64,000 nt of DNA from Sinohyriopsis cumingii (Eukaryota; Mollusca; Bivalvia; Unionida; Unionidae). The translations under genes were made by a program, and so were the position numbers. The notes below the pieces were generated by a model that worked only from the letters and a program-made list of their open reading frames with translations, did not search any database and was not told where the DNA came from. The DNA is taken from assembly GCA_028554795.2 (NCBI GenBank), contig CM068841.1:26469308-26533307 (forward strand), read 5' to 3'. This document shows positions 1 to 64,000 of this stretch, piece by piece (the stretch's first letter is position 1; each line of letters opens with the position of its first letter).

Positions 1-9
1 ACCTCGTAA

Positions 10-453
10 GAATTTGTTCCGGAACCAGTACCATCGCCACCTTCTCCTTCTTCACCACACTTGGAGAATTTTAAACAGAGACAGAAAGAAGAATTGGAGA
101 AATTTATACAGCAGCAAATGGAAGCAGAACAAGCTTTTCTCCTACAGCAGCAAGAAGAAGCGGTAAGAAAGAAACAACAAGAAGAAGCAGCAAAGAAACA
201 AGAGGGTGAAAGTCAAACGGTTACGATACTGTTGGACACTTTAGCGGAGTTAAGAAGTCTGAAACAAATGTATCAGACTTCTTTATTACGACCGAAGAGA
301 AAACAACCTTCCCGAGCTAAACAACCCAACCCTGTGACTACACCTACCATTCCACCCTTAGTGATTTCTACCAAATCATCATCGACAGTACGCAGTCCAG
401 AAGTAGGCCTTGGCCATGGCAAAGGCTTAAGGCAGTCAAAGTTGATTGTTTGA
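10..453 (+). CDS. Coiled-coil, Gln/Glu/Lys-rich Polinton protein, 5' incomplete
   Basis: Function unknown. The frame is open from a TAA at 7-9 to the stop at 451-453. There is no ATG before position 118, so the true N-terminus is outside the window or lost. The frame begins with a short Pro/Ser stretch, then about 60 residues rich in Q, E and K with heptad-like spacing (coiled coil), then a basic Pro/Thr-rich tail. A textbook histone-type 3' stem-loop lies 17 bases after the stop, which suggests a non-polyadenylated mRNA. It could be a scaffold or core component of the element, but no family is recognised. Confidence 0.45.
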   Translation, partial: EFVPEPVPSPPSPSSPHLENFKQRQKEELEKFIQQQMEAEQAFLLQQQEEAVRKKQQEEAAKKQEGESQTVTILLDTLAELRSLKQMYQTSLLRPKRKQPSRAKQPNPVTTPTIPPLVISTKSSSTVRSPEVGLGHGKGLRQSKLIV

Positions 454-470
454 ACCAACAAATACCCCAA

Positions 471-492
471 AGGTCCTTTTAAGGGCCACCCA
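471..492 (+). terminator. Histone-type mRNA 3' stem-loop
   Basis: Six-base stem GGTCCT / AGGGCC around the loop TTTA, with CCAAA just upstream and ACCCA just downstream. This matches the metazoan replication-dependent histone 3' signal, including both flanks. A purine-rich GAAAAGAGAT follows at 500-510, where a histone downstream element is expected. It is placed right after the coiled-coil ORF. Confidence 0.75.
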
Positions 493-729
493 TTTCTCTC
501 GAAAAGAGATAGTATTTCAATTGCCAACATCAATTAAAACTCAAAAAGCCCTTTTTTATCCTTATGGAACGTCTGAATGTATGAGTGCGTGAGTGTAGAT
601 TTGTATTCTAAAAATCAAAACCAAGAGACATTTACGTTTTATGTCTGGTCTATTCTGCTACTAATTTTTTACAATTCAGTTCACAACATAGCACTTTAAA
701 AAATTAATTAGCTTCCTCTTTGTCTGTCT

Positions 730-1161
730 TCACTCTCTCTGTTTTTTAAATTTCTTCACTTTCACAGCTTTTTCCTCCTCTTCATCTTTAAATTCTTCCC
801 TTCTTTTTTTCTCAGGTTTCTGTTTCTTCACCTGTCTGCTTTCTTCCTCTTCTTCCTCTCCATAATCCCTCTCTTCTTCTTCTTGCTCCTGTTGTTTCTT
901 AGGGCAGTCTGGAGACCAATGTCCTTTTTCTTGACAATGATAATAGGTATCTTGACTTTTGTCTCTTCTAACCCTCTTCTTGCTTTCTTGACGGTCTGGA
1001 CACTCTGAAGACCAATGTCCTTTCTTCTTACAGATATAGCAAGTATCTTGACTTTTATCTCGAAAGGAGGGTGAGTAGTCCGTCGGCTTGTCTGAAGAAA
1101 ATTTTCGGATGACCCCTCGCAAAGCTCTGATGAAAAGTTCGATCTGCGTAGTCTCTTCCAT
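730..1161 (-). CDS. CCHC zinc-knuckle protein with charged tail
   Basis: About 143 residues on the minus strand. Two zinc knuckles lie in the middle. The first is a full C-x2-C-x4-H-x4-C (CYICKKKGHWSSEC). In the second the first Cys is replaced by Tyr. A long Glu- and Lys-rich tail follows. An ATG 26 codons upstream exists, but a minus-strand TATA box (1213-1223) lies between the two, so the start at 1161 (MEETTQ) is preferred. CCHC knuckles bind single-stranded nucleic acid; a role in replication or packaging is inference. The gene is divergent from the polymerase. It is the least damaged gene of this element. Confidence 0.6.
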   Translation of the reverse strand: MEETTQIELFIRALRGVIRKFSSDKPTDYSPSFRDKSQDTCYICKKKGHWSSECPDRQESKKRVRRDKSQDTYYHCQEKGHWSPDCPKKQQEQEEEERDYGEEEEEESRQVKKQKPEKKRREEFKDEEEEKAVKVKKFKKQRE

Positions 1162-1212
1162 TGTTCTGCTCAGTTTGAGAGTTAAATGAATAGTGGAAGG
1201 ACAAGACACACA

Positions 1213-1223
1213 CCCTTTATATA
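1213..1223 (-). promoter_or_regulatory. TATA box of the zinc-knuckle gene
   Basis: Reads TATATAAAGGG on the minus strand, about 52 bases before the preferred start at 1161. Confidence 0.55.
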
Positions 1224-1240
1224 TACGTTGGTCTGTCATG

Positions 1241-1250
1241 GATATAAAGT
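1241..1250 (+). promoter_or_regulatory. TATA box toward the polymerase
   Basis: Reads GATATAAAGT on the plus strand, about 20 bases from the minus-strand TATA box. Together they look like a compact divergent promoter between the zinc-knuckle gene and the PolB pseudogene. Confidence 0.45.
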
Positions 1251-1383
1251 GACCTATGGCGTTTCACATGTAGTCATTTCACTTTTTGCAGTCAAGATGA
1301 AATGATCGAATCCATTTGAGAAGAAAGAAGAAGAAGGTAAGAGGCAGAAACGTGATCTATCGCCTCGTACCATCGCTGAAGTC

Positions 1384-3843
1384 TTGGCACAAATTCATGC
1401 CAGTGATTTTGAAGATGACATGAGTGAACCAGAATCCAGACCCAGAGAGTCTGCGCCTAGTCAAAGTTCACTAGTCAACCACATTCTAGAGACGGAAAAG
1501 CGCTCCTCTAGAAAATTTAGAACCACGGCTTACACTTACAGGGTGAAGTTTAAAGATTTCAAGTCCGACGTACCGTTGGAGAAAGCAGAGGGTTTCGTCA
1601 CCGGGATTTGGGATTCTTTGCTCACCACACTGAAACGTCAATGTCAAGCCAAAGAAGACGATCGCTTGAGACTATCCATACAACGCGATAGCTTGAAATC
1701 CCCTGTTTGGATCGAGTTTAGCAGCGCTGCAGAATTGACCCCATTCAAAGTCATGGACAAGATCCAACACGTGAAACAATCCAATGACACGTTTCACATC
1801 ACCGATGGAAAAGCCACACTGTTCATGGTCTCTCCTCCCCAAGGGACCGGACAACGCATAAAGGGATTATTGGTGGACGACCTTCGCAGCACCAAAAAGA
1901 GTCTCGTCCAAATTAACAACCCTCAAAACCAGATGCGTTTAGCCCGTGCCATTATTGTGGGACGAACCTATGCCAACAAGAACGACACGGTAGAATGGAA
2001 AAGAGTCTGGAAAACTATTCAAAACTCGGACCGAGACAAGCAACGAAATGAAGCAGAACTCCTGTTACAAAAGGCCGGCCTGTCACAAGACACACCTTGT
2101 GGCATTCCTGAGATGCAAACTGTGCAAGATGCCCTAGCTCCACGATACACCTTGAAAGTGCACCCTCAAGAAGTGCGCGGACCTCTGTTGTTTCGAGGCC
2201 AAGACTTTAAGAATGGAGAATACATTCAGGTCTATCATCACAATGAACATTTCGATACCATTACCAGTATCACCGCATTCTTGGGATACGGTTATTACTG
2301 TGAGAAATGTGACTATGGCTATAACAATCGAGAGCAACACAAACATTGTGGATCGAAATGCTCAGGATGTTTGGCCTCTCAACCCTGTCTGGAAAAAGGA
2401 CAAGAACAAGTGCATTGTCCTGCTTGTCTGCGCACGTTTGTCAGCCCTGTCTGTTACCAACAACATCTGAAGACGCAAGGTTCACAGCAGAAAAGTGCTT
2501 GTCAACTCCTGAGATTGTTCCCTACCTGTGGACAAGGCATACGTAACAATAGTGCCAAGTTTTACGTATGTCGAGGAAAGAAAAAATGTCACATTTGTCA
2601 CCAAATCGTGGACTTGGAACACGAATGCTACATGCAAAAATACCAACCCCAACAAGAAGAATATGATGACCACAAGAAGACGAAAGGGAATTTCATCTTT
2701 TTCGATTTTGAATGCATGCAAGAGACCGGCATTCACATTCCTAATTTCGGCGTAGCTCATCCAGCGTGCGAGAAGTGCATTCAAGAACCTATCTTCAGTC
2801 ATTGCCCTCACTGCAGCAAGATTCCTGGAGGACGTGAAAAAATCTTTCGGGGACCGAACACGTTAGCCGATTTCGCTCAATGGATCTTAGACCCCATCGA
2901 CGAAACGTGAAGCCAAGAGGACATCGAACGTTATGGAGATTGTCATCACCATGTCACGGTGATGGCTCACAATTTCTCCGAAAGAGAAATACTGGGCACA
3001 AGAAGGCATAACTTTAGACCACATCGAGAAAAACGAAGGCAGGCGATCGTTTGCCAAAGTGAAGTTAAATTGCTTGTGGGGCAAAATGGCACAACGACCG
3101 TGGTTACCCAAGACGGAATATTTGACAGAACATTCTGGCTACTTCCAGATGATTCACGACAAAACCAAATACATGAATCACGTGGACGTCGTTCGCGAGG
3201 ATTTGATTTTAGTCAATTACGAAGAAGATCTGGACTCTGTAGAAGCCGACGAATTTGGAAATGTTATCATTGCAGCTTACGTAAAGCTCATGCTCGCTTA
3301 AAATTGTACGAAGCTTTAGAACTGTTAGGGGAACGCGTCCTGTACTTTAACACGGACAGTTGTATTTACATCGAGCGCCCGGTTCAACGTCACCCTGACA
3401 TCGAAGGAGACCGTATAGGTGCCTGGACAGACGAGCACCCCAACGAGAAGATTCTAGGTTTCGCGAGTGGCGGTCCCAAAAATTACTTCTACGAATACCG
3501 GGACAAACAAGGAGAAGTGCACACGGGGTTAAAGTGAAAGGTTTGACTCTGAATTATCGCACCAGTCGACTTTGGGGTATTGAAAGAAGCCTTGCAGTGT
3601 GGAGAAGATGAAAACTTTAAAGTGACCACCTGTGAACCGCATAAGATTGTACGTTTATCCACTCACCAAACCGTCAGTCGACCCTTGGAAAAAGTCTATC
3701 AAATTGTGTACCAGAAGCGAGTGCGACTTCCCAATCACTTCACTTTGCCGTATGGACATGTCGGTATTGGTCTGTATATAAAAAGGGACAACGTCAAAGA
3801 TCAAAAGTTCACTGTGACTACCAAGACCAAGCGAACAAGATGA
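1384..3843 (+). pseudogene. Protein-primed family B DNA polymerase (Polinton pPolB), decayed
   Basis: Replicative polymerase of canonical Polintons. The first frame (to 2910, first ATG at 1420) holds the N-terminal domain, a Cys/His-rich zinc region (about 2300-2640) and the exonuclease I motif (FFDFEC, near 2700). After a stop, another frame holds the palm motif B region (NCLWGK, near 3068). A further frame holds motif C near 3350, where the first Asp of DTDS is Asn (YFNTDS). The C-terminal piece (to 3843) has the usual KRV-x-LP ending. Exonuclease II/III, the terminal-protein region and motif A are missing: only about 130 bases separate Exo I context from motif B context. Dead by deletion, frameshifts and an active-site change. 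Confidence 0.88.
3775..3784 (+). promoter_or_regulatory. TATA-like box inside the polymerase 3' end
   Basis: TATATAAAAA sits within the last polymerase frame, about 160 bases before the BIR gene start. It may be coincidental because a second box lies closer to that gene. Confidence 0.25.
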
Positions 3844-3877
3844 ATCCTTTGAAAGAGACATCATTCAAGTTCGGGGA

Positions 3878-3886
3878 TTATAAAAA
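3878..3886 (+). promoter_or_regulatory. TATA box of the BIR gene
   Basis: TTATAAAAA lies about 50 bases before the first ATG (3937) of the BIR-domain gene. This is the same placement as other boxes in this element. Confidence 0.45.
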
Positions 3887-3936
3887 AAAAAACTTTACCT
3901 TCCCATAGTTTGACTAATATTGGATGGATAAGACCC

Positions 3937-4572
3937 ATGCATTGCAACGGAAAATATCCGGAAGGAAACTGCAAGTGTCCATGCGGTTACCATTGTAATT
4001 GCTTAGCGGACTACGATCCTGTGTCTTGTGATGAGAGCGATGCTGTACGCTGTGATCTCAGTGATGCAGTAAAGCATCATGGGAACTTTAGTATCACTAG
4101 CCCTACCATAGAAAGTGATGATGTGCGTGTCAAACCTGAGGGATGCGAAAGTGATGCTGCTCCTTATCGTGGACACTTTACTGGGTTTCATGGAAAATGT
4201 GGATGTCAACCTTCACGTCTACCACCCTATGGATGTCATTCATCCCTGTGCAAACTCCAATCGATGTCACCTTACCCTTATCGAGAACCTGTGAAAGACG
4301 AATATTCGTCCCCTATGCGTTTGCCTGAATACTGTAACTTTGAAAATCGTCTTCAATCGTTCAAAGGAAAATGGCCTAAGTATATGGGAGGACCAACCCC
4401 CAAGGAATTAGCCAGATCCGAATTTTTCTACTTGGGCGAATGGGATAAAGTGAAGTGCTTCAGTTGCGGTGTGTCACTACATCACTGGGAACCACAAGAT
4501 GTGGCCTACCTGGAACATGCTCGATGGTCCCTGAATTGTCATTACTTGCCCTTAGTGGGACCGAGTCAATGA
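3937..4572 (+). CDS. BIR-domain (IAP-like) protein
   Basis: 211 residues from the ATG at 3937; the frame is open a little further upstream but without an ATG. The N-terminal third is Cys-rich with Asp-containing repeats and is not recognised. The C-terminal ~75 residues form a BIR domain: FENRL...SF...WP, then CFSC, and H-x6-C near the end (EHARWSLNC), giving the C-C-H-C zinc ligands plus the usual Trp between them. BIR domains of inhibitor-of-apoptosis proteins bind caspases or IAP-binding motifs. Here a single BIR is carried by a virus-like element, so capture from a host and a role in blocking host cell death are reasonable inferences. No RING follows. The frame is intact, unlike its neighbours. 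Confidence 0.75.
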   Translation: MHCNGKYPEGNCKCPCGYHCNCLADYDPVSCDESDAVRCDLSDAVKHHGNFSITSPTIESDDVRVKPEGCESDAAPYRGHFTGFHGKCGCQPSRLPPYGCHSSLCKLQSMSPYPYREPVKDEYSSPMRLPEYCNFENRLQSFKGKWPKYMGGPTPKELARSEFFYLGEWDKVKCFSCGVSLHHWEPQDVAYLEHARWSLNCHYLPLVGPSQ

Positions 4573-4586
4573 AGTAATCTACCACC

Positions 4587-4754
4587 ATGTCGTTGAAGAA
4601 ACCAGATTGGCTAGGAGTCAAACGTTGGACATCACCGAGACCAGTATTTAAACCCCATTTCAAAAATGATATTGAATCATTACCTAAAGAACTGCAAGAG
4701 AAGATCTACAAGGAAGTTTGGCAGGGACTTGCCAGAGTGAAACTCAATGAGTAA
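4587..4754 (+). CDS. Small protein with F-box-like helix
   Basis: 55-residue ORF with a good start context (ACCACCATG), 14 bases after the BIR gene. It contains LPKELQEKIYKEVW, which resembles the first helix of F-box domains (LPxEL). The rest is too short to judge. A decayed ORF starting at 4999 has a similar LP-x-LR-x-RIYREL stretch, so a small family may have existed here. The function is not known. Confidence 0.4.
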   Translation: MSLKKPDWLGVKRWTSPRPVFKPHFKNDIESLPKELQEKIYKEVWQGLARVKLNE

Positions 4755-4792
4755 CTGTAGAACTTTCGTGTCGAGAAATTCACAAGAGGAAA

Positions 4793-5400
4793 GTGAAAAA
4801 AGTTAACCAATGTGTTAGATGTTTTGGATCAAGGTTGCATTCATCCTATTATACCGCTTTAGCCTGTTCACATCAAAAGATTACAGTGACATTCTTGGAC
4901 GTTACCTTGAATGGCAGTGGCCAGAAATTACTCTCTATGTGGATTACGTTTGCTCTAGGAGAAGATTGTAGATACAATCATACTGACTGACTTAATCATG
5001 GATACTTTACAAGAGAACATTCGTGGCTTGCCTGTGTAATTGAGATAACGCATTTACCGAGAACTGGTCAAAATACAAGTAAAACGTAAAGAACGATTGC
5101 ATCCATTACGTCACCGCTGTTTGAACCACTGGTACCTGAATGGTATAAGAGTACTGATTCGTAAGAAAGTGTTCCAGTGGTCAGACCTTTTGAAATACTT
5201 CCAGGTCGCGAATGATTGATATGTTCATGATTTTGGTTACTTCGAGATTCACCTATGGCAAGGAATTGAGGAAGAAGAGTTGAAGGATTACCAACATCTT
5301 TTACGCAACATCTGCTTAGTGGAAAAGGAAACGTCTGAACGAACTCTGAACTGTAATTTACAGTTTGGAACATTTAGATTCCCAACTGGAGAACTCTAAG
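4793..5400 (+). other. Decayed small ORFs between the BIR gene and the 5.4-kb gene
   Basis: A short open frame (4793-4990) and a broken one from the ATG at 4999, which has several early stops and then a basic stretch. They continue the gene-dense layout but I recognise no family. Probably remnants of small accessory genes. Confidence 0.3.
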
Positions 5401-5435
5401 TACAAAGTACATTTATTGCTTCCGAAAACAAGAGA

Positions 5436-5445
5436 GTATAAAAAC
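5436..5445 (+). promoter_or_regulatory. TATA box
   Basis: GTATAAAAAC, 9 bases before the ATG at 5454. The same ten bases occur before the ATPase gene (6238-6247). Confidence 0.45.
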
Positions 5446-5453
5446 AGGCTGCC

Positions 5454-5672
5454 ATGCCAAGGCTTTTATCCACAGTGATTCAACAGATTCTGTGGAAGGA
5501 ACTCAATGACCATATTCAAACCGTAGATGATTACCATCACTTAGTACGACCACTGTATCCACTGAATTTGGGTCGACGCGTGGTGTGTGTCTTAGTGACT
5601 TGTTTTCTGGGATTTCGTTTACCAGCCAATTCCTTGTGGACTCTTTACGAACAGTACTTACTACCCAATTAA
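5454..5672 (+). CDS. Small unknown protein (72 residues)
   Basis: Intact frame from an ATG just after a TATA box. It opens with an amphipathic stretch and has a hydrophobic segment (VVCVLVTCFLGF, about residues 43-54) that could be membrane-associated. No family recognised. The next small frame starts 2 bases after its stop, so the two may be one gene split by a frameshift. Confidence 0.35.
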   Translation: MPRLLSTVIQQILWKELNDHIQTVDDYHHLVRPLYPLNLGRRVVCVLVTCFLGFRLPANSLWTLYEQYLLPN

Positions 5673-5674
5673 AC

Positions 5675-5860
5675 ATGAAAGTGGTGCCTTTAAATGGTCA
5701 CGAGAGGCTCATTTTGCTCAAAGCCTTGCGTTTTCATTTGGATACTTCTCAACCTCTACGGGGAAAAAAGATTCGTCAACCTTTAGCTACCCAAGACGTG
5801 TATGACGATGTGTGTGTAGCTTATGACTTACACCCCCATTGGACAGGTGTACGTGACTGA
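5675..5860 (+). CDS. Small unknown protein (61 residues)
   Basis: Frame from an ATG immediately after the previous stop. Soluble, mixed charge, no recognisable motif. The frame is open upstream as well (from about 5585), which is compatible with a frameshifted continuation of the preceding gene. Confidence 0.3.
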   Translation: MKVVPLNGHERLILLKALRFHLDTSQPLRGKKIRQPLATQDVYDDVCVAYDLHPHWTGVRD

Positions 5861-5904
5861 AAAAAAATGGGGTTTTGAGGCTTGGACCCAAGAAGTGGCC
5901 CAGT

Positions 5905-6222
5905 ATGCTTGAGAGTTCTGATCCTTACTTTCAACGTCCAAAGAAAAAAGTCACTTTTCAACCATTATTAGTGACCGTACCAGAAGAATCCGTCACCAAG
6001 GACAGGACTGTCATGAACATGCGTGAAAGACCCTTTCGGGAGGACACTTGTGTGACATTACCCCCTGTAGAACTTGTCAGAACATTACCCAAAACATGTT
6101 GTACAGAAACTTGTTTCTATTCCACTTTGATCGTTTTCACGTGCATTTTATCGTTGTACTTAAGCCTTTGGCTTTTATGTATTTTGTCTTGTCTTTCATG
6201 TTCATTTTTAATGCATCAATAA
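5905..6222 (+). CDS. Small C-terminally membrane-anchored protein
   Basis: 105 residues from the ATG at 5905. The N-terminal ~70 residues are hydrophilic and Pro/Arg/Thr-rich. The last ~35 are strongly hydrophobic (Leu, Ile, Cys, Ser), fitting one or two transmembrane segments at the C-terminus. An AATAAA overlaps the stop region and a TATA box for the next gene follows. Small membrane proteins are common accessory products of such elements; the exact role is unknown. Confidence 0.4.
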   Translation: MLESSDPYFQRPKKKVTFQPLLVTVPEESVTKDRTVMNMRERPFREDTCVTLPPVELVRTLPKTCCTETCFYSTLIVFTCILSLYLSLWLLCILSCLSCSFLMHQ

Positions 6223-6223
6223 A
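6218..6223 (+). terminator. Polyadenylation signal
   Basis: AATAAA at the end of the membrane-protein gene and 15 bases before the TATA box of the ATPase gene. Confidence 0.4.
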
Positions 6224-6237
6224 CGTGTCCTGAACAA

Positions 6238-6247
6238 GTATAAAAAC
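6238..6247 (+). promoter_or_regulatory. TATA box of the packaging ATPase gene
   Basis: GTATAAAAAC, 46 bases before the ATG at 6293. Confidence 0.55.
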
Positions 6248-6292
6248 TCTTGTCTTGTCTGTTTTCGTGTCACTAGTGACATTCCTGACACT

Positions 6293-6972
6293 ATGGCTAC
6301 CTCTGCTGTATCTACTCCCTCTTTCTCCACTTTCAAGGTCATCAACGAACACTTAAGATCGTGCCAGTTGGGAGGCTTTGTATCTTCGTCATCCCCTTAA
6401 CATGCTCATTGCTGGACCTAGCGGTTCAGGAAAAACCGAATTTGTCAAACGTTTGATCGAACGTAAACATCATTTGATCGATCGTCCACCTCAACGAATC
6501 GTGTGGTGTTACAAAGAGTGGCAATAGGCGTACAGCCTCTTGCGAGAAAGTCAAGGCGATTCCATCGTGTTTGTGGAAGGCATTCCTAACGAAGACGACG
6601 GAATCGTGTCTGACTCCCGTCAAACCCATTTGGTCATTTTCGACGACATGTTAGGAGAAGACGAAGAAGAAATTAAACTGTGGTTTTCGCGCAAAGGGCA
6701 TCATCGTCATGCCAGTGTCATTTACATCACTCAAAAATTGTTTCAACAAAGTAAAACCCATCGCACCATCAGTCTCAATGCTCATTACGTGGTCTTGTTT
6801 AAAAGCCCTAGAGATAAAGCAAGTGCAAGTCTTAGCCAAACAGTTAGGAACGCCTTGGCTCACTCAGGTGTACGACGATGCCACTCAAACTCCACACGCC
6901 TATTTACTCGTCGATTTGAAACCTACCATCTCCGATTATTTGCGATTTCGTACCCATTTGTTTCACCACTAG
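6293..6972 (+). pseudogene. A32-like genome-packaging ATPase, decayed
   Basis: FtsK/HerA-superfamily ATPase that packages DNA into capsids. Walker A (GPSGSGKT) lies near 6416-6440 and a Walker-B-like run (HLVIFDDM) near 6630. The typical lines KGHHRHASVIYITQ and a C-terminal HAYLLVDL follow. The gene is broken: an early stop after the start, a TAG at about 6525, and a frameshift near 6815 that moves the C-terminus to another frame. Its intact counterpart in the second element is at 39,048-39,722. Confidence 0.85.
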
Positions 6973-7036
6973 TGTCAAGACGAAGGACCTGTCCTGTACA
7001 CGTCTCCGTCCTCGACTTAAGCCCATAAAAATACAT

Positions 7037-7046
7037 CTATAAAAAC
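7037..7046 (+). promoter_or_regulatory. TATA box
   Basis: CTATAAAAAC, 36 bases before the ATG at 7083. Confidence 0.5.
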
Positions 7047-7082
7047 CTCGGACACCTTTCGTCTGTCTCACACAGTGTCAAC

Positions 7083-7907
7083 ATGACGTCCCTTCAGTCT
7101 CATCTTCCCGTCAAATTGATTCGTGCCTTGTATGGCATCAGTCGCGAAGAAAATCCACAAATCCGTGCTAGTGTCTTAGAAGTCAGTCTCAAAGAAGTCA
7201 TACGATGATTTATGGTGACAGCACGTCAATTACTGCAAGGCATCATTCAGATTCCTCATCAAATCAAACACTTTTTTCATAGGAACAAAGTAACTTTGAC
7301 CCAACTGGCCGATCCCCGTATTGACACTCAGACCAAAAAACAAATCATTTTGAAACCTGGAGGGAGCGGTACTCAGTAAGGTGTCATCATTCGCTCCCTC
7401 TTAAGATGGGATCCTAATGCTCCCAAAGTCCTCCTCAACAAAAAAGCCAAACGAAGCCATAAGAAGAAAAAGAGTAACGGTGTCAACACCAGGTCACCAA
7501 CCCGGAAAAACAAAACTCTCCAGAAAAAGAAATACCCACAGAAAACTAGTCGCAAGAGAGGCACTTCAGCCAGGATGCAACCTTACACTCGCAAACCACG
7601 ACCTGCAACGACGGTGACCGCGTCTCCGGTAGCCCCAGGTTCATCCACTTCTCCGTTGAGGCCTGTGTCTCTAAGATCTTCTCCAGTGGTGGGACCCTCC
7701 TCCTTAGTGGAAGTAGCAGCTGCTCACAAAGTACCTGCTCACAAAATCAAAGTTCACGAGAGATCGGGCATGTTACAGAGTTTACTGGATTTGTCCAAGC
7801 AAGAACTGGCTAAATTTACTCCGTTGCGTACCCCTGCACGACGGGTGTTGACTGTCCTCAAGTTGATACGACGTAAAGACAATCAGTGGCGACGCGTTCC
7901 AGTATAA
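7083..7907 (+). pseudogene. Basic virion-core-like protein with two in-frame stops
   Basis: One reading frame of 275 codons from the ATG at 7083, interrupted by TGA near 7206 and TAA near 7377, and otherwise open to 7907. The N-terminal part (LIRAL..., then LLQGIIQIPHQIKHFF) resembles the conserved region of the gene at 8252-8654, so the two look like diverged paralogues. The middle is very Lys/Arg-rich (7440-7570), as in DNA-condensing core proteins. The tail is Pro/Ser-rich and then basic. Core or minor capsid protein is an inference from composition and neighbours. Confidence 0.5.
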
Positions 7908-7911
7908 AAAG
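7902..7911 (+). promoter_or_regulatory. TATA box overlapping the preceding stop
   Basis: GTATAAAAAG, 40 bases before the ATG at 7952, followed by GACCTG. The same AAAAAGGACCT string recurs at 8650-8663. Confidence 0.5.
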
Positions 7912-7951
7912 GACCTGCGACAAAGTAGGGGTATCAGTGAACTCCCAAAAG

Positions 7952-8170
7952 ATGTCACCTCAAAGAAGTGCACCGCGTCACTATCGTCATTCTCCTGTCC
8001 AAAAAAGAAAGAGGCAAAGGCAGTCTCGTCATCCAACAAAGCCCTTAGCCAAGAATCAACGTTACCCTAAGAAAAGACACAGTCATTCAAAGAAAAAGAG
8101 GAGTCAACAAAGGGGAGGATTCCTTGGCGATTTTGGAAAACACATTGTCACCTTTATGACGAAGCGATAG
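7952..8170 (+). CDS. Short, very basic virion-like protein (72 residues)
   Basis: Intact small frame with more than a third Lys/Arg/His. It contains a QRGGFLGDFG stretch; Gly-Gly sites followed by a hydrophobic residue are typical targets of the adenain-type protease of these elements. Composition resembles adenovirus pX/mu-type core peptides. The start context (AAGATGTCACC) is identical to that of the next gene (8252), so their 5' ends may be duplicated. Function inferred from composition only. Confidence 0.5.
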   Translation: MSPQRSAPRHYRHSPVQKRKRQRQSRHPTKPLAKNQRYPKKRHSHSKKKRSQQRGGFLGDFGKHIVTFMTKR

Positions 8171-8251
8171 TGCAAAAAATGATAAAACGGCGTGTGCAAA
8201 GTCGTCGACTTTGGTGTATTTTTGGTGAATGTCGCGGAACCACAAGCAAAG

Positions 8252-8654
8252 ATGTCACCCTTCAAAAAACATTCGTCTTCAAGACCCCAAGGAAAGAAAA
8301 GGAAAGGACTGCCTCCGCATTTAGTCAAACATGGGGACATGTTATCTGTCCTGTCCAAAGCTTCTCCACCCTTGCGAAAAAAAACTGATTCAAACAGCCT
8401 CCAAAGATGTCATTGATACCGTGTGCGAATGTTGTTTGAACGTTTTGAAAGGCACGATCCCTTTGTCCAAACACCAGAAACAATGCTTAGGCAAACATCG
8501 TCACGTTTTTCGACAAATGGTTCAAAAGAAAATAACCATTCGTGAAAAGAAGAAGATGTTGGTCCAACGTGGAGGAATATTGCAACTCTTGTTAGGCCCA
8601 TTGCTGAAAGGAGTCTTGGAAACCATGTTGGGAGGACTTGTGGGAGCAAGATAA
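8252..8654 (+). pseudogene. Conserved Polinton virion-like protein, frameshifted
   Basis: A basic N-terminal part starts at the ATG at 8252 and runs to an A-run near 8375, where the frame shifts. The conserved part then reads VCECCLNVLKGTIPL, a helical KH-rich segment, REKKKMLVQRGG and a hydrophobic Leu/Gly-rich end. This arrangement (LNVLKG... then K-rich, Q-x-GG, hydrophobic tail) is a recurrent unnamed Polinton protein; its biochemical role is not known to me. Probably a minor virion component cut at the Gly-Gly. Confidence 0.55.
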
Positions 8655-8663
8655 AAAGGACCT
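8650..8663 (+). promoter_or_regulatory. TATA-like box
   Basis: GATAAAAAGGACCT, overlapping the stop of the preceding frame and repeating the word seen at 7906-7916. Confidence 0.35.
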
Positions 8664-8740
8664 CTGAAGTCCCAAGATCTCAGAATTGACCCTTGACATC
8701 CAACGGAACGACGGGAACTAGCTATAGTGTCTAACAAACG

Positions 8741-9246
8741 ATGGATGGAATAACATCGTTGGCAAGAACAAAAAAAAAAAACGCCTTTGCCTCCCAATCC
8801 CAATTTGAGAGAGATGTCTCAGTTACAACACGAATTGCAGTCATTGATAGTTCGCCACGAGTTGTCCGAAACAGAAAAATCGCACAAAAGTACGGTCAAC
8901 TCTTGCAACGACTGCAACTCTTTCACCAGAAAGCTTTAGACGAAACAGCTCTACCCTCTCTGAAAGATTTTAATACCTTGATGAAACGTCCATCCTCCAC
9001 ACCTCCACCACCACCACCACTACCATCCCCATAGATCACGAGAGACGCTACCCCACGAAAGCCTGAGGAAGAAGAGATACGAGACGTTTTTCCAACACCG
9101 TCAGCAGCTCCCATTTCTAGTAAGATTGCAACATCCTTGTTGACCCCCTCCCTAACACCCCAACGAGAAGAAATGAAACCTTGGGTTAAAAAGATGATGT
9201 CCACTCCTCCTTCGACAGAAGTGAAAAAGAAACAAAGGAAATTATA
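8741..9246 (+). pseudogene. Coiled-coil, Pro-rich Polinton protein, decayed
   Basis: Several frames together give a short Pro/Asn stretch, a helical region (SQLQHELQSL then, in another frame, YGQLLQRLQLFHQKAL), a poly-Pro run near 9000-9030, a TAG at 9032, and an Asp/Glu and Ser/Pro/Thr-rich tail ending at 9246. A frameshift lies near 8890. I cannot assign a function. The gene sits between the basic virion proteins and the integrase. Confidence 0.35.
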
Positions 9247-9414
9247 AGTGAATAAAGAAAAGAAGACCAAACCATTCCATTGCCATCTACACCACTAGGT
9301 TTGACTTCTACTCCCGTGGTCCATCGGACACGTAAATCCGTTTCGAAACCATGCTTTCGCCCCATCCAAAGTAACATCAGCGAAGAGTGGGTCACCTATT
9401 AACAAACAAACAAA

Positions 9415-10473
9415 ATGGAAAAAGTGTTAGCTAGCATTTACTACGACCCATGCCATCCTGCAGGCTACGGAGGAGTTCAAAAATTGTATCGTGCTGCCAA
9501 AACTCTACTGAAAAGTCTCCGTTTAACTCAAGTGCAACGATGGTTACAAGAACAAGCTACCTACACTTTACACAAACCCATTCGACGAACGTTTTCCAGA
9601 AGTCTCACCCAAGTGGAAGGCACGATCATCAATGGCAAGCCGATTTAGCCGATGTCTCTCATTTGGCAAGCTACAATCGTGGCTACAAATATTTGTTTTC
9701 TGTCATCGGCGTCTTTTCCAAATTTGTCTGGGTCGTGCCATTGACTTCCAAATCGAGCAACGAGTTAGTGCGAGCCCTGCAACTGGTGTTGAAACAATGT
9801 GGTCGTCACCCTATTCGATGGCAAACGGACAAAGGTACCGAATTTCTGAACCAAGCTTTCCAAAAAGAATTAAAGAAACGTGACATTCATTCTTTTACCA
9901 ACGAGAATCCTGAAACCAAAGCCAGCATAGTCGAACGTTTTCAACGCACTTTGAAAAAAAGCATGTGGACATATTTTACGCATCACCACACTCTGAAGTA
10001 CATCGACATCTTACCGCACCTGGTGCAAGTGTACAACCAATCTTACCATCGAAGCATTGGACGTGCCCCGCAAGAGGTGACTCCCGACAACGAAGTGCTG
10101 GTTTCTGATCGCCTGTTTGGTAAGTCCCCGACGGTGGCTGTCCCCAAGAAAGGTGGAGTGTTGGCCGTAGGAGATTGGGTGCGCAATGGTAAAACCAAAC
10201 TCATTTTCGACAAAGGTTATTAATCCTAACTGGACCACCGAATTGTTTCGTGTCACTGGACGAGTGCATGGTCGTCATCCTACCGTCTATAAATTGGAAG
10301 ACATGAAAGGAGAAGTGTTAAAAGGGACGTTTTACTTGCCTAAGTTACAACGTGTCACCAAAAAAGAAGACGACGTGTACGACATCGAAAGCATTCTCGA
10401 ATGCAGAACCCGTAAAGTGGGCAAACGACGTGTCAAAGACGTAAAAAGTATGTTGGAAAGGATATCCACTTAG
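9415..10473 (+). pseudogene. Retrovirus-like (RVE) integrase of the decayed Polinton
   Basis: Catalyses strand transfer of the element ends. Three frames in sequence: an N-terminal domain (9415-9648), the catalytic core (9640-10220) and the C-terminal SH3-like region (10,225-10,473). Catalytic acidic residues are visible: Asp in QADLADV, Asp in QTDKGTEF, and Glu in SIVERF, with 34 residues between the last two by my count. Two frameshifts (about 9635 and 10,220) inactivate it. The N-terminus (YYDPCHPAGYGGVQKLY) is the usual Polinton integrase opening. Confidence 0.88.
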
Positions 10474-10509
10474 TTTTGATTCTTGGATCGACGCTTCGCA
10501 AGTCATCGA

Positions 10510-10519
10510 CTATAAAAAG
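10510..10519 (+). promoter_or_regulatory. TATA box
   Basis: CTATAAAAAG, 11 bases before the ATG at 10,531. Confidence 0.45.
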
Positions 10520-10530
10520 AAGTGACCATC

Positions 10531-10938
10531 ATGCGCTTTCACACACACGCAGCTACTGCTACCACTTCTTCACCCAGTTCTTCTCTGCAAGATTTACAGA
10601 AACAACCCTTGTGGGTGTGGTGTGGAGAACGTGTGCCTAAAACGCAAATCGTCTTTTTCTGCCAAATATTTGTGGTGTATTGTGTCACTGGTGCAGCCAT
10701 TGCCAATTTAAGTTCGCAATAAGGAGACAAACAATTGTGGACCATTTTATTGAACAGTTGCATCGGTTACCTGCTTCCCAATCCCTCCCTGAAATTCACC
10801 TCGAACGGGAACAACGGGAACCTTGTGTCCAGTGCCAATGCAAATCACCACTCCAACAACAACAACCCCATTTTGGGCGTAGACACTCCTTTGAATACCA
10901 GTAACCCCTCGGACAGCCACAGAACTCTGGAATTATGA
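10531..10938 (+). pseudogene. Polinton two-TM membrane protein with one in-frame stop
   Basis: Frame from the ATG at 10,531 with a single TAA near 10,721. It has LWVWCGERVPKTQIVFFCQ, then a hydrophobic segment, ANLS, and a second part beginning LWTILLNSCIGYLLPNP, then an Asn/Ser-rich tail. This is a recurrent Polinton membrane protein with unknown role. Its stop overlaps the start of the penton-like gene (ATGA), indicating a compact viral-style arrangement. Confidence 0.55.
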
Positions 10939-11868
10939 CCCACCATAACCAATTTTACTTAACCTTACCCAGTGACAGTTCCATGGAAGTGATTCCCAAC
11001 AACACTTTGTGCTGTTACACGGCCAAATTACCGCAGACCATCCAATTAGATTACGAAGCCCATTGGGAAGTGGCTTTAGTGGAAATCATTCACCCGACCC
11101 AAGTCATCAATGTCCTTCCCAATCAAAATTCTTTTACGGTGGAAGTTCATGACGAACAATTGCAACAGTACTTGGAGACCCATGTAAAATATGATAAGAA
11201 AACACCTAGCACAAAAACTCAAAAGTCGACCACCTATCACTTATTCTTTCCTCCAGGCTATTCTCTTAGTGGTCAAAATTTAGTGAGCACCATTGCATCC
11301 AGGTTTAATGTCGTGTTTCTTAAACCTTTGAGAGTGTCAAAACAAGTGTTACCCTGGAGTACCACAAAATAGCTCGTCGCATCCTGGTGAAATTTCCTGA
11401 GGGGAGCAAAGTCTTGTCCTTTTTATTTTGTCCTGAATTGTTTGATATGTTGGGGGGGACATGGAGATGAGGATGACTATGATCAAGAAAAAAGAATTAC
11501 CAGTCATTTCCGACAACGTTTCTTTTGTCAAGTTATTTCGTTGTTCCAGAGAACTGAACCAAGGACTGAATTTGATTTTTGTGTACTCCGATGTGGTGGA
11601 GTATAACGTGGTGGGACACACCTCCGTACCGTTACTGCGTGTCATTCCTTTCAAAGTAGACTCTGCCACGAACGCTGACGAGGAAGGTGGAAACACTTAT
11701 CAAGTTCACTGCGAATTTGTACATCCTCACTATTTGCCTGTCAGCAAGTCGTATTTTGACACTCTCAACATTGCAAAATAAGGAGATCTGGGACAAAATA
11801 TTTCATTCACCAAAGGGAAAGTCAAGGTGAAACTCCATTTTCGAAAACGGTTCTCTAACGACTCGTAA
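10935..11868 (+). pseudogene. Minor capsid (penton-like) protein, decayed
   Basis: N-terminal frame 10,935-11,372 (FYLTLPSDSS..., typical of Polinton penton proteins), a gap with a frameshift, then 11,461-11,781 carrying IFVYSDVVEYNVVGHTSVPLLRV and PHYLPV. After a TAA it continues in the same frame to 11,868 with GKVKVKLHFRK. Expected product: a single jelly-roll pentamer at capsid vertices. At least one frameshift and one internal stop make it non-functional. Counterpart in the intact element: 25,158-26,468. Confidence 0.75.
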
Positions 11869-11871
11869 GTC

Positions 11872-12314
11872 ATGTATCCAGTGTACTGAAGCGTTGCTCG
11901 ACAGCGAGGACACGGTTTAGTAGATATGTTAAAGTCAGCCTTTCAATCAGTGGTCCCCGTGTTGAAACAGATGGTGACACGAGGATTGCACGCCTTGAAA
12001 GATGCGGCATTGACACAAGGCAAAGAATTTCTCCAAAATGTCATCATCGACAAACAAAACCCTAAAGAAGCATTCTTGAGAGCAGCAAAAATGTCTTGAT
12101 GCAAACGGGCAAAGACATTTTAGGCCGACGAGAAACACCTATAAATGTCCTGCACGCTGCTGAGTCAGTCATTCCTACTTCCCTGAAACCACAGCAAGGA
12201 CAAGGCAGAAAAAGACGACGAAGAAAACACCCCGTCACAAGACTTAACACTTCTAAAGCTAGAAAGACAAAGAAAAGAAGAACCGTTCGAGACTTAGACG
12301 TTTTTGATTATTAA
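11872..12314 (+). pseudogene. pVI/pX-like minor virion protein, decayed
   Basis: ATG at 11,872 but stopped within six codons. Beyond the stop, a frame reads RGHGL, then AFQSVVPVLKQMVTRGLHALK and helical repeats, followed in other frames by a Lys/Arg-rich tail (12,200-12,300). A GxGL start followed by amphipathic helices is the hallmark of the adenovirus pVI/pX-like minor proteins of Polintons. The same type occurs intact at 30,440-30,937. Stops and frame changes show decay. Confidence 0.5.
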
Positions 12315-12350
12315 ATTATTGAGAAACAGGAAAATGATGCACCGAGAGTC

Positions 12351-12821
12351 ATGCGCCTGTTCCAAGTTGGAAATGGATCTGTTTGCCATGCCCCCACCAT
12401 GATGACGATGCAAGAATCCCAATGGGTGGAATTTCACCCCGTCTCGTCATTGACGGATTCAGCTCCCATTGAGTTTGATATCAAAGGTCAGCCCAAAGAT
12501 TACATTGATCTGAATAGCAGTTACCTGTACCTGAAAGTCAAAGTGATCAAAACGGACAACACTAATCCAGGAGCCGATGAAAGAATATCTCCTGTCAACA
12601 ATTTCATGCATTCCTTGTTCAGCGAAGTGGATTTGTACTTGAATAACAAACTGGTCAGCAGTAGCATGGATACTTACCCTTACCGAGCGTACCTGGAAAA
12701 TCTCTCGACGTACGGAAAAGAAGCCAAGAATACTCATATGGATGCTTGCGTGGTATGGAAACCTGACACAGCGGGTGAGAACACGTTTAACGACACAATC
12801 CTGACAGAAGAAAGTTGTTAG
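12351..12821 (+). pseudogene. Major capsid protein, N-terminal part only
   Basis: 156 residues with QESQWVEFHPVSSL, DYIDLNSSYLYLKV, NNFMHSLFSEVDLYLNNKLV and TYPYRAYLE, the first jelly-roll of the double-jelly-roll major capsid protein of typical Polintons. Full-length proteins are several times longer. The frame ends at a TAG soon after, and the sequence becomes unrelated by about 12,830 where LINE-derived sequence begins. Truncated, not functional. Confidence 0.85.
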
Positions 12822-12859
12822 GTTTGCTTGAATGTCATGCATTAGTTTGGTTCTATTTA

Positions 12860-13198
12860 TCATACGGAGGTTTCTCTTAGTAGCAGATAAAGGTGGTTTT
12901 GAATTGATAGGTCAATATGGCATATAATGCAGAGTTGATCTGATGAAAGTTCGTGGGATACCAGGGAGAAACGTAGAATATCATCATCAGGTCTTTGAAG
13001 AATCCAGTCTAAAATGTGACCATGTTTATGAGTGGGTTGGTTAACTGACTGTTTGAGATTGAAAACATCAATGGAATCTATAAGTTTTGTTGTGTTTGGG
13101 TTTCCGGGACAGTCAAAGTGAAGGTTGAAATCTCCAAGAATAATCAGGTTGTCACCTATCGAATTTCCATACTCCAGGAGATTCTGAAACTGATTCAA
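12860..13198 (-). mobile_element. LINE endonuclease fragment
   Basis: 112-residue frame on the minus strand with NLIILGDFNLHFDCPGNP, DSIDVFNLKQSVNQPTH and LDWIL, the GDFNxH core and C-terminal half of the AP-type endonuclease of non-LTR retrotransposons. No reverse transcriptase follows, so it is a fragment. It adjoins the truncated capsid gene. A related fragment on the plus strand lies at about 16,385-16,565. Confidence 0.75.
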
Positions 13199-13199
13199 A

Positions 13200-13979
13200 A
13201 AGAAAGATTATGCAATAAAACACTCGTAAATAAATGTGTGTGCAAGACCTATTTTCATTTTTTCACTGCCGGAGATTATGATACCGATCATCATGTAACC
13301 CATGTTACTGACAAATCCAATTGGATTTTTGCGACCACTGTCTCTGATGACACCGCCTCTATTGGCTTCGTAACTAATATATATTGAATGATATCTAAAT
13401 TCATCAAGATCAATTTCTTTTTCACCTTGATCTATTTATATGTAAAACAAATTCTCTAACAGAACATTATTTTTCAGCAGGGAAATATCTCTCTATATAA
13501 GTTTTTGCGTCTTTTATTCTGATGTCATCAAACGCGTTTTGCATCTCGTAATATCGTTTAAGCGCACGATATTTTCGTCAGCCGCAGGATACACATACTT
13601 GTGTTTTCCCCTTGACCCCAATTCCGCATTTCAAACATGGTTTCGGTCCAGCTCTGCCATAGCTAACACTGGCCAAGTGATAGATGCATTACTCACCATA
13701 ACAGCTGTTTTTTCACAATGTGTGACTGATTCGATCTTGAGCCAGCGACAACTATTTTTTGTTTGATGCATATTATATTATCTGGATAAAGTTTAATTGA
13801 AGAAATTACTTTTCTTATATACAAGAATGACTAATTCTACTTTGCAAAGCAGCTGCGATAACAGTATTTTAGTATAGCAGGGATAAAACCACATTTTCCA
13901 AGGTCCAAAATTGCACAAAAGTTACGAAATGAAATAAATGAATAAGAGAACTACAAGACTGAGCCACAGCACACCCCAC
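13200..13979. other. No recognisable gene
   Basis: A short open frame reaches 13,387 but nothing in it resembles a family. The rest is AT-rich and full of stops. Confidence 0.4.
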
Positions 13980-15545
13980 TAAATCTGACTTTGACAGATT
14001 TACTAAACAAATACGTCTACCATTTGAGCTGCAAATACACTAATTTATCAAAATGGCCAAAAAATGACTTTGCGCAAGATGTCACTGTCCATGTCTGGTC
14101 AACGTTCAAGGTAGACGTCGATGTTACTTTCGTTGATTCCACCATGAACGACAAACGATCAGCGACTATTATTAATAACCATGGGGATGATAGCATCTAC
14201 GTATTTAGAATAAAATGTATTGTGTAACATGTCATCCAAGATGGTCCAACCTGGATTATTCGTGATAAACTCGACCCTGTTAATGAATCACGGCGACATA
14301 ACAATGTCGTCACAATAAATAACAACTCCAAACCAGGCATTTTTACCGAAAGAGACAAACCATACTACAATAACGCGTATCCAGTGTCTGCAGTTGTTTA
14401 TGCACAATACCGTTTAAATGATCCTGATATTATTGCTTTTGCTCCGATGTGTGGTGCAAACATCAATTCCACGGCCACAGGATCATTAACGTATGGCTCA
14501 ACGTATCATTGAACATTTGGCAAACTCAAGTCGTAGAAACAGATTGACTGAATCGAGAATAAAAAATATAAATAATTGGGAAAATGATATACATGACACC
14601 ACCGAGTTAGAATTTTTTTAAATTTTTCCCATAGTTGTCAATACAATAACGAATGATGTTTTATATAACTCAAACAAATATAGAACGGGGGAGAGGGACC
14701 AATCACGATAATAGCTCATAACGCTCATGCGTGGACTGATGGTCTGAGTCAGTAATAAAATTTCCATGAGTAAAAACAGTAAGATTTTACAACAGTGATA
14801 AGTTTGAAGAAATCTACAACATCAGTAAAAACGATGCCGTGTTTAGTTGTTTCAGAGTGGCCTAGATTCACAGTTTGATAAGTTTTTGTTACAGTCTGGC
14901 GTTCTCTAATGAAAAGAATCGCTCCAGCACCAAATGAAACAAACTGCGCTAAAATATAACACCAACATAGATGAATTACTCATTGTTATACGGTGTCATC
15001 GGTTGTTGCTCACATTGAACAACAAAACGTCGATGGTGTCCAACACCAAAAGAGTTTCTTGACGATATATCACGGTCCTGTATCGAGTTTGGACATGTTG
15101 GTCTCTGGAACACAAAATACAATTCCGCCGATATAATGTCGGTTGATAATGTCGCTACTTATCCGGCTGCTTTTCTTGGCCTTGGTGAGTTTATAACCCG
15201 TATTTTGAACGACTCGACCGTCCGACACATGAAACGACAAGAGTTGCAATAAATGGACCACTGTACAAAACTGATCTTACTGGATTTGCGGAGATTGAGT
15301 CGTTTGATTTTGCTTCAAATGCTCATCCGGTTATACCAATTTGTTTGGTCGACACTTTGAGAAGCCTGATACAAAAATTAATCTAAGTAATTGTTGTGCA
15401 AAAAATTAACGTGGTTGGGCTCCGATAGTGTTATTAGGATATTTGTTAGATATATTTTTAACATCGCTGACTGTAACATCACCGATAATTTTTGTACAAC
15501 CCGTACAACTCTATCTGAGGACCTCGTGAAGTACATGGACTACGT
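13980..15545 (+). pseudogene. Fossil of the same PolB family as the intact element
   Basis: Translated in shifting frames, this stretch matches the polymerase at 34,080-37,559 in order: STFKVDVDVTFVDSTMND (14,110), IIRDKLDPV (14,265), RDKPYYNNAYPVSAVVY (14,355), NRLTESRIKNINNWE (14,535), NAHAWT (14,720), the palm motif A VDNVATYPAAFLGLG (15,140) and PIVLLGYLLDI (15,425). It covers the N-terminal region through just past motif A. Many stops and frameshifts show an old insertion. The helicase and HNH parts are absent. No other genes of that element are recognisable nearby. Confidence 0.78.
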
Positions 15546-15559
15546 GCATGATAACTGAA

Positions 15560-15893
15560 TCACTACCAGCGTTTGGGACGTGACATCGTTGAGTGTTTAC
15601 GGTCGAAGTATCCGAACCACCAATGATGTTGAGGGGTGGCGCCTCCATATTCACAGGCGCGCCAAGAAAGGCAACTTGCCTTTCTACTTGCTGGTACTGC
15701 TTTTGTACAAGGAAGCCACCCTTCTTCTATGCAAGTTAAGATGGTATATGAGGGTAAACAAAGGAGATACCAACGTAAGCAGACTATCAAATGCCTGGGA
15801 CGGTTGATGGTACTGTGGAAGTCCTATGCAGAGAAATGTATCTCCACCAGTCAGCTACTGAAACAATGTACCATCATTTATGTACCATATTAG
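15560..15893 (+). pseudogene. MULE-type transposase C-terminal fragment
   Basis: Two overlapping frames give RTTNDVEGWRLHIHRRAKKGNLPFYLLVLLL and then RRYQRKQTIKCLGRLMVLW in fragments. The TNDVEGWHxxLN signature followed by P-x-Y-LLV-LL-xEA is characteristic of metazoan MULE-domain transposases, often paired with FLYWCH zinc fingers. Only the C-terminal part remains and it is frameshifted. Confidence 0.6.
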
Positions 15894-16384
15894 TTCTCCA
15901 TGGCCATATTATGTAAATAAAAATAATTTAAAAAATAATACGATTCTTCGTATCTTTGCGCATGTACAGTATATGGTATACACTTTCAATAGTAATGTTC
16001 ATACAGTTAAGTGATTCATAATAAATGCAGCTAATGAAAATCACTTATTGTGCTCGTTGTGTTAGTAAATATGATTTCTTTAGGATACAGAAATATTCCA
16101 CGCATATTTGAACTGCTCAACGTACCTGGGAAATAACGAAAAATATCGTGTCTTAAACAAATGTAAGTGTCACATTTAAATCTCAGACGAAACTTATTGA
16201 TATTTCACATGGTCCGAATCAGCCAAAAATCTGGTCCGAATCAGCCCGTAATTTGGACTGAATAAGCCTGGTCATTATCAGCCTGTTGCAATTACAAAGA
16301 ACTCCGTGATCAAACTTCTTAACCACACCACACCATTCAATTTCGACCACACATAACTTGAACCAGTCAAAACCACATTCACAC
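15894..16384. other. No recognisable gene
   Basis: AT-rich. Short repeats of GTCCGAATCAGCC occur around 16,210-16,275. Nothing else is seen. Confidence 0.4.
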
Positions 16385-16565
16385 TGGAGCAAAGGTCAGT
16401 CCATTTCTTCTGCCTATACCGCCCTCCTCCTAGTACAAGCTGACTGACTCTTTCTTTCTGGAGCAGTTTCCGAATCTCCTGGTGTATGGAAATTCAATAG
16501 GTGGCAACCTGATTATTTTTGGAGATTTCAGCTTTCACTGTCCCGGAAACCCCAAACACATCAAA
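16385..16565 (+). mobile_element. LINE endonuclease fragment
   Basis: A broken plus-strand frame reads LYRPPPS near 16,420, then NLLVYGNSIGGNLIIFGDFSFH and CPGNP near 16,480-16,550. It matches the fragment at 12,860-13,198 in the same family, so at least two truncated copies exist here. Confidence 0.55.
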
Positions 16566-16614
16566 ACTCCGACGGGCGCCGACTGTACTCGTCAGTTGTC
16601 TGACCAACAATAAG

Positions 16615-16735
16615 AGCGCTCCCCTATTTATAACCTTCCCCCAGACACCACATGACACAATTCAACCAATCGATGCATGCACGGCAACCCATGCAACCAA
16701 TCAGTGTCTTGTATGGTGTGCCGTGTATGGCACTG
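16615..16735 (-). promoter_or_regulatory. Orphan promoter-like stretch (CCAAT plus TATA)
   Basis: On the minus strand two GATTGGTT motifs (inverted relative to CCAAT) are followed by GGTTATAAATAGGGGA near 16,622-16,637. No coding frame follows; LINE sequence starts within about 60 bases. Possibly the remains of a host or element promoter. Low certainty. Confidence 0.25.
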
Positions 16736-17499
16736 TAAACAATACAGTTTTGCATGGTATACGATATCAACAGTACAAGTACATAAATTACATAACAAAA
16801 AGTATTTCAATACTGTATGACTTCTCTATGAAATGAATAAGAACATTTTATGAGATCAAGTTTATGTGAAATTAAACTTTATGATAATAACTTAAGTCTT
16901 GAATAATTGAATCGATTCATGAAGACGCGGGTTCTGCACTTGATGCAGACGACCGGTACTGTCACATCAAAACATGAAATGCATACATCAGTACAACTGT
17001 ATTGCAATGAGGTTATCACTAAAACATACAAATTACCTTCTTACAGTACCCTACTATCATTAGAGAGAATAATTGCTAATGCGAAAGTATAGAATCTCTA
17101 AATACGAAACACTCTTGCTAATCCAAAATGGCGGACATCGTGATACAAGGATATACATGGACTTTTCTAGTCATGATTTTGCAGATATTTTACATAGATT
17201 ACAAATAGTAATAGCATAAGAGCATACTATTTGTAGCAGATAAGCTAAACAGTACACTCTGAAAACTTTATGACAGACCTTCAAAGACGTTTTACCAAAA
17301 GAACCTCTACCTCGAAAATAGGTTACACATGTTAAGATTGGTTGCCAGGATTGGCTGCTAGTTTGACAGTGGATAGACATTAGAGATAAATATAATTGCT
17401 ATGCTTTGTAAGTGAACATTCTAATTCATATTCATATTCACCATATTTATAGAAACAAACTTTATAGAAGCAAAGACTGAAAATATTATCCAAGTCATT

Positions 17500-18625
17500 G
17501 TGACTCTAGCCATGGTCATTACAATATACACTCAGCCGCTCTCAGGTGTCATAGATCATCATCCAGTGTCTCACCAATTGTACGCTGATGACACCCAAAT
17601 ATACAAATCTAGCCACCCAACTGAAATTGCTGCTACCATCCAAGGTGTAGAGAGGTGCATCTCTGATGTGAAATCATGGATGACATGTAACAAGCTGCAG
17701 ATGAATGATGATAAAATTGAGGCCATTCTGATCACAAAACAAAGACTTTCTCAGTCACATCCTTTACCTCAAAGAATAAATATCAGTAACACCAACATTA
17801 AATTCACACAATCAGTATGAAACCTAGGTGCCACTCTGGACAGTATTCTCACATTGCACCTACATGTCATGAACATATGCAAGGCTGCATATCTTGAGCT
17901 GAGATGCATCAGCTCCATTCACAAATATCTTTCAGTTGATGCCACTAAAACACTTGTGTGTTCATTAGTACTCTCAAAACTGGACTAGTGTAACTCAATT
18001 CTGTCTGGTTCATCTCAATATCTACTCCAAAATCTTCAAAAAGTACCAAAAAAAAGCAGCTGCTCGTATCATACTTAGAGTACCACGATCAGAGCACACC
18101 TCCCCGCTCCTCTGTACCCTACACTGGCTATCCATTCGATCCAGAATCAAACACAAAATTTGTTCTCTGTGCTACGCGTCACTGACGGACTCTAGTCCAA
18201 CATTTCTATCTGACCTCACCCATGTTTATACACCAGCAAGAAACTTATGCTCCTCTCCTGACAATCGAATACTCATTATTCCCACTATGAAAATAAAGTC
18301 ATATGGACATCGTTCTTTTGCATACCATGACCCAGCAACGTGCAATGAATTGCCCACTTAATGTAGACACAAAGACACAGTGATCACATTCAATAGTGCT
18401 CTCAAAAACTATTTCGACTGCAAGAACAAACTTAAAGACATAATAATGTTTCCTACCTTAAATATTCTCAGCATGTTTTTTTATGTTTTCTAATTTCATG
18501 GTGTTCGTGTTTGTAATCATTATATATGTTTTTTATGTTATAGGTGTTGTCTAATGTTGTAAAGCGCTATGAGCTTCTAAAGATTAGGCGCTATACAAAG
18601 TCCTCATTATTATTATTATTATACA
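17500..18625 (+). mobile_element. 3' end of a LINE (reverse transcriptase fragment), copy 1
   Basis: The frame begins with reverse-transcriptase sequence carrying the YADDTQIY catalytic motif (17,580-17,605), then DVKSWMTCNKLQMNDDK typical of CR1/L2-like enzymes. It is broken after 17,820, but recognisable protein (SVDATKTLVCSLVLS) continues. The 3' end has TTGTAAAGCGCTATGAGC, GGCGCTATACAAA and an (ATT)n tail at 18,608-18,622. Copy 2 lies at 44,930-46,065. Both are 5'-truncated and dead. Confidence 0.85.
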
Positions 18626-18689
18626 ACTTGCAAGCAGATGAGTTTTGATGCTAAAATGGCATGAAATATTTCAAGTGTATGTTGTATAT

Positions 18690-19160
18690 TGTACATGATT
18701 CTGCCAAAAATTACTGTATATTGTGGCTTATACTGCCAGAAATTACTGTATAATGTGGATTATTCTGCCAGAAATTACAGTATATTGTGGATGATTCTGC
18801 CAGAAATTACTGTATATTGTGGATGATTCTGCTAGAAATTACTGTATATTGTGGTTTATACTGCCAGAAATTACCATATATTGTGGATTATTCTGCCAGA
18901 AATTACTGTATATTGTGGATGATTCTGCTAGAAATTACTGTATGTGGATTATTTTCTGCCAGAAATTACTGTATATTGTGGATTATACTGCCAGAAATTA
19001 CCGTATATTGTTGTTGATTCTGCCAGAAATTATTGTATATTGTGGATGATTAAGCCAGAAATCACTGTATATTGTGGATTATTCTACCAGAAATTACTGT
19101 ATATTGTGGATTATTCTGCCAGAAATTACTGTTTATTGTGGATTATTCTGCCAGAAATTT
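18690..19160. repeat. Minisatellite, 31-32 bp unit, about 14 copies
   Basis: Tandem units of the form TTCTGCCAGAAATTACTGTA plus TATTGTGGATTA with small differences. Long open frames through it (KLLYIVD-like repeats) are a by-product of the repeat, not genes. Confidence 0.9.
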
Positions 19161-19743
19161 ACTACTCCTGCTAAATCTTCACCAGACCTTCCTACAAAAC
19201 ATTGTCCGACACATATCTACAATTATTTCTTAAATATCACAGTCATAATTCAGAAGAATAAATCTTGCTTTATAAAACCACCAAGGTCACTTTGAACAAA
19301 ATCTGTGTCTCCATGATTCTGATATTTAAAGATGGAATAGTTAATCATAATAGGGATTTTGATGACCATGGCATTATAGTGGTGGTTTGACAAGCTTATA
19401 TGTCTAGTTTAGTCCGAGTTACTTCTGACTTTCCCCACCTCAGTTTAGCTATTCCTACACTGAGTTGTGGTCAGAGTTGATTGCCTATCAAAAAGTTGGT
19501 ATTTGCCAAAACCGCATAGTGTCACCATAGGATAGATGCAACTGCACAGTGTCACCACATGGTAAATGCTTATTACCAGTCCTAGCAAACTTTCACAACT
19601 CTACATTGAACCATACCCTAAGAAATTGATAGGAAGATGATTTATCTTCTCAGAAATTGCAAGAGTAACATTTGTTGTTTCTTTAATTTGCTTTCAAATT
19701 CATCTGGCAGAGAGCATATGCCAATGGTGGTTTTTGTTTCTTA

Positions 19744-20122
19744 GGTAACTACTGCATTGACCTGCACTCACTACATGAGGAATCTGTTTTTTCCAGGTAA
19801 CTACTGCATTGACCTGCATTCACTACATGAGGAATCTGTTTTTTTCCAGGTAACTACTGCATTGACCTGCACTCACTACACGAGGAATCTGTTTTTTTCC
19901 AGGTAACTACTGCATTGAACTGCACTCACTACACGAGGAATCTGTTTTTTTCCAGGTAACTACTGCATTGACCTGCACTCACTACATGAGGAATCTGTGT
20001 TTTTTTTTCAGGTAACTGCTGCATTGACCTGCACCCACTACATGAGGAATCTGTTTTTTCCAGGTAACTACTGCATTGACCTGCATTCACTACATGAGGA
20101 ATCTGGGTTTTTTTCCAGGTTG
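19744..20122. repeat. Minisatellite, ~53 bp unit, 7 copies
   Basis: Units start at about 19,744, 19,797, 19,849, 19,902, 19,955, 20,011 and 20,063. Each contains GGTAACTACTGCATTGACCT and ends in a T-run followed by CCAG. The T-run length varies between copies. Confidence 0.9.
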
Positions 20123-21762
20123 CTGCAACAGTGATGGGTTTCTGTTGGTTGTTTTCAGAATAAATATGTTGGAAGTTATTTATGTTTTTGCTTTTCTGAA
20201 AAACATTACATGACTTTCATTTAATATTTTCAAACTTTTTGTACAAAAGCACTGAAGTGAGGTTCGTTGGTACGGCATAACTATGGAACCTCTTATGTCA
20301 TGGATATGTGACTAGCAATTAAAATAAGATAATATAAGATTAAATAAGATTTATTTAATGTGGCATGGTTTATAACAACAATTCAACATAAGCTGTAATG
20401 AGCTTTTCACCGACCTTATCTAAAACAAAGAAGTCATTATAACAAGCATGATTAGCAAGACATCCAACACATGATTAAACATAAGTATGGAGTTGGACAA
20501 AACACAACACTTGATTTAAGACATGAGTAAACAATGAATTTTAAAGTATGTGAATAAATGTGAGCTTAATATCTAGGATAAATTGAAGATCAAAATTATT
20601 AGAATATAGATTTAAAATAAATGCAGAAGTACCAGATTAGGACTAAAAAAGCATGTTTCAATACAGCTTATGCTTTTCTTAAAAAGAAAGTAACAAACAG
20701 AAGGGCACTTGATTTGTATATAAGACAAGGGCAGATAAAGAAACAAAATGTTAACACAAACATTAGCTGTCATCATGGGAGGGGTGAGTATTATTTACAG
20801 ATATTACATTTACAGTCTTTACCATTCCAGAATAGAATTCAAGATCTAAATAAAATAAAGCTTGATTGCTCTCTAAAGTGGTTTGGTAGCTCTGACATTC
20901 CGTAGAGTGGAAACTTCATATCTAAACAATTTTTTGCCAAATGTTGAGATTTTAATTCTTGCAACATCTAAAATATTTGAATATCTAAAATGATATTTAT
21001 TACATTTAAAACATTAAATCAGCCAAATAACTGGGAGCATGCTTATTCAGTATTTTGAAAGTCTCTACAGCCATAACTCTTGCACCTTGAGAGTTGTCAT
21101 TTTTGCCATAAGTAAATTTTGATGATAGCTGCTTGTAAAATCATCATACACAAAAAGTAGTGTTCATGTCACTGCAGAAATGCCAGGCTAAGGGACAGAA
21201 ATTGAAATTGAAGAGGATAAATGTATACACCATTGTTAGTTTGTTGAGTCTAGTTAGCTTATGACCAATACGTTTCAAGACAGTTGTCTGGAAGCTTTCC
21301 TACAGAAGTTTATTTACATGTAAATCGAATTGCAGTTGATAATGTCAATTCCAAGTAGTTTATCAATTTCTTCACAATTATGACATCAGTGCGTCATACT
21401 GAATGTCTTTATACCCACAGCAATTACTTGAAACTTTTCTGTGTTGGCTTGCATTTGTTAACAGTGAACCAGTCAATCAGAATATTTTACTATGCTTCAA
21501 GTGTGTTAATCAGAGTGTTAAAATCCAGTGAGGAAAATGACAAAGCGCTATCGTCAGAATAGTCATATATAAAGAGCCATATCTAATGAAAAAGAAGATA
21601 TCATTGTTAAAAACTTTAAAAGGTAATGGAAAGAACCAGGTCATATTTTTTCAGTGCAGTAGTTACGTTCCATCTGTCAATGAATTACAGACATAACAAA
21701 TGTTATATTTGCAATTTCTGAGAAAAATCATCTCCCTATTAATTTCATGAAGGTAGGATTTT
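20123..21762. other. No recognisable gene
   Basis: AT-rich sequence with one 94-codon frame (20,621-20,905) that resembles no family I know. Nothing else is seen. Confidence 0.4.
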
Positions 21763-22081
21763 AGGTAAGGTCACTTAAATAGCTAGACCCATCAGTAAGT
21801 GGCTATTGAGGTAATGTCACTTAAATAGCTAGACCCATCAGTAAGTGGCTATTGAGGTAAGGTCACTTAAATAGCTAGACCATCAGTAAGTGGCTATTGA
21901 GGTAAGGTCACTTAAATAGCTAGACCCATCAGTAAGTGGCTATTGAGGTAAGGTCACTTAAATAGCTAGTCCCATCAGTAAGTGGCTATTGAGGTAAGGT
22001 CACTTAAATAGCTAGACCCATCAGTAAGTGGCTATTGAAGTAAGGTCACTTAAATAGCTAGACCCATCAGTAAGTGGCTAC
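21763..22081. repeat. Minisatellite, 46 bp unit, 7 copies
   Basis: Near-identical units containing GGTCACTTAAATAGCTAGAC and CATCAGTAAGTGGCTATTGA. Differences are single bases, so the array is recent or homogenised. Confidence 0.92.
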
Positions 22082-22318
22082 TGTATACTAACGTGTCAAT
22101 GTCAGCACATTCCACCTTCTTCAAAGGCAAAATGCAGACTTCACACTCCAGTACCATTATAAATGTCAAAATATCTTGAGTGGTGTAGGAAATGTTAGAG
22201 GAAACTTGAACTTAGTCTTTGATATACAGCTTTATATAAATATAACAAAACCAGTGAAGATTTATACAGCCTCATTTTCAAACACAATTTGTCAAATCCC
22301 CATTTGTTCTCTGTAGAG

Positions 22319-22474
22319 CAGTGGTCCCCAAAGTGGGTGGTACTGCCCTCTTTGGAGATGCGGGATTACCGAGGGGGGGTGGCGTTAATGCTGAATAATG
22401 CTTGTTAAGGGGTAAGGTAGTGGTGTGCTGAGGATAACTGGGGGCGGTGGCCCGAAAAAGTTTGGGTACCACTG
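22319..22474. mobile_element. Non-autonomous hAT-like MITE (156 bp)
   Basis: Begins CAGTGGTCCCCAAAGTG and ends with the reverse complement of CAGTGGTACCCAAAC, the hAT-type terminal repeat. The 8 bp flanks, CTGTAGAG and TTCTAGAG, match at 6 of 8 positions, as expected for an aged 8-bp target duplication. No coding capacity. The centre is G-rich. Confidence 0.75.
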
Positions 22475-24089
22475 TTCTAGAGGAGCAACTGAATCTTGGG
22501 ATCTATGTGGCTAGCTCTGAGACAACTTGGACATTGTCCAATCATTCAGATTTTCAAAAAGTACATATGACTGCATACAATTAAGCTGACTGGCGACAAC
22601 TGAAACATTATTAGACATTGGACTATTACAATTATGAAAACTACTAGTCGAAATTTACTAGCTTTGGACTAGCAGACTGCTGCTAATTTCAAGCCCTGTT
22701 AAATTACTTTGACTAAACTCTTCAAGATCAACTAGTTTTAAGACATACTTAAGTCTGAGCTCAAACAGTCAGTGCATTCTGTTGAGTTTAATTATAACAT
22801 TTTAGTCAAATATTATATAAAGCATGCAAATGATAGAATGCAGATTACCTTGTATCTTCATGTTATTTATAAATCCTACCGGTATATATTGTTAATCAAC
22901 AAATTCTGTTGTACAGTTAGACACACAGTACAATGATATGGAAAAATGGGAACCAGCCTGAACATAAAATAGAGTAAATATTTGTTAGGCTGACCAGGTT
23001 TGGTTAATAATGTAAGTTATGTTTTAGGAAAAAGAAACTTTTGAGAGCTTATCCTAGTTGTAAGTGAAAAATATAGATACGTTTAATTGATGGAATTTCA
23101 GTCCTTTAACGGTCTTGAGTTTGGAACATTCATTAGTAAAATTAGCACCTGACTCTTTGGTGCGGAATTGAAAGCACATGTTTCAATACATGCAGGTCTG
23201 GAAATTGCTGCAGCTCATATCTCTCCCGCTACACAGAAGCTGACATCCAGGTTTCCTCTGTACTAATAAATATAACTTTGATCATAAGCACTCACAAATT
23301 TTAAGTTATGAATTTTTAATATCATGGTGTTTGCATAGATTTGCTATGGGAACTGAATTAGTACCATGAGTCATGTATGCACATTGTAATAAGGGAAATA
23401 ACTCTTGTGAATAAGTGTCTTGTTATGAAAGGGGAAATAAATCAAACTAATCTTCTTGGCAAAATATCTGTTAAAAATGATGATTTCTTGCAAAATGCAA
23501 AGAATTCTTTTTATTGTTAGTATTCTGGACAACCTAAAAACAATAGCCAAGGACAAAGAAACACAAATAAGCTTTTTTGCAGAATGAATTGTCCGTCATA
23601 ATCATTTATACCAAGTGTTATGAGAATTTTTTAAGTGATTCATGAAAGGTATGCTAATTAAAACTTTAACCTAAGTTTAACTGTTGAAGACACCAGTGCT
23701 AGAAAAGTGGCTGCTGTGTCTTATTTCACACTAATATGGGGCTCAGTATTGGTGGCACCCACTGTATGTAAAGTTGGTATTATCAGAAAAATAAAATCAA
23801 AAAGGTTTTGATGCAGAGTTGCATTCTTTATAATACAAAATTCAGGGAAGAAGAGAAAAAAATCAACTCTTTTCCAGGTTGAAAATTTTATTTCACTAAA
23901 CAGCACCATTTGCTTAAAGACACTTCAAGATCTATTCATATAAAGCATAAAACTAAACATCTGTATTAATTATAAATATACATAACATAAAAAAACAGAG
24001 ATGGCACAAGAATAATTTCATAATGTGGAGAAAAAACATCCAGTCATACATCATGTTTAAACCTATTCAGCAGGAAATCCATAATTCCA
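22475..24089. other. No recognisable gene
   Basis: AT-rich sequence with short open frames only. Nothing supports a gene or element. Confidence 0.4.
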
Positions 24090-24255
24090 GATATGCATAT
24101 TCCCATACATCCATATTCCCAGACATATCATATCCCCAGATGTCCTTATTTCCAGACATTCATAATCCCAAACATCCATATTTCCAGACAACCATAATCC
24201 CAGATATTCATATTTCCAGACAACCATAATTCCAGATATCCATATTTCCAAAACA
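24090..24255. repeat. Degenerate short tandem repeat (~16 bp, paired to ~32 bp)
   Basis: Repeats of the type CATATTTCCAGACAACCATA alternating with AATCCCAGATATTCAT. About ten basic units. Confidence 0.75.
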
Positions 24256-24293
24256 AAACAACAATACTCGTCACAAAACCAGTAATTTGTTAC

Positions 24294-24480
24294 GGGCTGT
24301 TCCATTAAAAAATACATGGAACCCAGGGAAGGCACTTTTAAAGTGGAGTACCCACCCAGATAGATGTAATTTAAAATTTATTCTCATTTTAATATGAACA
24401 ATGTGAAATCAAATTACCCTGGCATATATTTTTTTAAACTGCTTTCCCTGGGTACCATGTATGTTTAACTGGAACAGCCC
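24294..24480. mobile_element. MITE with ~37 bp inverted ends (PIF/Harbinger-like?)
   Basis: Left end GGGCTGTTCCATTAAAAAAT and onwards; right end is the reverse complement of GGGCTGTTCCAGTTAAACAT and onwards. Both arms continue with ACATGG-ACCCAGGGAA. TTA occurs next to each end (one extra base on the left), hinting at a 3-bp TTA/TAA target duplication. Part of the right end is repeated again near 24,510-24,525. No coding capacity. Confidence 0.6.
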
Positions 24481-24903
24481 TAATGAAAAACAAAATGCCC
24501 CATCGTGTATGTTAAAATGGAACAGCCCTAATGGAGAAAAAAAATGCCCTTCCACTGTGACAGAAAGAAATTAAACACAGACAAGGATAATAACATATGC
24601 CCAATGACAATCATAGTGGAGCATATAATTAAAAAGGCAGATGGTGTTAGTAGGTAAAAGACACAATAAAACTGTCTTAAATATGTGATGCAATCTGTTT
24701 GTAAAGAAAAAAGCATTTATAAGACATTTTTTTTATACTTATCAATACCTTTTTTGTGTTTGTAGCAACAAAACAAAATCCATGATAATGGGTATTGCTA
24801 AAGTGAATTTACACTGGTTTACCAGCTAGGGACTCTTGCTAAAAATCTCATACAAGACTATCAGGATTTCATATCCAAAGATGTAATTATATAGTGCAAT
24901 GCA

Positions 24904-24908
24904 CAGAA
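24904..24908. repeat. Target-site duplication, left (CAGAA)
   Basis: CAGAA immediately before the left TIR, matching CAGAA at 39,994-39,998. Five bases by direct reading; shifting the boundary does not extend it to six. Confidence 0.75.
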
Positions 24909-25147
24909 AGCAGCAGAGGGGGCGAATCCGACATTTTGTCCAATCGTTATTTTGCTTAATTATTACTTTCTGCACTCAACGATCTAGTGTCGTCAGCGCC
25001 TGGTAAAAAAAAAACGACGACGTCGTTGGGGGGTCGACGCGTCGTCATTTGGTTTAATTAACACCTTCTGCGCGCCGATCCTCAGCGTCGTCAGCGTCCG
25101 GTAAGCACAGCGACGACCGCGTCGATGTCATTGCCCCCTCTGCTGCT
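24909..25147. repeat. Left terminal inverted repeat (239 bp)
   Basis: Identical to the reverse complement of 39,755-39,993, including a 10-A run. Similarity continues about 19 bases further inside with one mismatch. CpG-dense compared with the flanks. Each TIR is itself bounded by AGCAGCAGAGGGGGC in inverted orientation and contains two diverged copies of a ~97-bp unit. Confidence 0.97.
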
Positions 25148-25157
25148 AAGTGGTTAT

Positions 25158-26468
25158 TTACAATGATCTTACAAACAGAGTGATCACTAACTCCTCCTCT
25201 TGCAGATCGATTAGGTTATTTGACTGATCGGTGAGTTTAAAATTAATTCTCGTTAAAAACCGATCATGGCATCGCATATAGACCGGATTAATCGGACTCT
25301 CAACGATTAAAAATCCGGGAGGGGCTGTTGGTGAAAACGAATAAAGGATATATCCCTGTTGAGCCTGATTTGATTGCTTGGTATCCACCTGGTAACTCCC
25401 TTCGATAACATCACACACTAGATTGATTGCTATCACTGATGCGATATTTACGTTGTACGGGGCAATATGCCTACCACCATCTCCGTTATCGTGTTTGAGG
25501 ATAGTTGATGGACCGAGAAAATCATTAAGAGAATTTCTTAGTTCTGGCGCGTTGTATCCTGGAAACTTGAAATCGGGTAAATCGGCTTCTGTGATATTAT
25601 ACTCGGTTAGGAATTTTTGTTTATTATCATCGCTGTTAGAGAATATTATCCCGACGATTCGTTTATTGATATATTCCATGTCTGATATAAGTTGATTTAA
25701 CATCTCAACGTGTTTTCGTTCTTTTGTTTCCCGTAGCTGTTCTAGTTGTGATTGGTAAATACGATTAATCTCGGCAAACATATCAGTGATATCATTTAAA
25801 TTAACTGTTAATACGACGATCGATTCAGGGGTTTTGTCATGCTGAAAATACCACTGCATGGCGTCCCTGTCTTGAAATATAAACCTGCTGGGTAATGACG
25901 TGTTTTTCATAATAGACAAATTACCAAGATAAATGGGAAAAATTTTATAATACGATTGCACATTCGTGTGCAAGTCCGCGGGTTTTTCCTTAGGCCATCC
26001 TAGTATGGTTCTTATTGAACTGTTATAAATATCAACCATATACCCCGGTGTGCTTATTTCGATCGTCGATGATAACGTCGGTTCATGAACCGTAATAGCG
26101 ATTTTTGATTCCTTTCCTGTGATCGATTTTATCCTGCGTTGAAATTCTTTATTGATTTGTTCTATTTGGTATGACCCAGTTGGTATTGTAACCTCATTCC
26201 AGTCTGGGGTCCCATCGGGCTTATTTGTCCATGCAAAAACCAGCGAGTTATTAGGTTGTTGTCCGTTAAATGCGTCTGCTCGAATATTAGGCCAACTGTG
26301 ATATACTCGCAATTTTGCCAGCGCTATTTCCTTTACTGGAACCGGCGATGGGAAGTTTACACTGAATTCGGGTTTCGTTGATGTTATCGATATCATATTT
26401 GTTTGTACCGGAGTGGTGTTCTCCACGATCCGCTGAAGTAATTGAGACCCTTCGGGGTTCAGCGACAT
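25158..26468 (-). CDS. Penton-like minor capsid protein
   Basis: 436 residues, ATG at 26,468. N-terminal part: NFPSPVPVKEIALAKLRV, HSWPNI, then IPTGSYQIEQINKEFQRRI, a layout shared by minor capsid (penton) proteins of Polintons, in which a beta-rich domain is followed by PTGxYxIxxIN. The middle is helical with a possible coiled coil (residues about 235-265); the C-terminal half returns to beta-rich sequence (PYNVNIASVIAINLVCDVIEG and FLTRINFKLTD). Role: pentameric vertex protein, inferred from family resemblance and position among capsid genes. It is the gene nearest the left TIR, ending 11 bases inside it, and lies 5 bases downstream of the preceding gene's stop. Confidence 0.7.
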   Translation of the reverse strand: MSLNPEGSQLLQRIVENTTPVQTNMISITSTKPEFSVNFPSPVPVKEIALAKLRVYHSWPNIRADAFNGQQPNNSLVFAWTNKPDGTPDWNEVTIPTGSYQIEQINKEFQRRIKSITGKESKIAITVHEPTLSSTIEISTPGYMVDIYNSSIRTILGWPKEKPADLHTNVQSYYKIFPIYLGNLSIMKNTSLPSRFIFQDRDAMQWYFQHDKTPESIVVLTVNLNDITDMFAEINRIYQSQLEQLRETKERKHVEMLNQLISDMEYINKRIVGIIFSNSDDNKQKFLTEYNITEADLPDFKFPGYNAPELRNSLNDFLGPSTILKHDNGDGGRHIAPYNVNIASVIAINLVCDVIEGSYQVDTKQSNQAQQGYILYSFSPTAPPGFLIVESPINPVYMRCHDRFLTRINFKLTDQSNNLIDLQEEELVITLFVRSL

Positions 26469-26473
26469 TATTA

Positions 26474-27010
26474 TTATTCGTTGTCTTTAGTGTCTAATTT
26501 CAACAACCAGGTGGTTCCGGCTTCCAGTTGAAAATCCTCGATTTTTGACATCGCGGAGCTATACAACTGGACCATCGTGGAGAATTCAACATCGGATACG
26601 AACAAATTATCAATCGATAACGAGATCAACCCGGATAATTTCGAGTACGCGTCGGATACTATTTGATGTTTTACTGTATACTCGTTGAGTTTTTTCTGAA
26701 AACACGATGATATCTTCCTAGTGATTGCGTTGGCGACTCCAGCAATTGTTGTCATCGCGGAGATAGCGATTGGAACAGCGATCGGGGTTATCGTGGTCAC
26801 CGTGGATAAAATAACACCGGCGCCAGCTACTATACCCGATACCGAGTACACGACCGCGTCGATGGCGGTTATTTTTCTGCGGTATTTTTTTATTTTTGCA
26901 CGGTATTGTTCGGAAAGCGTTTTCAAATTCGCGGAAAATTCTTTTGCGGTATCGAATCGATATTGATGTGACGTCGGTGATACCTCTGATTCAATTTCCT
27001 TGGTGGTCAT
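26474..27010 (-). CDS. Membrane protein with hydrophobic hairpin
   Basis: 178 residues, ATG at 27,010. A basic helical N-terminal region (KIKKYRRKITAID) is followed by about 55 hydrophobic residues rich in Ala, Ile, Thr and Val (VVYSVSGIVAGAGVILSTV then PIAVPIAISAMTTIAGV) that fit two membrane segments with a short turn. The C-terminal half is helical and includes KISSCFQKKLNEYTVKHQIV and a DVEFSTMVQLY line. Proteins of this layout recur next to capsid genes in metazoan Polintons; the role is unknown, perhaps a virion membrane or membrane-remodelling protein. It lies between fiber-like and penton-like genes. Confidence 0.55.
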   Translation of the reverse strand: MTTKEIESEVSPTSHQYRFDTAKEFSANLKTLSEQYRAKIKKYRRKITAIDAVVYSVSGIVAGAGVILSTVTTITPIAVPIAISAMTTIAGVANAITRKISSCFQKKLNEYTVKHQIVSDAYSKLSGLISLSIDNLFVSDVEFSTMVQLYSSAMSKIEDFQLEAGTTWLLKLDTKDNE

Positions 27011-27035
27011 TTTTATTTTAAAAGAGCTAGTGTTT

Positions 27036-28010
27036 TTAATTACTTAGATTCGCTACAAATTCCACATACCATGTAATGTCTGCCCTAAATATATTGCTAT
27101 CAACGGTCTTAATCACAAACCGTTCAGTTGCGTCCTTGTCTATAATTGTTGATATTGTATTGTTAAACCCGGATGAACTCGACGATGATATACTAAACTT
27201 CGTATTTGAAATCAATGTCAATCGATAAATACCCTTAACAGTTGCGGTGATATATACTGTATTCTGTGTAGGAGTCCAATCGAATGATCCATGCTGAATT
27301 GTGTATACTGTGTTGATGATATTCTCATGAGAGATTTTTATTCTTTCGGATTGATCTGTTTTCAATAGTGATTGTCTAAACGCTTCAGCAATAATTTTGA
27401 TTTTTTCTATTTCCTGTCCATACGCAGTGATATCATTTATAGTTATTGTGATTTCATCCGGTTTGATATTTTTTTTACCAAAGAATTTATCAACGGCGCT
27501 ATCAATCTTGTTAACATTTTTTCGTAACGAGGATAAATTGGCCGACAGTATCGTAAACTCCAAAATAGTATTCTTTATTGTTGTAATATTTGGTTCGGTT
27601 ACCGGCGGGGTCCCGAAAAAACTAGCGGTAGTGAGCTGTATATCGGTGATAGATTTTTTCACCTGCGCGTCAAGTTCGGTCACCGATTTATCCAACCTTG
27701 TAAAACCGTCTCGGATTAATGTTATCGTCGATAGATGTTCACCCGGTTTGAGTCGTCCGTCGCTGGTATACAGCGCGATAGTGTCCTCGGCGGCATCACG
27801 CTGTCGTATTAAAACGTCATTCAGTGACACATTACTGGATTTCAATTTACCCTGGCGGTCTTGAAATACAACTATTTCGCCCGGGTCAACACTGGTTAAA
27901 TTCAACGTATCAGCGATTTCATCCTCAATTAGTTTTTTTATGTCATCGGTGGCGGGCGTTTCCGTGGGTTTTTTCAGCGCCGAAACCGGTCGTCCCCAAA
28001 TATCAATCAT
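27036..28010 (-). CDS. Candidate fiber/spike protein
   Basis: 324 residues, ATG at 28,010 preceded by TTTACAATAATA. The N-terminus MIDIWGRPVS fits the M-x-D-x-x-GR opening seen in fiber-like proteins of metazoan Polintons, thought to anchor in the capsid. Residues about 85-235 are helical with heptad-like spacing (coiled-coil stalk). The last ~90 residues are beta-strand-rich (TVYITATVKGIYRLTLISNT, a Ser run, then RADITWYVEFVANL), as expected of a compact receptor-binding head. Trimeric fiber function is inferred from this three-part layout and from its place between protease and penton-like genes. A tail-like structural protein is the alternative. Confidence 0.5.
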   Translation of the reverse strand: MIDIWGRPVSALKKPTETPATDDIKKLIEDEIADTLNLTSVDPGEIVVFQDRQGKLKSSNVSLNDVLIRQRDAAEDTIALYTSDGRLKPGEHLSTITLIRDGFTRLDKSVTELDAQVKKSITDIQLTTASFFGTPPVTEPNITTIKNTILEFTILSANLSSLRKNVNKIDSAVDKFFGKKNIKPDEITITINDITAYGQEIEKIKIIAEAFRQSLLKTDQSERIKISHENIINTVYTIQHGSFDWTPTQNTVYITATVKGIYRLTLISNTKFSISSSSSSGFNNTISTIIDKDATERFVIKTVDSNIFRADITWYVEFVANLSN

Positions 28011-28485
28011 TATTATTGTAAATGTTATTCTCTAAAATCCGTTGAGCTTCTACGACCCCACTAGTATATTCGTTTACAACCATATGAGGTGGTTTTCGCG
28101 ATGATGAAATCGCCGCAAGTACGTTCAATACCTCACGGCCACATATCGGTGGGTCGCTTAATCGCTGTGTTGGCAGCGTGGAATAAAAAACCCGGGCTGA
28201 ACACGCCCGGGCTGAACACGCCCGGGCTGAACACGCCCCGACATACCGCATGAACTCTTTCGGCGGGGCTAACCCGTATGAATCAAAATAGACGATCGCA
28301 CGCGGATCAATCGCGTATGCAACCCAATGAGTTCCCGCTCCGGAGGACCCATCGAGGTTAATTATGCCGGTTTCAATATTCCTTGGTGCCGCCGGTAATT
28401 GATCCCTCATAAAAACACCTCTGAAGTTTTTTATCGCTAGCGCGTTTGCGGCGTCTATTAAATCAAAATTAGACATGGGAGTCAT
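28003..28485 (-). CDS. Adenain-type cysteine protease (Polinton PRO)
   Basis: 160 residues from the ATG at 28,485, which overlaps the stop of the preceding gene (TAATG); a start 9 bases further in is also possible. Ulp1/adenain family maturation protease. Visible catalytic residues: His in GTHWVAY, Asp in YFDSYG, Gln in TQRLSD and Cys in ICGREV. An in-frame 15-bp tandem repeat (28,190-28,240) inserts ACSAR three times between the FDSYG strand and the active-site Gln. The catalytic set is intact, so the protease is likely active, cutting virion precursors at Gly-Gly sites. Confidence 0.85.
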   Translation of the reverse strand: MTPMSNFDLIDAANALAIKNFRGVFMRDQLPAAPRNIETGIINLDGSSGAGTHWVAYAIDPRAIVYFDSYGLAPPKEFMRYVGACSARACSARACSARVFYSTLPTQRLSDPPICGREVLNVLAAISSSRKPPHMVVNEYTSGVVEAQRILENNIYNNND

Positions 28486-28958
28486 TAAACGGTTCCCGGT
28501 AGTCTTAGACCCTTTCCCGAATACCATGAATACGGGGTTCCCGGTAGTCTTAGACCCTTTCCGGCCACGGGTCGTTTTTTTTTGTAGCCTTTCGCGGTTG
28601 CCTTCTTCAATGCCATTCCCGCCGCGGTACCAACGGCTCCTAACGCCGCCGCCTTAGCCACTGCTGGTGCGGCCGCGGCAATTAATGCCGGAATCGCGGC
28701 TAACAGCGGAAATATCCCACCGGTCTTTTCCATGTTTTTAATTGCTGCGGCTGAAAAATCTATTTGAACACCCTTTTTATTCTTCATCGCATCATTGAAA
28801 TGTTTTATTTGACGCGCCGTCAACGATATCTTATGATTACCACCTGCCATCTGTGACGGCTTCAGCGTTATTGTGGTTCCGCATTGTTTAGCCGACTTTG
28901 ATCGTAATTTCTTGACTTGACCATCAGTCAACTCTACACTGACGACACTATACGACAT
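28485..28958 (-). CDS. Virion membrane-active/minor capsid protein with LT-x-Q repeats
   Basis: 157 residues, ATG at 28,958 preceded by TTTACAATAAA. Two similar N-terminal segments (VELTDGQVKKLRSK and SLTARQIKHFNDAMKNKKG) lead to a GGIFPLL start of a long Ala-rich hydrophobic stretch (residues about 82-120), then a basic tail with GKGLRLPGT twice. The layout (LT-x-Q repeats, GG then hydrophobic helix, GKGL-x-L tail) is a recurrent Polinton virion protein. The GG before the hydrophobic helix is a plausible protease site that would release a membrane-active peptide. The tail repeat comes from a 45-bp duplication at 28,491-28,562. Confidence 0.6.
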   Translation of the reverse strand: MSYSVVSVELTDGQVKKLRSKSAKQCGTTITLKPSQMAGGNHKISLTARQIKHFNDAMKNKKGVQIDFSAAAIKNMEKTGGIFPLLAAIPALIAAAAPAVAKAAALGAVGTAAGMALKKATAKGYKKKRPVAGKGLRLPGTPYSWYSGKGLRLPGTV

Positions 28959-28986
28959 TTTATTGTAAACGCGTTTATGCTTTCAA

Positions 28987-30429
28987 TTACATGTTTTCCA
29001 CTGGCGCATCAACGATTCTCATTCGTCCACCAACACCTTCTAGCAGCATTGATTTATCGCTGAGAATGACAGCAACCGCTCTATAATTGGCACCAGCCGG
29101 GGCTATACGAGCTCGGAAGTGTATATCAACGACGGATTGTCTCGTTAAATCAAGATGTTCCAGCGAAAAATAATAAATCGGATACAGGTTTTTAAAATCA
29201 AGTTGTGATATTTGCAAACCAGTGTCGACGTTTTGATCACGACCCATATACGACAGCAATCGATGGTACACACGTGCGATATGGTTGTCGCCGTAATTAA
29301 GCTGTATATCCTCGGATGGTTCCTGTTGTCCGTTTATTCTCAGCGAAACCTCCATGACTCCTAATCGATCAAATATCATATGGCTGCGTTCTTGACTGCC
29401 CAATCGTTCCCTATTCTGTAGCGCTATGAATATATGACGCGGGGCTGAAACACCCTGTTTTGATGCTAGGTGCCATGTAAACGTATCGGCGACGTTATCC
29501 TCTTTAGCATCAGTTGTTACCGTTAGCCAACTCAACAGCGATTTCCCTCCCTGTTCCATAAATGCTAACAATCGTGCTTCCGTGGTAACTGATGGAGTCA
29601 GCACCGGCATCCACAATGCCATTTTAGTTAAAATGACTTTACCGGCAGCGACGCCAGCAGCATGCCATATTGCATTGTTATCATCGCCCCTTCGCGTCAG
29701 CGCGATTGTATGCTTAGCCCCATAGACAACTTTTCTAACATTTCTGCAGAATCCAAATATGTGATGGAGTGGAATCGCGCATGAAAACTGTCGGCGTGGT
29801 CCTTGTAACATTCCTACTCGTGCTGCGAATCCTAGATTGTAATCATTGTTGGTGCTTTTTATAATATTGAAATTAGCGCCTGGTCTTGCTCTGCGGTCTG
29901 GATTGGCTGCTTCAGCCTGTGGGTCAACTGCGGTATCTCTTTCCACCAGCACGTTAATGTACTGAATATGATCAGCGTTATCGGTGGAGTCCTTTGCGAA
30001 CATTATAGATGGGCCCGCCGATCTTGTATAATCATCCGAGTATCTCGCCAACCCAATTATCGTCGTTGCAACATCAACCTCGCGTTCTATTGATTCAATT
30101 TCTCGCCCGTCAATAAGATATCTAGCGCTCTCAAATAACGCCATGATACCGTTGTTGACGAAGCCAACTCGAACACGATGGTCATCTGCGTATGGTGCAT
30201 TATCGGCGGCATTTGTCACGAGTTCTCCCTCAATTTCGATAAACGCTTCACACGGCAGAAAGTATTTACTGGTATCTTGGACCTGAAGTTCAATTCGCGA
30301 TCGTAGGTCGGGTTGCGCTGCATAATAAGAATAATATTGATAATCACGGACAGAATCATCCCTGCGCACTGGGGCATCCATATCAAACGCGGGATCAGCG
30401 GTACGCGCAAACATTCTATTATTTATCAT
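28987..30429 (-). CDS. Major capsid protein (double jelly-roll)
   Basis: 480 residues, ATG at 30,429. The N-terminus has DYQYYSYYAAQPDLRSRIELQVQDTSKYFLP in pieces, EAFIEIEGEL, then NNGIMALFESARYLIDGREIESIEREVDVATTI, which matches the pattern of major capsid proteins of one large Polinton lineage (I-x-I-x-QD...YL-x-IEG-L; NN-x-x-xLF-x-x-RY-x-NG-x-EI). Later segments include LHHIFGFCRNVRKVVYGAKH and a C-terminal LDLTRQSVVDIHFR. It forms the hexameric capsid shell. The sequence is clearly a different lineage from the capsid fragment at 12,351-12,821. The frame is intact, and the gene lies between pVI-like and membrane-active protein genes. Confidence 0.8.
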   Translation of the reverse strand: MINNRMFARTADPAFDMDAPVRRDDSVRDYQYYSYYAAQPDLRSRIELQVQDTSKYFLPCEAFIEIEGELVTNAADNAPYADDHRVRVGFVNNGIMALFESARYLIDGREIESIEREVDVATTIIGLARYSDDYTRSAGPSIMFAKDSTDNADHIQYINVLVERDTAVDPQAEAANPDRRARPGANFNIIKSTNNDYNLGFAARVGMLQGPRRQFSCAIPLHHIFGFCRNVRKVVYGAKHTIALTRRGDDNNAIWHAAGVAAGKVILTKMALWMPVLTPSVTTEARLLAFMEQGGKSLLSWLTVTTDAKEDNVADTFTWHLASKQGVSAPRHIFIALQNRERLGSQERSHMIFDRLGVMEVSLRINGQQEPSEDIQLNYGDNHIARVYHRLLSYMGRDQNVDTGLQISQLDFKNLYPIYYFSLEHLDLTRQSVVDIHFRARIAPAGANYRAVAVILSDKSMLLEGVGGRMRIVDAPVENM

Positions 30430-30439
30430 GTTGATGTTT

Positions 30440-30937
30440 TCAATTGCGATTTTTTCGTCGTAAATTCTTTGAATTTAAACCACTCCCCGCTATCGCGTTC
30501 ATGAGCGCGTTGGTTGCCGCATCGGCGGATGGCGAAGTCGTCGCCAACGACTGAGTCGTCGCCAACGACTCTAATTTTTCTTCCACGGCGTTATTTATTA
30601 CTTTACTGACATTTGCAGGCATCACTGTCGTTGATGGCATTACCGGTGGTTTCTGTTTTTTTCTCCTGAATTTCACCAATGACATTAGTTTGTCCCGCGC
30701 GGCTGAAAACGCCCTTCCGGCAACATCTCCAATAGCACTAATACCTTTATCACGAATAACATCAATAGCCTTCATTCCTAATTGTTTGGCTAACGGCGCT
30801 ACTTTTGGAGCCATTCTTGTAAATAACCCCGCAATGGTGCTACCGAGACCATCTCCATAGTACGCACGGTAAACAGGCAATCGCGAGTTTACCACGTAGA
30901 CGAGTACTGGTTTATCGTGGTTGTAGTGTATGATCAT
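30440..30937 (-). CDS. pVI/pX-like minor virion protein
   Basis: 165 residues from the ATG at 30,937 (the open frame extends 5 codons upstream without an ATG). Starts hydrophilic, then YYGDGLGSTIAGLFTRMAPK and amphipathic helices, a basic stretch (KFRRKKQKPP, about residues 91-100), and an Ala/Thr/Ser-rich tail ending RRKNRN. GxGLG followed by amphipathic helices is typical of Polinton and adenovirus pVI/pX-type cement or membrane-lytic proteins. A small duplication in the tail repeats SLATT. Directly upstream of the capsid gene, 10 bases apart. Confidence 0.6.
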   Translation of the reverse strand: MIIHYNHDKPVLVYVVNSRLPVYRAYYGDGLGSTIAGLFTRMAPKVAPLAKQLGMKAIDVIRDKGISAIGDVAGRAFSAARDKLMSLVKFRRKKQKPPVMPSTTVMPANVSKVINNAVEEKLESLATTQSLATTSPSADAATNALMNAIAGSGLNSKNLRRKNRN

Positions 30938-30963
30938 CCTTATTAAAAACACCAGTTTTCCAA

Positions 30964-31905
30964 TTAATCATCCACGAGTTCGTCTATGAGCGTTCGATAT
31001 GCATTAATGTCCATAATACCGCCTGCAAATAACCGCTTGCAAATATCAGCGGCCTCATTGATTATTTCCGGAGAGTTATTTCCGGCTCGTTTTCCTCCGA
31101 TTAGTACTTCCAGCCGTGATATATCACTGAGAACACTATTAGGACAGGTAACGCCGTAGGATTCTTTACCAACAGAGTATCCTTTTCCTTTTTTTGGTGT
31201 TATACTCTTAACTTCCTTGTGGAATGCGTCGTAATCGGATTTACTACGATGTGGTAATGCATCTTTATGTTTACTCGCTAAATACACTATTCTTGCCCAG
31301 TCCTTTAACGACTTTATATTTTTCTCGTAACCGCTATTGATATGCTTCTTATCTCGTATGCTCTTAGCAAAATTGTTGGCAGCAAAATTAATTAATTCTT
31401 CCCTGTTGCTGAAGCCTCTAATTTCATCTATTGTGCTCTTCTTGAGTACAATACGGGGTATATTCCCCTCTTTTTCTTCCGGTATTTCTTCTTCTGGTGT
31501 TTCTTCGGGTATTTCTTCTTCTGGTTCTTTCGCAGTAGCACCTAATTCTTCCTCGTCGGCCATTGTAACATAAGGTTCTTGTGGTTCGGTTATAGCGAGT
31601 GGTGGTGGCCTCCGTGTTGTAGCAGCCGCTATTTTTGCAGGGAGTGTTTCTAAAGACCTTTTTGTTTGTTCGGTCTGAGCCGCTATCTTTTCAAGCGCAC
31701 CAAGAACGGGTACAGTTGCCGCCGTAACATCCTTAGTCGCTTTAGTTACCGGGGCAAATAACTGTTCGCTTCCAACAGTAAAATCAGTTTGCATTTGTTG
31801 TCGCGTTTGAAGTTTCTCTCTCACCCTGTCTCGTAACGGTATAAACTTTCTAAGCGCTGCTAGCCGCTCTCTGGCTAGCCGAGTAGTAAGTGATTCACCT
31901 ACCAT
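30964..31905 (-). CDS. Helical scaffold-like virion protein
   Basis: 313 residues, ATG at 31,905 directly preceded by TTTACAATA. N-terminal ~110 residues are helical and basic with coiled-coil character (LARERLAALRKFIPLRDRVR). Residues about 120-145 are a Glu/Pro repeat. The C-terminal ~140 residues form a globular domain (GFSNREELINFAANNFAKSI; EVLIGGKRAGNNSPEI; GGIMDINAYRTLIDEL). The last block (LGG-x-x-AGN-S-E-x-xNE) recurs in Polinton structural proteins. Likely a scaffold or core protein; function inferred from layout only. Confidence 0.45.
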   Translation of the reverse strand: MVGESLTTRLARERLAALRKFIPLRDRVREKLQTRQQMQTDFTVGSEQLFAPVTKATKDVTAATVPVLGALEKIAAQTEQTKRSLETLPAKIAAATTRRPPPLAITEPQEPYVTMADEEELGATAKEPEEEIPEETPEEEIPEEKEGNIPRIVLKKSTIDEIRGFSNREELINFAANNFAKSIRDKKHINSGYEKNIKSLKDWARIVYLASKHKDALPHRSKSDYDAFHKEVKSITPKKGKGYSVGKESYGVTCPNSVLSDISRLEVLIGGKRAGNNSPEIINEAADICKRLFAGGIMDINAYRTLIDELVDD

Positions 31906-31929
31906 TATTGTAAATTGATCCGCAATTTT

Positions 31930-32310
31930 CTAATTTTCCGCCGAGTGTACCATCGGGGGCTCCACGGAGTTTTCGTCTATAATCCTTCTAATGTTTTTGA
32001 TCTTACTAGAAATCTCCCGGCGTCGTTCATAAACACGTCCGAGTTTTTTTCGTATTATTTCAACGGCAGTAAATAGTCCAATGAATGCATTTGCGTCATT
32101 GTGGTACAGGTTCTCATTAATCGTATGTTGTAATCGTTTTATAAAAAAATACTCGCGGGCCAGGGTAAAACGCCCCCGTTTCGACTGTTCGTTAATAATC
32201 TCATAATCGGATAATATTTTTTCACTGTCGAGACCATCAGATAATTCAATTCCTTGATTTTTTAATTTTGAAATCTCAGTTAATATATTATTGATGTCTT
32301 CGATATTCAT
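31930..32310 (-). CDS. Small helical protein, first gene of the leftward cluster
   Basis: 126 residues from the ATG at 32,310 (the open frame runs 11 codons further upstream without ATG). Mostly charged helix: IEDINNILTEISKLKNQG, then REYFFIKRLQHTINENLY and RKKLGRVYERRREISSKIKN. No recognised family. It sits at the promoter-proximal end of the capsid gene cluster, 24 bases before the scaffold-like gene. Could be a virion component or regulator. Confidence 0.45.
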   Translation of the reverse strand: MNIEDINNILTEISKLKNQGIELSDGLDSEKILSDYEIINEQSKRGRFTLAREYFFIKRLQHTINENLYHNDANAFIGLFTAVEIIRKKLGRVYERRREISSKIKNIRRIIDENSVEPPMVHSAEN

Positions 32311-32433
32311 TATTCTTATAAAACATCTTATTTCTAATATCAAAAATTTTAATAAAATTTAAGTTAAAATTTAATAAAATTTAAGTTAAAATTTAATAAA
32401 ATTATTGGGGCCATTTTTGACCCCGTTTTTTGT

Positions 32434-32549
32434 ATGGACAGTACAATGCCGTAGATCTCCACTCGAGTGTTGTGGCAGATTGCAGGCATACATGGACAGT
32501 ACAATGCCGTAGATCTCCACTCGAGTGTTGTGGCAGATTACAGGCATAT
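32434..32549. repeat. 58-bp tandem duplication
   Basis: Two copies differing at very few positions, starting ATGGACAGTACAATGCCGTA at 32,434 and 32,492. Each contains the palindrome CACTCGAGTG. Confidence 0.9.
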
Positions 32550-32554
32550 ACATA

Positions 32555-32690
32555 TACTTAATTAAGGACATTCACATCTTGGAACCCCAAAGCATACATC
32601 TCCGGGAGGGAGGCCTAGGGTGACAAACGTCATCGTAGACCGCCCAGAAGATATGCTTGGGGGACATCACTACATGTACTTAATTAAGGA
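32555..32690. repeat. Hairpin flanked by 14-bp direct repeats
   Basis: TACTTAATTAAGGA at 32,555-32,568 and again at 32,677-32,690. Between them an imperfect inverted repeat pairs CCCCAAAGCATA with its counterpart ending TATGCTTGGGG. This could be a small inserted hairpin element or a functional iteron-like structure. Confidence 0.55.
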
Positions 32691-32775
32691 TGAATATATT
32701 TACAATGAAATGATTGATGGATGATGGGACGGCACAAGACAGCACAAACATAAAACGGCGGGGCGGAACTCTACG

Positions 32776-32893
32776 GCCAATTCAACCAATCAAAAGCAAC
32801 CCAATTAAATTAACCCGGTTGCATGATTGTGAACAAAAGACAACCACACGCCCGGGTCAAGAGCGTGGGTTAGTTTTGATTAGTTGAATTGGC
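32776..32893. repeat. 28-bp imperfect inverted repeat with 62-bp spacer
   Basis: Left arm 32,776-32,803, right arm 32,866-32,893, three mismatches by my count. The right arm runs into the perfect palindrome GGCTTTCGAAAGCC (32,891-32,904). CCAAT motifs lie in the left arm. Confidence 0.7.
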
Positions 32894-32925
32894 TTTCGAA
32901 AGCCCCAGGCTTATAACGAGTCATC

Positions 32926-32937
32926 TTGTATATAAAG
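32926..32937 (+). promoter_or_regulatory. TATA box
   Basis: TGTATATAAAGT on the plus strand downstream of the CCAAT-bearing inverted repeat. No frame starts soon after it. An AATAAA lies about 120 bases downstream, so any transcript would be short and non-coding unless it reads through. Confidence 0.35.
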
Positions 32938-33175
32938 TGACTAATACAGCGGCGTCAGTCACAAGGTGTGTGTTAATTTGAATTCCCTTGAATCGTTTGA
33001 ATCCTTAAATACTTATTAATGGTGTTTCACGGCATTTAAATGAAACCAAATACTCAAATAAAACATTAAAAAAAAGAATACAGCTGTTAGATAATAGCGT
33101 GTATTTCATTAGTTTTCATCGTAAAATGATTAATTAATCGCAACATTAATTGGACTTCAAGGGACGTAACTCTTG

Positions 33176-33703
33176 TCATGCGACGCTATCACAAAACGAG
33201 TTATCTCCCTTTGATGTTATATATGAAAATCGAATTCTGTGACCCGTCTTTTTTGAGATCGCTGTTTTAGTTATATTCTCCGCAACATCTAAAACTGATT
33301 TACTACAAATATCGAAGTATTTACCAGCCGCATTCATAGAGCGAAATATTTTTTCCTCGTGCGTTATTGTATCAAATGACTTTACGGGTTTTGCCTTTCT
33401 CATCCCTCCTGTTTTTCCAAATTTGGAATTTTGACTCGGTGTAACAGCTCTTAGATTACACAGTCTGTTATTTTGAGGACATCCATCAATGTGATCAATA
33501 ACGAGACCGTCGTTGATCAGTCCGTTAAACGCTTCATACACCATCCTGTGAATAAGACAGATTTTTTTCCCAGCATTAAATCGCAAGTATCCGTGATTAT
33601 TTACGGTACCAACCGGCTTCTTCAGTCTGCGGTTTCTAACAATACCGTCGCGAGATGCCTCGTAATTAACAAACACAGGGTGAGGTCTGAACTCTTGGTC
33701 CAT
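33176..33703 (-). CDS. Free-standing HNH endonuclease (NUMOD-type, homing-like)
   Basis: 175 residues, ATG at 33,703. An N-terminal NUMOD4-like segment (NYEASRDGIVRNRR) is followed by the HNH core: LIHRMVYEAF, VIDHIDGCPQNN, LCNLRAVTPSQNS, with His and Asn ligands in the usual places. A NUMOD1/IENR1-like DNA-binding tail follows (FRSMNAAGKYFDICSKSV). This order is typical of phage and giant-virus homing endonucleases. Its start is 14 bases from the stop of the zinc-protein gene. It may be a selfish passenger or may have been co-opted by the element. A second, different HNH domain is fused to the polymerase. Confidence 0.8.
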   Translation of the reverse strand: MDQEFRPHPVFVNYEASRDGIVRNRRLKKPVGTVNNHGYLRFNAGKKICLIHRMVYEAFNGLINDGLVIDHIDGCPQNNRLCNLRAVTPSQNSKFGKTGGMRKAKPVKSFDTITHEEKIFRSMNAAGKYFDICSKSVLDVAENITKTAISKKTGHRIRFSYITSKGDNSFCDSVA

Positions 33704-33716
33704 TTGTATAATAATA

Positions 33717-34040
33717 CTACTTGTCTAATTTATTATTTGGTTTAATTATGAATCTTTCAACGTAGTCTTGGGGGGTTTTGATGACGAAGTCGGCGGTGGG
33801 GTTGATGACGGCGTTTTTAATTCGCTTGTCATAATAGCGTTTTAGTTCCCTGTATCGCTTTCCGCCACAATTGATACACAACTGTGATTTTCCTCTTACA
33901 CCGACGTGGCAAACCAAGCACGGGAGGGGGCCAAGAGAACCATTACGAACGCTTTGTAAATGATACCCGCAGAATTCACCTCTACATGATTTATTGCACG
34001 GGGTTGTCGACCCAATCATCAACCATTTGCAGTGATTCAT
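33717..34040 (-). CDS. Cysteine-rich zinc protein
   Basis: 107 residues from the ATG at 34,040 (another in-frame ATG at 34,058). Cys/His pattern: NHCKW, CNKSCRGEFCGYH, PCLVC, LCINC, consistent with at least two zinc sites in the first ~65 residues, then a basic helix and tail. Short Cys-rich proteins starting M-N-x-CKW recur in Polinton-type elements, with unknown role. Divergent from the polymerase gene with about 40 bases between starts. Confidence 0.55.
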   Translation of the reverse strand: MNHCKWLMIGSTTPCNKSCRGEFCGYHLQSVRNGSLGPLPCLVCHVGVRGKSQLCINCGGKRYRELKRYYDKRIKNAVINPTADFVIKTPQDYVERFIIKPNNKLDK

Positions 34041-34079
34041 TATACTATATTCTTTCATTTAAATACTTGTTTTAATTAT

Positions 34080-37000
34080 ATGGATGAGTTCGAGAGATTG
34101 GCAGCAATTAAACCCCGGAAAAATATTAGGTTTAATCTCGATAGAGTCCTCAAGGACACACCAAAAGCGTTAATAAACGATAAAACCCTGTTGAGTAAAA
34201 TACGCGATTGTATCAATGAATTCAAGCGTGATGGCGCATCTCACAGTTGGTCAACATTTCGAATTGATGGCATTGTTGATGCTACCATGAACGACAACCG
34301 CGCAGCAATGATAATATCACAACTTGACGGTAAAAGGTATTTCTTCAGAGTAAAATTCATTGTCCGGGTGGAATCAGGCGATTGGATCATGCGTGATAAA
34401 TTTGAACCAGTTCTCAGCGACAAGAAAACAGTCACTGTCAGCCGCGACTCCAAGCCGGGGTTGTTAACCGGAATTGACAAACCATACTATGAACGAGCGT
34501 ATCCTGAAACAGCAGTTGTTTATGGAATATACCCGTTAAATAAGAAACCTGATATCGGAAAACTGAAACCGATGAAACAGTCAACTGGGATAAATTGTGT
34601 AGCAGAACGAATAATAGAGCATTTTACAAATGCGTGTCGAGGAAACAAATTGACTGATTTACGTCGTAGCAAAATCAACCAGTGGGAACTAACCGTAAAA
34701 GAGCGTGGAGCGACCATCAGCGACATAGCGAGATTAGAAACATCGCTGAGATTTCCAATAACCGTTACAACGATAACCGGTGAAGTATTATACGAATCGA
34801 AGTATAAATCGAATGGAGCCCCAATCAAAATTATTGATCATAACGAACACGCATGGACGCCCGTGATCACAATATTTCCACGGGATAGAACAGTAAAGTA
34901 TATACCCGAAGAATTCCTGGGAGAACAATTCTCCAAGGACGGTTTTCTCGCGGAGAGGAAACTATTTGATGCTATTGCCTACTTGTGTAAAAACGACCCT
35001 GTATCAGTGTGGTTACTTCGCAGCGCTGAAAACGATGCGGATACCTTTGATCAGTTTGTAAGACCAAACGGTGAATTATATCGCACTGAAGCATTTCACA
35101 ACAGGATGAAAAAAACCGCCATGGAATTTGAAGAGCATGATGAACAACTGCTAACAAATTGTTTTACGATTCCATCGGTTGTAGCTCATGTTGCAGCAAG
35201 GAAAAATGCGTGGAGACCAACGCGCAAGGAATTTCTACCGGATGTACAATCCAGTTGTTTGGAATACTATCACGGTGGACTATGGAACACTGAATACAAC
35301 CGCGACGCTATGATCTCGGTTGATATGGTTGCCTGTTATCCAGCGAGTTTTCTCGGGTATGGATCCGCCGCTGAGTACTTTAGACGATTTGGACACCCCA
35401 GTCATGAAATGACTCGTGTTGCTATTAATGGACCACTGCCTGATTTTGATTTAACCGGATTCGCTCGCATAGTATCATTTGAATTCGCGGCAGGACTCCA
35501 TCGCTGTTGCTATATTTGGATCGGTAGACACATGGCTGAAAAGAGATGGCTGCCAATAGCGCTGCTACGGTATATGATTGATTGTAGCATGCTAGTTTCG
35601 TTGATTGTCAGTGACGCGATTATATCATACCGGGCACAGACTGAAGTCTGGTTACCAGAACCGGAGCGTCTAGATAGCATAATTGACGAGTCCAGAAAAA
35701 ACATTGATGCCGACGAGGAATATATCATCGAATGGTCCAGGAGGATATTTAACCAACGAAACCGCGAGGCAAAAGATCTCGGTAGAAGAATAATTGGTAA
35801 GTTCACACAAGGTGGAAAAAACCACGACTACAAACGATATTGCTCACGGCTGATTATAGATGACGCAGAATATGATTTCGTAATCAAGGACACAGTGGCA
35901 AAAAATAGATACGTGAACTGCAAAACAGCTTTCTTGTCCAATGGAACGAGGTTGGGTACAGTTGTTACCTACAGCGATGGAGACAGCCCGGCGTATCCAC
36001 ATTTGAGGGCGTCTATGCTGGGATATGCCGCTATCAATTTATTCTCGATGATAAATAGATTTCCCGATACCGCGGTTAGAGTAGCCGTTGATTCGTTTTA
36101 TGTTGACGTAGCGTATAAGGAAAACGTAGCCGAGTTTACTAGTCCGGACGAGAGTTGGGGTACATGGAGAATTAAAAATGAAATACGACGCGATTATTCC
36201 CCGTCAGCAGATGTCACCGTTGAGAACAACTATTTACGCGGTGATAAATTGTCAGAATGGTCTAATGCACCATCGTGTTCTGATCCAATTTGTAGACACA
36301 AGACGGTTTATTTAAGCGGCTGTGGCGGGTCAGGAAAGACGACTCGGGCAATTGAATTATTTCGAACGCGGGCAAGTATAATCGTGCTTACACCGACCCA
36401 TAGACTAGCGCGAGAGATAAAACAACGAAATGTTGACGCCGTTACTTATCACAGCTTTTTTCGATACAGCGGCGGTGAGTGGACTCCTGATCGAATGGGT
36501 GAAAAATTTATTCCCGACATTATCATCTGGGATGAGATATGTACTGTTTCGTTAGATACTTTACAAATGTTTCTTGAGTGGTTGCTGCGCGCGAATACAG
36601 CGGTAATTATGTGTGGGGACCATGGCCAACCACCACCATTTGTCGGCGAGGGTCCACATGATTGGTTAAGGGGTTTTGTGGACTATTATGAAGAAACCGA
36701 TACTGATTACCGAGCACTTGATGAACAACTGCGCGAGGTTAAGAAATTAATCAGATTACAGCCGGATAGAATTCAATGTGAAATAATTCGCGAGGTGATT
36801 CCGGAAACGCCGTTAAATGAATTCTGGGAAACATGGAGACCAAACGATTTGATTGTAGCGAGTAGAAAGATAGTCAGAGACACACTTCAGCGGAAGTTGT
36901 TTACGTTGCATAAGGAAAAGTTTCCAACGCGTCCAGTGCCGTTATGTTATAGACCCGCGGACACACGGCGGCAGAACATTGAAGTTGAAATTCCAGGCCG

Positions 37001-37559
37001 GACAGAAAAACAAATTCTCGTGCTGAATGATATCGTGCTCGTTGATATCAGCGTCGTCGAGGACGCGCTACGTGCTGATAAATCCCCGTGGACGCTAGGA
37101 TACGCAACAACAATACATTCCTCGCAGGGACTAACCATCACGGACACAATTGTTTGGATAGTTGATAATCGCATCGAATGGTCGAATCTAGTCTATCTTG
37201 CAGTGTCCAGAGTACGAAGGATAAATCAGCTTCGAAGAATTGTTATTGACGAAGCCACCGACGAAGCCGGCGACAAAGTCACCATCGATGCAAGCGTCAT
37301 TGATAGAAAACTCTCGGGTTACCGCCAACAGGATAAAAAAAAACAGCGGTGTTTTGATATTGATGCCGAATTAATAATCTCGCTACGACAACAACAGAAT
37401 AATCACTGCGCGAGTTGCAATTGTATAATGAGTTGGCGTTATTCGGATAAAGACACTCGCCAATTTACCGTGGATAGGATCGATAACAGTCTCGGTCATG
37501 TCAAAAACAATGTGAGGTTGACCTGTCTTGAGTGTAATAGACGCAACGGCGCTAGTTAA
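34080..37559 (+). CDS. PolB palm - SF1 helicase - HNH fusion replication protein
   Basis: 1,159 residues from the first ATG (34,080). Residues 1-390: no recognisable 3'-5' exonuclease motifs. YHGG at 397-400, palm motif A VDMVACYP with Asp415, motif B region GRRIIGKFTQGG (568-579) and motif C RVAVDSFY with Asp671; the first Asp of the usual DTD is replaced. Residues ~740-1055 are an SF1 Pif1/RecD-like helicase: Walker A GCGGSGKT (747-754), Walker B WDE (817-819), GDHGQPPP (846-853), TIHSSQG (1011-1017), AVSRVRR (1041-1047). Residues ~1109-1159 are an HNH domain (HCASC, DRID, CLECN). It should replicate the element. The stop overlaps that of the convergent integrase gene by 8 bases. A fossil relative lies at 13,980-15,545. 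Confidence 0.85.
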   Translation: MDEFERLAAIKPRKNIRFNLDRVLKDTPKALINDKTLLSKIRDCINEFKRDGASHSWSTFRIDGIVDATMNDNRAAMIISQLDGKRYFFRVKFIVRVESGDWIMRDKFEPVLSDKKTVTVSRDSKPGLLTGIDKPYYERAYPETAVVYGIYPLNKKPDIGKLKPMKQSTGINCVAERIIEHFTNACRGNKLTDLRRSKINQWELTVKERGATISDIARLETSLRFPITVTTITGEVLYESKYKSNGAPIKIIDHNEHAWTPVITIFPRDRTVKYIPEEFLGEQFSKDGFLAERKLFDAIAYLCKNDPVSVWLLRSAENDADTFDQFVRPNGELYRTEAFHNRMKKTAMEFEEHDEQLLTNCFTIPSVVAHVAARKNAWRPTRKEFLPDVQSSCLEYYHGGLWNTEYNRDAMISVDMVACYPASFLGYGSAAEYFRRFGHPSHEMTRVAINGPLPDFDLTGFARIVSFEFAAGLHRCCYIWIGRHMAEKRWLPIALLRYMIDCSMLVSLIVSDAIISYRAQTEVWLPEPERLDSIIDESRKNIDADEEYIIEWSRRIFNQRNREAKDLGRRIIGKFTQGGKNHDYKRYCSRLIIDDAEYDFVIKDTVAKNRYVNCKTAFLSNGTRLGTVVTYSDGDSPAYPHLRASMLGYAAINLFSMINRFPDTAVRVAVDSFYVDVAYKENVAEFTSPDESWGTWRIKNEIRRDYSPSADVTVENNYLRGDKLSEWSNAPSCSDPICRHKTVYLSGCGGSGKTTRAIELFRTRASIIVLTPTHRLAREIKQRNVDAVTYHSFFRYSGGEWTPDRMGEKFIPDIIIWDEICTVSLDTLQMFLEWLLRANTAVIMCGDHGQPPPFVGEGPHDWLRGFVDYYEETDTDYRALDEQLREVKKLIRLQPDRIQCEIIREVIPETPLNEFWETWRPNDLIVASRKIVRDTLQRKLFTLHKEKFPTRPVPLCYRPADTRRQNIEVEIPGRTEKQILVLNDIVLVDISVVEDALRADKSPWTLGYATTIHSSQGLTITDTIVWIVDNRIEWSNLVYLAVSRVRRINQLRRIVIDEATDEAGDKVTIDASVIDRKLSGYRQQDKKKQRCFDIDAELIISLRQQQNNHCASCNCIMSWRYSDKDTRQFTVDRIDNSLGHVKNNVRLTCLECNRRNGAS

Positions 37560-38496
37560 GACCACGCGGGGGTAATTGAGTATCGTTAGGTATCACTTGT
37601 AGTTGCTCGCGTGTAAATCCGCGCTGAGGAGCAGTTGAATCCAGTCTATAGATCGGTGGTCTACCAGTTGATCGTGTTATCGTTGATATGTTATGTGTGG
37701 TAACACTCCAAATAGGATCGGTAGCCCTTTTTTTACCGCCTTCAAGCTCTCCTGGTTCATATAGATATCTAACAGTGACATCGCCAAGAATCGGCTTAGA
37801 AACGCTATTTATTTTTAATTTTCCGGGTATATACTCGTATTTAATCGCGTCGCTGGGCTTCATGTTGATTACTCGGGTAATCTCGTTATTTAACGCTGAA
37901 ATTACACCTGGCAACCTTTTAACCCATTCACGAGATCGTTTTTCTTGGATGAATTCCTTCGCGTATTGATATCCAAATAACCGTTCAGCGAGAGTCCGAT
38001 TGAATCGTTCAACAATTGCCTGATCACGATGTAGCGCAGTATGACCTCGTCGTATCGCGACGCTATGATGTTTCAGCGTTGATAAAACAGCGCCGCGAAA
38101 TTCACTACCAGGATCAACTTGTAATAGATTTGGCCAGCGCAGAGGACCTCTTCGATAAATCCGCTCAAACGCATCGGCTACTTCAGTTGCTGACTTTGTT
38201 TTCAACGGTTCCGCTTGTTTGTATCGACTCGCAACATCAACTACGGTTAGCGCGTATTTGTAACCGTTGTCATGCGGCAGAAATAGTATATCAGCCTGAT
38301 GAACTTCATTAGGTACGCTGACATCAAAGCGCGAGAAGTTGATTTGTTTAGGCGGTGGTAGATAAATTTGCCATATAGCCTGTTTGGATAACCAATTAGC
38401 CGCAGTGGTCTTTGTTACCTTTGCAGCGCTTGCAAGCTTACCAATTGCGGCCTTCCCCTTCCAGTATCCTCTCGGAGAATAATAGATGGAATCCAT
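37552..38496 (-). CDS. RVE-family integrase (Polinton type)
   Basis: 314 residues from the ATG at 38,496. N-terminal helical domain opens DSIYYSPRGYWKGKAAIGKL, the usual Polinton integrase start. The RNase-H-like core shows Asp in HQADILFL, Asp in QVDPGSEF and Glu in AIVERF, with 34 residues between the last two. The C-terminal SH3-like part ends with PIYRLDS and GFTREQLQVIP. It inserts the element by strand transfer; the 5-bp target duplication and AG...CT ends are its expected products. Intact. Divergent in sequence from the decayed integrase at 9.4-10.5 kb. Confidence 0.92.
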   Translation of the reverse strand: MDSIYYSPRGYWKGKAAIGKLASAAKVTKTTAANWLSKQAIWQIYLPPPKQINFSRFDVSVPNEVHQADILFLPHDNGYKYALTVVDVASRYKQAEPLKTKSATEVADAFERIYRRGPLRWPNLLQVDPGSEFRGAVLSTLKHHSVAIRRGHTALHRDQAIVERFNRTLAERLFGYQYAKEFIQEKRSREWVKRLPGVISALNNEITRVINMKPSDAIKYEYIPGKLKINSVSKPILGDVTVRYLYEPGELEGGKKRATDPIWSVTTHNISTITRSTGRPPIYRLDSTAPQRGFTREQLQVIPNDTQLPPRGLN

Positions 38497-38518
38497 TGTT
38501 TTTCTTGGATGATTGTTA

Positions 38519-38881
38519 TTAATTACCAGCACCAATCATTAATTTACCTTTCATAGCCGATTTTACCAACCATGAGGCCAATTTTTCTTTGACGGATTTA
38601 TCAGGAATAGCATTTAGCGCGTGAATTAATTTTACATCCGCGATATGACGCTGTTGCAGATCGCTACTTTTGTAAGCAACATCATGAGCATGACACGCCT
38701 TATCGATAGCGTTTATTGGATACTCACCGGGTTTGGGCTGATTTTGATCATCGAGTCTAATATCTAATCGTGTTCCGGGGCCACAGTAGTTATATCCTGG
38801 GAGGTGTTTTTCTCCTGGATACTTTGCCCACGGTGTTCCGGGGAGTTTTGCCAATTTGGCTGCGATGTCACCTCCTCGCTT
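38519..38881 (-). CDS. Parvovirus-type phospholipase A2 frame, no ATG before its catalytic motifs
   Basis: Open frame with the secreted-PLA2 signature found in parvovirus VP1: calcium loop YCGPGT and active-site ACHAHDVAY, with the His-Asp pair and a following Tyr. Such domains help incoming particles breach endosomal membranes. There is no ATG upstream of these motifs in this frame; the first Met is near the C-terminus. The frame is entered by a -1 shift at the A8 run (38,880-38,887) that ends the DUF5679 frame upstream, so it is probably made as a DUF5679-PLA2 fusion. The alternative is a one-base sequencing or assembly error in the homopolymer. Ends 22 bases before the integrase start. Confidence 0.8.
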   Translation of the reverse strand, partial: KRGGDIAAKLAKLPGTPWAKYPGEKHLPGYNYCGPGTRLDIRLDDQNQPKPGEYPINAIDKACHAHDVAYKSSDLQQRHIADVKLIHALNAIPDKSVKEKLASWLVKSAMKGKLMIGAGN

Positions 38882-39042
38882 TTTTTTAAAACATCTCCGG
38901 GTCTAATAGAAATAAATCTAAATTTCTTTGTACCGCATTGTACACACTTGCCAGTAAGGGCCGATCTGTTATTTCTTGTCGTAACGGTTGTCATATCGTT
39001 TGTGCCAGTACGTACTCTACACTTCACACAATATAGATCCAT
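38764..39042 (-). CDS. DUF5679-type zinc ribbon, zero frame of the PLA2 locus
   Basis: 92 residues, ATG at 39,042. The first ~45 residues match the DUF5679 pattern: YCVKCR, a Thr-rich strand, NNRSALTGKCVQCGTKKFRFI, with two C-x2-C zinc pairs. This domain is seen fused ahead of PLA2 or virion proteins in adinto- and adoma-type viruses. After residue 53 the frame runs over the PLA2 coding region and the remaining ~39 residues look like non-natural sequence. The boundary is an A AAA AAA slippery heptamer in the zero frame. The product made without shifting would be the zinc ribbon plus a short tail. Its start is 5 bases from the divergent ATPase ORF. Confidence 0.75.
   Translation of the reverse strand: MDLYCVKCRVRTGTNDMTTVTTRNNRSALTGKCVQCGTKKFRFISIRPGDVLKKSEEVTSQPNWQNSPEHRGQSIQEKNTSQDITTVAPEHD
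38880..38887 (-). promoter_or_regulatory. Candidate -1 programmed frameshift site
   Basis: Eight A residues on the minus strand, read TTA AAA AAA AGC in the DUF5679 frame, so the heptamer A AAA AAA is in the correct phase for -1 slippage. Slipping there enters the PLA2 frame exactly. A downstream stimulatory structure was not assessed. Confidence 0.65.
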
Positions 39043-39047
39043 AATTT

Positions 39048-39722
39048 ATGTATAGAGATATGAATATAATTGATTTTTCGGCGACTAAAACAAGAGAACC
39101 AGTTAAGCATGTTGCAGCGTTACCAAACTCGATCCGGATGATTATCATCGGACCATCTGGATCCGGCAAGACGCAATTGTTACTCAATTTAATAATGAGA
39201 TGGATGAAGTGGGATAAGTTGTATTTGGTTGCTCCTAGCGTAGATGATCAACGATGCTACGAGGTGTTGAAAGATTTCAACGAGAATGCATCAGCGATCG
39301 CTAAAAAAAATGTTATTGAGTTTATTACGGATATCAATGATGCACCAGGTATTGATGATATTGATGGCGACGTTAACAATCTAGTCGTGTACGATGATGT
39401 TATGTTAGACAATCAAAAAAACCCAGCTAGGATATTTTCCAGAGGCAGGCATAAAAACACTGACGTGATATATGTCACTCAACGATACACTCAGATTCCA
39501 AAAGTAATCAGAGATAACTGCAATATTCTTGCTGTATTCAACGGCGTTGATACACACACGCTACGAAATATTTGGCAGACATGGTGCGGCGGTGACATGG
39601 ACTTTAATGTTTTTCGAAACTTTTTTAGTCATGCTCAGTCGACCCCACATGGATTCATAACGATAAATTTACATGATCCTCGGACACGATATCGTATCGG
39701 ACTTGACCAAATATTCGGTTAG
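39048..39722 (+). CDS. A32-like genome-packaging ATPase
   Basis: 224 residues if started at 39,048; a second in-frame ATG at 39,060 gives 220 and opens MNIIDFSA. Walker A GPSGSGKT (near residue 35), Walker B region NNLVVYDDVM (near residue 110), then RGRHKNTDVIYVTQ, the conserved sensor stretch, and a C-terminal HGFITINLHD. FtsK/HerA-superfamily motor that loads DNA into capsids. Intact. The divergent start of the DUF5679 gene is only 5-17 bases away, so the promoters must overlap coding sequence. It ends 32 bases before the right TIR. Confidence 0.92.
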   Translation: MYRDMNIIDFSATKTREPVKHVAALPNSIRMIIIGPSGSGKTQLLLNLIMRWMKWDKLYLVAPSVDDQRCYEVLKDFNENASAIAKKNVIEFITDINDAPGIDDIDGDVNNLVVYDDVMLDNQKNPARIFSRGRHKNTDVIYVTQRYTQIPKVIRDNCNILAVFNGVDTHTLRNIWQTWCGGDMDFNVFRNFFSHAQSTPHGFITINLHDPRTRYRIGLDQIFG

Positions 39723-39754
39723 TTGTAAATAATTTTCATTGTAAATAACCTCTT

Positions 39755-39993
39755 AGCAGCAGAGGGGGCAATGACATCGACGCGGTCGTCGCTGTGCTTA
39801 CCGGACGCTGACGACGCTGAGGATCGGCGCGCAGAAGGTGTTAATTAAACCAAATGACGACGCGTCGACCCCCCAACGACGTCGTCGTTTTTTTTTTACC
39901 AGGCGCTGACGACACTAGATCGTTGAGTGCAGAAAGTAATAATTAAGCAAAATAACGATTGGACAAAATGTCGGATTCGCCCCCTCTGCTGCT
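39755..39993. repeat. Right terminal inverted repeat (239 bp)
   Basis: Exact reverse complement of 24,909-25,147. Confidence 0.97.
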
Positions 39994-39998
39994 CAGAA
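39994..39998. repeat. Target-site duplication, right (CAGAA)
   Basis: Matches 24,904-24,908. The pre-insertion site would have read GCACAGAATGCTAC. Confidence 0.75.
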
Positions 39999-40019
39999 TG
40001 CTACTAATATGAGGTGTCT

Positions 40020-40270
40020 TTGATCAGTCAGGCAGAAATCCTAAGGTACATGACTGTCATATTCAATACAAACTACCATGAATAACAGACTGCAGCAATG
40101 ACAAAGAAGGGATGAGCATTCTAAAGTCAATCAGGTAAAACTAAGGTACATGATTGTAATATTTAATAGGAAAATATCAGAAATAATAGACTAGCAGTGA
40201 CGAAGGAATAAGTGTTCTTTAGTAAATCTGGCAAAACTCAAAGATACATGACTGTAATATTTACCATAGT
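40020..40270. repeat. Degenerate ~100 bp tandem repeat, 3 units
   Basis: Three diverged units each containing TAAGGTACATGACTGTAATA-like sequence (near 40,040, 40,143 and 40,240). Immediately outside the intact element. Confidence 0.6.
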
Positions 40271-40689
40271 ATAAAATACCAAGATGCAAACATTTGTTTG
40301 CAGTGAAAGTATTTTCATGAAAAAAATTGATGACAAAAATGATGGAAGCAAGTTTCCCATAAGGCACATATTGTCTTACTGGCATTATACAATACCAGTA
40401 AACACTGCTCCTCTAATGCTGTTTTGTAACACTACCAGGATACTTTCTGAAAAAACTGGTTTTGTTGTTATAAATAATAAATATTGATAAATGCTGACAG
40501 TTGTGGTAGATTGGAGCAACAAAAATACTCTTGAAGTAATTATTAAGAATAAATATATTAATGTTAAAAGCCTGGAGAGAATAACAGATCTATAAGACAA
40601 ACTAGAAAAAAACAGGTAATTATAGATAACCAGTAACATATATTGTATTTAAGCTATATCAAACGAATGGGCAATTATTTAAAGACTTG

Positions 40690-41645
40690 TACAGTTTACC
40701 TATCTAAGCATTACTTTGGTCCATCACTCCATATAGCTATTATACTGGTACCTTGCTCCATATAGATATTATATTGGTCCCTCATCCTATATTTACATTA
40801 CATTGGTCCATCACTCCATATAGGCATTTCACTGGTCCCTCCCTCTGTATAGATATTACATTGGCCCTCAACCCATACTGATATTATACTGGTCCCTATT
40901 CACAGACATTGCATTGGTCCCTCAACCTAAAGTGACATTACACTGATCCATCACTCTGTGTCAATGTTACATTGGTCCATCACTCTATATAGGTATTTCA
41001 TTGGTCCCTCCCTCTGTATAGATATTACATTGGCCCTCAACCCATACTGATATTATACTGGTCCCTATGCACAGACATTACATTGGTCCATCACTCCATA
41101 TAGCTATTATACTGGTACCTCCCTCCATATAGATATTATATTGGTCCCTCAACCTACATTTACATTACATTGGTCCATCACTCCATACGGCTATTCTACT
41201 GGTACCTCCCTCCATATAGATATTATATTGGTCCCTCAACCTACATTTACATTACAATGGTCCATCACTCCATATAGGCATTTCATTGGTCCCTCCCTCT
41301 GTATAGATATTACATTAGCCCTCAACCCATGCTGATATTATCCTGGTCCCTATGCACAGACGTTACATTGGTCCCTGAACCTAAAGCGACATTACACTGA
41401 TCCATCACTCTGTATCAATGTTACATTGGTCCATTACTCTATATAGACATTACATTGGTCCATTACTTCATATAGGCATTACATTGGTCCATCACTCCAT
41501 ACAGACATTTCAATGGTCCCTCTCTCTTTATAGACATTACATTGGTCTCTCAACAAATACAGGTATTATATTGGTACATCACTCTATACAGACAATACAT
41601 TAGTCCATCACTTCATTTAGTCATTAAATTCTCTCAACCCATACA
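40690..41645. repeat. Minisatellite, ~30 bp unit, about 30 copies
   Basis: Units such as ATTGGTCCATCACTCCATAT followed by AGATATTAC, with higher-order blocks that repeat two to three times. Open frames through it are repeat artefacts. Confidence 0.9.
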
Positions 41646-42059
41646 TGATTCAGACCACTAATTATTTTCTATAGATAACAATGTTTACATTTTAAAAAAT
41701 AAAAGTATTTTGTGCACTAAATGACCCAGTACACAAAATATAATTCATGAAATTTTTTCTGAACAAACAAAATATGTGGAGCAGCATTTTCTTGAGAAAA
41801 ATGTCCTTAAAACAGCATACCAGTAAATGCTCTTTAAGTCATCCGTTTGGTAAAAAAAATATCAAAATCATGTACGTGTGCCAACAGAATTTATATAGAA
41901 GTTGAAAACACTGACAAAAGTCTCAGAAAATTAAAACAAGGAAAATTTCATGCTGATATTACAGCCAATGGCCCCAGCTCTGAGTATTAAGTACAGTATT
42001 CAATGCTGTGCCACTTTGAGACTGGTACCCTGCCTGATTAATAATTAATGATCTGATTC

Positions 42060-42345
42060 CTATATTGGATTCTCACTCCATATAGATTTGACATTGTTAT
42101 CTTACTCCTTGTAGGTTTTATACTGGTCCCTTCACTCCATGTAGGTTTTACACTGGTCCCTCACTCCTTATAGGTTTTACATTTTTGCCTCACACCCGTA
42201 TAGTTTTTACATTGATCTCCTCACTCCAGGTAGGTTTTATGTTGATCCCTCACTCTATGTAGGTTTACATTGGCACCTCACTCCATGTAGGTTTGACTCC
42301 AGTCCCTCATTCCTTTTAGGTTTTACTTTGGTCCCTCACCATAAA
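42060..42345. repeat. Minisatellite related to the 41-kb array
   Basis: Units such as CACTGGTCCCTCACTCCATG followed by TAGGTTTTA, about nine diverged copies of ~30 bp. Confidence 0.8.
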
Positions 42346-42373
42346 ACCTTTTTATACTGCTGCAGACTGAAGG

Positions 42374-42529
42374 GATAACAGGTGTCTTTCTGTAGTAGTG
42401 TCTGGACTAATCAAATAATGTAATAAACAAGCACAAGATAGGCTATACATGGTGGTCAGTATTAATGGTGGCCACGATAACAGATGTCTTTCTGTAGTAG
42501 TGTCTGGACTAATCAAATAATGTAACAAC
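42374..42529. repeat. ~53-bp direct repeat, 103 bp apart
   Basis: GTGTCTGGACTAATCAAATA and its context occur at 42,374-42,426 and again at 42,477-42,529 with a couple of differences. Confidence 0.8.
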
Positions 42530-43139
42530 CCCTAATCATTCAACATGTCAAGTAAAATATATGCCAAGTTTTGTTTTGGGGGGAATGGGCTTATCAAAAA
42601 TTAATTAAATAAATAACAACATATACTATACACTACAATCAGGACATTAATACATTCTTGATCTAAAGCTTAATTACTTCATGAAACAATGCTTCATCCA
42701 TATTTTTTAATATCAAATAATAATAATAATAATAATTATAATGTTAATAATAATAATAGAAAAATAGCTGGAGTTATCATGCAGAAATGAAATGTGTATA
42801 TCTGGAAATAAAAGAGCATAACTCTAAATCTGGTTGAGTCTGGTTAGACTGGATACTTATTTCTTTTATAGTATAGAAGCATTTTAGTGTGGGTAGATAA
42901 TAGGTTGTAGAATAGTTGTATTTTTAGAGATATAGTGTGGGGATAGAAGCAGTAGTATTTGTGTTTATGTATGCGTAGTTGTTTGTTGTCAAAGATAGTG
43001 CAGTCTTACAAGGACTTCTATTTTACAGAAAAAATTCTGTCTTATTATGGTGATATTAAAAAATAAAAAATAAAAAATCATAGATTTTTTTTTAATTAAA
43101 AATCATAGATTTTTAAAAAAATATTTTTTTATGAACAGT
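42530..43139. other. No recognisable gene; (AAT)n microsatellite
   Basis: AT-rich. An (AAT)n run lies at about 42,718-42,758. Nothing else is seen. Confidence 0.4.
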
Positions 43140-43790
43140 TTCAATGTATTTATATCTTATTCATTTTGGATTATATTTTAGAAATGAGAATTATGATTCA
43201 AAATCTTCCCTTCTTATTTTCATAATAGTGTTAATATACCCTATTAGGTCATTGTATATATTCTTTTCCTCAATATTATTTGTAAATAATAACTGCATAG
43301 CATTAAAAGTTCCATATTTATTGATAATTTTGTTTTTTATGATTTGTCTCTCTGTATCCTTCTTTGGGCAACATTATATTAGATGCTTTTTTGAGTCAGT
43401 ATGGTTCTTACATAGCCTGCATCGTGGAATTGTGTTAATTATATGTCTATTAAAAGCCGCCTCACCGGTCATCCAGCTTCCATGTAGATATAGAAATATT
43501 CTACCTTGTATAGTTGGTGATTTAATTTCTGCAAAGTTTTTCCATATTAATGGCCAGTTTAGGTTCAGATGTTTGAATTCTATTGGATGCTTATCTTGAC
43601 TTGCTGTCTCATTTAATATATTATATATCTTCTTATTTTTGTCCCATATTTCTTTGTTATCTCTATATTTATATGATAATTCACTTATTCTTTTACACCT
43701 CCCAGGGGTTTTTAATAGTTTAGTTGGTAGATTGTTTTGATATATTGTATTATTAAAACGGCATAGGTATCCATATATATATATATATAT

Positions 43791-43834
<44 letters not shown>

Positions 43835-44120
43835 AGCTTCCCATGGTAATTGTGGAGAGTTATTTAGATATTTAAATGTGTTCAAAATATTGGATTTTTG
43901 TATTTGACTCAGGTTAGGTAGGGCTAATCCTCCTTCCTCCTTTGGTCTGCATATAGTGTTTCTTTAGATGGTGGATTTTCAATGTGTTTGGAATTTTTGT
44001 CTCTAAAAGTACTGAGTTATGGTCTGAGATCTTTTCTTTTAAAATTTCACAAGTTATTAATGCATTGGTTTTACTTTCAGAGATATATATCAATCCTACT
44101 TTCATTAATTGAGTTTGCGC
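43140..44120 (-). mobile_element. L1/Tx1-like LINE fragments
   Basis: Minus strand. 43,374-43,760 encodes the zinc-knuckle end of a LINE reverse transcriptase protein (TIQGRIFLYLHGSWMTGEAAF, RHIINTIPRCRLCKNH, DSKKHL). A further minus frame near 44,030-44,130 holds SDHNSVLLETKI, the end of an AP-type endonuclease. A (GT)n/(AT)n run (43,775-43,832) lies inside. The order of parts is consistent with an internally deleted element. Dead. Confidence 0.65.
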
Positions 44121-44199
44121 CATGTTTATGCTGTGTCGCATGGATTGACTGCGCACAAACGCTAGTGCCTCTATATAGGGAATGTAATGTCACGGACTG

Positions 44200-44340
44200 C
44201 TCTTTTCCGATTGGACAAATGGTGACTAAATTTTGTAATGCGTGTTAGGATTGGTCAATCAACTCAATCCATTTCGATCCTCCCTCTCTCTATAAATAAT
44301 CGCAGTTTGCTGCATTCCTTCGCCTGTTCTCGTCACCAAG
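44200..44340 (+). promoter_or_regulatory. CCAAT/TATA promoter of the 44.3-kb small gene
   Basis: Inverted CCAAT motifs GATTGG at about 44,209 and 44,250 (GGATTGGTCAATC), then CTATAAATAATC at about 44,290, about 50 bases before the ATG at 44,341. The layout resembles histone-type promoters. Confidence 0.5.
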
Positions 44341-44571
44341 ATGTGGACCGACGTGGAATCCTCTACTCTTGTCTCTTCAATGATGTTTAGAACGGACTTA
44401 CCCATGTATGTACGATCTACGTGGACTATTGTCAAGATGAGGGATACATGTGTGTGGAAAAGAAGAATATACATAGAAAGACAAGGTTGTTTAAAGAGGG
44501 TTTTGATTTACGGACCAGAATTAAGACAGAGTTTAAGGAAAAGGAGACCTAAGCGGTGCCCTCTATGTTAA
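44341..44571 (+). CDS. Orphan 76-residue basic protein with histone-type gene signals
   Basis: Intact frame from an ATG in good context (CACCAAGATG) to a TAA. The protein is not a histone. It has VRSTWTIVKMRDTCVWKRRIY in the middle and a very basic C-terminus, RQSLRKRRPKRCPLC. It has no recognised family. A CCAAT/TATA promoter precedes it and a histone-like 3' stem-loop follows 28 bases after the stop. Single-exon, small, basic and with a histone-type 3' end, it looks like an S-phase gene. It could be a stray gene of a Polinton like the one at 1-12.8 kb, which shows the same 3' signal, or a host gene. Confidence 0.5.
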   Translation: MWTDVESSTLVSSMMFRTDLPMYVRSTWTIVKMRDTCVWKRRIYIERQGCLKRVLIYGPELRQSLRKRRPKRCPLC

Positions 44572-44598
44572 GAATATGGTATGTTAACATAAAACCAA

Positions 44599-44617
44599 AA
44601 GCCCTTTTTAGGGCCAC
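44599..44617 (+). terminator. Histone-like mRNA 3' stem-loop
   Basis: Stem GCCCT / AGGGC with a TTTT loop, CCAAA upstream and CACTCC downstream, then CTCGAAAAGAC as a possible downstream element. One position outside the five-base stem does not pair. It resembles the stem-loop at 471-492, including its purine-rich follow-up. Confidence 0.6.
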
Positions 44618-44679
44618 TCCAATGCCTCGAAAAGACATTCACTTTCATGCCTACATTTCTTTTTTTCTTTTTTAAATGT

Positions 44680-44875
44680 TCCATTTCCCTTGATGCTATA
44701 CAGTCCCACCATGTTAAATTTCCCTTGACACTAATACAGTTTCACCATGTTAAATTTCCCTTGACCCTCAACAGTCCCATTCTCCCATGTTAAATTCCCC
44801 TTGACCCTATATTCCATATCCTGTGCTCCCATGTTAAATTTACATAGACCCTATAGTGCAAAGACACTATTTTAA
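44680..44875. repeat. Degenerate ~45 bp tandem repeat, about 5 units
   Basis: Each unit contains CCATGTTAAATTTCCCTTGA with variable intervening sequence. Confidence 0.75.
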
Positions 44876-44929
44876 CATTATAGACCCTAGACCCGCTATC
44901 GTCCCTACTTACTACTGGTGTGTTCTTGG

Positions 44930-46065
44930 ACCTGTTCTCTTCATTCTGTACACTAAGCTGCTCTCAGGTGTCATAGATCAACATCCAGTGTCTCACCAAT
45001 TGTACGCTGACGACACCCAAACATAAATTCTAGCCTCCTGACTGAAGTTGATGCTACCATCCAAGGTGTATAGAAGTGCATTTCTGATGTGAAATCATGG
45101 ATGACATGTAACAAGCTGCAGATGAATGATGATAAAACAGAGGCCATTCTGATCACAAAACAAAGACTTTCTCATTCAACTCCTTTAACTCAAACAATAA
45201 ATATTGGTAACACCAACATTAAATTCACACAATCAGTACGAAACCTAGGTGTCACTCTGGACAGTACTCTCACGTTGCACGAACATGTCATGAATATATG
45301 CAAGACTGCATATCTTGAGCTGAGACGCATCAGATCCATTTGCAGATGTCTTTCAGTTGATGCCACTAAAACACTTGTATGTTCTTTAGTACTTTCAAGA
45401 CTGGACTAGTGTAACTCAATTCTGTCTGGTTCATCTCAATATATACTTCAGAAACTTCAAAAAGCTCAAAACACAGCTGCTCGTATCATACTGAGAGTAC
45501 CACGATCAGAGCACACCTCCCCGCTGCTCTGTACCTTACACTGGCTATCCATTCGATACAGAATCAAACACACAATTTGTTCTCTGTGCTACGTTTCACT
45601 GACGGACTCCAGTCCAACATACCTATCCGACCTTAGCCATTTGTATACACCAGCAAGATACTTAAAGCTCCTCTTCTGACAGTCGTATACTCATTATTAC
45701 CACTATGAAAACGAAGTCATATGGACAACGTTCTTTTGCATACCAGGTCACAGCAACATGGAACTAATTGCCCACTGAACTTAGACACAAAGACACAGTG
45801 ATCCGATTCAACAGTGCTCTTAAAACTCACTTATATCGACTGCAAGAACAAACTTAAAGACCTAATAATGTTACCTACCTTAAATATTGTCAGCATGTTT
45901 TTTATGTCTTTTTAATTACATGGTGTTTTTTGTGGTAATATTATCATTATATATGTCTTTTTTATGTTATAGGTGTTGTCTAATGTTGTAAAGCGCTTAG
46001 AGCTTATATAGCTTAGGTGCTGTACAAAATCCTCATTATTATTATTATTATTATTATTGTTGTTG
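44930..46065 (+). mobile_element. 3' end of a LINE, copy 2
   Basis: Clearly the same family as 17,500-18,625: CTGCTCTCAGGTGTCATAGA, YADDTQ, MKSWMTCNKLQMNDDKTEAI, then RRIRSICRCLSVDATKTLVC, and a 3' end with TTGTAAAGCGCTTAGAGC and an (ATT)n tail at 46,037-46,060. An open frame persists from 45,089 to 45,409; elsewhere there are stops. 5'-truncated and dead. Confidence 0.85.
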
Positions 46066-46973
46066 TTATTGCTGTCACGGAATTGTGTATGAGTTATATC
46101 AATATGTATATGTTGTTAAAAATGCACTCGGGTTTCGTTGCCGCATACAACGTCACCCGAGGATGGTATATTTTTTCGGCTCTAGTTATTTCGAAATACT
46201 GAGCGAAACTCAGACTATGCTGCACGACCAAATTGCCTGTAGCGTTAAAACCTAAGTAACTAGCTGCGCATATCTGTCACAGCTAGTGTACATACAGAAC
46301 AAATTCTCTATAACCAAATTGCATTACGAGTCTTGTCAGAAAGCTTACCCCTTTACGGGAGCAAATCTCCAGCTGTAGAGGTAATGAAATTTATGTATTC
46401 TTTATTACTATTCGTTGTATATGACAGAATTGTTTCGTACTTTAGATATTTTAGAATTTATTCTAAATTCTACAGAGAGTCAATACCTAGGTTATACAAC
46501 GCCATATTAGAAATACTATAGTCTGATTCGAGTTAGCTATTTGTTGTAATTGAACAAATTGAATTTAATTATACGCTCCGTGCATTAAACGATTACTGTA
46601 ATGGGTAACGAATTCATGTGCGCGCATGCGCAACATATATCACTGCAGAAGTACTTAACATTGTCATATGTGCTACAAGGTTTGGTTGTTATAATTTTAG
46701 CTGCCATATAATGGTTTGATGTTGAGTCACAGAACTCTTGTGTGGTTTCATGTGACGTATACGCTGTGTCTGGTGACGTTGGTTTGGAAAGGTGTACTGT
46801 TTTCTCGATGCGAGGGTCCGGGGCTTTGCGGCCATAGGGGCTGTGATTGATGTGAGGGTTCTCGAGGGATCCTTCAACAGACTGAGAGGGACGGACCGTG
46901 AGTGGGCGCTTCTCTTGCCATTGACTAGAGCGAGTGGAACGGAATTTCCATCTTGGACGTCAAATGTGCGCCA

Positions 46974-46975
<2 letters not shown>
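46066..46975. other. No recognisable gene; one strong hairpin
   Basis: AT-rich. A 14-bp imperfect hairpin (two mismatches, 7-base loop) lies at 46,127-46,161 with arms CTCGGGTTTCGTTG and CAACGTCACCCGAG. It may be the end or core of a MITE. Nothing else is seen. Confidence 0.4.
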
Positions 46976-47040
<65 letters not shown>

Positions 47041-47064
47041 TATATAGTGTGTGTGTGTGTGTGT
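46976..47064. repeat. (AT)n followed by (GT)n microsatellite
   Basis: Long TA run with a short (GT)n end. IYIYIY open frames across it are artefacts. Confidence 0.95.
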
Positions 47065-47289
47065 TCCACGTTATTTTCACTATTGCTATCTGCGCAAATT
47101 TACATGAATTTCAGTATCGTTATATGAACGATACATTCAAATTAGCATGCAATTCAATATGGTTATATGAAAGATACATTCAAATTTACATGCTTTTCAA
47201 TGTCGTTATATGAACGATACATTAAAGAATGTTTATATTGGGGTGTAGATCATATAGTTTTTTTTTTGTTGATCTGTGATAGGACTTAA

Positions 47290-47572
47290 TTCACGTTTGT
47301 TTGAAATTCCATTTGTTAACATCATGTTTGTTAAATTCATGTTCGAATTTTTTTTCTCGTTGAGTTAATTCTTGTTGATAGTTCCATGTTTGGAACTTTA
47401 TAATTTTCCTTATCTTTTTGTTTATAATTGTGTCAGATTTGTTAATATTTAATTTGCGTTTATAAATAAACATCTTATAAACGCAGTTGCTTTTGGTGTC
47501 TTCCCTAATCCAATCCCAACCCGGTTTCATCTTGACAATTATAATCAATGATGATCTTGTCATTGACCACAC
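47290..47572 (-). mobile_element. Possible LINE protein fragment
   Basis: A 93-codon minus-strand frame with WDWIREDTKS followed by Lys/Asn-rich helix resembles the start of the L1/Tx1 reverse transcriptase region. Weak evidence. Confidence 0.25.
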
Positions 47573-47900
47573 TGATTCTGATAAACAAAATAATATGAAA
47601 GCTCTTCAAGCAATCACACAGAAAATACAACACGTAGAAAGACCGCTATAAAAAAAAAACACACCACAACGAATTAAATTAACTAATCTTGATACAGGTT
47701 GAGATAAAGGATTTTATTTCTATGTCAGCTGCAGGAAAATATTTTCCTACTAATCCCAATTCAGTGTAACGTGCCACAAATAGTATTTCTATTCAGTGTA
47801 ACGTGCCGCAAATAGTATTTCTAAATCAGCTGTCAAAAGTTTTACGAAAAAATAAAATTTAACTATCCAGTAACGTAATGTATTTTTTTTTTCAGCTACT

Positions 47901-48161
47901 ACGAATATCAGAGGGTGGCCGAGTGGTCTAAAGCACTCTCCATTACAGATCACTGCCATCTCACCTATCTGCGTAGGTTTGAGTCTCACATTCAGTCAAT
48001 GTGGGTATGTGGGAACACTTGCCAGTAGCTTCTCGATGGTCGGCGGTTCTTTTTGCTGTTTTCCCAGGTTCTTCCTCCACCATTAATACTGGCCACCATG
48101 TATAGCATATCGTGTGCTGAAAAATGGCATTAAACCCAACAACAACAACAACGAATATCAG
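47901..48161 (+). mobile_element. tRNA-derived SINE, copy 1
   Basis: Body from 47,912 to about 48,150. A tRNA-like head has an A box in GGCCGAGTGGTCTAAAGC and a degenerate B box GGTTTGAGTCTC, as in a Leu/Ser-type tRNA. A shared body ends with GGCATTAAACCC and an (AAC)n tail. It is flanked by the direct repeat ACGAATATCAG (47,901 and 48,151), a clear target duplication. Same family as copies 2 and 3. Confidence 0.9.
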
Positions 48162-48779
48162 GAATTCACAATTTATACATTGCCCCGGCAATGTGTCAAT
48201 CTTGGACATGTACACAATTTTAAGCGAGCGTATACTGATAGACTGGCTGTTTAAAAATCACGCAATGTACTGCCTAGTAATTTTCCATTGAGGTCAGCAT
48301 GGATCAGAGTGTGGGGAAAATCACGCAGTATACACGTGATAGTAATTTTCCGGTGCCAGTAGTTTTCCACTGAGGTCAGAATGTACGAGGGTATGAGAAA
48401 ATCAAGCAGTGTACATGTGATAGTAATTTTTGAGTAAACAGTAACCAGTGCCAGTACTTTTACACTGAGGTCAGCGTGAAATAGTAACCGGTGCTCCAAC
48501 CAGACTTGCATACAGGCCTCGGATTGGCCCTCGGATAGTTAATGAGTCAACATTGCTGAGCTAAAAACAGCATTTGTTTGCTCCCATTTTGCAAAACGAG
48601 CCTTGTATATTTTTCTCAGGAAAAACTCCCCCTCTGCCACCACATGCCTTTGTTCACACACCACCACCCCCACCACCCTTCCGCTGCTACTGGGGTTCAG
48701 ACTGCATTATTAAGATCTGCTGTTTGTTTCTGGCAACCGATGGAAAAGGTCATGGTTGTTAAGACTGTGCATATCTTTA

Positions 48780-49095
48780 TACAAACAGGAAAAGGTACCG
48801 CAAGGAGATAAATATCTGTCCAACCCATCAAAGATCACATAGACACCATGCAAGAAGTTAAATACCACAGTCCAACAAATCACTGTTTCACATAGACACC
48901 AGGCAAGGTGTTAAATACCTCAGTCCTACCATTTATTACATCACACAGAGATCAACCAAGGAGTAACATATCTCAGACCCACTACTATATCACATAGACA
49001 TCAACCAAAGAGTTACATATTTAAATCAGACTAACTACTATATCACATAAACATCAACCAAGGAGTTACATATCTCAGTCAGACCCACTACTATA
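48780..49095. repeat. Minisatellite, ~50 bp unit, left part
   Basis: Units containing CACATAGACATCAACCAAGG and AGTTACATATCTCAG. The array resumes at 50,537 after the THAP element. Confidence 0.8.
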
Positions 49096-49193
49096 GACCA
49101 TTCTCAGAATGTATTCATGTATTCATGTGACCGTGGGTCAACAAATCCAAAACGAGGCTAAGATAGGCACCAGCTTCATTTTACCTTGCATCC

Positions 49194-50362
<1,169 letters not shown>

Positions 50363-50536
50363 ACTGCTGGAGACACCCGTGATGAAATTCTCAACGAATG
50401 TACAAGAAATATCTGGCAAACAGCTCAGATCGTTACTCGATGTACAGTAGGACGCCATATTTTTTTCTCATTCTGCCTGTCTTAGCCTCCTTTTCGCGAT
50501 ACATTAATATTCATAAGGATCTCATTAAGAATGGTC

Positions 50537-50660
50537 AATATCACATAGATATCAACCAAGGAGTTACATATATCAGTGGGACACACTACTTTATCATATA
50601 GACATCAACCAAGGAGTTACACAGCTCAGTCAGACCCACTACTATATCACATAGTTTTGT
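50537..50660. repeat. Minisatellite, ~50 bp unit, right part
   Basis: Same units as 48,780-49,095 (CATCAACCAAGGAGTTACA), continuing on the far side of the transposon. Confidence 0.8.
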
Positions 50661-50794
50661 AACTGTTAGCTGGTGTCTAAGTGCTAATATATGATGCACT
50701 GGGTAGCTTTCAGTCACGATTCATATGATGACAAAAGGAGATTCTAAAAAGGCAGTGGCTAATAAACCATGACCTATTGAAGTGAGGATTATTA

Positions 50795-51665
50795 CGAGTA
50801 TGGGTCTTACACTAAGTAACAGAAAGGAGCGAAAATCAACAAATTTTGTAAAATTTAACAATTTATTTTCCTTAAATAAAACATGGAAATTTAAAAAAGT
50901 TTTACACTATTGCAAATTAAATCTCAAATAATCTAAAAATAATGTACTAATTCAATTCCGGTGGAGTTCCAAATTAGATTGATTGCTGAATGGGTTCATG
51001 CGCCTGTAGTGTCCTATAATCTGAAAACGTGCCTGCAGTCTTTTAATGAATCTCAATAAAAATAATCCAAGCTGTCCTTTTCTGAATTTACTGTAATTCC
51101 AAGTTAATATTTCTATCCAAGAATATTACTAAAGAGCGCTTTTTATTTCCAGAAATAAATAATTTGAATAAATGATTTCACCCAAATAAAATACCGAACA
51201 GATCAATAAGATTGATTTTGCATGAGATGTAAAAACGAGAATAGTTTTTAAAGTAACCATGATTATATATTTTTTTAACAATAAGGCACAAAATAAGAGC
51301 CAGGATGTGGGACAAACGCTCATTTCTCGAACAACCAAAGTTGTAAACAAATAAGGTCCGTTACTAAAATTATAAAAAGGAATGTGGTAAATATTAGGTA
51401 GGCTACGTATTTTTATGGAGAATGCCAATGTTCTTGCCTTAGATCCACATAAATATATTCATCTTTATTCATAATGATCTTAGTATTTAGCTCAAACTGA
51501 TAGGGAGTATAAACTATGTATTATTTGCTGAAATATTGATGGGCTTTAATTAGGTACACAATGAACCTGACTTTGGACATGGTCAAGTCTAAAACTCAAA
51601 CATATGTACCATAGTCATGGAGGAACAAACCTAACGAAACCAATTAAATATATAAAACACCTCCC
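50795..51665. repeat. ~950-bp duplication, copy 1
   Basis: Begins near CTAAGTAACAGAAAGGAGCG and runs to about 51,665. It can be followed line by line in the block that starts near 51,745. No gene is recognised in it. Confidence 0.7.
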
Positions 51666-51739
51666 CTCATAAAAAGAAAGATTTATACGTTAAGGCCTTC
51701 TTTTAACTATCATCACCATGTCATACTGAAGCGAGTATA

Positions 51740-52585
51740 ATTACTAATGTAAAGTCTTATATTAAGTAACAGAGAAGAGCGAAGACCAACAAGTTTTGTA
51801 TAATTCAACACAAATTATTTTCTTTGAATACAATGTTAAAATTTTAAAAAGAACTTACAGTATTGCGAATTCAATCACAAGTAGTCTAAAAGGTTATATC
51901 TCCTGTCATATCCCATTAAAATCCAGTGGTTTTCCAAATAAGATCCAACACTGACTGTGTTTGTTTGCCTGTAGTGGCCTGTGATGTGGAGATAATCTAA
52001 CAGCTTTTAATGAATACAATAATATAATCCAAGATGTTCTTTTCTGAATTCACTGTAATTTTAAGTTAATTTTTCTGTCCAAGAATATCATTAAAGAGCT
52101 CTTTGTATTTTCAGAGAATAATAATTTAAATAAATTATTTCACCCAAATCAAATACCAAACACAAGAATAAGACTGATTCTGTCTAAAGGTGTTATAGTA
52201 AAACTGAATCATTTTTTAAGTAAATAAGATTTTAAGACAAAAGAAGAGCCAGGACGCCGGTCAAAATTTTATTTCTAGAACAATCTATGTTGTAGGCCGA
52301 TAAGATACATTACTAGCAATATAAGCATTAAGTAGGCTATGTATTTTTATGGGGAATACCAATGTTCTATACTCAGACCCAAATAAATAGCTTTACCTTT
52401 ATTGATAATGATCTTAATATTTAACCCATACTGCTAGTGAAATATTATGTATTCTTTGTTTAATGAATGACGGGCTCTAGTTAGGTACACAATGAACTTG
52501 ATTTTGAACAAGGTCAAACTCAAAATACAATTATATGTACTGTATAATCATGGATAAAGAAAACTTACAACAACACAGTTTAGAT
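51740..52585. repeat. ~950-bp duplication, copy 2
   Basis: Begins near TTAAGTAACAGAGAAGAGCG. The same landmarks occur in the same order, for example AATCCAAG...CTTTTCTGAATT and TAGGTACACAATGAAC. Diverged by substitutions and small indels. Confidence 0.7.
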
Positions 52586-55500
52586 ATACATACCAGGGTC
52601 TTTTAAATATAAATAACTAGCATATTAATAACGTACAAAGATCTGTCGTTGCCTGTTTCGGTTATGACAAATGGAAGTGAGTAAGGCAGTATAAACGATA
52701 AAATTCAGAAGATGAGATAGGGTCATGCAAAGCGCAGAATACTCGTGCTGAAATGGTACTGTTTGTCGTGTTTGGTACAAGTTTATAATATAATCTGACC
52801 TTCACATTCAAACAAAACATTTTCCACTATACCAATATTCTCTTAATTGGAATTTCAGATTTAGCACTTCAAAATGCCTCCGATTTAAAGCATGTGGTAA
52901 CCAAGACTACGAACCGGAACACGTTTATTTACTTTGAAGATACAATTAATTGTAAGCCAAACAATGCCAATCGTTCAGTCGGTAAATGAAAAGTACAGAA
53001 TTCCTATCTTGTATGATTACGTTACGAGAGAGATTTACCGACACAGCAGGCATCACATTTGCTTGTTTTGGCATTAGTGGGTTTGCTATTTATATTGGCG
53101 ATTCAAGGTCTAAACAACTCATCATGCAGAATAATAGTTTCAATATATGTTATTGCCCGTTTATTTTATGGTCAATAGTGTTGGCTGATACGTTTCAATT
53201 GTCATTTGTCAATGAACGTCTGAGAATTGGATGTAATTAATACAACTGACATTAGGATTATCCTGATAATCCGTCTCTTCATAACATGTGTACTCAGTTT
53301 GTTTACTGTTTTGTGCTCTACATTTCTGTTTTACTGTTGTTACAGGTTATTTATCAGAATTCGGAACAGAATTCTTCACTGCGTCGGTATTAAGAATCGG
53401 GTTTACGTTGAATTTAAACGAATCTTTGGATTTCTGTAATTTCTTCTTATTTCCAACGATACTGTCCATTTTATGACCTGTCACTTGGTAACAAAATGTA
53501 CCGTCACCACCGAACGTATAAATGTAGTCTTGAAGCGGATAAATACCGACGGCATCATGCTATAATGTTTCTATCCAGGTTGTCTCTTCTAAAACAAATG
53601 CTAACATGATAAACCTTAAAACAGATTTTCTGTTTTGAACTTGTGTAAAGGAGAGTCAGATTATATGACTCCTTTTGAAATCACTCTTGGAATTCCTTTT
53701 CTAAGAATCCGTTATTAATTTGCATAAAAATACAGGACAAATCCTTCTTTTGACTTTTTAATTTGAAAATAACACCATGTTTTTGTTTGCAGTGACGTGA
53801 TAATTTTCATAATCACTTCAGTCTCCTTTATTTCGAGTAGTACTTTACATCATTTTTTTCTTTCCCATGACGTAACTCCAATCACAGTGTGGTGGAATGT
53901 TAACATGGCTACCTAAATTGTTTATGTTAATGCTGTTGTAGTTAGGCTTAAAAACTTGTTCACATTGTAAAGGTATATTATATTCAGATAATTTTCTTAT
54001 TTGAAAATAAACATGAAACGCTAAACAGAGTCAAAGAACTCTAGCACGCATCCATGTGTGACATACCAGTAGGAATCCCAAAATCAATTGTTGCCAAACA
54101 CAGTGCACAATTGTATTGTGTCTGCCAAAGTCTCATGCAAAACTGTTTGTTGCATCTGTCCATAGAGTTGTCCAAGTCAAATTTTAAAGTTTAGATATAC
54201 AAATGCGAAAGGTATAGTTTCGTGTAGCAAATTTTTATTTCGTTAAATATATGTGAAATTTGCGGGTCAACCGGAATATAGTTAACCTCCGTAGCTGAAC
54301 ATGGGTAAGGTGGTATACTAGTAAGCTATTTGTGCGGTGTGGGTGTGGTTTTCTCTGGCCTTTTTATATTATAACAAAAAATTCAGTTCATTACATTAAA
54401 TCTGTATTGTATTTATTTCAAACTAAAGTCTAATGTTTTTATAATGGAGTCCGGCAACATTATCTAGAATCTAGAAATGCAAGATTGTAGTTAGATTTTA
54501 ATCCAATATCAATTGTTTTGATTCAAACAGATTAAATGGAATATACTTAAACCGGATTGTTGAATCGCTATAGATTATTCTTGTAAACTTTAGGAGAAAT
54601 TAAAAGTTGTATTGCACAAGCAGCCGAAAGGAAACGTGTGTATTTATCTACACAAGAAAGCAATTTATTTCTTCATTTATATTGCACTTTTTAAATCTTC
54701 ATTTCATCAGGGCTACGCCTGATTCGATGTTATCATACCGTACTATAATCAGAATATCCGCATCTTTTCTGAAATATTGGAGCATATTTATCGTCCTGCT
54801 TATCAAACTTGTTATGTACTAAATGTTTTTTATTTTATTTATGGCGTCTTTCCATGCTTTTGAAATTTTGGAAACTACTGAGTGTTCATTGCCACAAATA
54901 AAGCATACGATGATCTCTATTAATTTCAGTCAGTTTTCAAATAGCACGAGCAGATTTAATTTTTTTTAGTGTTTAGTATTTATTAAATTATTGGCGAAGA
55001 CTGTGTCAGATTTTAAAATAAACGCTTAATTATCTATAATGTAACTTTGGTCATACATACATACGTACATGCATGCATACATACACACATACATACATAC
55101 ATACATACATATAAATTATATAGATATAAATGTATAGAAATATAAATTTAACAATGGTTATACTAAGCTGCTCTTTTCAATTAAGTTTTCCTGACGTTTG
55201 GGGAGTTGTCTCTCTTTGGTTCTTGTATACTCGAATCTGAATACTAACGTCTGAAATTATTTATTTAGTACATGTCTGTGTTACTTTATGTCAACTGTTC
55301 AGTTGGTAGATTAATATATATGTGCTCCATTCGAGATATACATGTTTATATTTGTATCTGACAGTCATGGTCCTTGATATTGAATGCAAGTTGATTTTCA
55401 AAGCAATCAGTGTTTTTACGCTTCATTGGCAAATAAAACAATGAAGACGATAATTGTTCAAAACCATTTCTCGTGCAAAGTTTGTAATGCATGCCAGTAT

Positions 55501-56259
55501 GACATTTCAAAGTGTCTTCCATTTGCACAATTACGAACCCTTGCAGCTTTTGAAACTTAATTTAATGTTCCCTGCATGCTTCTTTTGTGCTTAGCAATTA
55601 TACCATACATGTTGCAAAACGTATTGTGTCGATTATGGAAACAGCAGAGGAGGGTGGGCAGTCACCCATTTGTTTGGGACGACGCTATGCAGTTCGTTAC
55701 TGCGTTACTGTGTGAAGCTGAATATAGGAAAATAGGCAACAAATAGTATCCGTCTGATTAAAATCAGATATATATTGTCCTACGTGAAACTCAGACATCG
55801 ATTGCTTTGAATTCTTGTTCTGGTGGCCTGTCTTATTACCGGAACCGCTAATTTCATCAGTCATTTAGATGAAGTCTTATATCTTCGCGTTTGGGAGGCT
55901 GAGAACTTGGGCTGAATAAACATCAGTGTGTTACTTTCCGATTTCTGAAAGCTGCATTTCCATTGGCTAATTCAAAGGTCACTAGAACATGACCCCTAAG
56001 CATCTTCATAAGCCAAGGTTCCGATATGTTAACCCTATCTACACCTTGGCGGATCAAGCAGATATATAGTGTTTTGTCCTAGCGACATCTAGTGGATTTC
56101 ACGAGTTGACTCCCTTAGTATGCAATGCCAACTAACCAATATCGTGTAAAGCGGTGCATTATACAGCGGCCGAAAATGGTGGAGGCAATTGACTTCAAAT
56201 GGATATTTTGCAAATTTAACATTGAAAGTATGAGTACGTGTCAGAGAGAATCCATTATA
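52586..56259. other. No recognisable gene
   Basis: AT-rich sequence with only short open frames that match nothing I know. An (ATAC)n-type run lies at about 55,050-55,110. Confidence 0.4.
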
Positions 56260-56260
56260 G

Positions 56261-56517
56261 ATGTATTTGGGGCCCCGAATTGCCTAGTGGTCTAAAGCGC
56301 TCTCCGTTACGGATCACTGCCATCTCACCTCTGTCTGCGTGGGTTCGAGTCTCGGATTCTGTCAATGTGGGTATGTGAGAAAGCTTGTCAGTAGCTTCTC
56401 GTCGGTCGGTGGTTCTTTCTGGGGGTTTTCCCGTTTCTTCCTCCACCATTAATGCTGGCCGCCATGTATAGCCTAAAATGGCATTAAACCCTACAACAAC
56501 AACAACATATGTATTTG
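56261..56517 (+). mobile_element. tRNA-derived SINE, copy 2
   Basis: Head CCTAGTGGTCTAAAGCGC and B box GGGTTCGAGTCTC, the same body as copy 1, GGCATTAAACCC and an (AAC)n tail. The direct repeat ATGTATTTG at 56,261-56,269 and 56,509-56,517 is the target duplication. Confidence 0.9.
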
Positions 56518-57639
56518 AGTGATATGTATTTGTATGGGAAAATTTTGTTGTGAGTCCATCCAAGCTGTGTGTTCTCCTTGTCTTGATCAAGTAAGAACAG
56601 TGTCCAAATTTGAACAACTTAATTTTGATTGAATGCGGTGGCTTACCGCGCATCCAATGAAATACACAGACGCACAGAAAATCCTGCTCCATCCACATAG
56701 GTGTAGATCGGTTTAACATACCGGTTCTTTGACTAGAGAAGATGGACCCCTAAGCAGTCACTGGCAGATCTTCAGGCAGGACAGTGGAGATTTTAATCAG
56801 ACTGCAAACAGTGTTCTTATATTAGCAGGTATGATTATATTATTACACTGGCAAATCGAGTGTTTCAGCACGCGCATCAGTCTGATTCCCATCAAATCGT
56901 TGTGAGCATAAACTTGTGATACAAATAATATGTAAATGATCTCGCAATAAAATGATTTTAATGATAGCAGCAAGTTCATAGTATGTGAATTTAAATGATG
57001 ATATCTTGATATGAATAAATAGCCTAACGTTTACACAAGCACACTGGAACAATATTATTCTCACCATGAACACGCAATCTGAGCACAGAATTGAGATGAT
57101 AGATGGCGTAATTTGCGTAAAATGAGTGCTCATGGAAGTTTTCAGATGACATCTTCATGACGTTATATGTATATAAAGATGACGTGTTTGCATCAAAATG
57201 ACGAGTTACCTATTGTAATGTACTGACATATGTATGTAGGCATAATGAAAACTGTATATATTCATGTTGTTTTAATGACATGATGTCACAATATAGCAAC
57301 CTAAGAACGTAAATTTGTCATGTCTGCAAATTCGTGTATACAAGCTGTAAATTGTAACTTCTTTTAGCTAACATAAATAAATGTCTTCATCTCGTAATGT
57401 CTCGTCAGAATTTCCATAGAAATGTCTCGTCAGAACTTTCATAGAAATGTCTCGTCAGAACTTCCATACTTGATAGATCTCCAACAATTTGTAGTCATTT
57501 TTGAAACTCTGTGACAATATTGTGACGAACAATCGATATAAACATCTTGAAGAACGGTATTTGTGATCAAATGTATAAACACAAAAGTTGTTTGCTAAGC
57601 ATGATACTAATGAAGATGAAGACAGTTACCTCTTTATTT

Positions 57640-57642
<3 letters not shown>
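56518..57642. other. No recognisable gene
   Basis: AT-rich. A short triplicated phrase (AATGTCTCGTCAGAA) occurs at 57,397-57,460. Nothing else is seen. Confidence 0.4.
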
Positions 57643-57705
<63 letters not shown>

Positions 57706-57714
57706 GGGGGGGGG
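57643..57714. repeat. (AT)n microsatellite ending in a G10 run
   Basis: Simple repeat followed by ten consecutive G. Confidence 0.95.
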
Positions 57715-59444
57715 CGTGTGACCAACATACACCTAGTTTGTTTGTCTCATATATGTATACGACAAAATATATGTAGGTTGATATCATTAGTAACACTTGG
57801 CAAAGAAAATTAACCGCACAAACCAACTGAAAATTTTCCAAATGAGTTTTCTTTTCCAGCTGTCAATGCGGATTGATGATAAATATTACGAATTCCCACT
57901 CTACAGGGTGTAAATTTAGACAGAGGAGCACAAAGAAGAGACATAACTTTTGCACCCTCTACCCCTCTCTAAAGATATGGTCAGCTAGATTGACATCTCC
58001 CCTACACAGACAGAGACAAACACCGACATCCATCCACCCACCCATCAGTTTCCAGGAAAGTAGACTTTAGGTGTCCAGGTTAAGCCGGTCAGGGCACTGT
58101 GTCACGGGCGGTCAATGACTCGATAACAAAGTCACGTGCTCGGGAAAACGACTGGTTCTGCGAATATGACCATTGATTTTCATTGCCTTACAAATCTAGC
58201 CCAAAGCTGGTAACCTTCAAGGCAAAAACCAGTCACCAATGTAATTGATTCACGCAATTTATCCATAGGCCAATAACACTCTTCATTGGTTTGTTTCATT
58301 TCTTATAATAGCTATATAACTCAAATTGTTAAAACTACCTTAAAACACACACACAAACACACAGAGAGTTTTAGCGTAAAAGATTACGATTATCACCATT
58401 GGATCAACACCAAAGACGGTTTATCATGGTTTATCACATTCGACCTCCTTTTTTTTCTTTTTTATTTTTCTTTTTTTTTTCTTGTAGTTTATTTTATCAG
58501 TAATGAAAACATGTCTTTAGGTGATTCTGATGTGTAAGCAGACAACATGAAACAACAAGACACACTTCCTTTATCAATGTTCAAGACACTGAAGCAGGTC
58601 TAAACAAAGACTTACAGCATATGAATGACTGGCATCCGACTTACTACATGTGAATCAACCTGAAAGAATAAAAAGTAATGTTACTGAATCCAGAGAATAC
58701 GTTATAAAGTAATGCTAACGAACTGAACGGATTACGTAATGAAGTTAACTTTGGTTATGCGGGCAATTGAAAACTATTTAGACTTCATATGGATAAACCT
58801 TTATCTTGGTCCATTCATATATAAAATTTAAATATGCTAGTATTTCATCCATACTTGTGTTGTTCTTTTGAATAAGGGACTAATTTCACGTAAACAAATT
58901 TGTATAAAAATTATATGCTTCGTTGGATTGAATATGCTTGTACGATTGGTGCATCGCGTGCAACAAAGCGAAGAAGAAGAAAAAACATTAGGTTTCTAAA
59001 CTGAAAATGAAGGCGTCATATTCAAGTCTCTATGCTGATTTTCGTACAGCATCCAATTGCTTGTTTAATGATGTTAAATCTACTTTCTGTCAAAAATAAA
59101 ATCACATAACACACGCCTCCAGAATACAAGAAAGAAAGCTTTAAATTAATTACTCTCCACTTCACATGACGTAAATTTCACCGGTACTACAAGAAAAATC
59201 ACAGTAACAAAAACTGACGTTTTCAAGAAAAGTATTCAGTTTTCGGAGTGTAAGTTATGGAATTCTCTACCGACTAAATATGAAAGTTCAAAGCATTTAG
59301 GATAGGTTTAAGAAAAGGTGCCACCAATATCTTCTGGAATATCAATCTATTTGGAAGTCCTCTGAGCTTCTCGCATGAATTTGAAGGTTAACTGAGTTTC
59401 CCGTATGAACTGTAAACCGTATTTATTACAAAAATGATTTGTTA

Positions 59445-59493
<49 letters not shown>

Positions 59494-61169
59494 TGTGTAC
59501 CCTTTTGAAATACATTATTATTACGACTACTACTACCGCCTTCTTTTAGTATTATTAGACAGGGTTTGTCGATGTCCATTACAGTTATTTTAACATTGTT
59601 TATCACCTCTTTGGTGGGTGGGGAGGCGGTTCATGGGAAGTATAGCATGACACAATGAACAAATGGAAAATGTGCATGGTCATAGTGCCTCGTTCGAAAT
59701 TTTTAGCTGTATCAAACCAATTCCAACCCGTCCTGAGCGAAACAACACGGGTTCTTTTGCTTCGCGTAACTCCAGGACAAGTCATAATCTAGGACTAAAA
59801 TTAGTTTGGTGAAAGAAAGAAAGAAAAAAATGGGTGCGGCCGTAAGACCACTGATCTCTTTCGCGTTCTACGACTTCCACTTGCGTTTAAAGCTGAAAGA
59901 TCGCTTTTTTTCTACTAATGATACTAATAATTAATTCAGATAATTACACAAAACATATTCCAAAATATAAGTAAACTCAACTGTGCACGTGTCTTGTTAA
60001 GGTATACATTTATGTATTGGTATTGCGTAAATATGTCTTGTTTAGTGTAATTTATGTCTAATAATTTTCGCCTCCTGGAAAGTTAATTGGACAAGATCGT
60101 TCATGAGTGGTCATCATCACCCAGTTAGAGTTGTACTTCAATAATTATATATCTGAGCAGATTAGACGGCGAATATGCATTTGTAACGCACCTCTCTTCG
60201 TAAAGGGTGTGGGTTGATTGACGGATTGTACCTGCTTTCAATGTGTCCGCTTTATTCGGTTCTCGTTATCTAGGAGATGATCGCCCTCAGAGTTATTGCC
60301 CGGATCGAGTAAACTTATAGGTAGAATAAATAGAGATCTGAGCAGACATATAGAACAGAATGACTCGAGCCCCCTACATAAAAAATCAAAATGTAATCAA
60401 TTATATAAACAATGGTGATAATACAATACATTAGGAAGATACACTTCTTTTTGGAATAAATCTTTCACCGAATTTCAAAATACAAATATATTTATAAAAA
60501 TAACCGATCGATTTTACTGATAGAATTAGTTCATCATACGCTCGAGTGAAGAATCGAAGTCATTGCCTTGTACAATTGCATAACCTGCTTAGCTCCAGTT
60601 CTCTCCAATTTCACTTTAGCTGTTCTCTGTCCTTTTGCATTTTGCATTTCCTTTTCTCTCCCAATCTTTCTACTGTCTCGCCTCCTTTCGGACCTCAAAC
60701 TTTGTGTGGGTAGGTGGATATGTAGGTATGTAGATACACATATACTTGGATACGTCAGTGCGTTGGTACATCTGAGGATACGTCTGGGAATACGTCTGAA
60801 GAGTATTTTTCCCTTTGAAAACAAACAGAGAACAACCTAATTTTTCCGTCGGTTATCCTACTGGGAATAGATCATTACTGCCCTCTCGTTTTCAGATCTT
60901 ACTATCGATATTGAAACAGATACCAAAGGCTATTAGTCGGCCCCAGCATGGCAGACCAAAACAATCCTAGTTTCATAAGATGAATGTACTTACTAATGGC
61001 TAATTCCTCACTTCGCATTAACACACGAGACATAACAGTTCAGTTCTAGTCTCAAGTATACAATTGAATGAATGAAAATCATTACATGTTTTCACTACTC
61101 TATTTCAGTGAATGCACACATTCACATCAAGTTTTTATCATACGTGAAATCACGCTGCACGGTTTAACA
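57715..61169. other. No recognisable gene
   Basis: AT-rich with short open frames only. A (GA)n run lies at 59,456-59,490. Nothing supports a gene. Confidence 0.4.
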
Positions 61170-61436
61170 ACGTAAAGTAGGGCCCCGAGTGGCCGAGTGG
61201 TCTTAAGCGCTCACCGTTCCGGATAACTGCCATCTCACCTCTGTCTGCGTGGGTTCGAGTCCAAGGCTCGGCTAGCGTGGGTACGTGGGAAAGCCTGCCA
61301 GTAGCTTCTCGTGGGTCGGTGGTTCTTCCCTGGGTTTTCCAGGGTTCTTCCTCCACGAGTTATACTGGCCGCCATGTATAGCCTATCTTGTGCTGAAAAA
61401 TGGCGTTAAACCCTAGAACAACAACAACAACGTAAA
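61167..61436 (+). mobile_element. tRNA-derived SINE, copy 3
   Basis: Head GAGTGGCCGAGTGGTCTTAA, B box GGGTTCGAGTCC, the same body and GGCGTTAAACCC before the (AAC)n tail. The direct repeat AACAACGTAAA lies on both sides (about 61,167 and 61,426). The B box is closest to consensus among the three copies. Confidence 0.9.
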
Positions 61437-63623
61437 TTTCAGTCAATATGTGCTCAACTTTTTATCATACGTGAAATTATCTACAATCGGTGAATTCACA
61501 CGGATTTTCGTAACTCATATCAACTAAAATAATACAGGAAATTCTTAGAACCTCATTCCTATACAAACAAGACGACAAATTCAAACAATTCAACTACTTT
61601 ATATAAAGAAGATTATTGTACGAATTCATATGATACAAACTGAAAGCAGTTATACTCATATCAAAGAAACTGATCTACGAATTTAAACAAATAAACATGC
61701 AAATATTATCAATTAATTCAAGTAAATCATTAAATTGATATCAACGAATATCATGAATTTGACGCAAATACCTTTGTGCTTTCAAACGTTTCTCGCCTCT
61801 ACCGCCAAAATTGTGTCCGTCGACTATCCAGACATTCGGTTCCTTGGACAAATGTTTTACGAGAGAATTTCTTCCAAATTGACTCTCCTTACCTTTATCA
61901 TGCAACAAAGCTTAGACTGATTAGATTTTTCGATGGAGGGAATATTTACAGCTAGGCAATTTTGTGTGGGAAACACGCCTCTTATTTAGCGTAACGAATC
62001 AGGATGAAATATATTTACCGCCTTTTATAACTAGGCGCCAAAATTGGGGTAAACTTGTCCTTCCAGGTTTCCGACTAACGGTTTCTGGAAATTTTCAGTT
62101 TTGCCAGTTCCACTATGAAATCGAAGCTAGCAGTGTCCCTAATAGTCCGTCTCGCAGTTAAGTAAAAGAATGCTTAATTTAAAAATGTTTACCTCTACCG
62201 ACCAGACATTATCAATCATTGCAGTATAGCGATTTAACAAGCACCTGTCTCCATAAATCTATTTTTTTTTTATCTGGCCCCAAACTAATGTGCTTTTCGT
62301 AGATCTATAGAAATTTGCCCCTCACAATATTGATCCTTGCATCCGCCGTCTAGTTTTATTCTTCATTTTTACTTGTAAAAATTATCATTATCGTCGATGT
62401 TTTTATCATTATCATCATTTTCGTCGTGGTCGTTACTTATGTTTTTGTTGCTACAACTCTCGTCGCCATCAAAGTCCAAATTTCAAATCGTCCGGGAGTG
62501 TGCATGTGGGGCAAATATACAATACGTACTTTCTGTAGGGCCGTCTGTGTGAGGTGTTACTTGTTGTGGTAAGTGAGATAAGGCACTAGAACGACAATGA
62601 AACAAAGCATGGAACCCTAGACATTCGAAAGTTGACCCTTTTCGTAAGAGTTTTTGTTTGTCTTCGTTATGTATATTTGGTTTGCTTGTATCTGATTTAA
62701 TATATATTTATTTCAACTCAGTTGTTTGTCAGTTTTAATTATTTTTTTTTATACAGGCTATAGTAATGTAAATGTATCATCTAGAGATGATACTTTTTTC
62801 AGAAAATAATTTTACCTTGAATGTTAGTTTATAAACACCAGGTCTTGCTCTAAATCCTGACCTTGTTTCAAAATTGTTAGCAACCACGTAAACAAGTTCT
62901 ATTTTATTTTAAAATGATTGGTTGTTTTCGAGGTCATGATGGGATTTCGTGCTTAAGATGCAAACAAATTTTGTATTTTTTATTTCTTGTTTGGTTTTCG
63001 TGAGAGTCACACTAGGTAGACGTGATCTTTAACATGTACTAATTTATATAAACTTCCAGAATATGATCACGTGACGCCCTTGTTTACATTTAGAAGACAT
63101 ATAGCCTATGTTTTAGAGAATTATTCTCAGTAGAAGCTGGGCTGTTAAACTGGAAGTTGCATGTTGTGCTGTTTGGAGTGATTTAAAATTACTTGGATTC
63201 AAAGTGACTAACTGTGTTATTTTTCTGGAAAATATACGTGCTCATGTGAGATTCTTAATCAAAGACAGATCTTATAAGAAATTTATTTTGATTTCCAAAA
63301 CCGGAGAGATAATTCTTGTTTCTACAAGGAACTGTAGACTTCAACGCTACAGATGGCAGCATACGGCATCGTCTTCCATCCTGGATTCTTCGTCGGGATT
63401 CGAACTTGAAAACAGTAGAACATTTTGTTATTAGGACTTCAAAAACTGTATTCTTGGATTATTCTTGGATTATTTCGGATCTGATTCTATAAAACCATAA
63501 GTTCATATTTTTTTCAGTTTGTACAGAATGTTTCCAGGGAAATGAATTATTGTATTGTTCAAAGCTTGTTGTTTTCACTCTGTCTTGTGTTACTGTTTAT
63601 TCGAGCCTAAACACGTGACATGA

Positions 63624-63691
<68 letters not shown>

Positions 63692-64000
63692 TAAATTGTA
63701 GATTTTTTTAGCTCAGTATTATCTTAGTCCATCTTGACCAAATCTGAGAGCATAAATCACGCTGTGTAATCTTTCTGTACTAGCTGACTTGTTTGTTAGT
63801 TATGAATACTGTTTTATTATAAATTATGATTATTGTAATGTGTGGAGATTTTAATTCCATCAGTAATATACTTAAGTAATGATTTTTCAAAGAAATTTGT
63901 TTAATTTTAGCATTGATTCCTACATGATTAGGATTTTGAAGGATCGTTTGGATTCAGATTTTTTTTTAAATGTCTGCTGTACTATTAAATTATAACGTCA
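61437..64000. other. No recognisable gene
   Basis: AT-rich sequence with short open frames only. A long (AT)n run lies at about 63,630-63,690. Nothing else is seen. Confidence 0.4.

Follow-up and report, generated by a model that had tools for sequence, protein, structure and literature searches.

The gene at positions 34080–37559 (+) of the window, which is the whole 64,000-nucleotide stretch of DNA that was analysed, encodes a real, intact and conserved all-in-one DNA replication protein of a virus-like mobile element. Very probably, this protein belongs to a known type, pPolB-S1H ('Tlr1-like helicase'), and resides in an intact, recent polinton-like virus or transposon. The fusion type itself has already been described in polinton-like viruses. 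What is new is the setting, which is probably mollusc DNA, the existence of relatives labelled as sea slugs and mycorrhizal fungi, and the divergence of the C-terminal HNH nuclease, which tracks that of the polymerase palm.

Domain organization of the fusion protein

The gene and the segments of its product are given below.

34080..37559 (+), pPolB-S1H-HNH replication protein, 1159 aa
34080..34538 (+), residues 1–153, alpha/beta domain in the terminal-protein position, from predicted secondary structure
34539..34871 (+), residues 154–264 (about), OTU-like cysteine-protease domain with Cys173 and His257
34872..35279 (+), residues 265–400, exonuclease-position region without a conserved D-x-E
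35280..36218 (+), residues 401–713, family-B palm with motif A Asp415, motif B at 565–578 and motif C Asp671
36282..37253 (+), residues 735–1058, SF1B (Pif1/RecD2-like) helicase
37311..37553 (+), residues 1078–1158, HNH / endonuclease VII-like nuclease with two CxxC pairs

As an earlier note on this DNA had claimed, a single uninterrupted frame contains a family-B palm, an SF1 helicase of the Pif1/RecD type and, at the C-terminus, an HNH domain, and Asp415 of motif A and the lone Asp671 of motif C are both found where that note had placed them. The OTU-like domain, the intactness of the element, the published name of the fusion and a decayed gene related to the fusion were absent from it. The same frame is open upstream from a GTG at 34032, so an alternative start is possible. 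Matching of residues 1–153 against the PDB gave no convincing match.

The protein searches yielded 55 relatives of the query, and 83 proteins were collected from the divergent member P0039, P0039 included. At least 90% of the query is covered by 29 of the 55 relatives, all of which lie on other contigs, and this indicates that the fusion frame is neither a chance product nor a misassembly; a chance frame or a chimaera was ruled out on the same ground. The idea that the gene is an assembly artefact or a set of fused pseudogenes, for which no supporting point was found, is practically excluded by these relatives together with the open frame and the intact ends of the element.

Conservation of the polymerase, helicase and nuclease regions

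In the alignment of the query with its 55 relatives, Asp415 is kept in 53 of the 53 sequences, and Asp671 in 55 of the 55, that have a residue at the position concerned. Ile572, Lys574 and Gly578 of motif B are each invariant (55/55), and at the position where motif C (DTD) usually has its first Asp, 55/55 have Ala. Phi29 Pol is the sole DNA polymerase among the structural matches listed, which are mostly helicases, and its match starts at residue 267 of the fusion protein. The earlier statement that 3′-5′ exonuclease motifs are lacking holds at the sequence level, as no D-x-E column is conserved across the family; the best such column of the exonuclease region reaches 22/32, and the query has His in the place of that Asp. 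Considering where the phi29 Pol match begins, the region of residues 265–400 may be an inactive remnant fold.

In the alignment blocks shown, conservation is good for helicase motifs I, II, III, V and VI, apart from a few broken rows, and the helicase region is recognized as Pfam AAA_19 (E=1.2e-11). At the Pfam cut-offs, the palm, the OTU-like region and the HNH all went unrecognized, and the NCBIfam matches were confined to helicase and relaxase-helicase models. When the family profile was searched against PDB sequences, helicases and no polymerase were returned, and the HNH region matched PacI (E=0.24) as well as a Cas9 (E=0.53) at chance level.

In PHROGs, the query HNH matches endonuclease VII with E=8.3e-10 and three more endonuclease/HNH families, down to 2.4e-4. 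The endonuclease VII family (phrog_1035) matches the query and four of the five other members scanned, including a Diversispora protein; the one member without this match is P0060, whose divergent tail is HNH-like (Pfam HNH E=0.013, below the cut-off). A profile of the helicase C-terminus was matched by 60 of the 84 proteins, the query included, and an HNH profile by 53 of those 60; alignment A1 was the source of both profiles, so that its members match them by construction. Among the seven proteins that do not match the HNH profile, four stop at most 22 residues past the helicase stretch, P0083 and P0084 stop at most 3 residues past it, and the seventh is P0060 with its divergent tail.

For the 39 of 56 aligned sequences that are filled in palm, helicase and HNH, the pairwise distances of the HNH correlate with those of the palm at r=0.78, a value reached in 0 of 2000 Mantel permutations, and the palm and helicase distances correlate at r=0.89. 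The agreement between HNH and palm points to co-inheritance over a long time and argues against a recent mobile passenger. In view of this co-inheritance, a working role of the HNH in replication or end-processing is plausible. Directly after the conserved Asp of the HNH core, where a catalytic His is usual, all 46 of 46 sequences have Arg; given this replacement, the chemistry of the HNH may be of an unusual type.

The host element

The fusion gene lies in a 15,085-bp element that is intact and apparently a recently integrated polinton-like virus or transposon. Its ends and its other recognizable genes are as follows.

24909..39993, whole integrated element, 15,085 bp, with terminal inverted repeats and flanking CAGAA
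24904..24908 (+), target-site duplication CAGAA, left copy, 5 bp
24909..25166 (+), left terminal inverted repeat, 258 nt, begins AGCAGCAG, 257/258 complementary to the right repeat
28003..28527 (−), candidate adenovirus-type cysteine protease, a weak match (PF00770 E=0.0061, below the Pfam cut-off)
28987..30429 (−), double jelly-roll capsid protein (PF21738 E=2.9e-17; 19 relatives)
33176..33703 (−), separate HNH_3/NUMOD1 homing-endonuclease-like gene (PF13392 E=1e-14; PHROGs HNH E=2.2e-29)
37552..38535 (−), rve-type integrase (PF00665 E=5.7e-9)
39048..39722 (+), A32-like packaging ATPase (PF04665 E=5.1e-12)
39736..39993 (−), right terminal inverted repeat
39994..39998 (+), target-site duplication CAGAA, right copy

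The polinton-like feature set of double jelly-roll major capsid protein, packaging ATPase, rve integrase and terminal inverted repeats is thus present. Several further ORFs of the element had no convincing family match in Pfam or PHROGs, and among the element ORFs scanned, none matched a minor capsid protein in either collection. Random 5-mer flank matches occur in the window at a rate of 0.0016. The near-identity of the repeats and the open frames suggest that the element was inserted recently.

The GC content of the element in 2-kb steps (0.38–0.47) is higher than that of the sequence at 20–24 kb (0.33–0.35) and 40–44 kb (0.31–0.34), and the first 12 kb of the window, which contain older polinton remains, are equally high (0.42–0.45). 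Between the listed ORFs of the element, at 32434–32548, a 57-nt sequence occurs in two copies that lie 58 nt apart and share 98% identity.

Relatives and the probable host

The organism-labelled relatives of the fusion protein comprise five from Elysia (sea slug), one from Candidatus Thiodiazotropha and ten Glomeromycotina proteins (Diversispora, Cetraspora, Rhizophagus, Gigaspora and Racocetra), labels that are also compatible with contamination. Candidatus Thiodiazotropha are clam symbionts, and the relative that bears this label may be host DNA. The distant proteins P0083 and P0084 show 26% and 25% identity to P0039, in each case over 92% of the part that was searched with; both keep the Cys and His of the OTU, the single-Asp palm and the helicase, and are without HNH. 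In a quick family tree of 84 rows, which carries warnings of long branches and of letter make-up, the query clade and the fungal rows join; this grouping lies among long branches and was set aside.

For the capsid protein, 19 relatives were found among 7995 candidates scored. The organism-labelled ones belong to two freshwater mussels, namely Sinanodonta woodiana, with 68% identity over 62%, and Potamilus streckersoni, with 47% over 45%. Since these labelled capsid relatives are freshwater mussels, the host of the element is probably a mollusc, and probably a bivalve.

Comparison with known families

The earlier note knew of no named family with this domain order; the same order has in fact been published as pPolB-S1H or 'Tlr1-like helicase' (PMC11071308). 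Such fusions are reported there from polinton-like viruses, the Tetrahymena Tlr1 element and transpovirons. In the Tlr1-like helicases described, variable N-terminal domains precede a vOTU that has Cys and His, followed by a protein-primed palm and then an SF1 helicase; the first Asp of motif C is missing, the exonuclease is lost, and GIY-YIG or HNH stands at the C-terminus depending on the member. Tlr1 also carries an rve integrase (PMC11071308). The present protein has in common with this kind a family-B palm with motifs A–C from which the first Asp of motif C is absent, an SF1 helicase that follows the palm on the same chain, no functional 3′-5′ exonuclease (here at the sequence level), a vOTU-type domain containing Cys and His ahead of the palm, and a C-terminal nuclease, here the HNH matched in PHROGs; the likeness to the Tlr1, transpoviron and TvV-S1 proteins is drawn from their published description. 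Protein-primed polymerases of this kind also have TPR1 and TPR2 subdomains, and here the structural likeness to such enzymes is the overall match to phi29 Pol. The terminal-protein position is here occupied by a predicted alpha/beta domain without a fold match. The best viral model match of the query is H6WBE3, and phage records gave helicase-only matches.

The members named in that account come from a ciliate, an alga and giant-virus parasites (PMC11071308), whereas the present one lies in probable mollusc DNA. Set against those members, the divergence of the HNH in step with the palm is a feature of the present family. A polinton-like virus of the dinoflagellate Oxyrrhis marina, OmPLV, likewise combines Helicase SF1 and pPolB in one protein, but with an N-terminal helicase and a complete exonuclease (PMC12721341); here the helicase lies behind the palm and no exonuclease triad is conserved, and an OmPLV-type order was rejected on the position of the helicase. 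The pPolB of canonical Polintons, Mavericks and adintoviruses shares the protein-primed palm with upstream domains, and these elements share with the present one the rve integrase, the A32-like ATPase, the double jelly-roll capsid and the inverted repeats. Their pPolB has an exonuclease and no fused helicase (PMC11071308), and a canonical pPolB (TP-vOTU-EXO-PALM) was rejected because a helicase is fused behind the palm here. The element also differs from canonical Polintons at its flanks. Its target-site duplication is 5 bp, whereas that of canonical Polintons is 6 bp. The phi29-type polymerase differs as well: it has an exonuclease and lacks a helicase, and its terminal protein is a separate molecule.

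Among the titles and abstract starts listed by searches of the open literature, none announced a pPolB-S1H fusion in an animal. The word mollusc does not occur in PMC11071308, PMC12721341 or PMC4642659, and 'animal' occurs three times in PMC11071308. As the fusions in these source texts belong to protist viruses and giant-virus parasites (PMC11071308), an intact copy in probable mollusc DNA, with relatives labelled as sea slugs and fungi, would widen the host range of pPolB-S1H.

Replication mode and alternative readings

The likeliest mode of replication is protein-primed strand displacement of a linear genome with a built-in helicase and a self-processing protease; this scheme is based on the domains, ends, gene content and conservation described above, from which we infer every activity. 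The linear genome would be copied from its ends via protein priming, and the palm would extend by strand displacement with the fused helicase assisting. The priming domain would be cut free of the polypeptide by the OTU-like protease, and the HNH would trim, nick or resolve replication intermediates or, less likely, be a captured homing nuclease. The rve integrase would then insert the product and generate the 5-bp duplications.

The loss of one motif C Asp could alternatively mean that the palm is inactive, so that the protein is in effect a helicase-nuclease and the element is replicated by a host polymerase. The replacement of that Asp by Ala throughout the alignment agrees with this reading, and the authors of PMC11071308 state that they had themselves earlier proposed inactivation. 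However, the palm residues listed above do not vary where aligned, which counts against inactivity, since decay should relax them, and the same text cites active polymerases without the first motif C Asp and argues that activity is not abolished (PMC11071308), so the single Asp need not mean inactivity. An inactive palm is therefore quite unlikely. Slightly less likely still is a nick-primed replicase in which the HNH makes the primer, a mode that the earlier note had put forward. The HNH is fused and widely kept, also in sequences labelled as sea slugs and fungi, which speaks for this mode. It is disfavoured because the only polymerase among the structural matches listed is the protein-primed phi29 enzyme, long inverted repeats bound the linear element, and the OTU-like and alpha/beta domains upstream of the palm match those of described protein-priming relatives (PMC11071308); moreover, P0083 and P0084 lack the HNH and yet keep the OTU, palm and helicase residues.

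The nature of the HNH is the point on which a rival has the most weight. That it is no more than a homing nuclease or an intein that has settled in the fusion gene is a minority reading with some claim: such domains are read as intein invasions in PMC11071308, and a second, separate HNH homing-endonuclease-like gene adjoins in the same element. In the query, however, the HNH ends the protein and leaves nothing beyond to splice on, although some relatives, e.g., P0016, have a short tail beyond it. Its distances follow those of the palm, and it is retained in the fungi- and sea-slug-labelled sequences. If the HNH is taken as a working replication nuclease, a wider and only tentative reading sees in the protein a replisome on one chain, from a mollusc-infecting virus lineage that was active until recently. 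In this reading the HNH, e.g., as an endonuclease VII relative that resolves intermediates or processes ends, was fixed before the element lineages now found in molluscs and in fungi parted. The complete element with its near-perfect ends is a test bed for the predicted polymerase activity, the self-release by the protease and the role of the HNH.

Other elements in the window

The fusion gene has a decayed relative within 14063–15326, seen as five tblastn pieces that are 46–77% identical and fall within query residues 46–474. It is preceded by a remnant of the separate HNH_3 gene at 13217–13402 (−), in the same relative order and orientation as in the intact element. Two short pieces similar to the HNH_3/NUMOD1 gene also occur outside the element, at 47541–47766.

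Canonical-type polinton remains extend over 1306–10223 and include an ORF in which an ExoI-like DFE stretch is followed by a YFNTDS stretch (by eye), an ATPase relative (6384–6806), an integrase relative (9636–10079), and a BIR-domain ORF at 3910–4572. A decayed polinton with a stand-alone, exonuclease-bearing polymerase, as the earlier note had it, was seen only by eye in stop-to-stop frames, and Pfam found no polymerase in its two longest ORFs. Between the two decayed elements, a minus-strand stop-to-stop frame at 12860–13207 is LINE-endonuclease-like by eye. Directly to the right of the intact element, long arrays of ~29-bp repeats occupy 40620–42368.
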